Below are positions 1 through 64,000 of a stretch of 64,000 nt of DNA, piece by piece. The stretch is taken from positions 2,126,842 to 2,190,841 of the forward strand of contig NZ_CH724148.1 of NCBI RefSeq assembly GCF_000153225.1, read 5' to 3'. Under the pieces are notes generated by a model. That model did no database searches, had not been told where the DNA came from, and saw only the letters and a list, made by a program, of their open reading frames with translations. The DNA comes from Polaribacter irgensii 23-P. Its GTDB lineage: Bacteria; Bacteroidota; Bacteroidia; Flavobacteriales; Flavobacteriaceae. Within the stretch, counting starts at the first letter, position 1. Each line of letters opens with the position of its first letter. The translations under genes were made by a program, and so were the position numbers.

Positions 1-50
1 ACTGGTGTTATGCCATTAAATTTCAATAAAAAATAACACAATACAAAAAT

Positions 51-2639
51 ATGAAAAATTATAGTACCAATCTGTGTTTCTCACAGGTCTTAAAATTAGC
101 AGTAATTATGCTAATAAGTCTAAATTTCAATACCGTATTTGCTCAAGATTCGATTTTAGAGAAAGAAATCTCCATTACCTTTAACAATCAAAATTTAGAA
201 TCAGCTTTAAGTAAAATAGAAAAAGTTACAGGCTATTCTTTTTCTTATGAGCCAGATGCCGTAAAGAAAAATATTAACATTAATAAAAGCTATACGAACG
301 CTACACTTCGGGAGGTTTTAAATAAAACTTTGGTAAAATATCAAATTTATTATAAAGTATTAGGGACTAGTATTTTAATACAGCGGAGTGCCGAAAAAGG
401 ACAGGTTTCAGGGAAAATAACAACGAATGATGGCAAGCCTGCTTCATTTGTATCGCTACTCTTGGAAGATACAAAATTTGGTATATCAGCAGATGAAAAT
501 GGGTATTATAGTTTTTCTGCACCCGAGGGAGAATATACCCTTTTAACAAGTTCTATTGGTTTCGAAAAGCGAAAAAAAAATATCAGCATCGTTGCCAACA
601 AGAATACACAAGTTCATTTTGTTTTAAATGAAACGAGTAAAGCTTTACAAGAAGTAATTGTAAATGGTAACCGAAAACGAGTATATGCTGATAAACAAGC
701 AGACTATGTAGCTCGTATGCCCCTAAAAAACATAGAAAACCCACAAGTATATAATGTAGTAACGAATGAATTACTAAACGAACAAATAGTAGTAGACGTA
801 AATGATGCATTTAGAAATACTGTGGGAGCAGTGCCTGTTACTTTTTCTTCAGGAGGAATCGGTATTACATTCAGAGGATTTGGAACTGGAATCAATGCTA
901 GAAATGGTATGGAAACGGTCTCAGGTCGTTCATCTGTTGACTTAGCGAATGTAGAACGTATTGAAGTATTAAAAGGGCCTTCAGGAACTTTATTCGGCTC
1001 TTCGGCATCCTCTTATGGAGGTGTCGTAAACTTAGTTACGAAAAAACCGCAGGAAACAAAAAAAACAGAAGTGTCTTACACCACAGGTAGTTTTGGATTA
1101 AACCGACTTACTGCGGATATTAACACACCACTAACAGAAGACAATAAAGTATTATTTAGGCTAAATGCAGCTGTAACCAAGCAAAAAAGCTTTTTAAATT
1201 ATGGTTTTAACGACTCTTATTTAATAGCACCAAGTCTCGTCTATAAAGCTACAGATAAATTAACATTTACAGTAGATGCCGAACTATATAAAGCGAACAA
1301 CACCCGTCCAGAATTTCGTCGTTATGATGCGAACTCAGGAATTACAAATCCTAATGATGTGCAATTCGATTATGAAACCGCTTTATTTAACGAAGATCTT
1401 GATGCTGAAACAACAGCATCAAAAGCTTTTGTTCAGGCAGAATATCAACTTTCAGAAAACTGGAAATCTACGACCTTATTTTCTTTTGTTGGGGAAGATG
1501 TAGATCGTAGTTATCAATATTACACGACTTGGAAATCTCCAACTGAAGTCAGCCGAAGAGTAGGATTGTATGGACCGATTTATAATAATTACACCAATAT
1601 TCAAGAAAACATCAATGGTAAATTCAATACAGGAAATTTAAAGCACAATATCTTAATCGGGGCAAATTATCGCACTACTACGGCTCAATTCTCTTATGGT
1701 TTTACCGGTTTTTTTGATACTATTGATGTGACTACAGATTTTGATGTAATTCGTAAAAGTGATGTGGATCCAGTGCTATCTGAAAACACATATTTGGTTT
1801 CAAATCAACAAACATTTAGTGCTTATGTTTCCGATGTAATTGATTTTACAGAAAAATTTTCTGCAATGTTTAGTTTGCGTTTAGATAATTATAATCGTGA
1901 AATAATAGGAGATAGAGAGGGTTACAAACAAACATCGTTATCGCCAAAGTTAGGCTTGATTTATCAAGTTGTTGAGAATCAATTGTCTGTGTTTGGTAAT
2001 TATATGAATGGTTTTAATAACAATTCACCTGTAACGCAACCAGACGGTTCTCAATTAGTTTTAGATCCTGAATATGCGAACCAGTATGAAGGAGGTATAA
2101 AAGTAGAAGCTTTTGATAAAAAATTAAGTACTACTCTAAGTTATTATAATATTGCTATCGATAATGCCACAAGGTACGATGCTAATAATTTCGCTACACA
2201 AGATGGTAAGCAAGTAAGTAAGGGAATAGACTTTGAGTTCATTGCAAATCCTGTAGCAGGGTTAAATGTTGTTTTTGGTTATGCATACAATGACAACCGT
2301 ATTGTCAGGGCTCAAGACGCAAGCATAGAAGGTAATAAAGCTTCAGGATCTCCTGAAAATGTTATCAATTATTGGGTTTCTTACAAATTTCAAAAAAAAT
2401 TACACGGTTTAGGTGTTGGTGTTGGTGGCAATTTTGTGGATCAACTTTATAGGTCAAGTGATAATGTATTCTATGTTCCAGAATATACTTTGCTTAATAG
2501 CACTATTTTTTATGAACAATCAACATGGAGGTTTGGTATAAAATTTAATAATATCACCAACCAAAAGTACTGGGATAGTTCTGCAGTAGCAGCTCAAAAT
2601 CCTCGTAATTTTACTGCAAACTTAACCTTGAAATTTTAA
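51..2639 (+). CDS. TonB-dependent siderophore receptor with STN domain
   Basis: An 862-residue outer-membrane receptor, likely for a ferric siderophore. A signal peptide ends near AQ (about residue 32). An STN (secretin/TonB short N-terminal) domain covers about 40-108, a carboxypeptidase-regulatory-like domain about 116-195, and a plug about 220-340 with the usual GPSG and GGVVNLVTKKP stretches. The rest is a beta barrel ending in Phe. The STN domain is typical of FecA-like receptors that can signal to an anti-sigma factor, but no sigma/anti-sigma pair is visible here. The genes just downstream (DUF3325-like, DUF3649-like, PepSY) form the common siderophore-utilisation set, which supports iron as cargo. 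The exact substrate cannot be told. Confidence 0.9.
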   Translation: MKNYSTNLCFSQVLKLAVIMLISLNFNTVFAQDSILEKEISITFNNQNLESALSKIEKVTGYSFSYEPDAVKKNININKSYTNATLREVLNKTLVKYQIYYKVLGTSILIQRSAEKGQVSGKITTNDGKPASFVSLLLEDTKFGISADENGYYSFSAPEGEYTLLTSSIGFEKRKKNISIVANKNTQVHFVLNETSKALQEVIVNGNRKRVYADKQADYVARMPLKNIENPQVYNVVTNELLNEQIVVDVNDAFRNTVGAVPVTFSSGGIGITFRGFGTGINARNGMETVSGRSSVDLANVERIEVLKGPSGTLFGSSASSYGGVVNLVTKKPQETKKTEVSYTTGSFGLNRLTADINTPLTEDNKVLFRLNAAVTKQKSFLNYGFNDSYLIAPSLVYKATDKLTFTVDAELYKANNTRPEFRRYDANSGITNPNDVQFDYETALFNEDLDAETTASKAFVQAEYQLSENWKSTTLFSFVGEDVDRSYQYYTTWKSPTEVSRRVGLYGPIYNNYTNIQENINGKFNTGNLKHNILIGANYRTTTAQFSYGFTGFFDTIDVTTDFDVIRKSDVDPVLSENTYLVSNQQTFSAYVSDVIDFTEKFSAMFSLRLDNYNREIIGDREGYKQTSLSPKLGLIYQVVENQLSVFGNYMNGFNNNSPVTQPDGSQLVLDPEYANQYEGGIKVEAFDKKLSTTLSYYNIAIDNATRYDANNFATQDGKQVSKGIDFEFIANPVAGLNVVFGYAYNDNRIVRAQDASIEGNKASGSPENVINYWVSYKFQKKLHGLGVGVGGNFVDQLYRSSDNVFYVPEYTLLNSTIFYEQSTWRFGIKFNNITNQKYWDSSAVAAQNPRNFTANLTLKF

Positions 2640-2660
2640 CAATTTTATTTAGATTCTTAG

Positions 2661-2694
2661 ACGGTCTTTGCTATTTTGGTAAAGACCGTTTATT
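2661..2694 (+). terminator. Stem-loop after the TonB receptor gene
   Basis: An inverted repeat ACGGTCTTT / AAAGACCGT (2661-2669 and 2681-2689) is followed by a T-rich run. It lies 22 bases after the receptor stop and before the small membrane genes. It could terminate transcription partly, making the receptor more abundant than the downstream membrane proteins. Confidence 0.6.
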
Positions 2695-2713
2695 TTACAA
2701 ACCTTTTTTTAAT

Positions 2714-2992
2714 ATGCCAATACTTGCTTTTTTAATACTTTTTTTAGGTTTTTATGCATTGTATAACACTTCTAAAAAAGTTGTATTACAAAAAAACAAC
2801 CTCGTTTTATGGATACAAAAACATGTGCTGATTTCTAAAATTACAGGTATGTTCTGCCTTAGTATTTCGTTCTATTTATACCGAGTGCACTATGGGTTCC
2901 GTTCAGGTATATGCATAGCACTTGTGGCATTAATGGTTGTTGGCAGTTTGGTTGTTCTATTATTTCCGCTTTTTACCTCTAAAAAAAATTAA
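2714..2992 (+). CDS. Small membrane protein, DUF3325-like
   Basis: A 92-residue, three-helix membrane protein: hydrophobic stretches at about 1-17, 43-58 and 66-88. Size, layout and position between a siderophore receptor and PepSY/DUF3649 genes match DUF3325 proteins, which in proteobacteria lie in the same gene set. Family membership is inferred from pattern and context, not from a profile search. It is only 3 bases from the next gene, so they are probably co-translated. Its molecular role is unknown; presumably it helps ferric-siderophore reduction or export at the inner membrane. Confidence 0.6.
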   Translation: MPILAFLILFLGFYALYNTSKKVVLQKNNLVLWIQKHVLISKITGMFCLSISFYLYRVHYGFRSGICIALVALMVVGSLVVLLFPLFTSKKN

Positions 2993-2995
2993 AAT

Positions 2996-3271
2996 ATGCC
3001 AGCAAATCCTAAATATCTTGAAAAATCTAATTGGCAACGTTTTGCAAAGATAACGGCAGGCATACTCGGTGGTTATGCTATCTCCCTTTTAGCACACGCT
3101 TGTTTCTTGCGTTGGTTTGATAAAGAGGCCGTTATGGAAACAGCAACATTTACACTTTTTATCGTTTGGACAACACTGTTGTTACTTCCTTTTTTCTTTA
3201 AAAATGGATGGACGTGTTGGTTGCTTTATTTAGGAGTATCTCTACTATTACTATCGGTATTATATCTTTAA
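2996..3271 (+). CDS. Small membrane protein, DUF3649-like (iron uptake)
   Basis: A 91-residue protein with a short polar N-terminus containing an aromatic-basic NWQRFAKI segment, then three membrane helices (about 18-37, 47-63, 71-90). The motif GGYAISLLAHA after the first basic stretch resembles DUF3649 'iron uptake' proteins that accompany PepSY proteins. It lies 3 bases after the DUF3325-like gene and 4 bases before the PepSY gene, a tight operon. Assignment rests on shape and synteny. No catalytic residues are evident. Confidence 0.6.
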   Translation: MPANPKYLEKSNWQRFAKITAGILGGYAISLLAHACFLRWFDKEAVMETATFTLFIVWTTLLLLPFFFKNGWTCWLLYLGVSLLLLSVLYL

Positions 3272-3275
3272 GTAC

Positions 3276-4862
3276 ATGGATAAATTAAATTTCAATCGTT
3301 TTTTTCGTTTGCATACCGTAACGGGTATTGTTATCAGCGTTGCGCTCTATATCATTTTTTTTGCAGGGGCTTTTACCTTGTTCCGAACCGAAATTAAAGC
3401 CTGGGAAAATGAAGAAACGATCGCAGAAACCACAGCTACAAATGAATTCGGTGTAATGGATATTAATCTAGATCTAATCTTAAGAAAATTAGATAGTACA
3501 GGCTATTCCGTTTATGAAAGGGATTTTTATATTCGTAAAGAAAATGCAACTAGTTTATATGCGCTATTTTTTGAATCGAAAGATAGTTTGGCCATTAATG
3601 GGGGTGCTAAAGAGTTATTAATAACGCAAGACTTTAATAAAAGCACATTTTCCATTAAAGAGATACACGAAAAATACAACCTAGATCGTTTGTTTTATTT
3701 ATTACACTTTTTTTTCCAATTAGGTGGTTTACCTGGTTATTACTTAGCAGGTTTTGTTTCCTTTTTCTTTTTGTTTGCGATCGTCACCGGAGTAATAGTA
3801 CATTGGAAAAAGATGGTCTCTAACTTTTATGTGTTTCGTCCGTTCGCAAAATTAAAAACCATTTGGACAGATGCACATACCGTATTAGGCATGATAGGAT
3901 TGCCCTTTCAATTTATGTATGCCTTAACAGGAGCTATGTTTTGTTTGGGTTTATTGATAAAACCGCTGGGAAATATGCTTCCTGAAAGTATTACAGATAA
4001 GAATACAATAGAAATTATTAATAATAAGGTTAGGTATACCAACCCTGAGTTTACAAATTCAGTGCAATTGATACATCCTTTTTTAGACAGTTTAAAAACC
4101 TCTTGGAAAGATTTTCAAACAAAAAGTATTCGCGTTGCTCGTTATGGGAATCAAAATAGTAGTATTACTGTTTCTGGAGTTGTTGATAAAGAAAAGCAGT
4201 TTTACTACAATGCACAAATTTCGTATGATTTTGCGACTGATAAAATCACCTCAATAGCAGACCCAAATAATTTAAGTTATACCAAATCAGTGTACGAAGT
4301 TGCAGGAAATCTCCACCATGCAGAATTTGGTAATGTAGGTGTTTGGACTCATTATTTTTTAAAAATTATTTACTTTATACTTTCTTTAATTACCTGTTTT
4401 GTAATTATAACCGGCGTATTGATTTGGCTAACAGCAAGAGATAAAAAGAATGCTCAAGAAAAACAGAGGCGTTTTAATGAGCAGGTAGGTGTTATTTATT
4501 TAGCTATATCGTTAACGCTGTTTCCTATTACAGCATTGGCTTTTACTGTATCTAAATTAATTCCCGAAAATTTTAACCTCGAACGAAAACTAATTTTGAA
4601 TTGGGTGTTTTTTGGAGGTTGGCTTTTATCAGCGCTCTTCTTTTGGTTTAAAAAAGATAATTATTTCACGAATAAATACACCTTATTATTAGGCGGTGTT
4701 TTAGGTTTATGTATTCCTTTGGTTAATGGATTTTTGTCAGGTAACTGGATTTGGAGAACTTTTTTAAATGAAAATTATGGTATTTTTGTTTTTGATGTAT
4801 TGTGGTTGGGTATTGGAACACTAAGTGTATTTGCTGTATTTAGGTTAAGGAAAAAGAATTGA
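3276..4862 (+). CDS. PepSY-associated TM protein (siderophore reductase-like)
   Basis: A 528-residue inner-membrane protein. The N-terminus has the classic PepSY_TM start: an Arg-Leu-His segment followed by a helix (about 14-36). A periplasmic PepSY-like part follows (about 40-145), then paired helices near 160-185 and 205-230, a second periplasmic part (about 240-350) and C-terminal helices to 525. Conserved histidines (HFFF near 144, HWKK near 178, DAHTVLG near 200, NLHHAEFG near 345) fit haem-binding or iron-reducing members such as FoxB and XusC. It closes the four-gene siderophore operon. Probable role: reductive release of iron from siderophore in the periplasm. Confidence 0.85.
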   Translation: MDKLNFNRFFRLHTVTGIVISVALYIIFFAGAFTLFRTEIKAWENEETIAETTATNEFGVMDINLDLILRKLDSTGYSVYERDFYIRKENATSLYALFFESKDSLAINGGAKELLITQDFNKSTFSIKEIHEKYNLDRLFYLLHFFFQLGGLPGYYLAGFVSFFFLFAIVTGVIVHWKKMVSNFYVFRPFAKLKTIWTDAHTVLGMIGLPFQFMYALTGAMFCLGLLIKPLGNMLPESITDKNTIEIINNKVRYTNPEFTNSVQLIHPFLDSLKTSWKDFQTKSIRVARYGNQNSSITVSGVVDKEKQFYYNAQISYDFATDKITSIADPNNLSYTKSVYEVAGNLHHAEFGNVGVWTHYFLKIIYFILSLITCFVIITGVLIWLTARDKKNAQEKQRRFNEQVGVIYLAISLTLFPITALAFTVSKLIPENFNLERKLILNWVFFGGWLLSALFFWFKKDNYFTNKYTLLLGGVLGLCIPLVNGFLSGNWIWRTFLNENYGIFVFDVLWLGIGTLSVFAVFRLRKKN

Positions 4863-5297
4863 GTTCTAAATAGCCAAACGATACGCATTCAAAAAATAAT
4901 TATTACGAATTGTTAGATGACTATAAGTTTAAGAATATTTGATTTGAATTCTTAAAACATCAATATTATTCATGAGAATTTGCTTTTTTTTTTTGATAAA
5001 AAGCAATTGCAAAAGAACTCTAAATTTAGCACTTTAAAAGAGGTACACAGTAACAACTCTTCCCAAACCACATAAACAGAAAAGATATATTTTTAAATCA
5101 CTTATTATTAACACATAAACTGTAAATATGAATTTGCTTTGCAATAAATATCGAACTACTTTATTATGACATTTTTATAAAACTATTTGAAATCGGTGTA
5201 TTATATTTTTGTCCTCTTTTATGAAATCTTTTTTTATGCTGGTTTTCGCATAACTTTATAAATTTTACACACAAAACATTGGTTTCTATTTCAATAA

Positions 5298-5462
5298 TTA
5301 TGTGTGCAATGCCTTTCGTATGTATTCTTTGTTTATCACAATGTCTCGGAATAAAACAGGAGAAAACTTTGTGTATTTTGATGTCATAAAAGCATCTAAA
5401 CTATGAGATAGGGTAGAAGCGGTAACATCGAATGCGTTCCGTAAATAAGGTATAATTTTTGT
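5298..5462 (-). pseudogene. Coding remnant, unknown family
   Basis: On the minus strand about 54 codons are open between a stop at 5463-5465 and a stop at 5298-5300. The translation has ordinary protein composition, including LSHSLDAFM and FRDIVINKEYIRKAL, and no start codon at its head. Together with the neighbouring remnants it looks like the tail of a dead gene. I do not recognise the family. The reading could still be chance in AT-rich DNA. Confidence 0.3.
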
Positions 5463-5475
5463 TTAGGCCACATAA

Positions 5476-5517
5476 AGTGTCGGCAACCAGTTATTAATTA
5501 TAGACGGTTTCATGTGT
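5476..5517 (-). repeat. Half copy of the attC-like repeat
   Basis: The sequence CAACCAGTTATTAATTATAG matches, with few changes, the right half of the approximately 125-bp repeat at 19868-19996 (AACCAGCAATTAATTATACA). The copy ends where similarity to the photolyase-related gene begins, so the repeat end and the gene truncation coincide. Confidence 0.45.
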
Positions 5518-5518
5518 A

Positions 5519-5940
5519 GTATTTTTATCACTTTTAAAAAACTTGCATGTCTTCTTTACCATTAAGGCATGATGGTGAATTAAATACTGTGCTTTCAATA
5601 GTATTGTAAATACTTCCTATCTCGATTCATTTCCGAAGTCAATGACCTAAAGGGTCTGAAAGGTTAAAATTAGTGACACTTCTTGATTTTAAAAATGGAA
5701 TTAATCTCGAATATCTGAGACGTCCGCTAGGGATTCTATACACATCACTTTGACCCTTCTAGAAGCCAAATAAACTTCATAATGTTGCATTGCCGTGCTA
5801 TGATATGCAATTTTCTGTTTATAAAACTTAAGTTGTTTAAAGAACAGAAATTATCCAATAACTTATTTAGGAAAACCATTTACTAAAAGAAGAGATGATT
5901 CAAAAAGTTGATTTGGCAAAATTGAGTTTACTATTTATAT
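5519..5940 (-). pseudogene. Truncated copy of the photolyase-related gene (N-terminal part)
   Basis: Minus-strand sequence aligns almost base by base to the first about 147 codons of the intact gene at 9613-11094 (10653-11094 there). The start codon is ATA instead of ATG, the next codon is a stop, and further stops and indels follow. Short runs remain readable, for example PNQLFESS and LVNGFP. The 3' two thirds of the gene are missing, and an attC-like half repeat sits at the breakpoint. This is a degraded paralogue, not a functional gene. Confidence 0.8.
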
Positions 5941-6080
5941 TTTATTTTTTAACAACTTTTACTTCAGTGTTTTACGTCTTCAATTCTTTTTAAATTTTAT
6001 GCTGTGCAAAAGGTCTTCCGCAAGCTGCACCTACTTTTTGTTAAAATGGAAGTTCCCCTTGCGCTGATTTTAAGAACTTT

Positions 6081-6785
6081 TTAGGAGATCTTTTTTTTTG
6101 ATATCCAATTCTTAACGTCTGCAATGAAATATTGCAAAATTTTATCATAGTGGTCGGCATCATCTTGAAAATCATAGGTTTTCCAATCGAGCCAAAACTC
6201 AGACAATAAGAAATACAGTCTTTTATCTAATTTTTGAAAAGCGATGAAGTATTTATGATAATTAAAGGATACATTATTACAGGACTTCATTGCTAAGAAT
6301 GTGCCTATAAAAAACTCTAAAGCTTCTCGGTCATAAACCCCTTTATTTTCATATCGCTCCAAGAGCATATCCAACATTTTTTTATTCATTTTAGGACTGT
6401 TAAAATCATCAGTGAATGATTGATTTTTATACCCCATTTTTAAAAATATAGGAAGTACTAATTCATTTTCAAGGCAATTAATTATATGTTCTTTTAAACC
6501 ATTAGAAAAAAGAGTATCAATTCTCTCAGAGTTTTTCAAGGCATTGTCAAAATCTTCGGCGATGGTTACATTTTTGGACTTCAAGTAGAGTTGAAGTAAT
6601 TCGCGTGTAAAAGAAATTGAACTCAATTCCTTTTCATTAATGTATATGAGGGCAATATTATCCGAAACTTTCGACCTATAAAGTTCTTCTGGACTTGCAA
6701 TTAATTCAATTTCGTATATCTCACTCAATTCATTCCATAAATCAATGTTCTTGTCATCAATTAAAATACTCAGGTGTTCTTTCAT
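6081..6785 (-). CDS. Hypothetical protein, 234 aa
   Basis: An uninterrupted 234-codon frame with natural composition: charged, cytosolic, no signal peptide or membrane helix. The first about 60 residues look like an alpha/beta fold (ILIDDKNIDLW, IALIYINEKEL). The rest is mostly helical with many aromatic residues (FWLDWKTYDF near the C-terminus). I do not recognise a family or catalytic motif. It stands alone between decayed sequence on both sides, on the same strand as the remnants. It could be an accessory gene acquired with them, for example an immunity or cassette protein, but nothing in the sequence proves that. Confidence 0.65.
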   Translation of the reverse strand: MKEHLSILIDDKNIDLWNELSEIYEIELIASPEELYRSKVSDNIALIYINEKELSSISFTRELLQLYLKSKNVTIAEDFDNALKNSERIDTLFSNGLKEHIINCLENELVLPIFLKMGYKNQSFTDDFNSPKMNKKMLDMLLERYENKGVYDREALEFFIGTFLAMKSCNNVSFNYHKYFIAFQKLDKRLYFLLSEFWLDWKTYDFQDDADHYDKILQYFIADVKNWISKKKIS

Positions 6786-7405
6786 TTATTAAAAATGTTT
6801 TTTACTTACGACGAACTGCTAGTATTCGAGTTATAAAATATTTAGATTCCAAATTTAGTTAATAAAATCCGATATGACTTTTGTAGGGATGCTAAAATTA
6901 GAGTTTGTTCCTGCAGATTATTATCCGTTGTTTTTTTACCTGCATGCATCACCTTGCTCTCGTTCTTTTGATCTTCCATTGAAAGCAAGTCATGTAACAG
7001 TACCTACCTTTGAAACTCGTTTGAAAAATATTGTAAGTTATTGGTTGCATTGAATATTAGGTTGATACGCGAAATTTGTAACCACAGTTTGTTGGTTATA
7101 CTAGCTTTTTTTCAAGAATAGGACCTTTCTTAAATTTTTGAGGATCCATGCTAATTTTGCACCCGCAGGTATGCTCAGCAATAGCAGTTTTAAATACCCT
7201 GCACCAAACAACGTTTTGCGATCGTAAAAACAGGTTTTTTTTAAGAGGAGCAAAACGTTTCCGTTTTATTAAAATAGGCAGTGTTTAAATTAAAAATAAA
7301 AGTTTAAAAAATGAAATAGTACTATTTTAAGCTTAGAAAAATAGGGTACTAATTTAATGAAGAAAAGAATTTTTTTTTAGTTCAATTCTTTGCCAGAAGT
7401 TGTTT
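6786..7405. other. Intergenic region, small open frames only
   Basis: About 620 bases without a convincing gene. A 45-codon minus-strand frame with an ATG runs from 6979 to 6842 directly upstream of the 234-aa gene. A second minus-strand stretch ending near 7098 is open for about 54 codons without a clear start and contains a CGC motif. Either may be a remnant. The stretch near 6853-6890 weakly resembles the loop part of the attC-like repeats. A GTAACCA/TGGTTAT inverted repeat lies near 7079-7101. Confidence 0.35.
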
Positions 7406-8767
7406 TTAATCATTGTGGTATTTAGAATCGACAGGCTTAATAAATAAATTACACAGGAGTCCTATAAATAACAAACCAGCCATTAAGTACATGGTTAAGT
7501 TATAGACATCGGCACTTGGTACGTTCAAAACTTCCATTTGATATTCTCTTAAGTAATTTATGGTTATCGGCCCAATAATAGCTGCCATGCTCCAAGCTAA
7601 TAACAATTTTCCATGAATCGCTCCAATTTGTTTGGTGCCAAACAGATCTCTTAAATAAGCTGGTATGGTAGCAAAACCGCCACCATACATACTAATAATG
7701 ATAGAAAAGGCTACCGTAAATAAGAACATACTGCCTATTTGAACCGTAAATGGAATCAATATGTACAAGAAGATACCCAAAATAAAGAAGATGGAATAGG
7801 TGGTTTTGCGACCTAAATAATCGCTTAATGTAGACCATACAATTCGACCTATCATGTTAAATAAACTAAGTAATCCAACAAAAATAGCAGCATCTATCGC
7901 CGTTACTGCTTCCGTAGCTCCCTTATTTTCTGAGCTAAACATTTCTTGTATCATGACACTGGCTTGACTTAAAACACCAATTCCTGCGCTTACATTTAAT
8001 CCCAATACCATAAAAAGCAACCAAAATTGTGGTGTTTTCACCGCTGTATCTACCAAAACATTTTGTGTTGTAATTAATTTACTCTTCCTGGCGGTAGTGG
8101 GGTCGAATCCTTCAGGCTTCCAACCTTCACGAGGGATTTTTATAATTAAAGAGCCAAACAGCATCATTACCAAATAAAGTAAACCCAAAGTTAAAAAGGT
8201 TTCTGATACTCCCGTTGAGGTTTCGGTTCCATAAAGCGCAATTAGATAGACGCTTAAAGGAGAGGCAATCATCGCCCCACCACCAAAACCCATAATAGCC
8301 ATTCCGATAGCCATACCAGGGCGATCTGGAAACCATTTCATTAAGGTGCTTACTGGTGAGATATATCCCAACCCCAAACCAATTCCTCCCAATACCCCAG
8401 AACCTAAATAGAGCATCCAAAGTTCATGAATATAAATACCTAAAGAAGAGAGTAAGAAGCCGCTACTAAAAAAGATTGCTGCAAAAAACATTGTCTTTCT
8501 TGGCCCCACCTTTTCTACCCATTTTCCTAAAACGGCCGTAGAAGCCCCTAAGAAGAAAATAGCAAGCGTAAAAATCCAACCCAATTCAGAAAGTGTCCAA
8601 TCTTCTGGCAGTTGTTCTGTGATGCCAATAATTTTAGTGAGTGGTTTATTAAAAACACTAAAGGCATAAATTTGGCCGATACATAAATGAATACTTAAGG
8701 CAGCAATTGGCGCAAACCAACGCTTGTAATTGCTTTTTGCGATACTGTTCTCTTTGTTTAAATACAA
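7406..8767 (-). CDS. MFS transporter, OFA (oxalate/formate antiporter-like) family
   Basis: A 453-residue carrier with 12 predicted membrane helices. The N-terminus (RWFAPIAALSIHLCIGQIYAF) and the helix-4 region with GLGYISPVSTLMKWFPDRPGMA are hallmarks of the OFA/YhjX branch of the major facilitator superfamily. The central loop carries the family's usual basic and aromatic REGWKPEGFD stretch. Substrates of these carriers are small monocarboxylates such as oxalate, formate or pyruvate; the actual one here is unknown. The gene is monocistronic. A full-length attC-like repeat begins 24 bases upstream of its start, so it might once have been a cassette passenger, though such carriers are usually core genes. 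Confidence 0.85.
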   Translation of the reverse strand: MYLNKENSIAKSNYKRWFAPIAALSIHLCIGQIYAFSVFNKPLTKIIGITEQLPEDWTLSELGWIFTLAIFFLGASTAVLGKWVEKVGPRKTMFFAAIFFSSGFLLSSLGIYIHELWMLYLGSGVLGGIGLGLGYISPVSTLMKWFPDRPGMAIGMAIMGFGGGAMIASPLSVYLIALYGTETSTGVSETFLTLGLLYLVMMLFGSLIIKIPREGWKPEGFDPTTARKSKLITTQNVLVDTAVKTPQFWLLFMVLGLNVSAGIGVLSQASVMIQEMFSSENKGATEAVTAIDAAIFVGLLSLFNMIGRIVWSTLSDYLGRKTTYSIFFILGIFLYILIPFTVQIGSMFLFTVAFSIIISMYGGGFATIPAYLRDLFGTKQIGAIHGKLLLAWSMAAIIGPITINYLREYQMEVLNVPSADVYNLTMYLMAGLLFIGLLCNLFIKPVDSKYHND

Positions 8768-8790
8768 ATCAATAATTTTAAATATTTATA

Positions 8791-8917
8791 AGGTGTTTGT
8801 GTGCACTGAATTGCCTTTTTTTTCAATGCTAAATTTAGTGAATAAATACCTATCTGAAGTCCGCAATGACTTTCTAAATTCGCTAAAATCAACAATTACG
8901 TATGTATGGTGTTGCAG
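8791..8917 (-). repeat. attC-like repeat, isolated copy
   Basis: A degenerate but full-length copy of the repeat found three times at 19.9-23.1 kb. The plus strand shows GTGTTTGTGTGCACTGAATTG, then TTTAGTGAATAAATACC, then GAAGTCCGCAATGACTTTC and finally CAACAATTACGTATG with GGTGTTG. Element order and length (about 127 bases) match the other copies. It lies just upstream of the MFS gene. Confidence 0.55.
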
Positions 8918-9612
8918 CTTGTTATGTACCCTTGCTAATTTTTTTTAAAATATATTCTAAAGGTGCTTTTAGACTCTTTATATACTGTTCAAAATTCAGT
9001 ATGACCTGCTAGTCAGGAGTTACGCCATTGCCAAATGGTAGTTTTTGTTTCACATTCAGAACAAATGGCAATGGGGGTATATTTATTTTAATCTATGAAT
9101 TCGGTAAGGGAAGTTCCTGGATATAACTACTTGTATTTTTCAAATATCCGCCTTCAGTTTTTTGTGCAATAGAAGTCCCTTTATCATTTGAAAAAACCAT
9201 CTGGTTAAACTCATTTTCACCAGATGAGGTGTCGGGCTAATTATGCCATATACTGCCATTGAAAAAAAGGTTTTTTGGTGCTTTTTTGCATACCATTAAA
9301 CCAGATCCAATCCATTGTTTTCTTACTAAAGAAACATCTGTCATTTTTAAGTTTAGGAATACTCTTTCTAAATATTCAAATCTTCTTTATTTTTTTCTTC
9401 CTAAAATCTTTATTAAAAAATGTAATGAAACTCTTTTAGGGTTCACGAGTCTTTATTTTCAAGTATAAGAGCACGCGTAAATACACTTTGCCCTAAGCTA
9501 GCCTGCCTTGAGTTTATCTAAGGGATAGGAGCAAAGGGGCAATGTGTATGGAATGGAATTCTATCTATGGATCAAAACCGTTGACAATAATAAAAAAAAG
9601 AAACAATGACAC
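8918..9612. other. Intergenic region with a coding remnant
   Basis: About 700 bases upstream of the MFS gene without an intact gene. The minus strand of 9093-9275 looks like a broken coding tail, listed separately. Around 9515-9560 the bases GGATAGGAGC and GTGTATGGAATGG resemble the dispersed repeat at 13994-14076 and 26061-26136. I see nothing else. Confidence 0.4.
9093..9275 (-). pseudogene. Coding remnant with an in-frame stop, unknown family
   Basis: A minus-strand frame reads through about 60 codons with a single internal stop at 9237-9239 and ends at a stop at 9093-9095. The readable text (GSIWHN, stop, then PDTSSGENEFNQMVFSNDKG and KTEGGYLKNTSSYIQE) has the low-complexity, Asn/Ser/Gly-rich character of an extracytoplasmic flavobacterial protein C-terminus. 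No start is present. Family not recognised. Confidence 0.35.
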
Positions 9613-11094
9613 TTATTCAAGTTTCGCTAAATAATCTTCTGCATTTTTAATATGCTGTTGTCTTTTTTCTTGTGGCATTTTATCAAACATAGAAACCAAC
9701 ATTCCCAACCTCGGGTTTTTCTTGAAGAAACCGCGATGGGTATCCATAAATCGCCAAAAAAGACCATCCCAAACTGCTTGCCATTCCCCTTTTTTATAAT
9801 TACTCATTTTCATTAAGTAGTTACTACCGCTTATGTATGGCTTTGTAGCCATTAAACCACCATCAGCAAACTGGCTCATTCCATATACATTTGGCACCAT
9901 AACCCAATCATAACTATCTATAAAGAGTTCCATAAACCAACGGTATACTTCGTCTGGGTCAAATTCGCAAAGCATCATAAAGTTGCCTAAAATCATTAAA
10001 CGTTCTATGTGATTGCAGTATCCTGTTTTTAGTGTTTTTTTAATGGTTTCATCTATTGGGTAAATCCCTGTTGTTCCGTCATAAAACGACTTTGGAATTT
10101 TCTTAGTAAATTCCCAAAAATTACGTGTACGAGCGTCACTTCCCCGACTTTCATAAAAACCACGCATAAATTCTCGCCAGCCTATTATTTGACGCACAAA
10201 ACCTTCCAATGAATTGATAGGAATATTATTCGCTTTCGCGAAAGCAATGCTTTGCGCAACAATATTTTCTGGAGTAAGTAAACCTACGTTTAACATTGGT
10301 GTTAAAACACTGTGATTTAGTATAGAATTCTCTGCAACAACAGCATCTTCATAGGTACCAAACTCTAAGAAGCGTTGTTCTAAAAATTGTTGAAACCATT
10401 GTTTGCTGGTTTCAAAATTTGTTGGGTATAAAGAATTTTCTGAAAGTTTCCCTAGATTCTTTGAGAAGTTCTTGTTTACATAGTTTAATGCTTCTTTATA
10501 AAATGAATCTACGTCTGGAAATTGAATCGTAGGCGGTATTTTTTTTGCCGGATATTTTTTTCTGTTTTCAGTATCAAAAGTCCATTTTCCTCCAGTTGGT
10601 TTTCCGTCGGGATCGATCAGAATATTTCTTTTACTCCTTTGGTCTGTATAGAAAGAGGTTTGATAGTATTTTTTTTTATCACTTCTAAAAAAAGGTTGTA
10701 AGTCTTCTTTACTATTCAAAAATAATGGTGAATCAAATACTGTTCTTTCAATAGTATTGGAAATACACCCTTCTTCAATTTGTTGCTGAAGCAAATTATC
10801 TATAGGGTCTATATAGTTGAAATTAGTAATCCCTTCTGATTTTAAGAACGGAATTAATTTCCGAACATCTGAAAGATTCTCTGTGGATTCTATATACATA
10901 ACTTCAATCCCTTTAGAAACTAAAAAAGCTTCGTAATGTTTCATTGTCGCTCTGTGATATGCAATTTTCTGTTTATGAAAGTTGAATTTCTTGAAGTAGG
11001 TAAATTCTTCAATCATATATATAGGAAAACCATTTTCTAAAAGAGGAGATGATTCAAAAAGTTGATTTGGAAAAATTAGATTTACTGTTTTCAT
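9613..11094 (-). CDS. Photolyase-related protein (FeS-BCP/PhrB clade) lacking the FeS ligands
   Basis: A 493-residue flavoprotein of the deoxyribodipyrimidine photolyase-related family (COG3046), whose best-known members repair (6-4) photoproducts or act as bacterial cryptochromes. The N-terminal alpha/beta domain covers about 1-140. The helical FAD-binding domain has the family motifs GFVRQIIGWREFMRG (298-312), HIERLMILGNF (362-372) and the region NVYGMSQFADGGLMATKPY (402-420). PhrB-type proteins bind a [4Fe-4S] cluster with four Cys. Here the corresponding stretches read TTGIYP (341-346) and SNYKKGEWQAVWDGLFWRF (431-449) without Cys, so the cluster is probably absent. It lies 126 bases downstream of a second photolyase and is likely co-transcribed. 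A dead partial copy lies at 5519-5940. Confidence 0.88.
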   Translation of the reverse strand: MKTVNLIFPNQLFESSPLLENGFPIYMIEEFTYFKKFNFHKQKIAYHRATMKHYEAFLVSKGIEVMYIESTENLSDVRKLIPFLKSEGITNFNYIDPIDNLLQQQIEEGCISNTIERTVFDSPLFLNSKEDLQPFFRSDKKKYYQTSFYTDQRSKRNILIDPDGKPTGGKWTFDTENRKKYPAKKIPPTIQFPDVDSFYKEALNYVNKNFSKNLGKLSENSLYPTNFETSKQWFQQFLEQRFLEFGTYEDAVVAENSILNHSVLTPMLNVGLLTPENIVAQSIAFAKANNIPINSLEGFVRQIIGWREFMRGFYESRGSDARTRNFWEFTKKIPKSFYDGTTGIYPIDETIKKTLKTGYCNHIERLMILGNFMMLCEFDPDEVYRWFMELFIDSYDWVMVPNVYGMSQFADGGLMATKPYISGSNYLMKMSNYKKGEWQAVWDGLFWRFMDTHRGFFKKNPRLGMLVSMFDKMPQEKRQQHIKNAEDYLAKLE

Positions 11095-11220
11095 GTATGT
11101 TTTATTTTTTTTAAACCGTTTATTGCAACATTTTACGCTTTCTTAATTCTCTTCCTATTTTTTAAGCCAAGTCAAAGTGCTCGCACAATTCTCCTACTTT
11201 TTGTTGTAATTGCACTTTCT

Positions 11221-12681
11221 CTATCGTCTTTTATTCACGTGTGTTGCTAAAATTCTGTATTTTTCAGCGGTAACTGCTGGATGTTTTTTATGTCCCCAAA
11301 TTTTATCTCTCGCTAATTTTGCGCTTGTTTTGAGATCTACTATGGGCAAAGGATAATCTTCACCAATGGCTACACCGCAAAAGGCTTGCTCCATAAGACT
11401 CATTGTCCAAGGTTCATGTATGTATGCTTCTGGAACATTTTCTAGTTCAGGAACCCATTTTTTAATGAAGACACCTTGTGGGTCGTGTTCTTCAGAATTT
11501 TTTACAGGATTGTAAAGGCGCACGGTATTAATACCAGTGGTTCCTGCTTGCATTTGAAATTGAGGATAATGTATGCCGGGTTCATAATCTAAAAACTGAC
11601 ATGCTAAATGGTATACACCATCTCTCCAGTCTTGATCTAAATTTAAGGTTAAAAAAGAAACGACCATTGCGCGCATTCTAAAATTAATCCATCCTGTTTG
11701 TTCTACAGCACGCATACACGCATCTATAAGCGGATATCCTGTTTGTCCTGTTTTCCAGGCTTTTAGAAACAACGCATTCTTCTTGTGCGCTAGTAATTCA
11801 TACCCCTTATTCACACAAAGTGTTTCATACGTGCACTCTACTTCAAATTTTTGTATGAAGTGACAATGCCAATGCAAACGCGTTAGCATTCCAGAAAAGG
11901 CACGGTTATTTGCTGTTCCATTCGGATGCTTACCCACATAGTGAAAGACTTGTTTGATACTGATATTTCCCCAAGCGAAATAAGGCGATAATCGACTACA
12001 AGCGATTCTACTTTCTGTAGGTTTAGAGATATGTCTGTGGTAGTTAAATCCTCTTTTTTGAGTGAAAGATGTAAGGTACCGCCAGGCATTTTCTTCACCT
12101 GCAGGTTGATAGTGCTTCGGATAGTTTTCTAGCTTAGCAACCAATTCTTGAGGCAATACATAGGCATGTTCTACCGTATTTAATTTTGAAACTGAATAGT
12201 TATTTTTTAGAATAGGGGTGTGCATGGCAGCATGCCATCTCTTGTTCCAAGTATCTCTATTTTTAAGACCTCTGATGATTCCATCACGTTGACTTTCTTC
12301 CCAATAAATGTTGTTTATAGCACAAAATGCTCTGATTTTTTTATCGCGCTGCCAAGTTTTTTTTAGGCCACTTTCTTGATAACTAAAAAGCTGTTGAATG
12401 CTGTAATGTGTATTCAGAAAATTAAAAATATCCATAGCTTCTCCATAAAACACCTCTACTTTGCGATTGTAGTTTGCCAAGCCCTTGTCAAGTGATTTTA
12501 GGGAATGGTATACAAACTGTAAATGTCTGGGGCTCGTATCTGGATATTCAATAATACTGGGTTCAAAAAAGTAAATTATAATATAGGGAACCCCTTTTTG
12601 TTCTGCTGTATGCAAAGGCACGTGATCTCGTAATCTAAGATCTCGTTTTAACCAAACTATATTTATGGGTTCTCTATTCAA
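11221..12681 (-). CDS. Cryptochrome/DNA photolyase family protein
   Basis: A 486-residue blue-light flavoprotein. The N-terminal photolyase alpha/beta domain begins with [15 protein letters not shown] (residues 9-23). The C-terminal FAD-binding domain contains [18 protein letters not shown], the conserved [20 protein letters not shown] segment and [26 protein letters not shown]-type residues near 390-415. The normal photolyase WxWAAGTGxD segment is replaced by a [11 protein letters not shown] variant, typical of flavobacterial class I-like cryptochromes/photolyases. Function: light-driven repair of UV lesions or light sensing; the sequence does not settle which. First gene of a likely two-gene operon with the photolyase-related gene. 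Confidence 0.88.
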
Positions 12682-13332
12682 AAATGTAATTTTTTATCGT
12701 TTTTTCATACAAAAAAGGAAAGGGAGCAGTCTTTTATAGAAAATTACTCCTTTAATCTTTGGGATCACTTGTTCTTTTAAACGTACATCCGTTTTTTCTT
12801 ATTTTGTACGCACGTTTGCGTATTCTTTTCTCGGAAATTGCGCGTTATCTGTCGCATTTAAACCAACTTTCTCCTGACTTCTTTTTTTAAATGTTGCAGG
12901 CTTATACCATTAATACCAGTTTTCTCCAACGTTTAAAATGAGACGTCTTGCGTTTGTCATACAGTAACTTCAACACCCCTTTTTCGGGAATGCGAAACTA
13001 AATTTTAAGTCTCTTTGTTATAGACTGCAGTATCCAGTTGCTGGTTTTCCGTCGTTTTATTTTGAACCTCTCTAATGGTTTCATAATCTCTTCAGCCGGA
13101 TAAACCTTCCGATGTCTTAATTGGCTCTTCGTTGAAAAAAAACGAAGTGCCTCAATGACTCCCTTTTAACATGCGCTATAGAACGTATGTTTGGCTTTTT
13201 TTTTAAATAACCCAAACATAATTCTATTTTTTAGAAATATAAATGTCAATTAACGGAACGTAAAGATACAAAATGTTTAATTTTTACAATCTATCATTAA
13301 ACAAAAGTATTGTTTAAGAACTGAATAATTTA

Positions 13333-13604
13333 GGAGCTTCGCAAAATGCAGGATCTGAAATTTTACAAAATGATGCAGCGTTTATGAGCAACAAGAAGAG
13401 TACCTGAGAATAGATTTAAAATTTGGAGTAACGATTAATAGCAATAAGAAAAAAACATCTCATACATTTTACGGAGACTTCCAAAACCTTACCGATAGCG
13501 ATAATATTTTTGCGAGGAAAGACAACAGCACTACCAATAGCGTTGAATAAATACATCAAAATGAATTTTTTCTTTGATTTTGGTTATACGTTTCAGTTTT
13601 TAAA
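13333..13604 (+). pseudogene. 3' end of a TonB-dependent receptor, frameshifted
   Basis: The plus strand encodes, in three successive frames, the typical C-terminus of a large flavobacterial TonB receptor: GASQNAGSEILQNDAAFM, then EEYLRIDLKFGVTINSNKKK and HTFYGDFQNLTDSDNIFARK, then FFDFGYTFQF ending in Phe. The breaks are a frameshift near 13385 and a TAA plus a second frameshift near 13548-13575. Everything upstream of about 13330 is lost. Composition and motifs make the assignment firm although the gene is dead. Confidence 0.75.
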
Positions 13605-13993
13605 ATGCTGACGGAATGATATTAAAGAATTACATGAAGATCATTCTTCTTTATGATTAGAGAGCTTATGGTACGCATTTTATCGCGTGAAATGAACTAA
13701 ACATTACACAGTTTACATACACGTAACTTATGGTGTAGTTGAAAAATAAGATATCAATCTCTTTTGCGTATTTATTAATTAAGTTTAAAATATAAAATAT
13801 AAAATACAAGAATATGAAAAAATAGAATGAATCGTTTAAAGTCGTACAATAAGTAAAAGCAGTAATTTTAGTGCAACAATTGCTTTTCAATATATGCGCT
13901 AGCCTTATGTGCTATGAGCGTTGGGTAAAATCAAGGCTTTTTTTTCACCTTCTTGAAAAATGAGTTCTAAAATTTTCTTCTACAGCTGTTTAT

Positions 13994-14076
13994 TGCACAC
14001 GCTTTTTACGAGCTTGTATCGAGCGCAGTCGAGAGGACGTAGGAGTGATGTGACTTGTGTGAAATGGATTTAAGTT
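13994..14076. repeat. Dispersed repeat with TCGAGCGCAGTCGAG core
   Basis: The stretch CACGCTTTTTACGA, then TATCGAGCGCAGTCGAGAG, then GTAGGAGTG and TGTGTGAAATGG resembles 26061-26136 in the same order, where the palindromic core is missing. The TCGA-containing core is common as a dispersed element between genes in Flavobacteriaceae. Function unknown. Confidence 0.4.
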
Positions 14077-14095
14077 ATTAAATCTATATTCAATA

Positions 14096-14136
14096 AAATT
14101 GTCTCAGCGTTTATAAAAAACGCTAAGACAATTTTT
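14096..14136 (-). terminator. Terminator downstream of the XusB-like gene
   Basis: A strong inverted repeat, AAAATTGTCT-AGCGTT against AACGCT-AGACAATTTT with one unpaired base per arm and a short A-rich loop, lies about 100 bases after the stop of the minus-strand lipoprotein gene. A/T runs on both sides would allow it to work in both directions. Confidence 0.75.
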
Positions 14137-14237
14137 AGGATGTTATTAAAACTCGCACGATTGTTTAAACTGCACGTATCTTGCATCGTACTGCAAAAAT
14201 AGAGATGGCATTTGCCACGACAAAAGGGTGTCTTTTT

Positions 14238-15446
14238 TTATTTAAAAAGTAAAAAAGCAGAAATCATTTCTGTTCCGTTGTATTCCAATCCCTTTGTTAC
14301 AGTTCGGGTCGTTTCGTCATAAATATACACATTGTTTCCTTCGGTTTCAGTATTTCCAATGATCGCTACTCTGCCATCACCAAGAGACTGCATCATATTT
14401 CTAGGATATTTAGATATTGGAATGTCCAATTTAGTCGTTTCTTTGGTCGTTAAATCTATTGAATGGTATTCAATTACATAGCCTCCTTGATAATCTGCAT
14501 ATTTGGTTATTAAGTCACTTCTAAATACTTGTACAATGGCTTTATTGTTGCCAGCATAAACCATTCCTCCTGTATGGTTTCCATTAAATTTTGCAGACAA
14601 GTCAAAGAAATAATCATCAAATTCAGATTCTCCAGCGTTGATTTTTACAATTCCTGAGGGTATCGATTCGTTTCCTACCCAATAATTTGTATTACTCGAT
14701 GTAATATATAAATCACCATTTTCTGTAATTGCATGCGATGAAACTACGCTAAATCCTAAACCAGCTGCCTTGTCCGTCGTAATTACTTTTTCAAGTTCTA
14801 AGGTTTCAATATTGTAAATTGCGATTGATGCAGTATCATAAGGAGCCCATTTTGCACCTGCTTTAAAATAAGGGACAAACAATTTGTTGTCTTTATAAAT
14901 ATACAACGAAGGAGACGTTAAATCTGTATCTTCAGAAGGTAAAACAATACTTCCTGTGCTGTCTTCAGTCATGGTTTCTAAATCAATAATTTGATAGATT
15001 GCAGATGCGCCAGCAGCAGATCTCGCTCCTGTGGAAACAATCATTTTATTGTCTGGTAAAAAAGCGGATACAGGTCCTCCACTAATTCCTGTGTTTTGCA
15101 TCGAAGCTATTTCTGAAAATACGCCAGTATCATCGATTTCGTATTTCGTTAATTTTGTCTCAGAATTTAAATACACATACCCATCTTTACCGTTTACCAC
15201 AAGATTGTAAGGTAAATCCGGAATTTCTTGTGCTTTGTAAATAGATGCAGTTCCACTTTCTATTTCTTCCAATACATGAAAAGGGTATAGATCTGTTGTT
15301 GGTAATGACAGGGCCAAAAGATATTTATAATTATTGGTTGCATCTATTGGGTCAATATCTGTTATAGTGTCATCATTGTTATTACAGGCTAATACGCTAC
15401 ATATTAGTGTAAAAATTAATCCTAGTTTACATACTTTAATCTTCAT
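14238..15446 (-). CDS. XusB-like surface lipoprotein (DUF4374)
   Basis: A 402-residue lipoprotein: signal peptide with lipobox VLAC (Cys 21) followed by an acidic Asn/Asp-rich linker, as in Bacteroidota surface lipoproteins. The body consists of repeated propeller-like blades, for example VNGKDGYVYLNSE, ENGDLYITSS and GDGRVAIIGNTE. Size, blades and position directly after a TonB receptor gene match DUF4374 proteins such as XusB, which binds xenosiderophores at the cell surface and hands them to XusA. It starts 33 bases after the receptor stop, so both are one operon. The PepSY partner (XusC) is not adjacent; the PepSY gene at 3.3 kb is the only one in the window. Confidence 0.75.
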   Translation of the reverse strand: MKIKVCKLGLIFTLICSVLACNNNDDTITDIDPIDATNNYKYLLALSLPTTDLYPFHVLEEIESGTASIYKAQEIPDLPYNLVVNGKDGYVYLNSETKLTKYEIDDTGVFSEIASMQNTGISGGPVSAFLPDNKMIVSTGARSAAGASAIYQIIDLETMTEDSTGSIVLPSEDTDLTSPSLYIYKDNKLFVPYFKAGAKWAPYDTASIAIYNIETLELEKVITTDKAAGLGFSVVSSHAITENGDLYITSSNTNYWVGNESIPSGIVKINAGESEFDDYFFDLSAKFNGNHTGGMVYAGNNKAIVQVFRSDLITKYADYQGGYVIEYHSIDLTTKETTKLDIPISKYPRNMMQSLGDGRVAIIGNTETEGNNVYIYDETTRTVTKGLEYNGTEMISAFLLFK

Positions 15447-15478
15447 TGTTTCTATTATTTATAGTTATTGTTTAAAAT

Positions 15479-17884
15479 TTACATGTCTAAAAAAAAGCGG
15501 TATTTTACATACATTGCGCTTCCGGGTATTTGTTGTTTAAAATTATCAAAGGCGGTGCTGTTATACATGTTTTCTACATGTAGATTTAAATTGTGTTTTT
15601 TATTTTTTGTTGAAAATGTAACGCCAAAATTATTTAAGAACTGTGGAGGAATCTCATTTTTATTAGTGAGTAGCGCAGTTTTTTCGTAACTGATATAAAA
15701 AGCGTCCACGTAATTAATGCCGTAATACACAGAGGTATTTATATTATGTATGAGATCCGGAAAATTATAACTGGCATTTAAATTGGCAAAAAACTTAGGG
15801 GTATTAGGAAGTTGTTCCTTTTCAAAAACAGCTTCTTCTATAGAACCTGTTTCATAATCTTGATTATTTAATACCGCTTGCCACGTTGCATTGCTGCGGA
15901 TCTTAAAATTATGTAGCGCATAAGAAACTTCATATTCAAGACCGTTAATAAGTACATCTGGATCGTTTTGGTACCCACTTATAAGTCCTAAAAACTTTAA
16001 ACGGATATAGTTTTTTACATTTCTCCTAAAAACATGTATTTCATTTTTTAAAAAGCCGTTCTTAAAATTCAGAGTGTATTTTGCACCTAAATTGGTATTG
16101 TAACTTGTTTCTGGTACCAAAGTAGGGGAAGAGGCCGTTGACAATCCGTCTCCAAAAATTTCTATGGGTTCGGGCATTCTAAATCCTTTTTCAAAAGATG
16201 CTTTTATCAATAAATTGGGATTGACAAAATAGCTAGAGGCAATTAGATATCCCATCTCTTGCTGCTTTGTATTTAAATTTTGTATTTCTCTAGATTGATC
16301 TGTAAATGTGATTACTTGTTTGGCAAGCGTCTGTATATTGTAATATTTTGCACCTATTTCTAACTTTAGATTTCCATCAAAATAAGAAGAAGCATGCGAT
16401 AGCCCCGTAATTGCTTTTTCTAATGTATTGGGGGATGTAAAAGCTTGCTCTTCATTTAAATCGATTGTATTTTTACCCTGCCTAGATACATTGGAATAGT
16501 TATGGTTTAAAATAAATTGATGCGTATCAGCTAGTTTATATATTAAATTCGCCCTGTACAATGATTGTTGTTGGTCTGCCACAAAGAACGTTTTATCTAC
16601 AAGCCTTTCTCCTCTGGGATCATCGACTATATTGATCCTATAACTTCCATCCCAACGATATCTTCTGGAGGAGGTATCTACCGCAACTTGTTTTATCTCA
16701 TTATAAAGAGCAAACAGGTCTATTTTTAATCGATCATTCAGCAGCCCCGATTTTTTATAACGCATGCGCAGCATTTTGTTCTCTTCTTCTCCATATGCTT
16801 GTCCAATAGGCGTGTTATTAAATCCCTGAACTTGTTTATCTACAGAAGCGATGGCGAGGTTTACAAAAAATTCATCTGTCCATTTTGTATTCAAAAATCC
16901 AATTCCAACGTTTGTAAACATCGATTTAAATCGATCGTGAAAACGTTCTACATTTCCTGTAACTTCACGATCAACAAGTTGCTCTTTGTTGTCTGCGATA
17001 ATTGTTTTTGTCTCAAAATATTGCACATCATGCATGGTGTAGTTGTTATCACTATAGGTATATGAGTTGTTTAATTTCACCGTAAATCCATTGTTTTTAT
17101 TTCTATACTGAGCACTTACATTGAACCGATGCGTATTGTAAGACCCCATACTGTAGGATACATCTACAAAAGAATTGTTTTTTCTTTTGGTCACTAAATT
17201 AATAGCACCCCCTAAGGCATCTACTCCCAGATGAACAGGTACGACCCCTTTATATACATCGATTCTGTCGATTAGATTTACAGATATATTATTAATATTA
17301 TAGGCCGCTCCTTGATTATCCATAGGTATGTCATCTACTAATATTCGGATTTGTTTTCCCGAAAGACCATTTAAGGAGACCCTGTTATTAGATCCAACAC
17401 CCCCTTTAGATCTAATTCTAACCCCAGATGTTTTGTTTAATATCGCAACGGCATCGGTTGATTTGTTTTGATATTTTTTGATATCTATTGAATGTATATT
17501 AAATCCTGTTTCCTCAATAAGCGTTGTTTTACTTTTTCCTACGATGGTTACTTCTTCAATATTGGTGACAGATTCCTTAAGTATAATATGTAAGTGGATT
17601 GTTTTTGACTTTGAAAAATTGATGGTTTTAATTTGTTTTTGAAAACCCAAACCAACAATTTCTACACGGTATTCCTGTAGTTGAAGATTGCGAAGCTCAA
17701 AGTTTCCTTTCATATCTGTAAAATCTCCAATATGCGTTCCGCTAAGCAATACATGAATATTACTTACAGCTTCATTGTATTCGTTGCTTATTGTGCCCAT
17801 TATGACTCTAGGAGTCTCTTGACCGGATATTGTTTTTAAAAAAAATAGTGAGATGAAATAAAAAAACAGTAATTTTGAGTGCAT
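15479..17884 (-). CDS. TonB-dependent receptor, XusA-like
   Basis: An 801-residue outer-membrane receptor. A signal peptide ends near SGQ (about 21). A carboxypeptidase-regulatory-like domain covers about 26-110. The plug spans about 120-235 with GVRIRSKGGVGSNNRVSLNG, IRILVDDIPMD and LGVDALGGAINLVTK. The beta barrel follows to the C-terminus (YVKYRFFLDM). It precedes the XusB-like lipoprotein gene and is divergent from a histidine kinase/LytTR pair, so it is probably induced by that pair or by iron limitation. Siderophore substrate inferred from the DUF4374 partner. Confidence 0.88.
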   Translation of the reverse strand: MHSKLLFFYFISLFFLKTISGQETPRVIMGTISNEYNEAVSNIHVLLSGTHIGDFTDMKGNFELRNLQLQEYRVEIVGLGFQKQIKTINFSKSKTIHLHIILKESVTNIEEVTIVGKSKTTLIEETGFNIHSIDIKKYQNKSTDAVAILNKTSGVRIRSKGGVGSNNRVSLNGLSGKQIRILVDDIPMDNQGAAYNINNISVNLIDRIDVYKGVVPVHLGVDALGGAINLVTKRKNNSFVDVSYSMGSYNTHRFNVSAQYRNKNNGFTVKLNNSYTYSDNNYTMHDVQYFETKTIIADNKEQLVDREVTGNVERFHDRFKSMFTNVGIGFLNTKWTDEFFVNLAIASVDKQVQGFNNTPIGQAYGEEENKMLRMRYKKSGLLNDRLKIDLFALYNEIKQVAVDTSSRRYRWDGSYRINIVDDPRGERLVDKTFFVADQQQSLYRANLIYKLADTHQFILNHNYSNVSRQGKNTIDLNEEQAFTSPNTLEKAITGLSHASSYFDGNLKLEIGAKYYNIQTLAKQVITFTDQSREIQNLNTKQQEMGYLIASSYFVNPNLLIKASFEKGFRMPEPIEIFGDGLSTASSPTLVPETSYNTNLGAKYTLNFKNGFLKNEIHVFRRNVKNYIRLKFLGLISGYQNDPDVLINGLEYEVSYALHNFKIRSNATWQAVLNNQDYETGSIEEAVFEKEQLPNTPKFFANLNASYNFPDLIHNINTSVYYGINYVDAFYISYEKTALLTNKNEIPPQFLNNFGVTFSTKNKKHNLNLHVENMYNSTAFDNFKQQIPGSAMYVKYRFFLDM

Positions 17885-18031
17885 TAATTATAATTTAGAC
17901 TAAATAAGAATAAAGTACAAAAATGCAGAATGTATCTCAATATTTTAAGAACAAATCCGTCAACGACCTATATTATATGACGAACAGCATATTGAAAATA
18001 AATTAATTTTTATGCGCATACAAAAGAATTC

Positions 18032-19102
18032 ATGCAGCTATTTCTTATGACAGTGAACATGCTCATTTTTATTAAAAAAAACTGTAAAGAGATTGTATTT
18101 CAGTCCGTGGTTACTTTTTTCTTGTATTTAGTGTATGCGATCAATCAGGAAGCGTATTCTGCTTTTACAGATACTGCTCAGAAATTTATTCCGTATAAAA
18201 TTTCTTTTTTTGCGAATTATATGTTTGCTGCTTATTGTATTAATTATGTGCTGTTGCCTAAATTATTATTTAAAGGGAAACGATTTTATTTTATGGGTAG
18301 TGTTGTTGTTTTAATAATTGCTGTCATATTAATAGATGAGTTTTTTTTAGAACAAATTTATTTCCCAAAAACAAGAGGTGCCTATTTTCCTGGCATATTA
18401 TTTTCTTTGGTAGAAACACTGCCTATTATCATCCTTTTTGTTGGTTGCAAATTTGCGTGGGATTTTGATACGAAAAAAAGAGAGGTTGAAAGGTTAAAAC
18501 TATTCGTAAAGGAGAGTGAATTACAATTCTTAAAATCTCAGTTAAACCCTCATTTTTTGTTCAATAACTTAAACAATTTATATGCATATGCATTACAAGA
18601 ATCTCCTAAGACTCCTTCTATCATTTTAGAATTGTCTGCCGTTTTAAGATATATGCTATATGACTGTAAAGCAGATTATGTTGCGCTTCACAAAGAAATA
18701 GATCATTTAAAAAGTTTTATTGCATTATATGAATTGCAGATAGGTAGTAGGGGGGTGATTGCTGTTTCTTTTAACAATCTTTCTTCTGGTTATTCTATTG
18801 CGCCTTTAATATTGATGGTGTTTATAGAAAATGCGTTTAAACACAGTACCTCCAGTCAGTCTGTTGATTTAAAAATCACTGTTGACATGGCTGTTTCTAA
18901 GGAGGGTGTTTTAACGTTTAGTTGTAAAAATGACTATTTAGATAGTAGTAATACAGACAATCTTGCGCAAGGGATAGGTTTGGAAAATGTACAGAAAAGA
19001 TTGAATTTACTGTATCCAGAAAAGTTCAATCTAGAAATTACAGATATCAACAACCGTTTTGAAGTTGGATTGAACATGAATTTATTAAAAAAACAAGAAT
19101 GA
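18032..19102 (+). CDS. Sensor histidine kinase, LytS/YehU type
   Basis: A 356-residue kinase with four N-terminal membrane helices (about 22-37, 56-80, 87-101, 120-142), then a short coiled linker and the His_kinase domain. The phospho-acceptor motif LNPHFLFNNLNNLYAYA has His 174. The ATPase part has IAPLILMVFIENAFKHS (N-box) and GIGLENVQKRL (G-box). The stop overlaps the response regulator start by 4 bases. The first ATG is used here; ATGs at 18047 or 18059 are equally possible. It is divergent from the XusA/B-like operon with 147 bases between them, which suggests control of that operon, but this is not proven. Confidence 0.88.
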   Translation: MQLFLMTVNMLIFIKKNCKEIVFQSVVTFFLYLVYAINQEAYSAFTDTAQKFIPYKISFFANYMFAAYCINYVLLPKLLFKGKRFYFMGSVVVLIIAVILIDEFFLEQIYFPKTRGAYFPGILFSLVETLPIIILFVGCKFAWDFDTKKREVERLKLFVKESELQFLKSQLNPHFLFNNLNNLYAYALQESPKTPSIILELSAVLRYMLYDCKADYVALHKEIDHLKSFIALYELQIGSRGVIAVSFNNLSSGYSIAPLILMVFIENAFKHSTSSQSVDLKITVDMAVSKEGVLTFSCKNDYLDSSNTDNLAQGIGLENVQKRLNLLYPEKFNLEITDINNRFEVGLNMNLLKKQE

Positions 19103-19767
19103 TCCATTGTATTCTTGTAGAGGATCAAATACCTGCACAATATATTATTGAAAAGTATATTTCTGATACAGATAATTTAATCCTAAAAGGAACTTTTACA
19201 GATACGATTAGTGCCAATGAGTTTTTAAAAAAGGAACCTATTGATTTGATTTTTTTAGATATTCATCTTCCCAAAATATCGGGAATAGAATTTTTAAGAA
19301 CGATAGAAAATGGTCCAAGAGTAATTTTAACGACTGCTTTTTCTGATTATGCTTTTGAAAGTTACGAGCTGAACGTTTTAGATTATTTGTTAAAACCGAT
19401 TCGCTATGAACGATTTTTAAAAGCAATACTAAAATTTCCTTTGCTGAATAACACAGTTACTGAGAAGTCTATTATCGTAAAAGTAGGTCACGAACATATA
19501 AAAATTAATACGGATGCGATTCGATATATCAAATCAGATGCGGACTATACAGAAGTGTTTACAGTCGATAAAATTCATTTAAGCACCGACTCTTTAAAAC
19601 AATGGTTGGAAAGATTAGATCCCGCTTTTTTCTGTCAGATACACAAGTCCTATTTAATAAATATGAAGCATTTAGAAAAGGTTGCTGGAAATGTTGTTTT
19701 TTTAAAGAATTTAAAATTGCCAATAGGGAGGTTCTTCAAGAAAAAATTTATGAAGCGTTTTCAATAA
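19099..19767 (+). CDS. LytTR-family response regulator
   Basis: A 222-residue regulator. The receiver domain (about 1-115) has acidic residues E8/D9, phospho-acceptor Asp 54 in FLDIHLP and the Lys in LLKPIRY. The LytTR DNA-binding domain covers about 125-218, with IRYIKSDADYTEVFT and FCQIHKSYLINMKHLEKV. It is translationally coupled (ATGA overlap) to the upstream kinase and forms a standard LytS/LytR-like pair. Its target promoters are unknown; the divergent TonB receptor operon is the nearest candidate. Confidence 0.9.
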   Translation: MIHCILVEDQIPAQYIIEKYISDTDNLILKGTFTDTISANEFLKKEPIDLIFLDIHLPKISGIEFLRTIENGPRVILTTAFSDYAFESYELNVLDYLLKPIRYERFLKAILKFPLLNNTVTEKSIIVKVGHEHIKINTDAIRYIKSDADYTEVFTVDKIHLSTDSLKQWLERLDPAFFCQIHKSYLINMKHLEKVAGNVVFLKNLKLPIGRFFKKKFMKRFQ

Positions 19768-19867
19768 TCTATCCGCTAAGTCCTATAAATTAGACCTCCT
19801 AAAATTGCTGGTAAAATTTCTATGATATTTCTTTTTATCAATTTTTTAGGTTGTTTTTAATTATAGG

Positions 19868-19996
19868 GAACGTGATTGTATATCATTTGTTGCGCGTTTT
19901 AAGCGAGTATTTTATTAAATAATTACCGACCAAGAAAGTCTGCGAGGACATTCGTAGATAGGCGAGAACCAGCAATTAATTATACATGGTGTTGTG
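19868..19996 (-). repeat. attC-like repeat 1 (left border of cassette cluster)
   Basis: A repeat of about 129 bases downstream of the helicase gene. Read on the minus strand it starts ACAACACCATGTATAATTAA and ends near GATATACAATCACGTTCCC. The two ends pair with each other (GTATA/TATAC, TTGCTG/GCAAC), and an inner loop contains TCCTCGCAGACTTTC. Shared blocks TTACCGACCAAG, AAAGTCTGCGAGGAC and ATTCGTAGATAGGCGAGAAC recur in the other copies. The outer end is GTTCCC rather than GTTGT, as expected if this is the junction with chromosomal DNA. Confidence 0.65.
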
Positions 19997-20009
19997 TTTT
20001 CGTACTTTA

Positions 20010-21980
20010 TTACCCTATTTCTTTTATTCCTATTTTCTTTAAGTATTCAAATGTTCTATCGTAAAATTCACTTGGTCTTGTATGGTCTTGGGTACTGCTT
20101 TCTGGAATAAAAATGACCATTCCTTGTCGCGCTCTGGTTAAAAGAACTCTGTATGTGTTTTTAAGATACTCTTTATCTATATCTTTATTAATATTCTGCC
20201 ATTTTGTTCCTTTAAAATTTTGGTATTTCCAATCAGTATTATTCATGTAAAAATTACCACCCCAAGCAACACATGCCCAATCTATTTCAAGTCCTTGGAT
20301 ATCGAATTCAGTTGCAACTTCTTCTAAAAAATATGAAGATCGTATATCTTGACTGTTGTTTAAGAACCAATTTGGTGCCGAAATTTCATTTTTAACGTCT
20401 ATTCCAAGTGGTCTTAATCTTCTTGCACCAGATGAACTGATTAAACCTATTCTTTCACTTCCTTTTGCTTTATTTCTTAACCAGTCTTTTGCTTTGTCAA
20501 GATTTCTTGTAACAATAATGGGGTAATGTTCCCTTATTTCTGAATATATGTTTTTTGCATTTTCCGTTTTGATATTAAGTAATTCGTGTATAAATGAAGA
20601 TAATTTTTCAGATCTAAATGACCTTATAGATATAGAAAGGTGTAATTCAAATTCACTTATACCATTTTTAACTAACCAGTTTTTTGAATTTTCAGATTTT
20701 AGATAATTATCACTATTTAAGATTGAATTTGAATAATGAATGTTCCAATTTGGAAAATGATTTTTTAAAGAACTTATCCATTCTTCCAAGCCTGCTTCAC
20801 CAGTATTTATTTCTTGGCCTCCTCCGATTAAACAGACAACAGTACACCAATCAGAATGTCTGTTCATCACGTCTATCAAAAATTCTGGCTCTGACATATC
20901 AAAATCTTCAACTCCTTTTTTTCTTTTCATAAATGAACTAACTTGATGTTTCGTCCAAGCTCTTTGAGCTTCATCAAAAACAACCACTTTTTCAATAGGT
21001 GCATTTATTTCATCTTTTAAATATTCGTCTCTAAAGTGATGAATATTTTGAATAAAAGCATTGGCTTTTATTGCTGCTTGCTTTTTTGTAACTTTTTCAT
21101 TTTTATCTTTAGCTGTTAAAACTTCGTCTCTCGTCAAAGCTTCTCTTAATACATCCACTAAGGGCCCATTACCTGACAAAAAAACTGCATGTTCATTTTC
21201 ATCCGCTTTCATTCTTTCTACAGCTATATTTAAACCAGCTAAAGTTTTTCCTGCACCCGGCACACCTGTAACAAAACAAATAGATTTTAAATTTTCAGAC
21301 TTTGAAGTTTCAATTACTTTATTAATACAGTCAGTCGTTTTGGAAAGATTTATTGTTCCAGAATCAGATCGTGTTATTTCCTTTACATTATGACCTTTAT
21401 ACAATGCTTTAGCAGCTTCCACAATGGTTGGTGTTGGTTTGTAAATTGAGTTTCCCCAATATTCAATATTAACTGGTTTACTATTATAGTTTATGAAGGT
21501 TTTAAGTGTGTCAGCTATATTGTATTGATTAGATTTTGCAACACTATTATGGTTAATCACATTTAAAATTGGCTCTTTATAGTTTTCTGCATTTGTAGCT
21601 ACTAAAACGGGAATAAGTTTCAAATGATGACTTCCTTCGTGAAAGTTCTTCAAGTCAATAGTATAATCAATAGCTTGTTCGATTGCATATTTTTCATATC
21701 CACCATCACCAACTTTAAATTCAATTACAAAAATTATATCATTTATTATTAAAATATTATCAACTCGTTTCCCCATTCTTGGTATTGCAAATTCAAAATA
21801 TATTTGACCTTCAAATCCTCTAAGTTGATTTTTTAATATGTTTATTTGTTTTCTCCAAGCATTTATTTGTAATTCTTCAAGACTTCTATTGCTGTGATTT
21901 GCTGTTAATTCGCCTAAAATACTCGATTCGGTATCTAATAAATAATCTTGAATGGATTTTGAGTAATAGGCTCTTTTCAT
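20010..21980 (-). CDS. Nuclease-helicase protein with DUF2075 domain
   Basis: A 656-residue cytosolic protein. The N-terminal part (about 60-130) looks like a PD-(D/E)XK nuclease: Asp 74 in RVDN and the E-F-K motif at 87-89, followed by an alternating helix/strand pattern. A superfamily 1-like helicase/ATPase (DUF2075) follows: Walker A GVPGAGKT at 239-246, Walker B VVVFDEAQ around Asp 336-Glu 337, and a C-terminal motif NTYRVLLTRARQGMVIFIP near 610-630. DUF2075 proteins occur in mobile and defence loci, but the function is unknown. It is flanked by attC-like repeats on both sides and runs with four other accessory genes, which suggests a mobile cassette with a possible anti-phage role. Confidence 0.85.
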   Translation of the reverse strand: MKRAYYSKSIQDYLLDTESSILGELTANHSNRSLEELQINAWRKQINILKNQLRGFEGQIYFEFAIPRMGKRVDNILIINDIIFVIEFKVGDGGYEKYAIEQAIDYTIDLKNFHEGSHHLKLIPVLVATNAENYKEPILNVINHNSVAKSNQYNIADTLKTFINYNSKPVNIEYWGNSIYKPTPTIVEAAKALYKGHNVKEITRSDSGTINLSKTTDCINKVIETSKSENLKSICFVTGVPGAGKTLAGLNIAVERMKADENEHAVFLSGNGPLVDVLREALTRDEVLTAKDKNEKVTKKQAAIKANAFIQNIHHFRDEYLKDEINAPIEKVVVFDEAQRAWTKHQVSSFMKRKKGVEDFDMSEPEFLIDVMNRHSDWCTVVCLIGGGQEINTGEAGLEEWISSLKNHFPNWNIHYSNSILNSDNYLKSENSKNWLVKNGISEFELHLSISIRSFRSEKLSSFIHELLNIKTENAKNIYSEIREHYPIIVTRNLDKAKDWLRNKAKGSERIGLISSSGARRLRPLGIDVKNEISAPNWFLNNSQDIRSSYFLEEVATEFDIQGLEIDWACVAWGGNFYMNNTDWKYQNFKGTKWQNINKDIDKEYLKNTYRVLLTRARQGMVIFIPESSTQDHTRPSEFYDRTFEYLKKIGIKEIG

Positions 21981-22025
21981 AAATATTTTGCTTGTTTATA
22001 TTTTTTCGTTTTGGCGTGAAATATT

Positions 22026-22150
22026 ACGTGTTTGTTTATTGTTTTTTTCGTTGTTTAATTAACTCATTTAGTAAATAATTATCGACTAAGAAAGTTATAA
22101 AGTACTTCCACAAGTAGGCGATTACAAGCTATAAATCATATATGGTATTG
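22026..22150 (-). repeat. attC-like repeat 2
   Basis: The repeat lies between the helicase and PLD genes, about 125 bases. The block TTTAGTAAATAATTATCGAC, then CTAAGAAAGTTATAAAGTAC and the AAGTAGGCGATTACAAGC to ATATATGGTATTG end match repeat 1. The left end (ACGTGTTTGTTTATTG) is more diverged. It occupies nearly the whole spacer between the two genes. Confidence 0.6.
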
Positions 22151-22166
22151 AAAAATGTTATTATTC

Positions 22167-22898
22167 CTAAATTTCCATTTTTATTTCTTGTGGCCAAATA
22201 ACAAATTGTCCATATTGTCCTTCTTTTTCAATACCACCAAACTCTTTTCCTTTTTTAGTAGCAAACCAATCATCGTTCTTTTTATACATCAGGTTTTTGT
22301 CGACAAGAATAGAATTAATTTTCCTGCTACTTAATTCAGTTTCTTGAGATAATTCTTTTGTTGTTTTATAGTCAGATTTTGAAAAATCAGTTTTTGATTT
22401 AGCAGACTTTTTCGGACTATATTTTTTTTCCGATTGTAATACTTTTTGTGGTGCTTTTACATATGAAAAATCTTCGCTATTATGAATTATAGACTCAATA
22501 TCTTTTGTTGCGTCTTCATAAACTTTTCTGTCCTCTTCATCTTCCGTATCAATTAAAATTCCCATTTCTCGATTATTTACTTGAGAAAATTCGTAGAGGT
22601 TCATTGAAGCAATTATCATTTTATTTTCGTTCAAATAACATTTTGCGTGAAGATTTTTAGAGAAGTAAAGTCTTACGTATTTCAAGTCTTCTAAAAAGGC
22701 CATTTCAGTTGGTGCGAGTTCTTGCTTCCCAAAAATTATTCGGACATCAACTTTTTCTCTTTCTTTGTCATTTAGAAGTTCTTTAACTTGGTCAGAAAGT
22801 TTCAGATATGGACTAATTATATAAAGTTCTTTTCGTGCGTCTTTGATTAAATTTTCTAATTCAGCACTTATGCTTGAAGTTCTTAAGTATTTCGCCAT
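22167..22898 (-). CDS. PLD-family nuclease-like protein with C-terminal winged-helix-like tail
   Basis: A 243-residue protein. Residues 1-130 form a single phospholipase D-like domain: the motif HAKCYLNENKMIIASMN carries His 84, Lys 86 and Asn 100, the usual HxK(x)nN pattern. One HKD motif implies a dimer, as in Nuc-type endonucleases. A charged linker (about 150-180) leads to a small C-terminal domain with TTKELSQETELSSRKIN and FGGIEKEGQYGQFVIWP, resembling the winged-helix/DNA-binding tail seen on phage-type proteins. Probably a DNA- or RNA-acting nuclease. Flanked on both sides by attC-like repeats, as a single-gene cassette would be. Confidence 0.8.
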   Translation of the reverse strand: MAKYLRTSSISAELENLIKDARKELYIISPYLKLSDQVKELLNDKEREKVDVRIIFGKQELAPTEMAFLEDLKYVRLYFSKNLHAKCYLNENKMIIASMNLYEFSQVNNREMGILIDTEDEEDRKVYEDATKDIESIIHNSEDFSYVKAPQKVLQSEKKYSPKKSAKSKTDFSKSDYKTTKELSQETELSSRKINSILVDKNLMYKKNDDWFATKKGKEFGGIEKEGQYGQFVIWPQEIKMEI

Positions 22899-22928
22899 TT
22901 TTAATTTTAGTTATTTTTTTTAATGTTT

Positions 22929-23053
22929 TACAACGTCTTTGTATAACGCTAGTTGCTTGTTTTAAAGTTAGTAAATAAGACACAGATTTAAAGTCTGCGA
23001 GGACTTTCGTAAGTAGTCAAGAAGCTAGCGATAAATTATATACTTTGTTGTGG
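22929..23053 (-). repeat. attC-like repeat 3 (best preserved)
   Basis: The most symmetric copy. On the minus strand it begins CCACAACAAAGTATATAATT and ends GCGTTATACAAAGACGTTGT. Outer ends (ACAAC/GTTGT), GTATA/TATAC and CGCTAGC/CTAGCG can pair, and an inner hairpin AAAGTC-CTCGCA-GACTTT forms the loop. This is the architecture of an integron attC site: two paired end boxes around a longer folded middle. It fills the spacer between the PLD gene and the 106-aa gene. Confidence 0.7.
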
Positions 23054-23060
23054 CCAGTTT

Positions 23061-23381
23061 TTATTGTTCTAAAATTTCATCTCGTAAATTCTCTACAAGA
23101 TTTGAAACTTCACTACTCATTTTTTTGTAGCCACTTGTTATTTGTTCTTGGCTTTTATTTGCTAGGAAGAATAGTTTACTAGAAATTATAAAGAGTAATT
23201 TGGTTAAATCAGATTCTGTATCCAGCCTGTTATCCATTAGCCATCGTTCAATTGCATTTTTTGAAAGACCAGTAATCTCGTATTCAAATTTTGCACTATT
23301 TACTATTTTTATGACTTCTCTTTGAAGATCTATTCTATTACTAAATTCATTCATATTTTTCTTAATATTAATTGAAACCAA
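23061..23381 (-). CDS. Small protein paired with nucleotidyltransferase, unknown family
   Basis: A 106-residue, mostly helical, soluble protein. Its start lies inside the end of the nucleotidyltransferase gene (31-base overlap), so the two are translationally coupled. The helical pattern (DLQREVIKIVNSAKFEYEIT, then AIERWLMDNRLDTESDLTKL) shows no catalytic motif I can name. By analogy with MNT/HEPN pairs it may be a partner or antitoxin-like factor, but I do not see an Rx4-6H HEPN motif. An attC-like repeat follows immediately. Confidence 0.6.
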   Translation of the reverse strand: MVSINIKKNMNEFSNRIDLQREVIKIVNSAKFEYEITGLSKNAIERWLMDNRLDTESDLTKLLFIISSKLFFLANKSQEQITSGYKKMSSEVSNLVENLRDEILEQ

Positions 23382-23977
23382 TCTGAAATTATTTCAGTTT
23401 CTTTGAGTACTTCTTTTTTTTCTAAATCCGTAATTAACTTTCCTGAGCCTCTAGTGGATAATATCCTTGCTCTTTCTAATATTGCGAAACTATTCTTTGA
23501 AATATTAAGTTTGTCAAATTTTAAATTCAACGCGGACTTTCTTGAAAAATTAAAATCATTTAAATAGCCCAAAGAATAACACGAAGCAAAATTTCTTATT
23601 GAAAGAAATAACATAGATAAATCAAATATGTCAGAATGTTTAGAGTCTTTTAAGGACTCTATTGAATTATAAAACAAATTCGAAAATTTTTCTAAATCTA
23701 GTTTCATATTAGTATATGGATTTGGTTTCCCGAAATTTGCTAGAATATTTTCATTGTTGTCTGAATATATAAGTTTTGCTTCTTCAAATAAATGCCAAGC
23801 AAAAGGATTTCCTTCTTTCCATAATTCGAACATTCTTTTTTTTCTATAAACAGAAAATTTTTGAGTGTCAAATTGAGTATTGCTGTTTTCATTTACACCA
23901 ATAATTGCCAATAAATCAACATCTGAATATTTGTCAATTTCTCCTCTACATAAAGAACCAAATAAGTATATATCCAT
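23351..23977 (-). CDS. MNT-type nucleotidyltransferase
   Basis: A 208-residue protein beginning directly with the nucleotidyltransferase fold: YLFGSLCRGEIDKYSDVDLLAI (residues 4-25) contains the GSxxxG motif and the metal-binding DxD pair at 19 and 21. After about residue 100 the chain is helical (SMLFLSIRNFASCYSLGYL), as in kanamycin-nucleotidyltransferase-like or HEPN-like C-terminal domains. Proteins of this class are antitoxin partners in MNT-HEPN systems or modify small molecules. Overlapping 3' gene and 1-base gap to the upstream pentapeptide gene indicate one cassette of three genes. Confidence 0.8.
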   Translation of the reverse strand: MDIYLFGSLCRGEIDKYSDVDLLAIIGVNENSNTQFDTQKFSVYRKKRMFELWKEGNPFAWHLFEEAKLIYSDNNENILANFGKPNPYTNMKLDLEKFSNLFYNSIESLKDSKHSDIFDLSMLFLSIRNFASCYSLGYLNDFNFSRKSALNLKFDKLNISKNSFAILERARILSTRGSGKLITDLEKKEVLKETEIISDWFQLILRKI

Positions 23978-23978
23978 T

Positions 23979-24788
23979 TTAACGTTTATTAAATCTTTTT
24001 AATAGAATAGACATAAAAAGACCGAAGGCTATTATTCTCACAATAAATATGATACTTAAATATATATTAGAATAGTCATGAGGTTTTTCTATACTTAAGA
24101 AAATTTGAGGCATTTTAACAAAGGAACTCCAATAACTAGATATTTCGTTAAGATTACCAGAATAAGAAACATCAACAATAGTCATTACTACCCAAAATAA
24201 AAAAGCTGAACGAATTAGTTTTATTGTACTTTCTCCATTACCCCAAATAAATTCTTCCATTTTGAATCTAAACCAAGGGAAAAAAGCAAGAAATCTATTC
24301 CAGCCTCCGTATTTTTTTCGATAATAAGACTCATTAGATTTCCAGCGTTTCAATAAGTGGTGTTTTTTTGCGTCTAGTTCTATTTTAATTGCCTTATTAG
24401 TAGATTCTGCATCACCTAAACCTTGAAAATTTTTCCTTAAAGTTCTTGCGAACTTTAGTTTTAAATTAGAGTATCCTGGACAGCCAGAATCTAAAATCTC
24501 TTTATCAATTTGAGTATTTTGAAAAGTAGCATAATCAAAATTACAACCAACAAATGTTGAGCTTAAAAAATTTGAATTTATAAATTTACAACCATTAAAG
24601 TTGCAAGAATCAAATACACAGTTTCTAAAGTAGCAATGGTCAAAATAAGTATGACTGAAATCAATATTTTCATATCTGTCGGCTTTTGAACCTACTCTTA
24701 GAAAAAACTTATTATGGTAGTTTTCTTCGGTTATTGTGCCATCTATGATTTTATCGATAACTTGAATTCTTCCACTATCCTTTATCAT
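23979..24788 (-). CDS. Pentapeptide-repeat membrane protein
   Basis: A 269-residue protein. Residues about 42-100 are tandem pentapeptide repeats of the A(D/N)LXX type, visible as YFRNCVFDSCNFNGCKF and NFLSSTFVGCNF, which fold into a right-handed beta helix. A basic middle part (about 110-185) follows. The C-terminus has two membrane helices (about 190-207 and 240-262) and ends in a basic tail. Its start is the first gene of the run of minus-strand accessory genes. Membrane-anchored pentapeptide proteins occur in defence and stress loci; the function here is unknown. Confidence 0.75.
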   Translation of the reverse strand: MIKDSGRIQVIDKIIDGTITEENYHNKFFLRVGSKADRYENIDFSHTYFDHCYFRNCVFDSCNFNGCKFINSNFLSSTFVGCNFDYATFQNTQIDKEILDSGCPGYSNLKLKFARTLRKNFQGLGDAESTNKAIKIELDAKKHHLLKRWKSNESYYRKKYGGWNRFLAFFPWFRFKMEEFIWGNGESTIKLIRSAFLFWVVMTIVDVSYSGNLNEISSYWSSFVKMPQIFLSIEKPHDYSNIYLSIIFIVRIIAFGLFMSILLKRFNKR

Positions 24789-25695
24789 ACTTTTCCATTA
24801 TTTTATTATTCTTGATGTTTCTCTAATTGGCTACAATTAGGGTATAACAGCACCTTTTATCCGTATTTACCCACGTATTGAAACGATAGGCATACAAAAT
24901 GTTGCTGAATTGTTTCAATATCGGTTGTTTATGTTCGGTTAAAAATCTCATTTTTTTTGTTAATTATTGCCATCGGGTTGAATGCAACAAAATTATTTAT
25001 TTACAGTTCTTTTTTTATAGCTACTGAAAAAATTTCTTTTCCGTACCATAATGGTAACACCAAAAATTTAAGCGTTTATTCCGAATGAACAGCATCTTAA
25101 ACTTTGGGTATGTGTCAATAAAAAATTAATTAATTTTTAGAGAAGACTTGAAAGCACGCTAAGCTTTCCGATGAAAAGCCTGTGAAGTTTCTTGAATTCC
25201 TTTTAAATAGCCCTTAAATCTAAATAATTATTTTAAAATGACGTCATTTTTCGTTAATTAAAAAGTTTTTTATTCTAAACATTTAAGAATAACGTCTTTT
25301 TTGCGTGTTCATTTGTTTAGTGGGTGAGTGGTATACTTCTTTTTGAAGGGGATGGATTCATTTAATGTATTACTTCCGTAAAAGTGTAGTAAGTAATTCA
25401 AAATAAATTACTTATAATTTTATATTTTAATTATGAATAATAGAATGGAAGATTATTATAATTTTAATAAATGTTTTTTTAATGCCTAAAGTAAAGATTC
25501 CATAAAATTTTAACCACACCATTTTTTTTATTTAGATGTATTAAGAATTTATAAGGTATAACGGTTTTAAGTGCTCAAAAAATAGACTACATATTTTAAA
25601 GCTCATAAAATTGTTTAGAGAATTATTGTTAAAATGAATAAACAGGTGCATTTATTTATTTTTAACCTGGTTTAAAAATTAAAATTGAAAAAAAC
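24789..25695. other. Intergenic region beyond the cassette cluster
   Basis: About 900 bases without a gene. Near the left end there is a possible diverged right border of the repeat cluster (24835-24930). At 25235-25250 there is a perfect 16-base palindrome AAAATGACGTCATTTT. The rest is very AT-rich with no coding signal that I can support. Confidence 0.5.
24835..24930 (-). repeat. Possible diverged attC-like right border
   Basis: Plus-strand GGTATAACAGCA at the left and GTTGCTGAATTGTTTCAATA at the right can pair through CAGCA/TGCTG, and GTATAAC recalls the end of repeat 3. A TATTGAAAC/GTTTCAATA stem (24876-24884 and 24912-24920) lies inside. The similarity to the other copies is weak. It sits just upstream of the pentapeptide gene, where a cassette border would be expected. 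Confidence 0.3.
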
Positions 25696-25905
25696 ATGTT
25701 CGGATTATCAAGTTTACTCATGGAATTAAGTGGTAAAGGTATGTTTAGTTCTGTAGAATCTTTAGACTATCAAGCAATAAATAAAGACCATCTAGGAGAC
25801 ATTCAAGCAACCTGTAATAATCAAAAAATAATTGTTCAAGTTTTTACGGGAGATGATTATGATTCAGTAGCTAAGAAAATAATTCATACAGCGAATTTTG
25901 AGTAG
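25696..25905 (+). CDS. Small hypothetical protein, 69 aa
   Basis: A 69-codon frame with ATG and natural composition: FGLSSLLMELSGKGMFSS at the start, then an alternating strand/helix pattern to the C-terminus (IIVQVFTGDDYDSVAKKI). No signal, no membrane helix, no recognised family. It is isolated in AT-rich sequence, so it is either a real small gene or a chance frame; codon use favours a real one slightly. Confidence 0.4.
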   Translation: MFGLSSLLMELSGKGMFSSVESLDYQAINKDHLGDIQATCNNQKIIVQVFTGDDYDSVAKKIIHTANFE

Positions 25906-26248
25906 TTACTTTTCCAAAATGGGATGAAGTTAAAATATTATTGTATAATTGCAATATATAAATCTGTACTATAATGTTCTGCGTTATGTTACTTTGCTTT
26001 GGGTTAAAGCGAGATTAAATCTTCTTTTTTTTTCTTTCTAAATGTTTCTTAAAAAATGTAATGGAATACGCTTTTTACGAAACGACGATAAGAGTGTAGT
26101 GGAATGTGTGTGGAATGATTTTTAAATAACTAATATTTCCGATTTTTTCCTAAAGATATTCCAATAAATTTTAATTTATTATACTTGAATATTTTAAAAA
26201 TTATGGATGATTATTTATTTTATAAGTATGAATAGATTTGAAATCTAT
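25906..26248. other. Intergenic region with dispersed repeat
   Basis: About 340 bases, no gene. 26061-26136 repeats the order TACGCTTTTTACGA, GAGTGTAGTGG, TGTGTGGAATG seen at 13994-14076. 25961-25975 shares a 15-base string (AATCTGTACTATAAT) with the hairpin region at 40259-40273. Confidence 0.4.
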
Positions 26249-26629
26249 TTAACTAAAACATTCTTCACACGTTCCTTGAATTAATATTTGAGACACATCA
26301 ACTTTACAATTAGGAATAGTAGGAATGAGAACATCTGTGGATAAACATTCTACTTTTCCACAATCCGAACATTGAAAATGTGGATGAATATCATGATGTT
26401 CAGCGCTGGAGCAACCACTGCATTGCGCATACCATTTATGTCCGTTTTTACCCAAGAAAGAATGCAGAAAACCATCATCTTCTAGCTTGTCTAAAATACG
26501 ATATATTGTCGTTTTATTCATATTTAAATGAAAGCGTTCTATTAATGTAATCGCAGAAATAGCTGTTGATTGTTTTTCAAACTCATCAAGCAGTATTTTA
26601 ACTGATTTTGTTTTTCTTAAAATTCCCAT
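26249..26629 (-). CDS. Fur-family regulator, Zur-like (copy 1)
   Basis: A 126-residue Fur-superfamily repressor, probably the zinc-sensing Zur. An upstream ATG at 26674 is in frame, but the second (26629, MGILRKTK) fits the homologues and avoids a hydrophobic extension. The N-terminal winged helix has NMNKTTIYRILDKLEDDGFLH. The dimerisation/metal part has HKWYAQCSGC, HHDIHPHFQCSDCGKVEC and CEEC, i.e. the expected Cys pairs and His-rich site. It is divergent from merC with palindromic operators in between. The identical arrangement recurs at 31112-31492. Confidence 0.85.
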   Translation of the reverse strand: MGILRKTKSVKILLDEFEKQSTAISAITLIERFHLNMNKTTIYRILDKLEDDGFLHSFLGKNGHKWYAQCSGCSSAEHHDIHPHFQCSDCGKVECLSTDVLIPTIPNCKVDVSQILIQGTCEECFS

Positions 26630-26678
26630 TACACAAATATAGCTCAACTTAAAGGTAGTAAAAAATAAAATCATATTT

Positions 26679-26697
26679 AATGCAACTTTGTTGCATT
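26679..26697. promoter_or_regulatory. Zur operator-like palindrome (copy 1)
   Basis: AATGCAACTTTGTTGCATT has perfect 8-base arms AATGCAAC/GTTGCATT around TTT. It lies in the divergent zur-merC intergenic region and overlaps the position expected for the -33 element of the merC promoter. The same sequence occurs at 31542-31560. Confidence 0.65.
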
Positions 26698-26712
26698 AGT
26701 TATTAATAATAC

Positions 26713-26720
26713 TATATTTG
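26713..26720 (+). promoter_or_regulatory. Predicted -7 element (TAnnTTTG) of merC copy 1
   Basis: TATATTTG matches the Bacteroidota -7 consensus TAnnTTTG, 25 bases before the ATG at 26746. A TTTG at 26687-26690, inside the upstream palindrome, lies at a spacing suitable for the -33 element. Confidence 0.5.
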
Positions 26721-26733
26721 CAACTCAATTGCA
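26719..26733. promoter_or_regulatory. Second Zur operator-like palindrome (copy 1)
   Basis: TGCAACTCAATTGCA has arms TGCAA/TTGCA and starts in the -7 element of merC. In copy 2 the same position reads TGCAACTCAGTTGTA, a less perfect palindrome. Confidence 0.5.
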
Positions 26734-26745
26734 TTAAAGTAAATT

Positions 26746-27150
26746 ATGATATTGATAAAATATAAACCAGATAGTTTAGGAGCCATAGCAAGTACATTAT
26801 GTCTTTTGCATTGTATTGCTGCGCCTTTTATTTTTATAGTTCAGAGTTGTTCAATGGTTTGTTGTGATAGCGCACCTGTTATGTGGAGTTTTATAGACTA
26901 TTTCTTTTTAGTAGTTTCTTTTTTTGCTGTATATCGTTCTACACAAACAACTTCTAGTTATTGGATAAAACCTTTTTTATGATTAAGTTGGAGTGTATTA
27001 TTTATAATAATAATGAACGAAAAAATAGCATGGTTTCCTTTAAGTGAGCAAGCTATTTATTTTTCAGCACTTACATTGATAGTATTGCATCTTTACAATA
27101 AAAAATATTGCCAATGTAACAACAATAAATGCTGCACTAATGAAGGGTAA
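26746..27150 (+). pseudogene. merC-family gene, nonsense mutation
   Basis: Aligned to the intact copy at 31609-32013. The first 78 codons are intact (LGAIASTLCLLHCIAAPFIF, conserved Cys pair and membrane helices); then the Trp codon TGG of copy 2 is TGA here (26983 side). The downstream frame continues without indels to a stop at 27148-27150 (YCQCNNNKCCTNEG). A single base change therefore inactivates the gene. Overlaps the folE remnant by 11 bases just as the intact pair does. Confidence 0.85.
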
Positions 27151-27543
27151 AGAACAAATTCAAATAATAGGAGTTAATCATTTTTCAACAAGTATTAAAA
27201 CACCTTTACTTGCTGATGCCTTTGATAAATCAGATGATGAGAAAATTAAGAATATACAACATCATTTTAAAATGACCATGCAGGAGATGGGGCTAGATTT
27301 AACGGACGATAGTTTATCTGGAACTCCGTATCATGATGCAAAATGTATGTAAAAAAGTTGTTTTATGGATTGAATCCAGCTAATAAACCAAAACTTTCAA
27401 TATTTGAAAATAAGTACAGCTATAAAAAAATGCTGATTGAACAAAATATCACCATAGATTCTGCTTGTGAACATCACTTTTTACCAATAATCGGACATGC
27501 GAATGTAGCATACATTCCAAAAGACAGGGGCTGTAAGTTTTAA
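27140..27543 (+). pseudogene. folE: folE copy 1, frameshifted and truncated
   Basis: Residues 1-67 match the intact GTP cyclohydrolase at 32003-32668, then loss of one A in an A-run (4 instead of 5 near 27338-27342) shifts the frame. The second part resumes as MYVKKLFYGLNPANKPKLS with the Zn-site motif SACEHHFLPIIG. Similarity stops at YIPKD, about 270 bases before the end of the intact gene, and a stop follows. The missing tail includes the third zinc ligand, so no functional enzyme is expected. Confidence 0.85.
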
Positions 27544-27642
27544 TACTCATCTAGCACTAGAAAACAGTTCATAAATAGCCCGTCCTATAAGATGTAAAGT
27601 CAAGTAATACACTACCAAAACAATTTCCGAATGTCATTTAAA

Positions 27643-30057
27643 ATGAAACAACATTTTATAATATTAAACTTTTTATTCTTTGGGTCATCATTGCTTATAG
27701 CTCAAAAAGAAACATGCGGGTATTCCCTTAATGGAAAAGTATTAGATGCTTATACAGAAGAGCCTATTCCTAATGCTGTGATTAAAGTTAAGGGCATAGA
27801 AAGATACACCACCACCAGTGCTGAAGGTACTTTTAAAATCGATAATCTTTGTACAAAAAATAATATTCTTATTATTTCATGCTTAGGCTATACTAATTTG
27901 ATAGAAGACCATGAACACGATTCAGCCATACACTTTTATTTAACCCAAGAAGTTACAGGATTAAACGAAGTAATCATTCAAGCGAAACGAAGAAAAGAGA
28001 AAGGGACTGAAACAATTTCACAAGTTACGATTGGAAAGAAAGAAATTACCAGCAATCCAACCCAATCATTGGCGGCAGTCCTGTCACAGCAACAAGGAGT
28101 AACATTTATGTCAACCGGAACCAATGTGCAATTACCTGTTATTCATGGTTTGTATGGGAATCGAATCCTGGTATTGAATAATGGTCTAAAACATGGCTTT
28201 CAAAATTGGGGTGCCGATCATGCCCCAGAAATAGACATTGCTTCAACAAACAGCATCACTGTGGTCAAGGGGGCAGTTGGCGTGCGATATGGCCCTGAAG
28301 CTTTGGGGGGTGCTATTATTATTGAGCCCAATCCATCACTTTTAAACAATCCATTTTATGCAGCTTTAGGCACAGGCTACCAAACCAATGGCAAAGGCTA
28401 CAACACTAATTTTGAAATTGGAAATGGAACTGAAAATTGGAGCTATTTTGCAAATGGAAATTATACTAGAATTGGTGATCGCAACACACCAGGTTATAAT
28501 TTGACTAATTCTGGCAAAGAAGAAAAAGCATTTAGTTTTGGCATTTTGCACCACCTAGATACATGGGATTTTAAGGTGAACTATAGCTTTGTTGACCAGA
28601 AATTAGCACTATTGCGCGCTTCTATCGCTAATAGTCCAGATTCGTTTATTCGTGCCATTAATTCAAATGAACCTATTATTATTAATCCTCTTTCCTTTGA
28701 TATCAATCAACCCAACCAAAAAACCCAACATCATTTGGCGAAGGCAGAAATTAATTGGTGGTACACCAAAGGGGCAAAGCTTACCCTAATTGTTGGTGTG
28801 CAATTAAACAAAAGAGATGAATTTGATGTACGGAGAAATGCCGAGCTACCTATTATTAATCTCGATTTGCTCACCTATGACTATCAATTGGAATGGAAGC
28901 ATCCTAAATGGCATGGATTAAATGGTTTGCTCGGTGCTCAATATTTTAGTCAAAATAACGATAATAACCCAGGTACCCAGACCACTCCATATATCCCCAA
29001 CTACAATACGGATAGGGTTAGTGCTTTTGCGGTTGAAAGCTTAACATTTGGAAAAAATATGATTGAAGCGGGGTTACGGTTTGATTTAGAAACCAATGAT
29101 GTTCGAGGTAGGGAAATCAATCAAGATATTTTTAGAGACAACTATACCTTCACTAATTTTACTGGATCATTAGGCTACGTTCGGCAACTTTCTGAAAATA
29201 GCACTTTTAGAACAAATATAGGAACTGCATGGCGCACCCCAAATATGGAAGAACTGTTCAGTTTTGGACAGCATGGGTTTAAAACAACCTTTGGCTTGCT
29301 AAGATTCAAAGACACCAATGGTAAATTGAGTACCGATGAAGTGATCCCTTTAAATCAAAGTACTGTGAATCCAGAACGAGGATATAAATTCATCAACGAA
29401 TTTCAGACCAATAAAAATGGAAATAGCCATAACCTAACAGTGTATTCACATTTTATAGAAAATTACGTTTTTGATCGGCCTATTGGAGTTTTCGGAACAA
29501 TACGGGGCCCAATGCCTGCATTTATTTTCGATCAGGTTGATGCGCTTTTCTTTGGCGCAGATTACAGTTGGAAAAAAGAATGGACCGATAAAGTTTCGAG
29601 TATTTTTGGAGCAAGCTATTTATGGTCTAGAAATGTAGGTGATAATGCTCCCTTAATCAACCAACCACCGATTTCGACAACTATTGAACTGAAATGGAAT
29701 CAAGGTAAAGTAGGTTTCTTTGATTCCTCTAGATGGTCTATTCGCCCTAGTTATACCTTTCGACAATCTCAAGCGCCGCGTACAATTACACCCCAAAGCT
29801 TGGTCGATGGGTCTGTGGAGCTGACAACAAGCTCTGAAATATTTGACTTTGCAGCCGCAAATGATGGCTATTTTCTACTGGACTTATCATGGACCTTTAA
29901 AAGGAAAAACCTTAGTGGAGGTATTACCGTTCAAAACCTATTGAATACCAGGTATCGAGACTACCTGAACGAAATGCGCTATTTCGCCAACGAATCTGGT
30001 AGAAATTTACTTTTTACACTCAAATATACACTTAAAAAAAATGCTAAAAATGAATAG
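27643..30057 (+). CDS. TonB-dependent receptor, probably zinc uptake
   Basis: An 804-residue receptor starting at ATG 27643 (an in-frame ATG at 27631 is less likely; the signal peptide then begins cleanly at MKQHF). Signal peptide to about AQ (21), carboxypeptidase-regulatory-like domain to about 105, plug about 115-235 with LPVIHGLYGNRILVLNNG and VVKGAVGVRYGPEALGGAI, beta barrel to the C-terminus. Plug and barrel are reminiscent of ZnuD-type zinc/haem receptors. It follows the zur/merC/folE copy and is followed by a lipoprotein, so zinc is the likely cargo. Its sequence is GC-richer than its neighbours (about 45% in a stretch counted by eye against about 33% in folE), hinting at separate acquisition. 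Confidence 0.82.
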   Translation: MKQHFIILNFLFFGSSLLIAQKETCGYSLNGKVLDAYTEEPIPNAVIKVKGIERYTTTSAEGTFKIDNLCTKNNILIISCLGYTNLIEDHEHDSAIHFYLTQEVTGLNEVIIQAKRRKEKGTETISQVTIGKKEITSNPTQSLAAVLSQQQGVTFMSTGTNVQLPVIHGLYGNRILVLNNGLKHGFQNWGADHAPEIDIASTNSITVVKGAVGVRYGPEALGGAIIIEPNPSLLNNPFYAALGTGYQTNGKGYNTNFEIGNGTENWSYFANGNYTRIGDRNTPGYNLTNSGKEEKAFSFGILHHLDTWDFKVNYSFVDQKLALLRASIANSPDSFIRAINSNEPIIINPLSFDINQPNQKTQHHLAKAEINWWYTKGAKLTLIVGVQLNKRDEFDVRRNAELPIINLDLLTYDYQLEWKHPKWHGLNGLLGAQYFSQNNDNNPGTQTTPYIPNYNTDRVSAFAVESLTFGKNMIEAGLRFDLETNDVRGREINQDIFRDNYTFTNFTGSLGYVRQLSENSTFRTNIGTAWRTPNMEELFSFGQHGFKTTFGLLRFKDTNGKLSTDEVIPLNQSTVNPERGYKFINEFQTNKNGNSHNLTVYSHFIENYVFDRPIGVFGTIRGPMPAFIFDQVDALFFGADYSWKKEWTDKVSSIFGASYLWSRNVGDNAPLINQPPISTTIELKWNQGKVGFFDSSRWSIRPSYTFRQSQAPRTITPQSLVDGSVELTTSSEIFDFAAANDGYFLLDLSWTFKRKNLSGGITVQNLLNTRYRDYLNEMRYFANESGRNLLFTLKYTLKKNAKNE

Positions 30058-30161
30058 AAAAAAGCTAGCTAGGTATAAGTCTATGCCTAGCAGAGGACCT
30101 TAAATTTTAAAGATTTATAGATAGTACCGTTTAATAAAAATAAAACAATTAGAACAAAAAG

Positions 30162-30785
30162 ATGAAAACAATAAATCCATTTAAAAATTTACAATTATTA
30201 GCAATTTTATTTTCAGTTATTACAATTATTGGTTGTAGTAATGATGATGATATTGCACCGGAAGAAGAAAACGAAATAGAAGTAATTACAGATGTTACCC
30301 TTATTTTTACGAATACGGCTGATGTAAACGATGTAATAAGAGCTTCCGCTCAAGATCCAGACGGAACAGGTATACAAGAATTACAGATTTTAGGTGCTAT
30401 TACACTTGCTGCCGATACCGAATATACATTAACCTATGAAATTCTAAATAAATTAGATCCAGCAGACTCTGAAGATATTGGTGATGAAATTCTTGAGGAA
30501 GATAATGAGCATCAGTTCTTCTTTAGTTTTACAGTAAATGTCTTTGCCAATCCTATCGGAAACGGGAATATAGATGCAGCTGCAGATCCAATAAATTACA
30601 ACGATGAGGATGAAAATGGGAACCCTGTTGGTTTGTCTAGCACTTGGACAACTTCTAGTACAGCATCTTCTGGAGCATTATTTACCGTTAGGCTTCAGCA
30701 CCAACCAGATGTGAAAACAGCTACATCGGGTTCTAATGATGGTGATACTGATTTTGCATTGACCTTTGACTTGAATATTCAATAA
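30162..30785 (+). CDS. Acidic lipoprotein, receptor-associated
   Basis: A 207-residue lipoprotein: signal peptide with lipobox IIGC (about Cys 25) followed by SNDDD and a Glu/Asp-rich linker. The body is beta-rich and strongly acidic (EEDNEHQFFF, YNDEDENGNP), without a family I recognise. It follows the TonB receptor by about 100 bases, which is the usual place for a surface lipoprotein that helps deliver the receptor's substrate. The acidic patches could bind metal ions, but that is only an inference. Confidence 0.7.
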   Translation: MKTINPFKNLQLLAILFSVITIIGCSNDDDIAPEEENEIEVITDVTLIFTNTADVNDVIRASAQDPDGTGIQELQILGAITLAADTEYTLTYEILNKLDPADSEDIGDEILEEDNEHQFFFSFTVNVFANPIGNGNIDAAADPINYNDEDENGNPVGLSSTWTTSSTASSGALFTVRLQHQPDVKTATSGSNDGDTDFALTFDLNIQ

Positions 30786-30801
30786 CCAATTTTTGTGTTT
30801 G

Positions 30802-30845
30802 ATCTCCCAGCTTGTTCGCTGTAAACTAGCCTGGGAGATTTTTTA
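30802..30845 (+). terminator. Terminator after the receptor/lipoprotein genes
   Basis: ATCTCCCAG against CTGGGAGAT (30802-30810 and 30831-30839) with a 20-base loop, followed by six T. It ends the TonB receptor/lipoprotein unit before the second zur copy. Confidence 0.8.
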
Positions 30846-31111
30846 TGTCATAGCTTCGCAGCATGTCTTGTGCTGTTAAATAGTGCCCAAATGCGATATT
30901 CCTCTAATTGTTATAAAATGTACTTTAATTTATAGTATTGCAAAGTGAAAATTTAATGTTTTTGGGGCTTTATAAGAAAAAGTAAAAGCTAAAAAAGGGC
31001 TTGTTATATTTGAAAATTATTTAAGAGTTACTGAAATAATTTTCTTTTATGTAATTTTTAATCACTTACAAAATTATTTAATTTATAAATAGTAAGGGGT
31101 ATTAAATTTAT

Positions 31112-31492
31112 TTAACTAAAACATTCTTCACACTTACCTTGAATTAATATTTGAGACACATCAACCTTGCGATTAGGAATATTAGGTATCAAAACATCTG
31201 TTGGTAAACAATCTACTTTTCCACAATCTAGACATTGAAAATGTGGATGAATATCATGATGTTCAACATTAGTGCAACCAATACATTTCGCATACCATTT
31301 ATGTCCGTTTTTACCTAAAAACGAATGAAGAAAACCATCATCTTCTAGCTTGTCTAAAATACGATATATTGTCGTTTTATTCATATTTAAATGAAAGCGT
31401 TCTATTAATGTAATCGCAGAAATAGCTGTTGATTGTTTTTCAAACTCATCAAGCAGTATTTTAACTGATTTTGTTTTTCTTAAAATTCCCAT
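31112..31492 (-). CDS. Fur-family regulator, Zur-like (copy 2)
   Basis: A 126-residue Zur-like repressor; the start at 31492 (MGILRKTK) is preferred over an in-frame ATG at 31537. The first about 80 residues are identical to copy 1. In the metal-binding half several residues differ (KCIGCTNVEHHD, CLDCGKVDC), but all Cys/His ligands are kept: C-x2-C near 76-79, HHDIHPHF, C-x2-C and the terminal CEEC. Two functional paralogues may sense metal at different thresholds. Divergent from merC. Confidence 0.85.
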   Translation of the reverse strand: MGILRKTKSVKILLDEFEKQSTAISAITLIERFHLNMNKTTIYRILDKLEDDGFLHSFLGKNGHKWYAKCIGCTNVEHHDIHPHFQCLDCGKVDCLPTDVLIPNIPNRKVDVSQILIQGKCEECFS

Positions 31493-31541
31493 TACACAAA
31501 TATAGCTCAACTTAAAGGTAGAAAAAAATAAAATCATATTT

Positions 31542-31560
31542 AATGCAACTTTGTTGCATT
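31542..31560. promoter_or_regulatory. Zur operator-like palindrome (copy 2)
   Basis: AATGCAACTTTGTTGCATT, identical to 26679-26697, in the zur-merC intergenic region. A TATATTTG element follows at 31576-31583, and a weaker palindrome TGCAACTCAGTTGTA at 31582-31596 starts in it, 27 bases before the merC ATG. Confidence 0.65.
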
Positions 31561-31608
31561 AGTTAATAATAATACTATATTTGCAACTCAGTTGTATTAC
31601 ATTAAATT

Positions 31609-32013
31609 ATGATATTTATAAAACAAAAACCAGACAGTATAGGAGCCATAGCAAGTGCATTGTGTCTTCTACATTGTATTGCTACACCCTTTATTTTTAT
31701 AGCCCAAAGTTGTTCATTGGTTTGTTGTGAAAAAGTACCTACTTGGTGGAGTTTTATAGACTATTTCTTTTTGGTAATTTCTTTTTTTGCTGTATACCGT
31801 TCTACACAAACAACATCTAATTATTGGATAAAACCTTTTTTATGGTTGAGTTGGACTGTGTTGTTAATAATAATAATCAATGAAAAAATAGCATGGTTTC
31901 CTTTAAGTGAACAAGCTATTTATTTTCCAGCACTTACATTAATACTATTACATCTTTACAATAAAAAATATTGTCAATGCAACATTACTAAATGCTGTAC
32001 TAATGAAAGATAA
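31609..32013 (+). CDS. MerC-family membrane protein
   Basis: A 134-residue protein with four membrane helices and the MerC hallmarks: SALCLLHCIATPFIF (Cys pair in the first helix), a second Cys group SCSLVCCE and a Cys-rich C-terminus (YCQCNITKCCTNE). MerC proteins transport Hg(II), but in this zinc-regulated setting without mer genes it is more likely to handle zinc or another soft metal. Overlaps folE by 11 bases. First gene of the long zinc operon. Confidence 0.78.
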   Translation: MIFIKQKPDSIGAIASALCLLHCIATPFIFIAQSCSLVCCEKVPTWWSFIDYFFLVISFFAVYRSTQTTSNYWIKPFLWLSWTVLLIIIINEKIAWFPLSEQAIYFPALTLILLHLYNKKYCQCNITKCCTNER

Positions 32014-32668
32014 TGAGCAAATTGAAATAACAGGTAACAACCATTTTTCAACAAGTATTAAAACACCTTTACGTGCTGATGCTTTTGACAAATCTGATGA
32101 TGAAAAAATTAAAAATATTCAACATCATTTTGGTAAAATCATGGAAGAATTAGGGTTAGACCTAACAGATGATAGTTTATCTGGAACTCCTTATCGTTTT
32201 GCAAAAATGTATGTAAAAGAACTGTTCTATGGATTAAATCCTGCAAATAAGCCAAAATTATCAGTATTTATTAATAAATATAGTTACAAAAAAATGTTGG
32301 TGGAACAGAATATCACTATAGATTCTGCTTGTGAACATCATTTTCTACCAATAGTTGGTTTTGCAAATGTGGCGTATATTCCTAAAGATAAAGTGATTGG
32401 TTTATCAAAAATAAATCGACTGGTAGATTATTATGCACGCAGACCACAAGTGCAAGAAAGATTGGTTTTACAAATTTTAAATGATTTGCAAGATGTTTTA
32501 GAAACTAAAGATGTTATTGTTTCTATAACTGCAAAACACCTTTGCGTTTCTTCAAGAGGCATTAAAGATCAAAGTAGTTTTACCACAACATTAGAATATG
32601 GAGGCTGTTTTTCGGAAAGCGAATACAGAAATGAGTTTTTAAAAATAATTGCACAACAATCAATATAA
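32003..32668 (+). CDS. folE: GTP cyclohydrolase I (FolE), zinc-operon paralogue
   Basis: A 221-residue enzyme that converts GTP to 7,8-dihydroneopterin triphosphate for folate/pterin synthesis. The zinc ligands are all present: Cys 110 and His 113 in SACEHHFLPIVG, and Cys 181 in KHLCVSSRG (numbers coincide with the E. coli enzyme). IPKDKVIGLSKINRLVDYYARRPQVQERL is the conserved substrate-binding stretch. Full length for the family. Its place in a Zur-type operon is noteworthy, since the usual zinc-sparing enzyme is the unrelated FolE2; this copy still looks metal-dependent, perhaps using another metal or being boosted to capture scarce zinc. Confidence 0.92.
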   Translation: MKDNEQIEITGNNHFSTSIKTPLRADAFDKSDDEKIKNIQHHFGKIMEELGLDLTDDSLSGTPYRFAKMYVKELFYGLNPANKPKLSVFINKYSYKKMLVEQNITIDSACEHHFLPIVGFANVAYIPKDKVIGLSKINRLVDYYARRPQVQERLVLQILNDLQDVLETKDVIVSITAKHLCVSSRGIKDQSSFTTTLEYGGCFSESEYRNEFLKIIAQQSI

Positions 32669-32674
32669 AATAGT

Positions 32675-34357
32675 ATGGAATATAGCAGAAGAAAATTCAT
32701 CTCCTTGATAGGAAAAGCAAGTTTGGGATCGCTTATTTTACCTCAATTTTTAATGAGTTGTGGCAATACTGCAAATCCAACAACAAGTTTTAATTCAACT
32801 TCTGAAGAACGATTAATCGAACTAAAAAATTTGGTTTTAAAAGGTTTATTGCCTTCTGATAAAGATGATTTAGTATTGGCAAATGGTTTAAATTATCACA
32901 CCGTTATAAAATGGGGCGATAAAATTAGCGACACAGATACCTTTGGTTTTAATAACGATTTTAATTGTTTTATTCCTTTTGATGATGATAATCCAAAAGA
33001 CGGTTTGTTGTGGGTAAATCATGAATATATTAATCCGCTTTTTGTTTCTGATTTTAATTATAGAGATTATGAAAACCCATCAGAATATAGAACTATTGCT
33101 CAAGTTGATAAAGAAATGTACAATGTTGGTGGCAGTATTGTAAGAATTAATGAAGAAAATGGGCAATGGAAAATTGTTGAAAATGATCCTCATAACAGAC
33201 GTATTACTGCAAAAACACCAATGCAAATAAATTGGGATACACCAATTAAAGGAAAAACGATTTTTATAGGAACGCATAGCAATTGTTCTGGGGGAATTAC
33301 ACCTTGGAAAACCTTTTTAACTTGCGAAGAAAACTACGATAGTTATTTTGGCGAAACCGAATATGATGAAGAAAATGTTGCAAGACACAGACCAAGTAAA
33401 AGTGGTTGGGAGAGTTTTTACGATTATCCTCCAGAACATTATGGTTGGGTTGTAGAAGTGAATCCAAAAGATGGTAAAGCACAGAAACATATTGCTTTGG
33501 GTAGATTTGCACACGAATGTTGTACGTTGTATGAATTGGCAGATAAAAGAGTAGTTGCTTACACAGGAGATGACCATAATAGCGAACATCTGTATAAATT
33601 TATCTCCTCTAAACCAAGTTCTTTAAAAGAAGGGACTTTGTATGTTGCAGATACTGTTAACGGAAAATGGTTGGCATTAGATTGGGTAAATCAACCTATT
33701 TTAAAAGAGAAATTTAAAGATCAAACAGAGGTGCTAATTAGAGCAAGAGAAGCTGCAAAATTGCTGGGAGCAACTCCATTAAACAGACCAGAAGATATAG
33801 AAATTGACCCTATAACAGGTAATATTTTTGTTTCATTAACCAACAATTATATTACAAAAGATTTTCACGGTTTTATTTTAAAAATCGAAGAAAAAAACGG
33901 TGCTTTTGATGCGTTAACCTTTAAAGCAGAAACCTATAAAGCTGGTGGAGAAGAAAACGGATTTTCGTGTCCAGATAATTTGGCTTTTGATTTATCTGGC
34001 AATCTTTGGATGACTTCTGATATGTCTGGAAGTGCTATGAATAAAGAAGGCAAACCTTATATGCCTTTTAAAAATAACAGTTTATTTGTAATTCCTAGAT
34101 TAGGCAAAGATGCTGGAAAAGTTATTCGTGTTGCTTCTGCACCAAAAGATGCAGAATTGACAGGTCCCTGGTTTTCACCAGATGGTAAAACCTTGTTTTT
34201 AAGTGTGCAACATCCAGGAGAGCAATCTAAAGATTTAGAGAATTTAACAAGTAAATGGCCTTTTGATGAAGATAATATTCCTAAACCAGCTGTGGTTGCC
34301 ATTACTGGAGATTTAATTGAAAAAATGAATAAGCTAAACCAAATAGAAGTTTCATAA
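32675..34357 (+). CDS. PhoX-family alkaline phosphatase (DUF839)
   Basis: A 560-residue exported phosphatase. The N-terminus has a Tat signal (SRRKFISLIG) followed by a lipobox-like LMSC (Cys 29). The body is a PhoX/DUF839 beta propeller with TFLTCEENYDSYFG, GRFAHECC, YTGDDHNSEHLYKF and RPEDIEIDPITGNIFVSLTNN, i.e. the metal-ligand regions. PhoX uses calcium and iron rather than zinc, so it can replace zinc-dependent PhoA under zinc shortage; that fits its place in a Zur operon. 6 bases after folE. Confidence 0.85.
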   Translation: MEYSRRKFISLIGKASLGSLILPQFLMSCGNTANPTTSFNSTSEERLIELKNLVLKGLLPSDKDDLVLANGLNYHTVIKWGDKISDTDTFGFNNDFNCFIPFDDDNPKDGLLWVNHEYINPLFVSDFNYRDYENPSEYRTIAQVDKEMYNVGGSIVRINEENGQWKIVENDPHNRRITAKTPMQINWDTPIKGKTIFIGTHSNCSGGITPWKTFLTCEENYDSYFGETEYDEENVARHRPSKSGWESFYDYPPEHYGWVVEVNPKDGKAQKHIALGRFAHECCTLYELADKRVVAYTGDDHNSEHLYKFISSKPSSLKEGTLYVADTVNGKWLALDWVNQPILKEKFKDQTEVLIRAREAAKLLGATPLNRPEDIEIDPITGNIFVSLTNNYITKDFHGFILKIEEKNGAFDALTFKAETYKAGGEENGFSCPDNLAFDLSGNLWMTSDMSGSAMNKEGKPYMPFKNNSLFVIPRLGKDAGKVIRVASAPKDAELTGPWFSPDGKTLFLSVQHPGEQSKDLENLTSKWPFDEDNIPKPAVVAITGDLIEKMNKLNQIEVS

Positions 34358-34372
34358 ATATTTAGAATAAAA

Positions 34373-35572
34373 ATGAAAAAATTACCTGTAACAGTTTTAA
34401 GTGGTTTTCTTGGCGCTGGAAAAACAATATTATTAAATCACGTTTTGCATAACAAAAAAGGCTTAAAAGTAGCTGTTATTGTAAATGATATGAGTGAAGT
34501 AAATATAGATGCTCAATTTATAGAAAATGAAAATACACTTTCTAGAACTGAAGAAAAACTGGTAGAAATGTCTAATGGTTGTATTTGTTGCACACTTCGT
34601 GAGGATTTAATGATTGAGGTAGAAAAATTGGCTTTGCAAAATAAATTCGATTATTTGCTGATAGAAAGTACTGGAATTAGTGAGCCTATTCCTGTTGCAC
34701 AAACCTTTACTTTCGAAAGTGAAGATGGTAAAATAGATTTAAGCAGATTTAGCTATGTAGATACAATGGTTACTGTTGTTGACGCTTTTAACTTTTTGAA
34801 AGATTTTTCTAGTTCAGATTACTTAACCACAAGAGAACTAACAAATATTGATGGTGATAATAGAACTATCGTAAATCTATTAACAGACCAAATTGAGTTT
34901 GCCAATGTTATTTTGCTGAATAAAATAGATTTGGTTTCAGAAGATCAGTTGGAAGAATTACAAGCGATTATTGGTAAATTGAATCCTGAAGCTAAAATTA
35001 TTACTACAAATGAATCTAAAGTAGCTTTAGAAAATGTGCTAAATACTGGTTTATTTAATTATGAAAAAGCAGAAGCTTCTGCCGGTTGGATTAAGGAATT
35101 AGAAAATGAACACGTGCCAGAGACAGAAGAATATGGCATCAGTTCTTTTGTGTTTAGAAGTAAAAAACCATTTCATCCAGAGCGTTTTTTAAATTATTTG
35201 AATGAGGCTTTTCCGCAAAATATTATAAGAAGTAAAGGGTTGTTTTGGTTAGCATCAAGATCTGAACAAGCTTTACTTTGGAGTTCTGCAGGTGGTTCTT
35301 GCAAGGCAGATTCTGCAGGAGTTTGGTGGGCGTCTATGTCTTTTTCAGAACGTAGCAATTATGCTTCTTTTGTAGAAAATCAAAAACAAATAGAAACAGA
35401 TTGGGATATTATTTTTGGCGATAGAAAAATAGAATTGGTTTTTATTGGACAACATTTAGACAAAGAAGGAATGATTACTCAATTAAATAAATGTCTACTT
35501 ACAGAGGAAGAAATTAAGTTGTGGAAAAATAAATCATTCACACAAAAAGATCAATGGCCTATAGCAGTTTAA
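34373..35572 (+). CDS. COG0523 GTPase, zinc metallochaperone-like
   Basis: A 399-residue CobW/COG0523 G3E GTPase. Walker A GFLGAGKT at 11-18, the metal-binding CxCC motif GCICC at 69-73 (Cys 70, 72, 73), Walker B-like IESTGISEP near 100, and NKID at about 183-186. The C-terminal CobW_C domain has SKKPFHPERFLNYL. Zur-regulated COG0523 proteins (ZigA/YeiR/ZNG1-type) deliver zinc to essential enzymes during starvation; one known client is methionine aminopeptidase. 15 bases after the phosphatase gene. Confidence 0.9.
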   Translation: MKKLPVTVLSGFLGAGKTILLNHVLHNKKGLKVAVIVNDMSEVNIDAQFIENENTLSRTEEKLVEMSNGCICCTLREDLMIEVEKLALQNKFDYLLIESTGISEPIPVAQTFTFESEDGKIDLSRFSYVDTMVTVVDAFNFLKDFSSSDYLTTRELTNIDGDNRTIVNLLTDQIEFANVILLNKIDLVSEDQLEELQAIIGKLNPEAKIITTNESKVALENVLNTGLFNYEKAEASAGWIKELENEHVPETEEYGISSFVFRSKKPFHPERFLNYLNEAFPQNIIRSKGLFWLASRSEQALLWSSAGGSCKADSAGVWWASMSFSERSNYASFVENQKQIETDWDIIFGDRKIELVFIGQHLDKEGMITQLNKCLLTEEEIKLWKNKSFTQKDQWPIAV

Positions 35573-35601
35573 ATAAGAGAGTGGTTTTTATAAAATTTAG
35601 A

Positions 35602-36231
35602 ATGATACAAACAGAGAATCTTACCTATCAATATAAAAAAAGAGGGGCTATTTTAAGTTTTCCAAATATCGCTTTAGAGAAAGGAAAAAATTTACTCATT
35701 TTAGGAGAGTCAGGTATTGGAAAAACAACACTTTTACATCTTTTGGCGGGTTTATTAAAACCAGTTACAGGAAATGTATTTATTGATAATACAGATTTAA
35801 ATGCTTTAAAAAGTAACAAACTGGATAAATTTAGAGGTAAAAACATAGGGCTTGTTTTTCAAAAAAAACACGCTATAGTATCTTTAAACGTGTTTAATAA
35901 TTTAAAAGCACGTCTTTTGTTTAGTAATGCTCTTGTACACAATAAAAAGATTGAAATCGTATTAAAACAATTGGGCCTGTCTGAACTTAAAAAAAATAAA
36001 ATTAGCGAGCTTAGTGAAGGGCAATTGCAACGATTAGGAATTGCATTATCCGTTATACATAATCCAAAAGTTCTTTTAGCTGATGAACCAACTTCAAGTT
36101 TAGATGATAAAAACTGTAAAATTGTTATTAAATTGCTGAAAAATCAGGCGAAACAAACCAATGCCAATTTAATAGTGATTACGCATGACCATAGAATCAA
36201 ATCATTTTTCCAAAATTCAATTACATTATGA
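35602..36231 (+). CDS. ABC transporter ATPase, MacB/LolD-type
   Basis: A 209-residue ATPase starting at ATG 35602 (an upstream ATG at 35554 overlaps the previous gene and adds an unlikely basic extension). Walker A GESGIGKT near 36-43, signature LSEGQLQRLGIALS, Walker B VLLADEPTSSLDD, switch His in VITHDH. Partner permease overlaps by 4 bases. The trio ATPase, FtsX-like permease and DUF3299-like protein matches the Zur-controlled PA4064-PA4066 genes of Pseudomonas aeruginosa, so a zinc-linked role is likely although the transported substrate is not known. Confidence 0.85.
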   Translation: MIQTENLTYQYKKRGAILSFPNIALEKGKNLLILGESGIGKTTLLHLLAGLLKPVTGNVFIDNTDLNALKSNKLDKFRGKNIGLVFQKKHAIVSLNVFNNLKARLLFSNALVHNKKIEIVLKQLGLSELKKNKISELSEGQLQRLGIALSVIHNPKVLLADEPTSSLDDKNCKIVIKLLKNQAKQTNANLIVITHDHRIKSFFQNSITL

Positions 36232-37439
36232 ATATTTGGATTATTAGCATACAAAACATAAAATCTAAACCATTATACACTTTTTTAAGTGTTTTTATAT
36301 TATCCATAAGTATAGCTTTGCTTTTGGGAATTCAACAATTAAAAAGGTCTTTTGAAAATCAAATAGAAAACAATTTAGGTAAGATAGATGTAGTGGTTGG
36401 TGCTAAAGGAAGTCCATTACAGCTTGTTTTGGCTTCGGTATTACATTTAGACAATCCCACAGGGAATATTTCATACAATGAAGCACTTAAAATAAGCAAA
36501 AACCCTCTTATTAAGTTTGCCGTTCCAATTTCTTATGGCGATAATTATAAAGGTTTTAGAATTGTAGGAACAACCCCCGAATATATTGCTCTTTATGACG
36601 GTGAGTTAGAAAAAGGACACCCTGTTGAAAATGCGATGGAAGTAATTTTAGGGAATTCTGTAGCTCGAAAATTAAACCTTAAAATAGGAGATACCCTATT
36701 AAGTTCTCACGGATTAGTAGAAAATAGTATTGAAGAACACGATGATTTGTTAATTGTAGTGGGTATTTTAAAACCTACACAAAAAGTAATAGACCGCTTA
36801 ATCGTTACTAATTTAGAAAGTGTATGGTATGTGCATGATCACGGTGGGGAAGTAAATTATGAAAGACATGATGATAACAAAAGACATGGTGAAAAAGAAA
36901 TAACATCACTATTAATTAATTTTAAAAGCCCAAGAGGACTGTTGCCATTTCTTAGGCGTATTAACAAGCGAACTAATATGCAAGCTTCCTTGCCTAAATA
37001 CGAGTTACATAAATTGTATGAAAATACAAGTATTGGCTTTAAAACTATTTCTTTGATAGCTTATTTAATTCTTGTAATTTCTTGTATTACAATATTTATA
37101 AGTCTTTATAAAATGGTTAAAGAACGTGCTTTTGATTTGGCTATTTTACGAACTTATGGAGCAAGTAATTTTCAATTGATGAAAATGGTTTTTTATGAAG
37201 GATTGATCGTAGCCTTTTCTTCATTCTTACTTGGGTTTTTACTACTAAAAATAGGGTTAGGTTTTATGTTTCATTTTATGGAATATAACGATCAACAAAA
37301 CATGCTTCAAGAGTCGCTTTTTCAAGATGTATTGCAAATAGGAGCCCTAATTTTAATGATGGTCATTGTATCCGTTTCATTAGCTATATATCCAATCATA
37401 AAAATGAACATATCAACAATTTTAAGCAATGAGAAATAA
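36228..37439 (+). CDS. ABC transporter permease, FtsX/MacB-type
   Basis: A 403-residue permease with an N-terminal helix (about 14-34), a periplasmic MacB_PCD-like domain (about 40-270) and three C-terminal helices (about 278-300, 328-350, 370-390), the classic FtsX layout. The periplasmic part is His- and Asp-rich (YVHDHGGEVNYERHDDNKRHGEKE at about 200-225), a possible metal-binding loop that fits the zinc context. Overlaps the ATPase gene by 4 bases and the next gene by 11. Confidence 0.85.
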   Translation: MNIWIISIQNIKSKPLYTFLSVFILSISIALLLGIQQLKRSFENQIENNLGKIDVVVGAKGSPLQLVLASVLHLDNPTGNISYNEALKISKNPLIKFAVPISYGDNYKGFRIVGTTPEYIALYDGELEKGHPVENAMEVILGNSVARKLNLKIGDTLLSSHGLVENSIEEHDDLLIVVGILKPTQKVIDRLIVTNLESVWYVHDHGGEVNYERHDDNKRHGEKEITSLLINFKSPRGLLPFLRRINKRTNMQASLPKYELHKLYENTSIGFKTISLIAYLILVISCITIFISLYKMVKERAFDLAILRTYGASNFQLMKMVFYEGLIVAFSSFLLGFLLLKIGLGFMFHFMEYNDQQNMLQESLFQDVLQIGALILMMVIVSVSLAIYPIIKMNISTILSNEK

Positions 37440-37866
37440 AGGTGTTTATTTAATTTTTCTATTCGTTTGTTCGTTCTGTTTCAGTCAACAAAATGTTACT
37501 TGGCAAGACTTGTCAAAAATAAAGTTTACAGATACATATTTTTCAGAATATGATGATTATTTTATGTACCCTACGTTTTCAACCTCGATAAAAGCTTTAG
37601 AAGGGAAGCAAATAACAATTAAAGGTTATTTTTTAGATGTTGTAGCTAAAGAAAATATATACATGCTCTCTAAAGGACCAATGGCATCATGTTATTTTTG
37701 TGGTCAAGGAGGTCCAGAATCAGCAATAGAACTTGTATTTATAAATAAACAAAACTTTAAAACAGATGATATTGTTAGTATAACAGGAACACTAAAATTA
37801 AATCAAGATGATGTGGAACATTTTAATTATATACTTACAGATTGCAAAGGAATATTGCATGAATAA
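37429..37866 (+). CDS. Periplasmic DUF3299-like protein
   Basis: A 145-residue secreted protein: signal peptide to about FSQ (20), then VTWQDLSKIKF and an OB-like stretch with LEGKQITIKGYFL, and a conserved CxxC-containing motif MASCYFCGQGGPESAIELV (about 83-102). This pattern resembles DUF3299 proteins found with MacB-type ABC genes under Zur control. It may receive or present metal from the transporter. Overlap with the permease gene (11 bases) implies co-translation. Confidence 0.75.
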   Translation: MRNKGVYLIFLFVCSFCFSQQNVTWQDLSKIKFTDTYFSEYDDYFMYPTFSTSIKALEGKQITIKGYFLDVVAKENIYMLSKGPMASCYFCGQGGPESAIELVFINKQNFKTDDIVSITGTLKLNQDDVEHFNYILTDCKGILHE

Positions 37867-37908
37867 AGCTAATTTTATATTTTATAATTACCAGTTAATA
37901 TCAACTTA

Positions 37909-38655
37909 ATGAAACAAATCCATTTTATTTGTCTGTTGCTGTTATTTGCTTCTTGCAAAAACACAGAAAAAAGTGTTACAAAAATTACTGCAAAAAATAT
38001 TGTAATTGACTCTACAATTGTTGCATCATCAAAAATTGAGAACTTTATTGCTCCTTATAAAGAAAAGCTAATAGGCGAAATGGAAAGTGTTTTAACTTAT
38101 ACAGCCAATGATCTAACCAAAGAAAACATCGGTCTGCAAAGTACTTTAGGCAATTTAATGGCAGATTTATGTGTTGATATTGCCAACCCAATGTTCAAAG
38201 AAAAAACAAATGCATCTATTGATTTTGCATTGTTTAATAGTGGTGGTTTGCGTGCATCCATTGATGCAGGAAATGTAACCACAGAAAATGCTTTTAAATT
38301 GATGCCTTTTGATAATGAGCTAGTTGTGGTGGAATTAACAAGCGCTAAAGTTGTAGCATTGATCAAATATTTTATTGACAAACAAAGTGCTCATCCTTTA
38401 TCAGAAAATATAAATTTATTAATAAAAGATGATTGTTTCGATTTAAAAATAAATGGCGAAAAATTCAATAAAAATAAAACATACAATGTTTTAACATCCG
38501 ATTATTTACAAACTGGTGGCGATGGAATGGATTTCTTTAAGAATCCGAAGAAATTAACAAACCTCAATTATAAAGTAAGAGATGCTGTGATTGGTTATTT
38601 TAAAAAAACAGATACCTTAAGAGTTTCCATTGATAATCGTGTAAAAATTCAATAA
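37909..38655 (+). CDS. 5'-nucleotidase C-terminal domain lipoprotein
   Basis: A 248-residue lipoprotein (lipobox FASC, Cys 16) containing only the 5_nucleotid_C domain: IDFALFNSGGLRASIDAGN, KLMPFDNELVVVEL and YLQTGGDGMDFF, which bind the nucleotide base in UshA-type enzymes. The metallophosphatase half is the next gene, one base downstream. Together they make up a split UshA-like nucleotidase that probably scavenges phosphate/nucleosides in the periplasm. They close the zinc operon. Confidence 0.85.
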   Translation: MKQIHFICLLLLFASCKNTEKSVTKITAKNIVIDSTIVASSKIENFIAPYKEKLIGEMESVLTYTANDLTKENIGLQSTLGNLMADLCVDIANPMFKEKTNASIDFALFNSGGLRASIDAGNVTTENAFKLMPFDNELVVVELTSAKVVALIKYFIDKQSAHPLSENINLLIKDDCFDLKINGEKFNKNKTYNVLTSDYLQTGGDGMDFFKNPKKLTNLNYKVRDAVIGYFKKTDTLRVSIDNRVKIQ

Positions 38656-38656
38656 G

Positions 38657-39568
38657 ATGAAAAGAAGAAATTTTGTTAAACTTGGTGGCGCATCTGTATT
38701 GGCAGTGGTTGGTGGTTTTACGTTGCCCTCATTTATTGCTCAGCAAAAACGCCATATTACCATTTTACATACCAATGACACACACAGCCATATAGAACCT
38801 TTTAAGGAAAATGACAGTAGAAACCCAAATAGAGGAGGAGTTGCAAGAAGAGCTACTTTAATTGAGCAAATTCGACAAGAAAATAAAAATACGTTACTAT
38901 TAGATGCTGGCGATATTTTTCAAGGAACTCCTTATTTTAATTATTTTGGTGGCGAGTTGGAGTTTAAGTTGATGAGTTTACTTAAATATGATGTTGCTAC
39001 TATTGGGAATCACGATTTTGACAATTCTATTGAATGTTTATACACCCAATTGCCCAATGCAAAATTCGATTTTGTTTCTGCAAATTACGACTTTAAAAAC
39101 ACGGTTTTAGATACACACATAAAACCGTATAAAATTATGATTAAAGATGATATTAAAATTGGAATTTTTGGATTAGGTATTGAGTTAGAAGGTTTGGTAA
39201 GCAAAAACATGTACAAAGAAACTGGTTATTTAAATCCTGTAGAAATTACGCAAGACATTACTCATCAATTAAAAAACGTAGAAAAGTGCGATTTAATTAT
39301 CTGCTTATCGCATTTGGGCTATAATTATAAAAGAAATCCAAACAAAATATCTGATTTAAGTTTAGCAAAAATCACTAAAAATATTGATTTAATTATTGGA
39401 GGCCATACACATACATTTTTACCAAAACCAACTATTGTAAAAAATATTGATGGAAAAAACACACTTGTAAATCAAGTTGGGGCTTATGGTTTAAACTTAG
39501 GTCGAATAGATTTTTATTTTGATGAACAAAATAATAAAACTTCAAAAGGAACTACAATCTTAGTTTGA
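38657..39568 (+). CDS. 5'-nucleotidase metallophosphatase domain, Tat-exported
   Basis: A 303-residue enzyme with a Tat signal (KRRNFVKLGG...). Metallophosphoesterase motifs in order: HTNDTHSH (about 39-46), LLLDAGDIFQGTP, TIGNHDFDN and GGHTHTFLP, the two-metal site of UshA-like enzymes. The C-terminal domain of normal UshA is absent here and encoded by the preceding gene, the reverse of the usual domain order. Separate export routes (Tat here, lipoprotein there) are notable. Last gene of the operon. Confidence 0.87.
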   Translation: MKRRNFVKLGGASVLAVVGGFTLPSFIAQQKRHITILHTNDTHSHIEPFKENDSRNPNRGGVARRATLIEQIRQENKNTLLLDAGDIFQGTPYFNYFGGELEFKLMSLLKYDVATIGNHDFDNSIECLYTQLPNAKFDFVSANYDFKNTVLDTHIKPYKIMIKDDIKIGIFGLGIELEGLVSKNMYKETGYLNPVEITQDITHQLKNVEKCDLIICLSHLGYNYKRNPNKISDLSLAKITKNIDLIIGGHTHTFLPKPTIVKNIDGKNTLVNQVGAYGLNLGRIDFYFDEQNNKTSKGTTILV

Positions 39569-40461
39569 TTTAATACTAGCTTTTTATATGTGAAGCCTTG
39601 ATTTTTTTGTTTCTTTTTTTTATCAAGAAAAATAGATAATAATGAAAGATTAATAGTAATAATGTTTATTACCTATTTAACATAACATTATAAATACTAA
39701 ACAAAAGAAGGTTCATTAATAGTCCAAAATAGAACAAGTGCATAGAATTTTATTTTTACTCACTTTATTAATTAATTCTTACGCTTTTAAAGGAGTTCGT
39801 GAATCTCGTAAAAACTCGATTTCATAAAATTTATGCTCTTGTGGAAAGTTGCCCCAAATGTTATTGGAAAAAAATTACAGCAGAATTTTAATTGAAATAA
39901 CAAATTATGAAGAATTCTAAAGTTTAGCTTTTGTGCGGCTGCAAGCGTTGGAAAATTGTGTTTAAAAAAATTATTGCGTAGCATAATTATTTTTAAAAAG
40001 CAATCGAGTGTTTTTGGCAAGAGGCAATTTAACATAATGGCGAATTATAGCTACAAATTATTATAGTTCGAATGTTTTTTAGAATAACGTATTTAAAAAA
40101 TGTTATTGAATAATACCAAATAAGAGATTCTACGGAATTATAATTAATACTTGTTGACGAATGTTAAAACACCCCCAAACCAATGTTTATTTAGCTTTCA
40201 AGACTTTCTGGGATATTTTACATAATATAGAATTATAGCTATCCAATTTACGAAGTGAATCTGTACTATAATTTATATTATGTTAAATAGGTTTTATAGA
40301 AGCTCTTATTTACCCGCAATCATAGTTTTGGAACCCTTCTTTTCCAAACAAGCACTCTTCACAAATAACATCGAATTGTCCTCTTTTTATTAAATGTGTT
40401 TGGACCTAAAATAACGTTCAATCTTAAATAGAGTTCCTCCTTAAAAAACTACTTTTACCAG
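39569..40461. other. Intergenic region, hairpin only
   Basis: About 890 bases without a coding signal. The only structure is the long hairpin at 40221-40282. Near 40041-40078 there is a related shorter inverted repeat (CGAATTATAGCTAC). No terminator of the usual kind follows the nucleotidase gene. Confidence 0.5.
40221..40282. repeat. Long imperfect hairpin
   Basis: CATAATATAGAATTATAG (40221-40238) pairs with CTATAATTTATATTATG (40266-40282) with one extra base; the loop is 27 bases. It could be the foldback of a small dispersed element, a structured RNA or a regulatory site. It lies 180 bases upstream of the Bcr/CflA gene. Confidence 0.5.
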
Positions 40462-41682
40462 ATGGCAATTAGGCAGAAATCTGAATTTGAGTTTATTGTA
40501 ATCATGGCATCCCTTATGTCTCTCGTATCCTTATCCATAGATGCATTGTTACCTGCACTTACAGATATTAGCGATACGATTGGTGTTACGGATTCTCAAA
40601 ACAATCAGTTATTGATTACCATGATCTTTTTAGGCTTGGGATTTGGTCAGCTAATTTCAGGGCCGCTATCGGACAGCTTTGGACGGAAACCTGCTATCTT
40701 TCTAGGATTTATTGTTTTTGCTGTGGCAAGTTTAGTTTGCATTTTCGCAACCAGTCTCGAAATGATGATTGCGGGAAGGATTTTGCAGGGAATCGGTCTT
40801 TCGGCACCTAGAACGATTAGTATTGCAATGATAAGAGACCGTTTTAGTGGCAATTACATGGCAAAAGTAATGTCTTTTGTCGTCGTTATTTTTATACTTG
40901 TCCCCATTATAGCGCCTGCCCTAGGAAAAATAATGCTCGATCTGTACGGCTGGAAATCTATTTTTTACAGTCAGTTATTTTTTGGTGTGTTTGTAATGCT
41001 TTGGTTTTGGAAAAGACAACCTGAAACTCTAAAACCAGAAAACAAAAGAGCCTTTAAATTTGCGCTTTTTGTCTCTGGTGTTAAAGAATTTATCAAACAT
41101 AAAAATGCCATTGTCTTTACCTTATTTTCTGGTTTTATTACCGGTTCTTTTATGGTCTACTTAAGTGCGAGTCAACTTATCTTTGAAGAGCAGTACAATT
41201 TAAAAGAAGAGTTTCCATTTATTTTTGCCGGTCTTGCCGTTGGCGTAGGCTTTGCTACCTTTTTGAATGGCACCTTGGTTTTAAAATTAGGGATGTTTAA
41301 ACTAGTGCGTATTTTTGCGATTGTTTTTACACTCGTTCCGATTGTTTATATCGGCTTGTATTATGGAAAACCCAATCCCAGTATTGTAATTCTCATCATT
41401 TTCTTTTGGTTACAGTTTTTTGCCATTGGTTTTTTATTCGGAAATACACGCGCTCTGGCGATGGAACCCATAGGACATATTGCAGGCATTGGTGCCGCAA
41501 TCAATGGTTTTGTATCTACCATTATGGCAGTTCCGATTGCTACTTTTATCGGGAGTTTTATAAAGACTACCGCCCTGCCACTATTCATTGGTTTTTTTGT
41601 TTGTGGCAGCATGGCCATTGCTTTAATTCAGTATTTGCATTTTTCAAATGCGCGCGAACTTTCGAAAACAAACAGATCTTAA
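40462..41682 (+). CDS. Bcr/CflA-family MFS drug efflux transporter
   Basis: A 406-residue carrier with 12 membrane helices. Motif A between helices 2 and 3, GPLSDSFGRKPAIFLG (about 74-89), and motif C-like residues in helix 5 (IIAPALGKIMLDLYGWKSIF) place it in the DHA1 drug:H+ antiporters of Bcr/CflA type. N-terminal start is clear (MAIRQKSEFEFIV). Substrate unknown. Followed after 9 bases by the pseudouridine synthase gene, so co-transcription is likely without a functional link. Confidence 0.88.
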   Translation: MAIRQKSEFEFIVIMASLMSLVSLSIDALLPALTDISDTIGVTDSQNNQLLITMIFLGLGFGQLISGPLSDSFGRKPAIFLGFIVFAVASLVCIFATSLEMMIAGRILQGIGLSAPRTISIAMIRDRFSGNYMAKVMSFVVVIFILVPIIAPALGKIMLDLYGWKSIFYSQLFFGVFVMLWFWKRQPETLKPENKRAFKFALFVSGVKEFIKHKNAIVFTLFSGFITGSFMVYLSASQLIFEEQYNLKEEFPFIFAGLAVGVGFATFLNGTLVLKLGMFKLVRIFAIVFTLVPIVYIGLYYGKPNPSIVILIIFFWLQFFAIGFLFGNTRALAMEPIGHIAGIGAAINGFVSTIMAVPIATFIGSFIKTTALPLFIGFFVCGSMAIALIQYLHFSNARELSKTNRS

Positions 41683-41691
41683 ACTCAACAG

Positions 41692-42396
41692 ATGCATTTA
41701 GAAATAATTTTTGAAGACGCCTATGTTATGTGCGTGTGCAAACCAAATAATATAGTCGTTCACCATGCCTACCATTCGAGAAGTGTTGCCGATGAGCGGT
41801 CTCTTTTACAATGGATATTAGAGGTAAAAGGCCTCAAAGTATATCCAATTCATCGTTTGGATAGAAAAACATCGGGCATCATTCTTTTGGCAAAGGAAAC
41901 AACCTATGTTTCTGAATTTCAGGCTTTGTTTACAGAAAATACAATTGATAAAACGTATTATGGCGTGGTTCGAGGTTTTTCTCCTGAAGAAAAAATCATA
42001 GATTCTCCGGTAAAAGGGCGCGATGCCAGCGTGTATAGAGAAGCATTGACACATTTGAAAACTTTGGCGCAGAGAACCTTAGACATTCCGGTAAAACCCT
42101 ACGACTCTTCGCGGTATAGTTTGGTTGAATTGAAACCAAAATCAGGTAGAACACACCAATTGAGACTGCACACACTTAAAATTAGCCACCCTTTAATTGG
42201 AGATTCTAAGTATGGTGACAAAAATCACGACCTGATGTATGCAGAAAAATTTGGCTGGAATAATTTATTTTTACACGCAGGCAAATTAGAATTTCAACAC
42301 CCTTTTTCTAAAGAAAACCTCGTCTTAAAAGCCAATTTTCCTGCAGATTGGACCTCTTTATTCCAAGAGTTTTCTTGGGAGAACCCACTTATATAA
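41692..42396 (+). CDS. Pseudouridine synthase, RluA/TruC-like
   Basis: A 234-residue RNA-modifying enzyme. Motif II HRLDRKTSGIILLAKE has the catalytic Asp 57; KPKSGRTHQLRLH and HPLIGDSKYGD are the other RluA-family motifs. No S4 domain, as in TruC (tRNA U65) and short RluA enzymes. Target RNA cannot be assigned. Ends at a strong hairpin. Confidence 0.88.
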   Translation: MHLEIIFEDAYVMCVCKPNNIVVHHAYHSRSVADERSLLQWILEVKGLKVYPIHRLDRKTSGIILLAKETTYVSEFQALFTENTIDKTYYGVVRGFSPEEKIIDSPVKGRDASVYREALTHLKTLAQRTLDIPVKPYDSSRYSLVELKPKSGRTHQLRLHTLKISHPLIGDSKYGDKNHDLMYAEKFGWNNLFLHAGKLEFQHPFSKENLVLKANFPADWTSLFQEFSWENPLI

Positions 42397-42399
42397 CAG

Positions 42400-42438
42400 A
42401 AACGCTCACGTCCAATTTTCATGGACGCAAGCGTTTTG
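42400..42438 (+). terminator. Terminator after the pseudouridine synthase gene
   Basis: Two-step stem AAACGCT-CGTCCA against TGGACG-AGCGTTT (with CA bulges on both sides) and a short TTTTC-type loop, starting 3 bases after the stop. T-run weak (GTTTTGG), so efficiency uncertain. Confidence 0.65.
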
Positions 42439-42493
42439 GTATGTTTTAGCGTTCAGCCACCTAAAAGTATAATCTTTTATTTTTTACGTCAAT

Positions 42494-42679
42494 CTACTGC
42501 TCGATAGATTCTGATCGAAATCCTATCAATTCACCATCCTCGAAAGTAGATGTTATTTCAATAGGATTGCAGCATACTTCGCAATCTTCAATATAGGTCT
42601 GTTCGCGTATACTGGCATCCAGCACCATTGAGATATCTTCCCAACAGTGTGGGCATTGAAAAAAGTGTTCTTGTTCCAT
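42494..42679 (-). CDS. CPXCG-motif cysteine-rich protein
   Basis: A 61-residue small protein with two Cys pairs, CPHC (9-12) and CEVCC (34-38), arranged as a zinc ribbon. This is a common short family in proteobacteria and Bacteroidota (CPXCG motif-containing). It follows the oxidoreductase gene by 7 bases on the same strand. Function unknown. Confidence 0.8.
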   Translation of the reverse strand: MEQEHFFQCPHCWEDISMVLDASIREQTYIEDCEVCCNPIEITSTFEDGELIGFRSESIEQ

Positions 42680-42686
42680 TCTGCTA

Positions 42687-43691
42687 TTATTCTATTACTT
42701 TTAATACTAATTTCCCGTTTTTTTCTCCAGAAAAAAGCCGGTTGTATGTTTCTTGAAAGTTCTCAATACCTTCATACACGTCCTCTTTGGATTTTAACTT
42801 GCCTTCTTGCATCCAAATTCCCATTTGCTTTGCAGCAATTCCAAAATCTTTGGTATAATCCATAACAACCATACCTTGCATGGTTGACCTTGTCACGAGC
42901 AAAGATAAATAATTACTGGGTCCATTGATTTTATGCTTGTTGTTATATTGCGAAATTGCTCCACAAATAACAACTTTTGCATGCATTCTTAATTTGCTTA
43001 AAGCAGCATCTAAAATGACGCCTCCCACATTGTCAAAAAACACATCAATCCCTTTCGGACATTTCTTTTTTAACGCCGAATATATATTTTCTGTTTTGTA
43101 ATCAATTGCCGCGTCAAAACCCAACTCGTTTACAAGCGCGTCACATTTCTCTTTTCCTCCTGCAATTCCAATAACAGTGCATCCTTTTATTTTTGCAATC
43201 TGACCAACAATAGCACCTACAGCGCCCGCAGCTCCCGAAACCAAAACAATATCCCCTGCTTTTATTTTACCTACTTCTAAAATTCCAAAGTAAGCAGTCA
43301 TTCCTGGCATCCCTAAAGTTCCGAGGTACACGGGCATGGAGGCTAATTTTTCATCAACTTTATACCAACCATCTCCATTCGATATTGAAAACTGTTGGAC
43401 ACCTCCCCAACTTGTAACGCAATCTCCAATTTCAAACTTAGGATTATTATTGTTTTGAATTACTTTTCCAATAGCTCCAGCACGCATTACATGATTCAGG
43501 GCTACTGGAGGAATATAGGATTTCGTGTCATTCATCCAGCCCCGCATCGCAGGGTCTAAAGAAATATAATGATGTGCTATCAAAATTTCTCCCTCTTCCA
43601 ACTCAGGAACCGTTTGTGTTTCTAATTCCCAAGTATTGGCATCTGGAAAACCGACAGGCCTCTTTTTTAAAATAATTTGTTTGTTCTTCAT
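42687..43691 (-). CDS. NADP-dependent medium-chain oxidoreductase (YncB/CurA-like)
   Basis: A 334-residue zinc-free MDR-family reductase. The Rossmann motif GAAGAVGAIVGQIAKIKG (about 153-170) and the N-terminal PxTWELETQ-like segment match the prostaglandin reductase/curcumin reductase branch. SLDPAMRGWMND and TMQGMVVMDY are typical of it. Likely reduces an alpha,beta-unsaturated ketone or aldehyde with NADPH. Upstream is a terminator, so it has its own promoter. Neighbouring CPXCG gene is co-oriented. Confidence 0.87.
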   Translation of the reverse strand: MKNKQIILKKRPVGFPDANTWELETQTVPELEEGEILIAHHYISLDPAMRGWMNDTKSYIPPVALNHVMRAGAIGKVIQNNNNPKFEIGDCVTSWGGVQQFSISNGDGWYKVDEKLASMPVYLGTLGMPGMTAYFGILEVGKIKAGDIVLVSGAAGAVGAIVGQIAKIKGCTVIGIAGGKEKCDALVNELGFDAAIDYKTENIYSALKKKCPKGIDVFFDNVGGVILDAALSKLRMHAKVVICGAISQYNNKHKINGPSNYLSLLVTRSTMQGMVVMDYTKDFGIAAKQMGIWMQEGKLKSKEDVYEGIENFQETYNRLFSGEKNGKLVLKVIE

Positions 43692-43761
43692 ACGCTAACT
43701 AATAAGGATTAAAAATAAGGTTATTCTACAACTTAATGGAACTTCAATAATAAAATTCATA

Positions 43762-43797
43762 AAAAAACCTTTATCATTTTAAGGATAAAGGTTTTTT
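43762..43797 (-). terminator. Terminator between Lrp and the oxidoreductase
   Basis: AAAAAACCTTTATC against GATAAAGGTTTTTT with an 8-base loop, tails of A and T on the two sides. It ends the Lrp transcript (minus strand) 24 bases after its stop. Confidence 0.85.
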
Positions 43798-43820
43798 AAA
43801 ATTGTGCTACATTTTATATT

Positions 43821-44300
43821 TTACAATTCCTTGAAAATTGCATGCATCATTCTCTTTTTGTCATTGATACTTTCTTCTAAAGCAATCATGGTTTCTGTTC
43901 TGTTCACACCAGGAATGTCATCGATCTCATAAATGATATCTTTTGCATCATTGGTGCCTTTTGCTCTAACTTTACAAAAAATATTATATTTGCCAGCAGT
44001 CACATAGGCCACGGTTACGTTTGATATCTTTCTTAGGTTTTCAATCACACCTTGGGTCATCGATGTTTTTTCTAAATAGATGCCAACATGCGCTATGAAC
44101 GAATAGCCCATTTTTTCGTAATTTAAGGTCAGTGTAGAGCCTTGGATAATACCTTCATCTTCCATCTTCTTTACTCGCACATGAATGGTTCCTGCGGAGA
44201 CTAACAATTGCTTTGCAATATCCGTAAATGGTGTTCTAGCGTTCTCAATTAAAATGTCTAAAATTTGATGATCAATCTCATCGAGCGTAAATTTTTTCAT
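43821..44300 (-). CDS. Lrp/AsnC-family transcriptional regulator
   Basis: A 159-residue regulator. N-terminal helix-turn-helix (about 8-50) with LDEIDHQILDILIENARTPF and AKQLLVSAGTIHVRVKKM; C-terminal RAM/ligand domain (about 65-150) with IVDYV-like AYVTAGKYNIFCKVRAK. Full family length. 84 bases downstream of the M14 peptidase gene on the same strand. It probably responds to an amino acid. Confidence 0.9.
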   Translation of the reverse strand: MKKFTLDEIDHQILDILIENARTPFTDIAKQLLVSAGTIHVRVKKMEDEGIIQGSTLTLNYEKMGYSFIAHVGIYLEKTSMTQGVIENLRKISNVTVAYVTAGKYNIFCKVRAKGTNDAKDIIYEIDDIPGVNRTETMIALEESINDKKRMMHAIFKEL

Positions 44301-44383
44301 TTTTCATTTTTTATAAATTATACAATTTTTTTGGCTAAAATATACTTTTAATTTAATTAAACAATGAAAAATATGAGAAATAT

Positions 44384-45442
44384 TTAAAGAACATGGCTTT
44401 CGAAAACGATTTCGTGGTGTCCAAACATCCCTTTTAGGCTTTTTTCTTCTGATTTTTGCAATTTTGAAACTAAAACAGCGTTGATAATTTCCTCCTTAAA
44501 CTGATATGCAACATCTTTTTGAGAATTTGGAAACCGGTGAATAACGTCATAAAAAAGAGCGGCATTATTAGGGATCTCAAAATATGCTTCGTAGCTGTTA
44601 AAATCTTCCGTTTTGGCGACGTAAAACAAGCCTTGAAGTATGGCGAAAAAAGTAAATTTCCTTGAGATTTCACGCCCATAGTCTTCAGGATAGTGTCCAG
44701 ACTCAATTAAAATCGTATTGTATCCTAACTTTTGAAAAGTATCTCCTGTCGCTGTTGGGTAAAATTCGTCTGTATACCTTCCAACACAGTTGGGAATTAT
44801 TTTTTGCAACACGGCGTTCATAGAAATAATAACATTCATCGTTTGCTTTCTTCCAGCTGTAAGTGCTCGCGTGGATTCTTCGGATGGTGCTAAAAAAGAT
44901 ATGGTCGCAGGATTTTTAGTGTTTTCAACGTTAAAAATAGTCCGCTGATCGTGTAAGTTGAAACAAAAATCAGGCTTGAACCCTTCCAAAACCTTCCTTA
45001 GAATCTTGCTTTCTTTTGCTATTAAATTCACAGCATCTCGATTCAAATCCACGTTATTTCCATTAACTCGTGTATAGACTTCTGCGCCATCTGGATTTAA
45101 CATCGGAATAAAAACCAACGTACACATTTCTAAAATGGCTGCAATCTCTTTTTCCTTACCATTTAAAAAACAATTAAAAAGATCAAATAGCGCTTTTGTC
45201 CCCGTACTTTCATTTCCATGCATTTGAGACCACAACAAAACCTTTTTTTTTCCAGCACCAATTTTCAATTGATAAATAGGTCTTTCTTGTTCTGAAGTTC
45301 CGATTTGGAGCAGTTCAAAAGCAATGGCATGTTTTTGAAGTATGTCTTTAATATCCTTTAAGCAAATCCATTTTCCGTTTAAGGAAGTTTCTTTTTCCTT
45401 GTTATAAAGGGTCTCTAAAAAATCGACTTCAAGTGCATTCAT
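44384..45442 (-). CDS. M14-family zinc carboxypeptidase-like protein
   Basis: Starting at ATG 45442 (352 residues; an in-frame ATG at 45496 would overlap operator sites). The zinc motif HGNESTGTKAL (His, Glu) lies near residue 74 and LNPDGAEVYTRVNG-NDVDLNRD and FNLHDQRTIF (third ligand His) follow; a Glu in LIESGHYPED acts as base. No signal peptide, so it is cytosolic, unlike secreted carboxypeptidases; related flavobacterial proteins are annotated as M14 peptidases. The palindromic sites upstream suggest control by the divergent XRE regulator. Confidence 0.82.
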   Translation of the reverse strand: MNALEVDFLETLYNKEKETSLNGKWICLKDIKDILQKHAIAFELLQIGTSEQERPIYQLKIGAGKKKVLLWSQMHGNESTGTKALFDLFNCFLNGKEKEIAAILEMCTLVFIPMLNPDGAEVYTRVNGNNVDLNRDAVNLIAKESKILRKVLEGFKPDFCFNLHDQRTIFNVENTKNPATISFLAPSEESTRALTAGRKQTMNVIISMNAVLQKIIPNCVGRYTDEFYPTATGDTFQKLGYNTILIESGHYPEDYGREISRKFTFFAILQGLFYVAKTEDFNSYEAYFEIPNNAALFYDVIHRFPNSQKDVAYQFKEEIINAVLVSKLQKSEEKSLKGMFGHHEIVFESHVL

Positions 45443-45480
45443 ATCTTGGGCTTCTAAATAAGGACGTAAAAATAATAGAA

Positions 45481-45578
45481 TCACATTTGTAATCAAACTA
45501 AATTGTTTACAAATGTAAAATCAAAGTATTTCACATTTGTAAACAAGTAAACCCAATAGATCGGTTACATATGTATAC
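45481..45578. promoter_or_regulatory. Cluster of TTTACAAATGTAAA-type palindromes
   Basis: Three close copies of a palindrome: ACATTTGTAA at 45483-45492, TTTACAAATGTAAA at 45506-45519 and TCACATTTGTAAAC at 45531-45544, plus a looser TTACATATGTATA at 45565-45577. They precede the M14 gene. The same palindrome lies before the XRE gene, so they are likely operators of that regulator. Confidence 0.7.
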
Positions 45579-45760
45579 ACCTGTAGTTTGCCTTCAACAC
45601 AGGCTTTTGTACAAATACGCTTTCATCAATATATACTATAATGGGTGATTAAAACACTTTAATTGATCACTTTACGTGTGTTACTTAAACCTTTGGTTTA
45701 TATTCATACACGTAATTTTAAATTATAATAAGAATTAATTTTGCAGCTAAAAAGATAAGG

Positions 45761-45774
45761 TTTACATTTGTAAA
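45761..45774. promoter_or_regulatory. Palindromic operator in the XRE gene promoter
   Basis: TTTACATTTGTAAA, a perfect palindrome 17 bases before the start of the XRE regulator gene. Its TACATTTG half is itself a TAnnTTTG -7 element, so a bound regulator would block RNA polymerase: autoregulation. Confidence 0.7.
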
Positions 45775-45790
45775 TAATCAATAAGTTACA

Positions 45791-46150
45791 ATGATAAACA
45801 GTGCAGATTTCACGAACAGACTAAAAGAAGTGATAGAATACTATCAATTTTCTGCGTCTAGCTTTGCAGATAAGGTAGGAGTGCAACGGTCTAGTATTTC
45901 ACATATCTTGTCGGGCAGAAACAAACCTAGTTTAGATTTTATTTTAAAGATCACTACAGAATTACAAGAGGTAGATATTAATTGGTTGTTAAAAGGGAAG
46001 GGATCTTTCCCCAAAGTGAGTGTTTCAAAACAAAAGAATGCGCAGATGAATCCCACCCTAATCAATTCAGAAATCGCGGAGCCTGGTAAAAAAATAAAAA
46101 ATATTGTTATTTTTTATGAGGATGGCACTTTTGAAGAATATCAGAAGTAA
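45791..46150 (+). CDS. XRE-family helix-turn-helix regulator
   Basis: A 119-residue regulator. HTH_3 domain about 8-62 with SFADKVGVQRSSISHILSGRNKPSL as the recognition region; the C-terminal tail (PGKKIKNIVIFYEDGTFEEYQ) is typical of flavobacterial homologues and may dimerise. It is divergent from the M14 gene and followed by a HipA-like gene. The operator palindromes in both promoters point to autoregulation and control of the M14 gene. Confidence 0.87.
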   Translation: MINSADFTNRLKEVIEYYQFSASSFADKVGVQRSSISHILSGRNKPSLDFILKITTELQEVDINWLLKGKGSFPKVSVSKQKNAQMNPTLINSEIAEPGKKIKNIVIFYEDGTFEEYQK

Positions 46151-46222
46151 GCTTAAAAATTAACTTCAAAACAAAATTTCTTTTTCAACTTAGATTTCTT
46201 TAAATACTATATTTTAGTACCT

Positions 46223-47002
46223 ATGAAAACAATGGATATAAGAACAGTAAATGTTGTTCAATATATACAGCCTTTGCGAGAGGGTGGTTCCCTACCTGCA
46301 ATTGTAAAAGCAGATGATGGCTTTTTGTACGTGCTTAAATTCAGAGGAGCAGGACAGGGAAAAAAAGCATTAATAGCAGAATTTATTGGTGGAGAATTGG
46401 CGCGAGCCATGCATTTAAAAGTGCCAGAATTGGTCTTTATGAACTTAGATGCTTCTTTTAGCAAAACAGAGCCTGATGAAGAAATTCAAGATTTACTAAA
46501 ATTTAGTGTCGGTTTAAATTTGGGATTGCATTTTTTATCAAGTGCCATTACCTATGATCCTTTGGTTTCCGAGTTGGATCCCCTCACAGCTTCCAAAGTG
46601 GTGCTCTTAGACTGCTTGATTAGTAATATTGACAGAACAGCTAAAAATACAAACCTACTCATTTGGAAGAAAGAACTTTGGATTATTGACAATGGTGCAA
46701 GTTTGTATTTTCATCATAATTGGCCAACTTGGGAGACGCATTTGAAACGAAGTTTCCCCTTGGTAAAAGACCACGTACTTTTACCAAAAGCGACCCACTT
46801 ATTACAAGCTTCAGAAGAGATTAAAAAAAGCATTCACATCGCTGTTATTACAGAAATTGTTGCGAATATTCCTGAAGATTGGTTGTTGAGTGAAGAGGAT
46901 GTATTCAGTCCCGGAGAAATAAGAACTGCATACATTACTTTTTTAAGCACAAAACTTTCGATGTTGGATCTATTTGTTAAAGAAGCGGAAGATGCAAAAT
47001 AA
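46223..47002 (+). CDS. HipA-like kinase family protein
   Basis: A 259-residue protein resembling the HipA_2-type kinase fold: GGSLPAIVKADDGFLYVLKFRGAGQG (phosphate-binding loop-like, 21-46), then LLDCLISNIDRTAKNTNLLI with the catalytic Asp and Asn (about 132-151) and LWIIDNGASLYF (metal-binding Asp). It lacks the usual HipA N1 domain and is shorter than HipA (about 440). The upstream XRE gene is in the HipB position, but a DUF3037 gene follows, which is a separate known pairing. A kinase toxin or a regulator; not settled. Confidence 0.75.
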   Translation: MKTMDIRTVNVVQYIQPLREGGSLPAIVKADDGFLYVLKFRGAGQGKKALIAEFIGGELARAMHLKVPELVFMNLDASFSKTEPDEEIQDLLKFSVGLNLGLHFLSSAITYDPLVSELDPLTASKVVLLDCLISNIDRTAKNTNLLIWKKELWIIDNGASLYFHHNWPTWETHLKRSFPLVKDHVLLPKATHLLQASEEIKKSIHIAVITEIVANIPEDWLLSEEDVFSPGEIRTAYITFLSTKLSMLDLFVKEAEDAK

Positions 47003-47375
47003 ACATACATTTGAATATGCAATTATTAGACTCGTTCCTAAAGTAGAACGCGAGGAGTTCTTCAATATCGGGGTGCTCCTATTTTCGAAACGGAAAAAAT
47101 TCTTGGGCATACAATATCATATTGATGCGCAAAAGTTAGCAGCCTTTGCTCCCGAAATAGAAATTGCTGTTTTAAATGCTTATTTAGATGCCTGGAAATT
47201 AATTAGCGATGGAAATGCTGCTGGAGGAAAAATTGGAGCCTTAGAAATCTCAGATCGCTTTAGATGGCTAGCAGCTTGCAGAAGTACGATTATCCAAAGT
47301 TCTAAAACACATCCTGGATTGTGTGAAAATCCTGAAGCGGAGTTGCGTGATATTTTTGAAAAGTATGTGTTGTAG
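46992..47375 (+). CDS. DUF3037 family protein
   Basis: A 127-residue protein starting at ATG 46992, which overlaps the HipA-like stop by 11 bases. The conserved opening YAIIRLVPKVEREEFFNIGVLLFS and the RFRWLAACRSTIIQSSKTHPGL segment identify DUF3037. Members almost always follow HipA-like kinases; the partner role is unknown, possibly substrate or regulator. Conclusion from family pattern plus overlap. Confidence 0.82.
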   Translation: MQNKHTFEYAIIRLVPKVEREEFFNIGVLLFSKRKKFLGIQYHIDAQKLAAFAPEIEIAVLNAYLDAWKLISDGNAAGGKIGALEISDRFRWLAACRSTIIQSSKTHPGLCENPEAELRDIFEKYVL

Positions 47376-47822
47376 CAGCCAATGCTTTCAACGAACTCTT
47401 TGAAGCACTTACCGCATTGCTAAACGCTTCTTTTTAAGTGGCTACCAATGCGCAATCTTTATTATAAAAAATCTAACTGTTTAAAATAGCCCCTAAAAAA
47501 TGCTGTGCAAAACAGAGCGATGTTGTAAAAGAAGTTGGAGATGGCTTTTCCTAATTCGTTTATAACTGCATGTTAAAATCTCTTGTCTTGATGTATTTCC
47601 TTTTTATCACTTGAAAAGGAGCTTTACGGTACTGACACTTAAATGCTGTTTTTTCTTTTAAATGGAAACAACATGCGTGAAATGAAAACAAAAAGAACAG
47701 CATATCTATAAGAGATATTGATGTTGAGACAAAGTGATCCCCATTGTCAATTCTTGCACGCATGCGCTCTGCACTCTTCAACTTTTTACTGAAAAGCTTT
47801 TTCTAAAACTTGTTGTCTGCTA
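47376..47822. other. Intergenic region, nothing supportable
   Basis: About 450 bases between convergent DUF3037 and universal stress protein genes. A weak CGCATTG/CAATGCG inverted repeat lies near 47413-47455. No gene or clear terminator. Confidence 0.4.
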
Positions 47823-48680
47823 CTACTTTACAATCCAGAGAGGCACTTCCATGTCTTGATTAAAAAGTTCTTCCGTCACACTTCCTATCAGCAAAGAAGA
47901 GAAAGTATTTCTCCCTTTGTCGCCAACAATAATAAGATCCACTCCAGATGTTTCAGCTTGTGAAATAAGTTTTTCTGCAATGCCAAGATCTCTTCCTAGA
48001 ATAATTTCTGAAGTTAAGGTTCCCTCAAATGCAATTTTCTTTACGAATTTCTCATATTTATCCTTCAAGTGATTCTCAATTTTTGTATTCAAGTGTTCTT
48101 TCGGAATATAAGGAGAAAATTGTGCAGGTACTTTGTATATGTGTATCGCTTTTACGTGTGCATCGGACCTTTTTTGTAGGTTTTCAGCAACTTTAAAAAC
48201 TTTTTTAGAAACATTAGAAAAATCTGTTCCTGCCCAAATATTAGAAATGATAGGTGTTGCATCTTTTGGAATGGATAGGATGTCACATTTTAACAAACGC
48301 AAAAGCTTTCCACTAACAACACCGCTGCCTCTCGCTTTGTTTTTGTTTCCGATTAAAGCGAGTTGTATTACATATTTATTGACAATATAATTGATAAGCG
48401 ATTCAGAATAAGGATCTTCTGAGATCAGAACTTCCCACGCTGCGGAAGACGTGAATTTTTCTTCCACTTTTTCATTCAACTCGTCTCCAATTATTTCGTC
48501 AAGATTCACATCCTTTAGTTGCTCATCAAATAATTTTGAAATCTCATATTTCTTTATGTTGTGTACAAAGTATACTTTTTCAACCCGAAGCGAATCAGCA
48601 ATAAAAGATGCGTATTCTATTAAGGTGTTGTCAATATCAGATAGGTCTAAAGCAACTAAGATGTTTTTTATTTCAGTCAT
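47823..48680 (-). CDS. Universal stress protein, two-domain
   Basis: A 285-residue protein with two tandem Usp domains (about 1-140 and 145-285). The second has the ATP-binding pattern VGDKGRNTFSSLLIGSVTEEL, a G-x2-G-x9-G(S) motif. Tandem Usp proteins act in stress and energy-shortage responses. Starts 8 bases after the BCCT stop, so both are likely one transcript, as in osmotic-stress units. Confidence 0.87.
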   Translation of the reverse strand: MTEIKNILVALDLSDIDNTLIEYASFIADSLRVEKVYFVHNIKKYEISKLFDEQLKDVNLDEIIGDELNEKVEEKFTSSAAWEVLISEDPYSESLINYIVNKYVIQLALIGNKNKARGSGVVSGKLLRLLKCDILSIPKDATPIISNIWAGTDFSNVSKKVFKVAENLQKRSDAHVKAIHIYKVPAQFSPYIPKEHLNTKIENHLKDKYEKFVKKIAFEGTLTSEIILGRDLGIAEKLISQAETSGVDLIIVGDKGRNTFSSLLIGSVTEELFNQDMEVPLWIVK

Positions 48681-48688
48681 AATACAGA

Positions 48689-50314
48689 TTATTTAGCAAT
48701 ATTTTCCTTGGTTGTATTTCGTTTTTTAACGATCGTAGATACTATTTCTTCATAATTTTCAAGTTCTTTTTGAGATTCCCGCTTTTTTAGTTTCCGGAAA
48801 TCTTCGTTTAAACCTTTGTAAAGGGAGAAACACATGACGATTAAAATGATAGCAAATGGCAGCCCTGTAACAATGGTGGCTGTTTGAAGCGCTTGAAGCC
48901 CACCTCCTATTAAAAGAACAGCAGCAACACTGCCTTCAACAAGAGCCCAAAAGATTCTTTGCCCTACAGGCGCGTCTATTTTACCTCCTGTTGTTAAACT
49001 ATCGACAACCAAAGATCCAGAATCAGAGGATGTTACAAAAAATCCTGCAATTAAAATGATGGCAATAATATTGAGAACAAATGCAAAAGGATAATCTTCT
49101 AAAAACACAAATAAAGCAGTGGCAACATTATCATTTACAGCATTTACAATGGTATCATTTCCAAGTATCGCCTCATGAATTGCAGTACTTCCGAAAGCAG
49201 AAATCCAGAAAAAAGTAACAATAGAAGGCACGATTAACACTCCCAAAATAAATTCACGAACCGTACGTCCTTTAGAAATACGTGCAATAAACATACCTAC
49301 AAAAGGAGACCATGCAATCCACCAACCCCAGTAAAAGGTAGTCCAAGCATTTTGCCAATTGGTCCCTGTATAACTTTCTGTCCAAGTTGAAATTTCAAGT
49401 ATACTCGATAGATAATTCCCCGTATTTTGCACAAAAGATTTAAAGATAAAAATCGTTGGACCTAGTAAGAGTACAATTACAAGAAACAACACTGCTACTC
49501 TCATATTCCATTCGCTCAAAACACGCACTCCTTTATCTACACCCAACACAACAGAAATCGTAGCAATAAGGGTGATCCCTCCAATTAAAATAATTTGAGT
49601 TAACAGGCCACTATCGACTCCAAAGAGATGATTTAGTCCTGCCGCGATTTGTTGTACCCCCAACCCTAAAGAGGTTGCAAGTCCAAATAAAGTCGCAATT
49701 ACAGCAAATATGTCTATCGCGTCTCCAATTTTTCCATAAATTTTATCTCCTAAAAAAGGATAAAAAACAGATCTGATGGTAAGCGGAAGTCCGCGAGAAT
49801 AAGTGAAATACGCTAAAGACAGTCCTACCAAGGCATATATTGCCCAGGCATGAAAACCCCAGTGAAGAAAAGTAAACTTCATCGCTTCTTTTGCAGCTTC
49901 CGCAGTCTCGCCCTCCGCCATTGGCGGACTTAAGTAATGATAGATGGGTTCTGAAATGCTCCAAAATAGCAGTCCAATTCCCATTCCTGCACTAAAAAGC
50001 ATGGCGAACCAAGAAAGCGTTTTAAACTCCGGTCTTGCGCTCTGTCCTCCTATCCTTATTTGACCAAATTTACTAAAGGCCAAGTAAATCATGAAGACCA
50101 GAAATACATTTACACTCAATATAAAAAACCAACCTGCCTTGTTTGCAACGAATGCTTGAATTTTAGTAAAAGACTGCTCTGCCTGTTCTTTAAAAAGCAA
50201 GGTTAGTGTAATGGTGATGATGACAATAATAGCGGAAGTAAAAAATACGGGTCCGTTTACTTCCAATCCAAAAATGGATTTTTTCTCATCACTTCTTATA
50301 ATTTTCTTAGCCAT
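48689..50314 (-). CDS. BCCT-family betaine/choline/carnitine transporter
   Basis: A 541-residue secondary transporter with 12 membrane helices. The signature FYWGWWIAWSPFVGMFIARISKGR (about 341-364) is diagnostic of BCCT proteins, together with GIGLLFWSISEPIYHYLSPP in helix 3-4. Imports glycine betaine, choline or similar osmolytes with Na+ or H+. Long C-terminal charged tail (about 500-541) may sense osmolarity. Preceded by a porin gene on the same strand. Confidence 0.92.
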   Translation of the reverse strand: MAKKIIRSDEKKSIFGLEVNGPVFFTSAIIVIITITLTLLFKEQAEQSFTKIQAFVANKAGWFFILSVNVFLVFMIYLAFSKFGQIRIGGQSARPEFKTLSWFAMLFSAGMGIGLLFWSISEPIYHYLSPPMAEGETAEAAKEAMKFTFLHWGFHAWAIYALVGLSLAYFTYSRGLPLTIRSVFYPFLGDKIYGKIGDAIDIFAVIATLFGLATSLGLGVQQIAAGLNHLFGVDSGLLTQIILIGGITLIATISVVLGVDKGVRVLSEWNMRVAVLFLVIVLLLGPTIFIFKSFVQNTGNYLSSILEISTWTESYTGTNWQNAWTTFYWGWWIAWSPFVGMFIARISKGRTVREFILGVLIVPSIVTFFWISAFGSTAIHEAILGNDTIVNAVNDNVATALFVFLEDYPFAFVLNIIAIILIAGFFVTSSDSGSLVVDSLTTGGKIDAPVGQRIFWALVEGSVAAVLLIGGGLQALQTATIVTGLPFAIILIVMCFSLYKGLNEDFRKLKKRESQKELENYEEIVSTIVKKRNTTKENIAK

Positions 50315-50385
50315 AATAGAATGTGTTTTTAATAATATTTTAATTTTAGTAGTGCTTTAATACGTCTGTAATTCCGAGTGTAAGA

Positions 50386-51522
50386 TTAGAAATAATATCC
50401 AATATTGATATTAAATCGAGCCTCCCAAACCGCATTGGGATTTCCTTTTGCAAAATCATCCACAAAATTACCACCCAGCCAAGAGTGATTGTAACCCGCA
50501 GCATAGTCAAAATAAGTGTATACATTTCCGGCAGAAACTAAAACTCCCGTTACATTCATGTAAGAATCTGTAAATCCAGCAGCTTTTTTCTCCATATACG
50601 CAAAATCGTTGTAGAACTGCAAATTTGAAACAGGTCCAAGTTTTACGGGAATATTTCTCGAAATCCCCAAAGAATACATATTGAAATCGGCAGCTACCTG
50701 ATAAGGAGCTCCATAGGCCGCCATTGTAACTACAGCGCGATCTTCGGAATCTGCATTTTCTGGATTGTGAGCAGCAGTAATAAATTGTGCTTTTACATTC
50801 CATTTTCCTTTGTTCAACTCGTAATGCGCAGCAACCGCAGAATGATTGCCAACTTCTTCGGTATCCAAATTATACAAACCTCCATATTGTAAAGAGACCC
50901 CTAATCTACTCGCTGATTTTTTACCGAACTTGTAAACAAATTTTCCATTAAATTGATTTATTTCCTTATTTCTTCCAGCAACATCGTACGAATATCGATT
51001 TGGAGAAACTTCAGAGTTGTTCCCAAAACCCAATTCTTCTGCATTTTTAAAGAACGCTAACTGATATTCAAACCTATTGCTTGTATGCATGTACTTGATG
51101 CCCATATCGTGGTCATCTTCTAATCCTACATAATAGGTTAAATTAAAAAACCAATTGTGTGAGTTGTACTGTTGAATTCCAAAGGGCACTTGCGTCAAAC
51201 CTACTTGAATTTGATCGCGTTCGTTAAAATTGTATCCTAACCACCCTTGTTTTAGCATTCCACCCCCAAAACCTTCTGAATAGTATCGATATTCAGCATT
51301 TAATTGTATTCCTTTATATGCTCCCTTTGCGTTTACTCTGAACATATCATATCCAAAATCACCGCCCCGCTTTTTTTGACCGTCTTTCCAAGAAGATAAA
51401 TTGTAATTAAAACGAAGTGCACCCCCTATTTTAATTTCTGGTTTGTCTTGCGCTTTTACAGAAAATAAGAACAAAAATGCCACGATTGAAAAGGCACAAG
51501 TTTTTGAAAATTGTAAGCGCAT
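50386..51522 (-). CDS. Outer-membrane porin-like beta barrel
   Basis: Starting at ATG 51522 (378 residues; ATG 51537 adds a polar leader). Signal peptide to about KAQ (24); then beta strands (ALRFNYNLSSW, FRVNAKGAYKGIQLNAEYRYY) to a C-terminal aromatic (NINIGYYF). It resembles phosphate-selective or short-chain porins of Bacteroidota. 71 bases upstream of the BCCT gene, so it may supply the osmolyte across the outer membrane. Substrate inferred from context only. Confidence 0.75.
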   Translation of the reverse strand: MRLQFSKTCAFSIVAFLFLFSVKAQDKPEIKIGGALRFNYNLSSWKDGQKKRGGDFGYDMFRVNAKGAYKGIQLNAEYRYYSEGFGGGMLKQGWLGYNFNERDQIQVGLTQVPFGIQQYNSHNWFFNLTYYVGLEDDHDMGIKYMHTSNRFEYQLAFFKNAEELGFGNNSEVSPNRYSYDVAGRNKEINQFNGKFVYKFGKKSASRLGVSLQYGGLYNLDTEEVGNHSAVAAHYELNKGKWNVKAQFITAAHNPENADSEDRAVVTMAAYGAPYQVAADFNMYSLGISRNIPVKLGPVSNLQFYNDFAYMEKKAAGFTDSYMNVTGVLVSAGNVYTYFDYAAGYNHSWLGGNFVDDFAKGNPNAVWEARFNINIGYYF

Positions 51523-52067
51523 AATTATTTTTGTCATTGGTTTAATTTCAAGTAATTGTTAAAAATTTAAGGTGTAAAATTTAGAAAATAAACCAGGAAG
51601 GTTATTTACAAACGCATAGACCCTGCGGTAATGTATTAAAAATCAATATTTCATGATTTTTAGGATCGGCAAAGATACAACTCTTTTAAGCATTCAACAA
51701 CAAAAATATTTTCAAACACCCGCAAACAAGGACAAAGGGAAGGATAATTATATGATATCCTGCATAAAAAAAAAGATTTAAACGCACTGTCCAAGTGCGC
51801 TCAAAATGAAAAATTATTAATTTATATTTCTTTTAAGAGATAAAAATAGGTGGATGTACACTTCAAGTCGTTCTAAGGCTGTAGCGAAAAAAGGGAGAAA
51901 AAAGAAAAAGACAATCCGTTAAAAATTTTATGAAGGAATCTAAATTATCATGTATACAATGTCGTAAATAAATGCACTGTGCGATTAAAATAATTTTAAA
52001 CACTTCTGTGAACAGTAATAACCAATAAAAACGTTTATAAACGTTGTAAATATTCTGATACAATTAC
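51523..52067. other. Intergenic region, small hairpin
   Basis: About 545 bases without a gene. A short inverted repeat CGCACT/AGTGCG lies at 51783-51798. The region serves as the promoter area of the porin/BCCT/USP unit on the left. Confidence 0.4.
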
Positions 52068-54509
52068 TTACAACAGTCCCATCATACCCTCTTTTACAAT
52101 CGCAACAATCCGTTCTTTATTCGAGTTGGTACTCACTTCTTGTTCTTGAATCATGGTTCTCATTAAATTGATCACAACTTTGTCAAAATTAAACTTTTGG
52201 TATTGATTTCCCTTGCGAACCATGTCTTCAATTAGATTCCGAATGGCTTCCAAGTTATTACTTTTAGAAATCATATTGAAGGCTTTTTCATAGAGTAGTT
52301 TGGTCGCAGCATCTCCGGACAGAAACATTCCCGAAACCACACTTTTAGCGATAAAAGGCAATTCCGTTTCGTCATTAGATTCTATGAAAATTTTCGTCAA
52401 TGGAGTGGCTAAAATTTTCCGAACTTCATCGGGTAATTCTTTGGATTTTTTTATTGCGACGGTTTTATCCACATAATACATCGCTACTAAAGATTTTCCT
52501 AAAACGGCATAAGAGACGCTAGACAGGCCTTTGTTAAATATTTGTTTCAATTCTGGATCGATTAACTTCCCTAAAGTTTCAATGGCCGCTGCTTGCACCA
52601 GCGTTTTTGGGTCTTCATTTGCAATTTGTATAATTTTTTGAATGGCCATTTTTTTAGAAAATTTATTAATCAAATCAATATTTTCCAATGCTAAAATTCT
52701 AATCTGATAAGAAAAGTCTTCTAAAGCGTGTACAACCGCGGTAAAAGCATCTTTATCGTCTTGTTTTTTCGCTAGGGCCACCAATGCCTCTTTGCGATGC
52801 GTGTAGTGTTGCGCATTTTTTAATTGGAAAACATAATCACTTAATATTTTATTTTCGTTGATTTCACATAATAAAACGCCATCGGAATTCATTTGAATGA
52901 ATGTGGGTTGAACTTTAAAATCAAAGGTAAAAGAAGCATCGTTATTTTCAACAAACAGCGTTTCTCTTCTCCTTTTTCCCGCTTCAAAAATATCTAAGGT
53001 CAACGGAAACTGAAAATTTTCTGCTTGCAGCTGTTGCACATTAATGGTCACTGTTTTTCGCAGCATATTATAATCATACGAAATTGAAAGTTTTGGGTGA
53101 CTTGCGCCGAAAAACCACTGATTAAAAAACCAATTTAAATCCTTACCCGTTACCTTTTCAAAAACCAAACGCAATTGATGTGCCTCTGCAGCTTTAAATT
53201 TGTAGGTGTTTAAATAGGTTTTCAAACTTGTAAAAAAAGCCTCGTCACCCACATATTTTCGCAACATGTGCAATATTGCTCCTCCTTTATTATAACTAAC
53301 GAGATCAAACATGTCTTCTTGATCTACATAGTTAAAACGAACTAATTTTTTATCGGCTTCCTGTCCTTCTAAATACAAGGTTCTATTTTCGTGTTGGTGC
53401 ATTTCTGCCGCTTCTTTTCCGTATTTGTATTCTTGCCATAAATATTCACTGTAATTGGCAAAAGACTCATTTAAAGTTAAATTACTCCAACTTTCTGAAG
53501 TAACTAAGTCACCAAACCAATGGTGAAAAAGTTCATGCGCAATGGTATTTTCCTGTGTATTCTCGTCGATTAACTGTCCCCGTGTTTGAAGTGCCTGTTC
53601 ACCGTGAACAACAGCCGTTGTATTCTCCATAGCTCCAGAAACATAATCCCGTACAACCATCTGACTATATTTATTCCAAGGATATGCTACCCCTAGTTTG
53701 TTCGAGAAAAATTGTAACATTTCAGGAGTATTCCCGAAAATATCTTTGGCATACTTTGCATATTCTTTTTCGATGTAATACGAAACTTCGAGGTCTTTAT
53801 ACGCATCCTTTATAATTTCAAATTCCCCAACTCCTAAAAACACGAGATAAGGTGCATGTTTTTCGTCCATTTTCCAGTAATCCGTGCGTGTAGTTTCCTG
53901 GGTTGTCTGACTAATTAATGCCCCATTAGAAAGCGTCACGTACTTTTTTGGAACGGTAATGTAAATTTCTTGTGTTGTTTTTTGATTTGGAGCATCTATT
54001 GTAGGAAACCAGCAACTACTGCCTTCAGTTTCTCCCTGTGTCCAAACTTGTGTTGGTTTGTTTTTATCTGATCCGTCGGCATTTATAAAATACAGGCCTT
54101 TTGCTACAGTAACTCCTTCGTTGCCTTTTTCAACTATTTTTTCTGGTCTTGCTACATACTTTATATAAACAGTAAAGGTTTCTTCTCTCGTGTATTTTTT
54201 AGGAAATGTTATGGTTATTTTAGCATTGTCATAAACATAAGGCACTGTTTTTCCGTTCAAAGATACTTCGCGTATTAGCATAGATTTTGCATCTAAAACA
54301 AAAGTATTTGTTGTGTAAAAATGAGGTTTTGCGGTAACCCATGCTTCTCCATTCAATTGCTTTTCTTCAAAGTTAAAATCCACCTTCAACTTTGTATGCA
54401 TTAAATCATGTGTTTTTTCCGCTGCCGCTCTGTAAATTGTATTGTTTTGGGAAAAACCAAATGTGCTGATTCCTGCAAAAATAAAAAGTAAATAATTTTT
54501 AATCTTCAT
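52068..54509 (-). CDS. M1-family metallo-aminopeptidase
   Basis: An 813-residue secreted aminopeptidase: signal peptide to about SQ (21), N-terminal beta domain, GAMEN exopeptidase motif at 292-296, and zinc motif HELFHH (His 325, Glu 326, His 329) with the third ligand Glu 348 in NLTLNESFANY. C-terminal HEAT-like helical repeats (about 560-800) as in large M1 enzymes. Probably degrades peptides in the periplasm. Lone gene with its own promoter. Confidence 0.92.
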   Translation of the reverse strand: MKIKNYLLFIFAGISTFGFSQNNTIYRAAAEKTHDLMHTKLKVDFNFEEKQLNGEAWVTAKPHFYTTNTFVLDAKSMLIREVSLNGKTVPYVYDNAKITITFPKKYTREETFTVYIKYVARPEKIVEKGNEGVTVAKGLYFINADGSDKNKPTQVWTQGETEGSSCWFPTIDAPNQKTTQEIYITVPKKYVTLSNGALISQTTQETTRTDYWKMDEKHAPYLVFLGVGEFEIIKDAYKDLEVSYYIEKEYAKYAKDIFGNTPEMLQFFSNKLGVAYPWNKYSQMVVRDYVSGAMENTTAVVHGEQALQTRGQLIDENTQENTIAHELFHHWFGDLVTSESWSNLTLNESFANYSEYLWQEYKYGKEAAEMHQHENRTLYLEGQEADKKLVRFNYVDQEDMFDLVSYNKGGAILHMLRKYVGDEAFFTSLKTYLNTYKFKAAEAHQLRLVFEKVTGKDLNWFFNQWFFGASHPKLSISYDYNMLRKTVTINVQQLQAENFQFPLTLDIFEAGKRRRETLFVENNDASFTFDFKVQPTFIQMNSDGVLLCEINENKILSDYVFQLKNAQHYTHRKEALVALAKKQDDKDAFTAVVHALEDFSYQIRILALENIDLINKFSKKMAIQKIIQIANEDPKTLVQAAAIETLGKLIDPELKQIFNKGLSSVSYAVLGKSLVAMYYVDKTVAIKKSKELPDEVRKILATPLTKIFIESNDETELPFIAKSVVSGMFLSGDAATKLLYEKAFNMISKSNNLEAIRNLIEDMVRKGNQYQKFNFDKVVINLMRTMIQEQEVSTNSNKERIVAIVKEGMMGLL

Positions 54510-54695
54510 GAATACTCATTTCTTATACCTTCAAAAATACTACATATGAAGATAGATCTTGTTAATGCATCGTTAAATTCAAAAATACGTCAAAGTGAAT
54601 TTAGCGCCCGCTCTTAATTATTTTTTATTAATCAAATCAAATAGTGAAAATTCAAATTCAATGGAGTTTTCATATGCAAAAAAGGGCTGCTTATT

Positions 54696-55196
54696 TTATA
54701 TAATAAGGTTTACAAGTCGCGAAGTTTTGTAAACAGGGATGTTCCCTTTTAATAAAATAACAACGGTTGCAGACTCACTATTATCCTTGAGAGAACGTTC
54801 TTTTTTATATAGTATTACCTTCTTTGCAACTGCAATATCCGCTGTTAACTTACCATAAATTTTAACAAATTCGGGATCTTCTTGTCCTCCCTCCAAAGCT
54901 GTTAGTTCTTCTTCATTGATGGCTGCAAGAAATGTACGGGTCATTATTTTTGCACTTTCTGGATTTTTAGCAGTAAATATCTTTAATTCTTCCAAACCTT
55001 CTAACACTTGAAAAGCGTGTAGCGCTTTGGCCTCTTTAAATTTTTCTGGATTAAACTTTAATAAGAGATTAAAAGCATCTTTGGTAATAATTACCATCTC
55101 AACACCAGCTATGTCCTCTAGCGCTTCTATTGAAGTCTGTGCACTTATTGTCTTTGGAAAAATGATACAGGCGATTATTAGAAGTACAGTTTTCAT
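54696..55196 (-). CDS. DUF4252-like secreted protein
   Basis: Starting at ATG 55196 (166 residues; an ATG at 55220 adds eight unlikely residues before the signal peptide). Signal peptide to about SAQ. The mature part has GVEMVIITKDAFNLLLK, LEGLEELKIFTAKNP and IVLYKKERS-type strands that resemble DUF4252 proteins, usually found with sigma factor/anti-sigma genes in Bacteroidota; none is adjacent. Function unknown. Confidence 0.6.
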   Translation of the reverse strand: MKTVLLIIACIIFPKTISAQTSIEALEDIAGVEMVIITKDAFNLLLKFNPEKFKEAKALHAFQVLEGLEELKIFTAKNPESAKIMTRTFLAAINEEELTALEGGQEDPEFVKIYGKLTADIAVAKKVILYKKERSLKDNSESATVVILLKGNIPVYKTSRLVNLII

Positions 55197-55637
55197 TTCT
55201 TTAAAATTTGTGAGTCTCAAATAATGACTTTTAATAACAAATATAGAATCATTTAAAGAAGTTCTAGAAAAATAATGGCTTTTATTGCACCAAAATATTT
55301 AAGCATTTTTAAAATTCAATCACAAAACCTGAATAGAAAAAAAGAAAGATGCAAAAAAGTATTTTTTATCCGTACTGATTCATTTTTTTGTGTGTATAAA
55401 ATTAGTACCTTACCAAAGGTTATTTGCGTATTAAAGTTGTTTGCCGAGCTATTATTTTTACGTTTTTTACAGTAATTTATTGTCGGTAAAATACCTATGG
55501 TGTTTTTGTAGCAATAAATGTGTATTTTTAAATACGTTCTAAAAAACAAAAAAAAGATGCTTTGGTGTGTTCTCTTATTTTACGAATACCAATTAAAAAG
55601 AATTCAAAACGATTGCTTTTATTTAAAAATTATGTTC
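55197..55637. other. Intergenic region between divergent genes
   Basis: About 440 bases, very AT-rich, between the divergent DUF4252-like and S41 peptidase genes. In-frame codons upstream of the chosen S41 start give a Cys/Lys-rich extension that is not protein-like. No other feature seen. Confidence 0.45.
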
Positions 55638-57089
55638 ATGAACAAATATATTCTTATTAGTCTCCTTTTTATCTCTGTGTTTTCGGTTTCTTGCAGTAAA
55701 GAAGAGAAAGTGTTACCAGAGACTTTTCAGGTAACAAGTGCAGATGAAATCAATGCTTTTATATGGAAAGGTTTAAATAGCTATTATTTGTGGCAAAAGG
55801 AAGTGCCGACTTTGGCAGATACTCGATTTAAAAATTTAGAAGAAAAGCACATTTATTTTCGCAGATATTCTTCTTCCGAAGCTACTTTTAACAGTTTGTT
55901 AAAAAAGCCAGAAGATCGTTTTTCATGGATTGTAGACGATTATGTAGCGCTAGAAAACTCTTTCCAAGGTATCAATTTAAGCACGGGTTTAGATTTTGGT
56001 TTGGTACGGTACCAAGACAATTCAAGCAATATATTTGGATATGTGCGCTATGTGATACCCAATTCTAGTGCAGCAGCTGAAAAAATGGAAAGAGGCATGA
56101 TTTTTAACACTATAAATGGAGAAATTTTAACAGATCAGAATTACAGCAGTCTATTGTTTGGAGACAATATTGCGGTCTCTGTAGGCTTAGCTGCGTATAA
56201 CGGTGGAAATCCGCAAGCAAATGGAACTCAATATGACTTGACAAAAACAGAAATTACAGAAAATCCTATCGCAATTGCAAAAGTGATTGAGACAGACAAT
56301 AAAAAAATAGGGTACCTCTTGTACAACCAGTTTGTAAGCTCTTATGATGTAGACTTAAATACCAAGTTTGATTATTTTAAATCAGAAAATATTGATGACT
56401 TAATTATCGATCTGCGGTACAATGGCGGTGGCTCTGTGCAGTCGGCAACCTATTTAGGTAGCATGGTTGCGGGACAGTTTCCAAATGAAGTATACTCAAA
56501 GCAAAGATGGAATGAAAAAATTGTAGCTCAGGTTTCTTCAGATTTTCTCACCAACAGATTTGCAACAAAAATCACAACATCAGATTCAGAAGTAGCTATA
56601 AATAGTTTAGAGCTACCTCGGGTCTACTTTATTGTTTCTGGAAGTTCAGCATCGGCCTCAGAATTGGTGATCAGTTCTTTAAACCCCTACATAGCCGTTC
56701 GCGTAATCGGTGTAGAAACAGTAGGCAAGCAAGTAGGATCAGTCACCTTGTATGATTCCGACAATTTACAGAGAAGTGGGGCCAATTTGAACACAAAACA
56801 CAGCTATGCAATGCAGCCTATTGTTTTGGAGATTACAGACAAAAATGGGATCAATTATCCCGGTGGAATTATCCCTGAAGTTAATTTTTCAGGAGTTGAA
56901 ATAAAAGAGAATTTTGGTAATTTAGGCGTGTTAGGAGAGCGAACAGATCCGCTTTTAGACAGTGCGTTAAAGTACATTACTACGGGAGCAAAAGCAACCC
57001 GTCAAAAGAATTCTGTAACAACGCAAGAAGAATTTTTTAATTCTAAATTAGCAACACCAGCAGGAAATAATATGTATTCTAAGTTTTAG
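55638..57089 (+). CDS. S41-family C-terminal processing peptidase-like lipoprotein
   Basis: Starting at ATG 55638 (483 residues), because this gives a clean lipoprotein signal with SVSC (Cys 19). A PDZ-like part (about 110-200) precedes the S41 domain with LIIDLRYNGGGSVQSATYLG and VSGSSASASELVISSL (catalytic Ser near 354 region) and VGKQVGS (Lys). Longer than tail-specific protease cores but typical of flavobacterial S41 lipoproteins that act on exported proteins. Confidence 0.87.
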   Translation: MNKYILISLLFISVFSVSCSKEEKVLPETFQVTSADEINAFIWKGLNSYYLWQKEVPTLADTRFKNLEEKHIYFRRYSSSEATFNSLLKKPEDRFSWIVDDYVALENSFQGINLSTGLDFGLVRYQDNSSNIFGYVRYVIPNSSAAAEKMERGMIFNTINGEILTDQNYSSLLFGDNIAVSVGLAAYNGGNPQANGTQYDLTKTEITENPIAIAKVIETDNKKIGYLLYNQFVSSYDVDLNTKFDYFKSENIDDLIIDLRYNGGGSVQSATYLGSMVAGQFPNEVYSKQRWNEKIVAQVSSDFLTNRFATKITTSDSEVAINSLELPRVYFIVSGSSASASELVISSLNPYIAVRVIGVETVGKQVGSVTLYDSDNLQRSGANLNTKHSYAMQPIVLEITDKNGINYPGGIIPEVNFSGVEIKENFGNLGVLGERTDPLLDSALKYITTGAKATRQKNSVTTQEEFFNSKLATPAGNNMYSKF

Positions 57090-57139
57090 TGCATCGTTTA
57101 GAAATAAAAAATTAACGAAACAAAATAAAGCGTGTTTTT

Positions 57140-57164
57140 ACCTTTTCTAAAGGTTTTAATTTTT
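57140..57164 (+). terminator. Weak terminator after S41 gene
   Basis: ACCTTT/AAAGGT with a 3-base loop followed by TTTAATTTTT, 50 bases after the stop and overlapping the stop side of the convergent patatin gene. Confidence 0.4.
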
Positions 57165-58121
57165 ACTTTTTAAGATGTCAATTCCGTCTTCTATTTCCTC
57201 TTTCGGGATCAAATCTGGCCTAAATTCGCTCATTTTTTGCTCCTCTTTTGTTTTTGCGTAATTGTATCCGGATTTCCACCATTTTTTCATTAGTTTTTTA
57301 TCAAAAACCAAAGAATTTGTGGTTAGGATTGTAGGAGTATAATATAAATTTAGCTGAATACCTTTGTGAGAAGCAGCTAATTTTCCAATAGTGATATTGT
57401 GTTTTTCTACATGAACAAGCATAAAATCAAATACGTCAAATAGTAAAGAAAACGGATTTGTAGCCGGCATTCTATTAATTTGAGTGACCTCTGTTTCCAA
57501 AATAATAGCGTCAATTTCTGTGGCACCTCTCAAAATAGCTTCTCTAATTGGAATGAGAGAGCCAAAACCCCCATCTGCATATTGGCAATGGTTTTTTTCT
57601 AGCAAACTCATGAATGGCACATAATTACAAGATCCCCAAATCCAATCACAAAAATCTTCGTAACTGCAGGCACTTATAGCTTTATACTCAATTTTATTTG
57701 CTGTTAGATTAGACACGGTGACTACTACTTCTTTGTTTGTAGCTTTTATTTGGAGATACATTTCTTTTGTGATCTTCCGTTTGATTAGCGCTCGCAAATT
57801 TTTACTCTCACCAAAAGTTTTTCTACCGTTTATAAAGTTCCAGAAAGTATTTAAATGGTTGATTGTGATTACTTTTTCTCCAGCAATTTTTTTTATTTTA
57901 AAGGGGTTGTTGCTGAAAATTGTTTTTTGGTTTACATTGGTGTACAACTCTTTTAATTCGTCTAACATGCCCAATGCCAGATGTGAGACCATCAGGCTTC
58001 CTGTAGAAGTTCCTAAAAACAAATCATATTGTTTTTTCTTTTTCTCCATAAGATATTGCGCCACGCCACCAGCAAATGCACCTTTACTTCCACCCCCAGA
58101 AATTACCAATGCCTTTTTCAT
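57156..58121 (-). CDS. Patatin-like phospholipase
   Basis: A 321-residue hydrolase. The oxyanion GGGSKGAF (7-14), nucleophile motif GTSTGSL (Ser 41 region) and catalytic Asp in YADGGFGSL (about 190) are all present. Cytosolic or membrane-associated; releases fatty acids from phospholipids. Convergent with the S41 gene and divergent from the next gene with 45 bases between starts. Confidence 0.9.
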   Translation of the reverse strand: MKKALVISGGGSKGAFAGGVAQYLMEKKKKQYDLFLGTSTGSLMVSHLALGMLDELKELYTNVNQKTIFSNNPFKIKKIAGEKVITINHLNTFWNFINGRKTFGESKNLRALIKRKITKEMYLQIKATNKEVVVTVSNLTANKIEYKAISACSYEDFCDWIWGSCNYVPFMSLLEKNHCQYADGGFGSLIPIREAILRGATEIDAIILETEVTQINRMPATNPFSLLFDVFDFMLVHVEKHNITIGKLAASHKGIQLNLYYTPTILTTNSLVFDKKLMKKWWKSGYNYAKTKEEQKMSEFRPDLIPKEEIEDGIDILKSKN

Positions 58122-58166
58122 TACTTATTTTGATTTGTTTACTTTCGTGAGATAAAAATATCAAAA

Positions 58167-59207
58167 ATGAATAGAATAATAGCGGTTATTGTTAATTTCC
58201 TTTTTTTTAATGTCTCCGCACAAGAATACCAGCCAAGAAATATCACTTCCATTGAAATACAAAATTTTAAAAGAGACAGCACGAGTATTCGAGCAATTCA
58301 AGCAGTAGATGGAGCATGTGTTTTTTACGCTGGCTCTCGTGGAAATTTGGGTTTTACAACAAACACTGGAAATACTTGGACTCCCATTCCTATTCAATTC
58401 CGAGACAGCCTTCTTCCTAATTTTAGAAGTTTAGGGTTTAACGGGACGGATTATTTTGCAATCACGATCGAAAATCCTGCCTTGTTATATAAAATATCAA
58501 AAGGAATTGCAACTTTAAAATATCAAGAAATGCACGAAAACGTTTTTTATGATGCACTTACTTTTTTTGAGGACGCTGTGCACGGAATCGCCGTTGGAGA
58601 CCCTACAGCAGATTGTGCTTCGATACTAACCACTGAAGACCGCGGTGAAACCTGGCATAAAATTCCTTGCGAAAAATTGCCAAAGATCCTCAAGGGGGAA
58701 GCTTTCTTTGCTGCCAGCAATACGAATATCAAAACTATTGGAAGTACTGTTTGGATTGCATCCGGTGGCACAGCTGCAAGAATCTTAAAATCGACAGATT
58801 ATGGCCTTACTTGGGAAATTTATGAAACTCCCATCATTCAGGGTATCGGTCCGCAAGGAATCTATTCCATTGACTTTTATGATGATAAAAATGGAATTAT
58901 AATTGGTGGAGACTATTCGAAACCAATGGAAAATGTTGCCAACAAAGCAAGTACCACTGATGGGGGAAAAACATGGACGATTCTTGCAAACGGAAAACAT
59001 CCAAATTATAAAAGCTGCGTGCAATACGTTCCCAATACAGCAGGTAAAGAAGTGTTTGCTGTGGGTAAAACAGGCATTTCATATTCTAAAGATGGCGGGA
59101 ATTCTTGGGTAGAAGTATCTAAAGAAAGGTATTATACCATCCAATTTACAGACAAGAATACTGCTTGGCTCGGAGGAGATGGAAAAATAGGCAAGTTTAA
59201 ATTATAG
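58167..59207 (+). CDS. Ycf48-like beta-propeller (BNR-repeat) protein
   Basis: A 346-residue secreted propeller: signal peptide to about SAQ (19), then repeated blades with GNTWTPIP, GETWHKIPCE, GLTWEIYETP, GKTWTILANG and GNSWVEVS, the Asp-box/BNR and Ycf48 pattern. In non-phototrophs such proteins are annotated as oxidoreductase-like or photosynthesis-system II assembly-like without known function; probably a structural or assembly protein on the cell surface. Confidence 0.83.
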   Translation: MNRIIAVIVNFLFFNVSAQEYQPRNITSIEIQNFKRDSTSIRAIQAVDGACVFYAGSRGNLGFTTNTGNTWTPIPIQFRDSLLPNFRSLGFNGTDYFAITIENPALLYKISKGIATLKYQEMHENVFYDALTFFEDAVHGIAVGDPTADCASILTTEDRGETWHKIPCEKLPKILKGEAFFAASNTNIKTIGSTVWIASGGTAARILKSTDYGLTWEIYETPIIQGIGPQGIYSIDFYDDKNGIIIGGDYSKPMENVANKASTTDGGKTWTILANGKHPNYKSCVQYVPNTAGKEVFAVGKTGISYSKDGGNSWVEVSKERYYTIQFTDKNTAWLGGDGKIGKFKL

Positions 59208-59360
59208 CAATTAATAAGTCACATACCCTTCCTTTTAGTCCTGAAAAACCATTATTTTAGAGCAAGATTACGCGCCTACTTTATGGCATCATTATAGTCC
59301 ATAAAAAAGGCTACATAGGAACTATAAAAAAAGACAAGTTAAGACAAATACGACACTTAA

Positions 59361-60605
59361 ATGATTGATAAAAAACACATTACAGATCGGTTTATCAAAT
59401 ACATCACAATTGATACAGAATCAGATCCCGATAATCCCGCATTTCCAAGCACAGAAAAACAATGGAATTTAGCACGTGTTTTGGTAGAGGACTTGAAAAA
59501 AATTGGAATGCAAGAGATTGAGTTGGATGAAAATTGCTACATCATGGCTACTTTACCTAGCAATATAACACATCGTGTTCCTACCATTGGTTTTATTTCT
59601 CACATAGATACCAGTCCAGATTTTACTGGAAAAAATGTAAGGCCGCAGCTTGTTGAAAATTATCAAGGAAATGATATTATCTTAAATCAAGAAAAAAACA
59701 TCATTCTTTCCCCAGATTATTTTGAAGATCTATTGCAATACAAAGGGCAAACTATCATTACAACAGACGGTACAACGCTTTTAGGAGCCGATGATAAAGC
59801 TGGAGTTACAGAGATTATTACTGCAATGGAGTATTTGTTAAAACACCCAGAGTTAAAGCACGGAAAAATCAGAATTTGTTTTACTCCAGACGAAGAAGTT
59901 GGCAAAGGTGCTCATAAATTTGATGTGAACAAATTTGACGCTGAATGGGCCTATACTATGGATGGAAGTCAAATTGGAGAATTGGAATATGAAAATTTTA
60001 ACGCAGCAAGTGCAAAAGTAACGATTGTGGGTAAAATTGTACATCCTGGCTATGCAAAGGGAAAAATGATAAATTCGATGCATCTTGCAAATGAATTTAT
60101 GTCAGCACTTCCCGCTGCTGAAGTTCCAGAAAAAACGTCAGGATATGAAGGATTTTTTCATTTACACGATATGACTGGGAATGTAGAAAAGACTATTTTA
60201 GAATACATTATTAGAGATCACGACGCTCATCTGTTTGACGAAAGAAAAAAGATAATTCAAAAAATTGCTCAGGATTGCAATACGCGTCTAGGTCACGAAG
60301 CAATCACTGTTGAAATTAAAGATCAATACTTCAATATGAAGGAGAAGATTGTGCCGGTAATGCATATTGTAGACTTGGTGGAGGAAGTGATGAAAGATAT
60401 TGGCATCGTTCCCCTTATAAAACCAATTCGCGGAGGAACTGACGGATCGCAGTTATCATACATGGGACTCCCATGCCCAAATATTTTCGCTGGAGGTCAT
60501 AATTTCCATGGACGTTTTGAATATGTACCCGTAGAGTCGATGATAAAAGCAACAGAGGTAATTGTTGGAATTGTTCAGAAAGTTGCTAAAAAAAATACTA
60601 TTTAA
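59361..60605 (+). CDS. pepT: Peptidase T (tripeptide aminopeptidase)
   Basis: A 414-residue M20B metallopeptidase. FISHIDTSPDFTG (metal His, Asp), TTLLGADDKAGVTEI (bridging Asp), FTPDEEVGKGA (catalytic Glu pair), PGYAKGKMIN and the C-terminal GGHNFHG (last metal His) give the full active site. Length matches family. Cytosolic; releases N-terminal residues from tripeptides. Own promoter, followed by a bidirectional hairpin. Confidence 0.95.
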   Translation: MIDKKHITDRFIKYITIDTESDPDNPAFPSTEKQWNLARVLVEDLKKIGMQEIELDENCYIMATLPSNITHRVPTIGFISHIDTSPDFTGKNVRPQLVENYQGNDIILNQEKNIILSPDYFEDLLQYKGQTIITTDGTTLLGADDKAGVTEIITAMEYLLKHPELKHGKIRICFTPDEEVGKGAHKFDVNKFDAEWAYTMDGSQIGELEYENFNAASAKVTIVGKIVHPGYAKGKMINSMHLANEFMSALPAAEVPEKTSGYEGFFHLHDMTGNVEKTILEYIIRDHDAHLFDERKKIIQKIAQDCNTRLGHEAITVEIKDQYFNMKEKIVPVMHIVDLVEEVMKDIGIVPLIKPIRGGTDGSQLSYMGLPCPNIFAGGHNFHGRFEYVPVESMIKATEVIVGIVQKVAKKNTI

Positions 60606-60649
60606 CTACATAACGGCGTTTTAAATCGATTTTCGTCAGCTCAAGAGCA

Positions 60650-60687
60650 TTTTTACAACCCTCTATAAAAGGGGGTTGTAAAAAAAT
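60650..60687. terminator. Bidirectional terminator
   Basis: TTTTTACAACCC against GGGTTGTAAAAA with an 8-10-base loop between the convergent pepT and acyltransferase genes; A/T runs on both sides. Confidence 0.85.
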
Positions 60688-60688
60688 A

Positions 60689-61228
60689 CTAGGATAAATC
60701 AGGGTTTCTACCCTTTACATTTTTGTAAAAAAGCTTGAAATATTCAAAGTCTTTTTCTAAATCACCAGTGACATAATAGGGTTCAGAAATTTTCATCTTT
60801 TTGTTTTCAAAATCCAAAGTTGCCATAACAATAGGCACTTTAGCACCTTTGGCGATGTAATAGAAACCTGTTTTCCAATGTGCTACTTTCTTTCGAGTGC
60901 CTTCAGGAGACAAAGCCAATCGAAATTCCTCTTTTGTGTTGAATAAATCAATGATGGCATCCACTATTTTATTGCTTTTAGTGCGGTCTACGGGGGTTCC
61001 TCCTAAACTTCTAAAAAAATAGCCGAAAGGCCATTTAAAAAGAGACCCTTTTCCGATAAAATGCACCATAGTTCCTTGACTTATTCTCACTAAAATAGAT
61101 ATGGGAAAATCAATCCAACTCGTGTGTGGAGCGGCTATAACAATATATTTTTTAGGCTCTTTAGGGAAGCTATTTTCAACTTTCCAACCTAAAATACTGT
61201 TTAAAATAAAAGTGGCTACTGTCTTCAA
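60689..61228 (-). CDS. 1-acylglycerol-3-phosphate acyltransferase-like protein
   Basis: A 179-residue acyltransferase of the PlsC fold, short form. The catalytic HX4D block is APHTSWIDFP (His 35, Asp 40) and the substrate motif is LSPEGTRKK near 106-115. No long membrane helix, so a peripheral enzyme. Likely acylates a lysophospholipid or related acceptor. Confidence 0.87.
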   Translation of the reverse strand: MKTVATFILNSILGWKVENSFPKEPKKYIVIAAPHTSWIDFPISILVRISQGTMVHFIGKGSLFKWPFGYFFRSLGGTPVDRTKSNKIVDAIIDLFNTKEEFRLALSPEGTRKKVAHWKTGFYYIAKGAKVPIVMATLDFENKKMKISEPYYVTGDLEKDFEYFKLFYKNVKGRNPDLS

Positions 61229-61311
61229 AAAAGTACAAATTGTTTACAAAAATCAAAAATAAAGATTTTGTGTTGTTATTTAAAGTGATAAATTTAAGGA
61301 CTTAAATTGAC

Positions 61312-62649
61312 ATGATGACTGAAATATTTACATACTTATTAATTGCTGTATTGTTTTCTTTAACAGGCTTCTTTATTGGAAGATTAGGAGCAAAATTAAC
61401 TTTTTCCAAAGAAAAGACAATTGTAGAAAAAGAGAAATCTACTTTGGAAGCGCGTGTTGTCTTATTACAAGAAACCAAAGGAATATTAGAAGACAATTTT
61501 ATAGAAGCCCAAAGAGAACTGAAGAAAAATCAGCAGCAAAAAGAGCTGTTAATTTTTGAAAAGTCTGCGCTCACGTCAGAATTGAAAAGTGTACAACTAA
61601 AGCTTGTTGAAAATAAGCAGGAGGTAGAAAAGCTAAATGAAAAATTCACCAAAGAATTTGAAAATTTAGCCAATAGAATTTTGGATGAAAAATCCTTGAA
61701 ATTCACCGCTCAAAATAAAGAAAATATAAAAAATATTCTAAGCCCACTGCAAGAAAAAATTAAAGGATTTGAGGATAAAGTAGAAAAAACACACAAAGAA
61801 AGTATTGATTATCACGCTGCTTTGCGTCAGCAGATTTTAGGTCTAAAAGAGTTAAATCAGCAGATGAGCAAGGAAACTTTAAACCTTACCAAAGCTTTAA
61901 AAGGAGATAATAAAATGCAAGGAAATTGGGGTGAACTTGTTTTAGAACGCGTTTTAGAAAAGTCTGGTCTAGAGAAAGATAGAGAGTATTATGTGCAGCA
62001 AAGCTTTACAAATGAAGAAGGGCGCCGGATACTTCCAGATGTTGTCATCCACCTGCCAAATAACAAGAAAATGATTGTGGATTCTAAGGTCTCACTGGTA
62101 GCATATGAAAAATATGTAAATGAAGAATCCGATGTATTAAGAGAAGAATTTTTAAAGGAACATGTACACTCGCTCAAAAGGCATGTGGATCAGTTGAGCG
62201 AAAAAAAATATGAAGATATTTACAAAATAGAATCGCCAGACTTTGTCTTACTTTTTATTCCCATTGAACCAGCTTTTGCTGTGGCTTTAAATTCAGACAC
62301 TTATTTATATAATAAAGCATTCGAAAAAAACATTGTTATTGTAACGCCGTCTACACTATTGGCCACGTTGCGCACAATAGATACCATGTGGAACAACGAG
62401 AAACAACAAAGAAATGCCTTAGAAATTGCAAGACAGGCCGGTGCGTTGTATGATAAGTTTCAAGGATTTTTAACGGATTTAATCGGTATTGGGAAAAGAA
62501 TTGACGAAAGTAAAAAAGAGTATTCAAATGCCATGAACAAACTGGTTGAAGGAAAAGGAAATATCATTACAAGTGTAGAAAAATTAAAGAAAATGGGTGC
62601 AAAAGCTAAAAAAGCACTCCCTCAAAGTTTGTTAGATCGCGCGCAGTAA
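61312..62649 (+). CDS. rmuC: RmuC-family DNA recombination protein
   Basis: A 445-residue protein: N-terminal membrane helix (about 4-24), a long coiled coil (about 30-180) rich in Lys/Glu, then the RmuC nuclease-like domain with GNWGELVLERVLEKSGL, DVVIHLPNNKKMIVDSKVSL and FIPIEPAFAVAL. Limits inversions at repeats in E. coli; enzymatic role still uncertain. A second ATG follows the first, so either start fits. Confidence 0.92.
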   Translation: MMTEIFTYLLIAVLFSLTGFFIGRLGAKLTFSKEKTIVEKEKSTLEARVVLLQETKGILEDNFIEAQRELKKNQQQKELLIFEKSALTSELKSVQLKLVENKQEVEKLNEKFTKEFENLANRILDEKSLKFTAQNKENIKNILSPLQEKIKGFEDKVEKTHKESIDYHAALRQQILGLKELNQQMSKETLNLTKALKGDNKMQGNWGELVLERVLEKSGLEKDREYYVQQSFTNEEGRRILPDVVIHLPNNKKMIVDSKVSLVAYEKYVNEESDVLREEFLKEHVHSLKRHVDQLSEKKYEDIYKIESPDFVLLFIPIEPAFAVALNSDTYLYNKAFEKNIVIVTPSTLLATLRTIDTMWNNEKQQRNALEIARQAGALYDKFQGFLTDLIGIGKRIDESKKEYSNAMNKLVEGKGNIITSVEKLKKMGAKAKKALPQSLLDRAQ

Positions 62650-62690
62650 AAATAACATACAATGCAGGTATGCCGCATGCATTGCAATAA

Positions 62691-62725
62691 AAAAGCATCA
62701 AGAAATAACTTGATGCTTTTTTTAT
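62691..62725. terminator. Bidirectional terminator between rmuC and glyA
   Basis: AAAAGCATCAAG against CTTGATGCTTTT with loop AAATAA and a T-run after; convergent genes on both sides. Confidence 0.9.
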
Positions 62726-62761
62726 TTTTAAAAAGTTTGTAAAACACTTTTGGAATCTTGT

Positions 62762-64000
62762 TTACATTACAAACAATCTTCTTGAACTCATCATGTCAGA
62801 GACACGCTCACTTATTTCGTGTAAAATTTCATCATTATCTGCATTGGTAATCGCCTCATCGATAAAGCCTACTACTGCTTTCATATGCTCAACTTTCAAA
62901 CCACGGGTTGTAATTGCAGGGGTTCCAACTCGAATTCCTGAGGTTACAAAAGGAGATTTATCATCAAAGGGAACCATGTTTTTATTCACTGTAATTTCTG
63001 CTTTTCCTAAAGCGATCTCTGCATCTTTTCCAGAAATATTTTTGTTGCGCAAATCAATCAACATACAGTGGTTGTCGGTACCTCCAGAAATAATATTATA
63101 TCCCTTCGCTACAAATTCTTTTGCCATTGCCGCAGCATTTTCTTTTACTTGAATTTGATACTCTAAAAACTCATCTGTTAAAGCCTCACCAAAAGCAATT
63201 GCCTTTGCAGCAATAACATGTACTAAAGGGCCCCCTTGATTTCCTGGAAATACTGCGAAATTTAATAATGTAGACATTTTTTTAAGCTTTCCGTTCTTTA
63301 ATGTCTCTCCGAAAGGATTGTCAAAATCTTTCCCCATCAATATAATTCCACCTCTAGGTCCACGCAAGGTTTTGTGTGTTGTAGACGTTACAATATGACA
63401 ATGTGGTAAAGGATCATTTAAAATGCCTTTTGCAATCATTCCTGCTGGGTGTGAAATATCTGCCAATAACAGCGCGCCAACACTATCTGCAATCACTCTA
63501 AAGCGCTCAAAATCGATATCTCTTGAATATGCCGAAGCACCTGCAATGATCAACTTTGGCTTTTCTTTTGTTGCTATTTCCTGAATTTTGTCATAATTTA
63601 AAACCCCTGTTTCTTTGTCAACTCCATAAAAAGTAGGATTGTATAATCTTCCTGAGAAATTTACAGGAGAACCGTGTGTTAGGTGCCCCCCGTGAGATAA
63701 GTCGAATCCTAAAATGGTGTCTCCAGGTTTTAGACAGGCAAAAAACACAGCAGTATTCGCTTGTGATCCGGAATGTGGTTGTACGTTTGCATATTCTGCT
63801 CCAAACAATTCTTTTGCTCTCTCAATTGCCAATTGCTCCACAACATCAACAACTTCACAACCGCCATAATATCGTTTACCAGGATATCCTTCTGCATATT
63901 TATTTGTTAAAACAGAGCCCTGCGCAAGCATTACTTGATCGCTTGCAAAGTTTTCAGAAGCGATTAGCTCCAAACCGTTTAACTGTCTTTCTTTTTCTTC
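62762..64000 (-). CDS. glyA: Serine hydroxymethyltransferase, 5' end missing
   Basis: The frame is open to the right edge; the visible 412 codons lack only about the first 12-20 residues. PLP-binding Lys in [26 protein letters not shown] and [13 protein letters not shown] are the family motifs, and LIASENFAS is the conserved start region. Converts serine and tetrahydrofolate to glycine and methylene-tetrahydrofolate. A Leu codon (TTG) near 63973 is not the start. Confidence 0.95.

Follow-up and report, generated by a model that had tools for sequence, protein, structure and literature searches.

The window analysed here, a 64-kb stretch of the Polaribacter irgensii 23-P genome, contains two adjacent, similarly oriented copies of a divergent gene set in which a Fur-family regulator gene, zur, faces merC and folE. 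Copy 1 (26246-27529) and copy 2 (31109-32393) align with 87.7% identity (158 mismatches or gaps in 1285 aligned columns) at a spacing of 4863-4864 nucleotides, which bears out the preliminary description in that both segments hold the same divergent genes. The identity is very uneven, with 193 identical bases in a single run (26466-26658). At the left edge of the array lies a non-coding directional repeat (25955..26130, plus strand) with similar sequence in at least 81 of 166 genus genomes, a lower bound in that 4 first-look candidates were scored per genome; folded as single-stranded DNA it gave a z of -1.18, with 30 of 200 shuffles equally good. A tRNA scan of the window found none, and no Rfam family matched within 24500-41000 up to an E of 1.

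Gene content of the two copies and the intervening segment

Both regulator genes, zur1 (26249..26629, minus strand) and zur2 (31112..31492, minus strand), are open over 126 codons and match PF01475 above its cut-off (35 bits against 23.1 for zur1). A longer zur1 frame reaching 26674 was also listed; we chose the start at MGIL, which is favoured because it lies directly downstream of a -7 promoter element. In the Zur family conserved cysteines and histidines bind metal, and C70, C73, H78, H82, H84, C87, C90, C95, C121 and C124 are present in both proteins and near-invariant in an alignment with 63 fetched sequences, among which copy 1 of this very genome may be included (as L215). Since zur1 scores only 21.5 bits against the cut-off of 167 of the curated Zur model NF008646, where zur2 is not among the matches listed, the name 'Zur' is given by genomic context. 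A plasmid search with zur2 returned 13 records, all below 60% identity (28-34% among the 10 matches listed), and thus no close plasmid source.

As the preliminary description had it, decay is confined to copy 1. The merC1 pseudogene (26746..27144, plus strand) has TGA where copy 2 has the tryptophan codon TGG, so that its frame (26746-26982, 78 aa) ends at the stop at 26980-26982. In the folE1 remnant (27140..27529, plus strand) the run AAAAA is shortened to AAAA near 27340; this one-base deletion shifts the remnant into a second frame, and its homology to folE stops at about 27529, after YIPKD, with the 3' part missing. The W79 lesion was not found in the merC genes L010, L013, L017, L021 and L022: the stop for which the first four were flagged is their natural one, and L022 has a frameshift of its own. 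In copy 2, merC2 (31609..32013, plus strand; PF03203, 74 bits) and the GTP cyclohydrolase I gene folE2 (32003..32668, plus strand; NF006824, 267 bits against a cut-off of 202) are intact, and the decay of merC1 and folE1 is probably attributable to copy 2 supplying both.

Between the copies lies a TonB-dependent receptor gene (27631..30057, plus strand) matching PF00593 and PF07715 above cut-off, with an intact frame of 808 aa. It is 89-91% identical in nucleotides to its counterpart in G156, the rpoB sister of this genome (support 100/99 among 19 genomes compared, all with merC), with a dN/dS of about 0.13-0.29. The preliminary description called it GC-richer, which is correct relative to the window (37.4% against 32.9%); its GC3 of 0.31, however, lies within the 0.27-0.37 spanned by the 12 flanking genes examined, and the AT-rich genes are instead the 7 examined in the native island (0.17-0.22). 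The receptor scores 56.4 bits against the cut-off of 950 of the curated ZnuD zinc-receptor model, and its matches to solved structures (6 distinct sequences, E 4e-5 to 1.5e-4) are all OprC, which assigns it no particular metal. Relatives occur in 2 of 166 genus genomes at E 1e-120 (at most 6 candidates scored per genome) and in 7 of 397 family genomes, a sample of a larger family, at 1e-100 (at most 2 candidates scored per genome), this genome being included in both counts. It is followed by a small partner gene (30162..30785, plus strand; 93.7% nucleotide identity and a dS of 0.155 to G156) whose N-terminus reads as lipoprotein-like; it has no Pfam or NCBIfam match, and such a gene adjoins the receptor in L210 and L214 too.

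Beyond copy 2, the remainder of the native island (32675..39568, plus strand) is 80.8% identical to G156 268028-274905. It encodes a PhoX-like protein (32675-34357, plus strand), a ZigA-like COG0523 GTPase (34373-35572, plus strand; 565.1 bits, close to but under the cut-off of 600 of the curated ZigA model), an ABC ATPase, an FtsX/MacB-type permease (36228-37439, plus strand), a small protein and two 5'-nucleotidase-like proteins. To the right of the island, 34 bp (40262..40295, plus strand) are identical to the sequence that follows the lipoprotein-like gene in G156.

Origin of copy 1

In G156 the whole island is one unit. Copy 1 together with the receptor pair (26256-30938) is 91% identical to it, minus one 9.5-kb block, such that the synteny takes the form of two blocks that are 9.5 kb apart in G156. 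In the merC tree copy 1 groups with G156 rather than with copy 2 (support 99/95), and the folE tree likewise places it with G156 (94/90), its other branches being mostly weak. The dS values to G156 are 0.24 for the C-terminal part of zur1, 0.14 for merC1, 0.14-0.19 for folE1, 0.26-0.34 for the receptor and 0.16 for the lipoprotein-like gene, against 0.89-2.91 for the 12 flanking genes, 1.0-2.8 for folE2, phoX and cobW, and 0.70 for rpoB. Because copy 1 and the receptor fall so far under the flanking and native genes, the decayed copy is a xenologue lying beside a resident island; by these trees and distances it derives from a related lineage and is not a local duplicate.

A local tandem duplication of zur-merC-folE with subsequent decay of one copy, as first proposed, would fit the adjacency and shared direction of the copies, which do stand, along with their common left edge and 87.7% identity. 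It is nonetheless very improbable: merC1 and folE1 are nearer to G156 than to copy 2, the dS between the folE copies is 1.0 or saturated, the receptor pair has the same low distance to G156 as copy 1, and a pseudogene evolving more slowly than its intact twin is not expected. The comparison genome is itself 69% complete with 3% contamination, and frameshifts interrupt its zur once and its receptor twice, so that decay or errors may affect its island in turn; a third party may possibly have served as donor to both genomes. Furthermore, the term 'native' fits best folE2, phoX, cobW and the nucleotidase genes, for the resident island appears to have exchanged DNA as well, given that parts of copy 2 fall below the flanking dS (merC2 0.27, zur2 C-terminal part 0.39, and the ABC ATPase, permease and small protein 0.42-0.47).

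The receptor was previously said simply to follow copy 1. Its position is as stated, but alignment with G156 shows the fusion to be a 9.5-kb deletion within the copy 1 island, of which G156 has the longer form, with about 9.48 kb (about 266717-276203) at the junction (27523..27529), where GAC is common to both ends.

Promoters, Zur boxes and a converted tract

A strict scan for TAnnTTTG located -7 elements of the sequence TATATTTG for both zur1 (26634..26641, minus strand) and merC1 (26713..26720, plus strand), the latter being the only such element on the plus strand within 26691-27650. Two putative Zur boxes accompany them in copy 1, box 1 (26680..26696) with 1 mismatch to ATGCAACTNAGTTGCAT and box 2 (26718..26734), overlapping the merC1 -7 element, with 2 mismatches; the box pattern scan places their equivalents in copy 2 at 31543..31559 and 31581..31597. 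Across the whole genome, the scan at up to 2 mismatches found five sites, four at this locus and a fifth within a trpF-like (PRAI) gene, and the reversed control pattern found 0. The G156 receptor has its own predicted Zur box (1 mismatch) and a -7 element, TACTTTTG, upstream, both in the segment that is absent here; no such box was seen in the stretches scanned of the receptor relatives L209-L212. The merC1 promoter with its two predicted boxes is thus the sole strict-consensus promoter remaining ahead of the receptor, which starts some 900 nt downstream past two broken reading frames, and a weaker promoter closer to the receptor is possible beyond this strict consensus. In promoter capture by deletion, a regulated upstream promoter is joined to a downstream gene; unlike the usual case, the captured and the lost promoter would here apparently belong to the same regulon.

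Where linked paralogues undergo ectopic gene conversion, a long identical tract is left inside otherwise diverged copies. The segment 26466..26727, which spans the start and N-terminal half of zur1, both -7 elements and, of the Zur boxes, box 1 with the left part of box 2, is identical between the copies at 260 of 262 positions, against 223 of 263 to G156; the rest of copy 1 matches G156 at 941 of 1024 (Fisher p 0.0009 versus the tract). Copy 2 stays about 85% identical to G156 both inside (225/263) and outside (866/1024). None of 20000 shuffles reached the 193-base identical run (largest 101), and the dS between the zur copies is 0.03 for the N-terminal and 0.43 for the C-terminal part. The tract is most simply read as a gene conversion from copy 2 into copy 1, unlike the usual conversion in that it took place between xenologues and its tract comprises a regulator's DNA-binding half plus its operator. 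An assembly chimera of two strains is scarcely credible: the contig spans 2.75 Mb with 0.51% contamination, the copies are 12% different, and a simple mis-joining would not create both a conversion tract and a deletion junction.

Since the converted tract takes in the operator-promoter core and the DNA-binding half, Zur1 and Zur2 are expected to read the same boxes. The organism keeps two Zur paralogues, as earlier claimed, but they are not simply diverging: conversion, on the simplest view, has left them with the same DNA-binding half, and all 11 differences fall within residues 69-120 (11 of the 71 positions of the C-terminal halves), including K69Q and R108C, at which Zur1 departs from consensus. 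This pattern could also mean that two Zur proteins were kept for their differing sensing halves, with homo- and heterodimers of different zinc thresholds acting on one set of boxes matched by gene conversion. We consider this unlikely, as the conversion may be neutral and the two proteins share the conserved Cys/His set; were it true, one divergent promoter would lead to the receptor and the other to inner-membrane and chaperone genes.

A probably rewired metal-uptake island

We consider it probable that the locus records the horizontal acquisition of an island, an internal deletion in it, control of the receptor operon by zur1 and its operators, and conversion from copy 2. The resident part of this zinc-uptake (Zur-type) island would comprise copy 2 through to 39568, beside which horizontal exchange would have put a second island, related to the first, from a G156-like lineage. 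This incoming island would then have lost about 9.5 kb internally, which would have fused the truncated folE1 to the receptor and its lipoprotein-like partner and taken out the Zur-boxed promoter that the receptor had of its own. With its two boxes and the divergent zur1, the merC1 promoter would now most likely drive the receptor pair, which would be off when zinc is plentiful and on when it is scarce; merC1 and folE1 would be dead leader sequence, dispensable given merC2 and folE2. Through conversion from copy 2, copy 1 would have received a new operator-promoter core and a new DNA-binding half of its regulator. The sequences themselves show that copy 1 is a xenologue, that it lacks a block which G156 has, that a tract was converted and where the boxes lie; the zinc signal, read-through into the receptor, selection keeping zur1 and the order of events are what we infer from this arrangement, and polarity across the two broken frames could silence the receptor.

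The same acquisition could instead have left copy 1 as a relic, with the receptor silent or otherwise promoted and zur1 intact merely for lack of time. The broken merC1 and folE1 and the two changes at conserved positions of zur1 speak for this, but the open receptor frame with its dN/dS given above, and the retention in zur1 of every conserved Cys/His together with a promoter and predicted boxes, make it a doubtful though not negligible alternative to receptor control by zur1.

Comparable arrangements occur in other genomes. In G120 the second zur stands opposite a merC stub of which 32 codons match, its boxes having 3 mismatches each, and genes for a small protein, an ABC ATPase and a TonB receptor come next; in G116 zur faces an ABC ATPase-TonB receptor pair; and in G424 merC, a receptor and a lipoprotein-like gene are faced by a distant member of the Fur family (34% to Zur1). 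A separate count of zur-merC neighbours covered 60 zur and 68 merC genes, omitting the five weak merC matches of G104, G099 and G059, the third of G065 and the second of G120. TonB-dependent receptors belong to Zur regulons elsewhere, as in Caulobacter crescentus (PMC4176598). The present locus resembles these in combining a Zur-type regulator with an outer-membrane receptor and transport genes, and differs in that the receptor seemingly gained its Zur promoter through a deletion in an acquired island, which would place it under such regulation. Likewise, Haas et al. 2009 (PMC2770081) describe Zur-linked COG0523/folE clusters in which the genes for a COG0523 GTPase and an additional GTP cyclohydrolase lie close to predicted Zur boxes, as here; unlike those clusters, ours is a flavobacterial island with MerC, a PhoX-like protein, a FolE-type cyclohydrolase (PF01227) and the box ATGCAACTnAGTTGCAT, and the string 'Bacteroid' is absent from the main text of that paper. 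We recognised no published account of the island, box or event among the matches listed from the literature searched, most subscription journals being outside its scope.

On this reading, one locus shows how metal uptake can be rewired through a foreign island, an apparent promoter-swapping deletion and a conversion that keeps two mutually foreign regulators matched to the same boxes. The seeming decay would be a by-product of the rewiring rather than the copy's end, and the zur-receptor arrangements of G120, G116 and G424 make this idea testable by comparison.

Two copies of different descent

As the preliminary description had it, zur1-merC1-folE1 (26246-27529, copy 1) and zur2-merC2-folE2 (31109-32393, copy 2) are alike (87.7% identity over 1285 aligned columns), and the lesions it reported in copy 1 are borne out: merC1 has TGA at 26980-26982 against the tryptophan codon TGG in copy 2, and folE1 has one A fewer near 27340, its folE homology ending at about 27529. 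Both zur reading frames are intact, and these two genes are among three Fur-family matches in the genome (2.76 Mb, 2 contigs, completeness 99.08%). Pfam assigns FUR, MerC, GTP cyclohydrolase I and TonB receptor domains to genes of the locus, and also PhoX, CobW, ABC transporter and FtsX/MacB permease. Since a further intact folE lies at 2604814, folE1 could be lost at no obvious cost. Fragments of folE with stops or split frames occur at G000:C1:1474419-1474622 and G156:C6:222501-222999; spare copies may have decayed at other sites too.

The local tandem duplication proposed at first is contradicted by the gene trees. In the merC tree (support 99/95) and the folE tree (94/90, in which 14 of the 20 inner branches are weak) copy 1 groups with G156, a related genome that holds the whole island as one unit, and copy 2 falls outside. 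G156 is the sister in an rpoB tree of 19 genomes (100/99), at an rpoB dS of 0.70. Sequence comparison shows the window and G156 to be collinear: 26256-27529 and 27528-30938 match G156 265441-266716 and 276205-279607 at 90.8% and 90.9% identity, 31119-32670 and 32681-39569 match 265441-266993 and 268028-274905 at 84.4% and 80.8%, and the three longer matches that lie past 40442 have 74-78% identity. Measured against G156, the genes of copy 1, the TonB receptor and the lipoprotein-like gene have a dS of 0.14-0.34, and 12 flanking genes one of 0.89-2.91. The collinearity, the identities and this contrast in dS argue that copy 1 and the receptor pair were acquired together as a single piece, copy 2 being the head of the resident island. 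Values below the flanking range are also seen for merC2 (0.27), the C-terminal part of zur2 (0.39) and the ABC, permease and small-protein genes of the resident island (0.42-0.47), so this island has swapped segments too, blurring the split between acquired and resident. The donor was possibly a third lineage common to G156 and this genome rather than G156's own. The G156 locus (L168/L169, G156:C1:265441-278730) has one frameshift in zur and two in the receptor, reflecting either real decay or assembly error. Short, related, AT-rich sequences end the acquired piece (30919-30938) and follow the native island (40262-40295); the latter has 34 bp identical to G156 sequence after the lipoprotein-like gene.

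A gene-conversion tract in copy 1

Between 26466 and 26727 the copies differ at 2 of 262 positions, against 12-20% in the other three blocks. Copy 1 matches G156 at 84.8% inside this tract (223/263) and 91.9% outside (941/1024; Fisher p 0.0009), and copy 2 at about 85% in both, which points to copy 2 as the source of sequence that overwrote copy 1. The likeness extends to silent sites, dS between the copies being 0.03 in the N-terminal part of zur and 0.43 in the C-terminal part; as G121 does vary in the former (dS 0.23-0.27), protein-level selection alone is insufficient to account for the tract. Within it lie the DNA-binding half of zur, Zur box 1 and the -7 elements of zur and merC. All 11 differences between Zur1 and Zur2 are confined to residues 69-120, K69Q and R108C being unusual residues of Zur1, and neither protein has lost any of the Cys and His residues that are near-invariant among the sequences compared.

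A directional repeat and reshuffled islands

Across the genus, merC is present in 67 of 166 genomes and zur of this type in 58, with a merC match at most 400 bp away for 48 of 60 zur matches. A non-coding, directional repeat some 170 bp long, seen at 25955-26130 and 9369-9430 and elsewhere at L101, L105, L227-L235 and L237, has matches in at least 81 of the 166 genomes; at least 36 have two or more scored matches, some mere fragments, often spaced 2-15 kb apart. Orientation is uniform in 13 of 13 multi-copy loci (25 loci examined), and no Rfam match was found in the part of the window searched. The repeat may mark an exchangeable cassette region: in G106 (L101) and G111 (L105) a merC island lies between consecutive repeats, with a regulator only 28-31% alike. 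At L036, apparently the start of G004 contig C139, a zur remnant without its first 23-27 codons lies about 100 bp from a repeat copy; merC has no match in G004. G089 (L099, L100) holds another reshuffled island: its two merC genes lie about 19 kb from each other, the first merC has a broken COG0523 gene after it and no folE next to it, and zur is on a different contig. Left of the island, 20010-24788 has genes for a Schlafen-type helicase, a PLD-domain protein, a nucleotidyltransferase accompanied by a small partner, and a pentapeptide-repeat protein, which may form a defence or toxin-antitoxin patch.

Predicted control of the receptor operon

Many zur-merC intergenic regions among those listed carry paired ATGCAACTnAGTTGCAT-like boxes. 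At two or fewer mismatches the whole genome has five sites, two per copy and one within a PRAI (trpF-like) gene, and none for the reversed control pattern; the four in the window outnumber those in each of 100 shuffles. The second predicted box lies partly on the -7 element of merC, a position that fits a repressor site. Zinc is taken as the putative signal from the gene neighbourhood, namely MerC, the additional FolE and a ZigA-like GTPase that scores 565 bits against a curated cut-off of 600, and from what is known of Zur regulons; the curated Zur model gave no match to support it.

Downstream of folE, G156 has two small genes, then phoX, cobW, the transporter, the nucleotidase-like genes and a second COG0523 gene ahead of the receptor. 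Homology in the window jumps at 27523-27529 from folE to the sequence immediately before the receptor, GAC being common to both ends, which amounts to a deletion of about 9.48 kb relative to G156. The missing stretch includes both the Zur-like box (1 mismatch) and the TACTTTTG element that precede the G156 receptor. The -7 consensus given for sigma-A of Flavobacterium psychrophilum is TAnnTTTG (PMC9723704), and its sole strict occurrence on the + strand of 26691-27650 is the merC1 element at 26713.

Boxes are present at the receptor relatives L213 and L214; L209-L212 have none at up to 3 mismatches within about 1.5 kb either side, and the Zur link of this receptor type is therefore not universal. 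Layouts comparable to that of copy 1 occur elsewhere. In G116 zur lies opposite an ABC ATPase-TonB receptor pair, and in G424, of another genus, a distant Fur-family gene lies opposite merC, receptor and lipoprotein-like gene. In G120 (L171:6564-10951) a second zur stands opposite a merC stub, of which 32 codons match, with a pair of weaker boxes at 3 mismatches each; genes for a small protein, an ABC ATPase and a TonB receptor come after the stub. This is a distinct instance of a zur-merC promoter joined to a receptor operon. That copy 1, with its broken merC1 and folE1, is a silent relic we consider rather unlikely. We conclude from the sequence that zur1 and its operators now probably govern the receptor operon, by predicted read-through of two broken frames, merC1 and folE1 serving as a dead leader ahead of the receptor.
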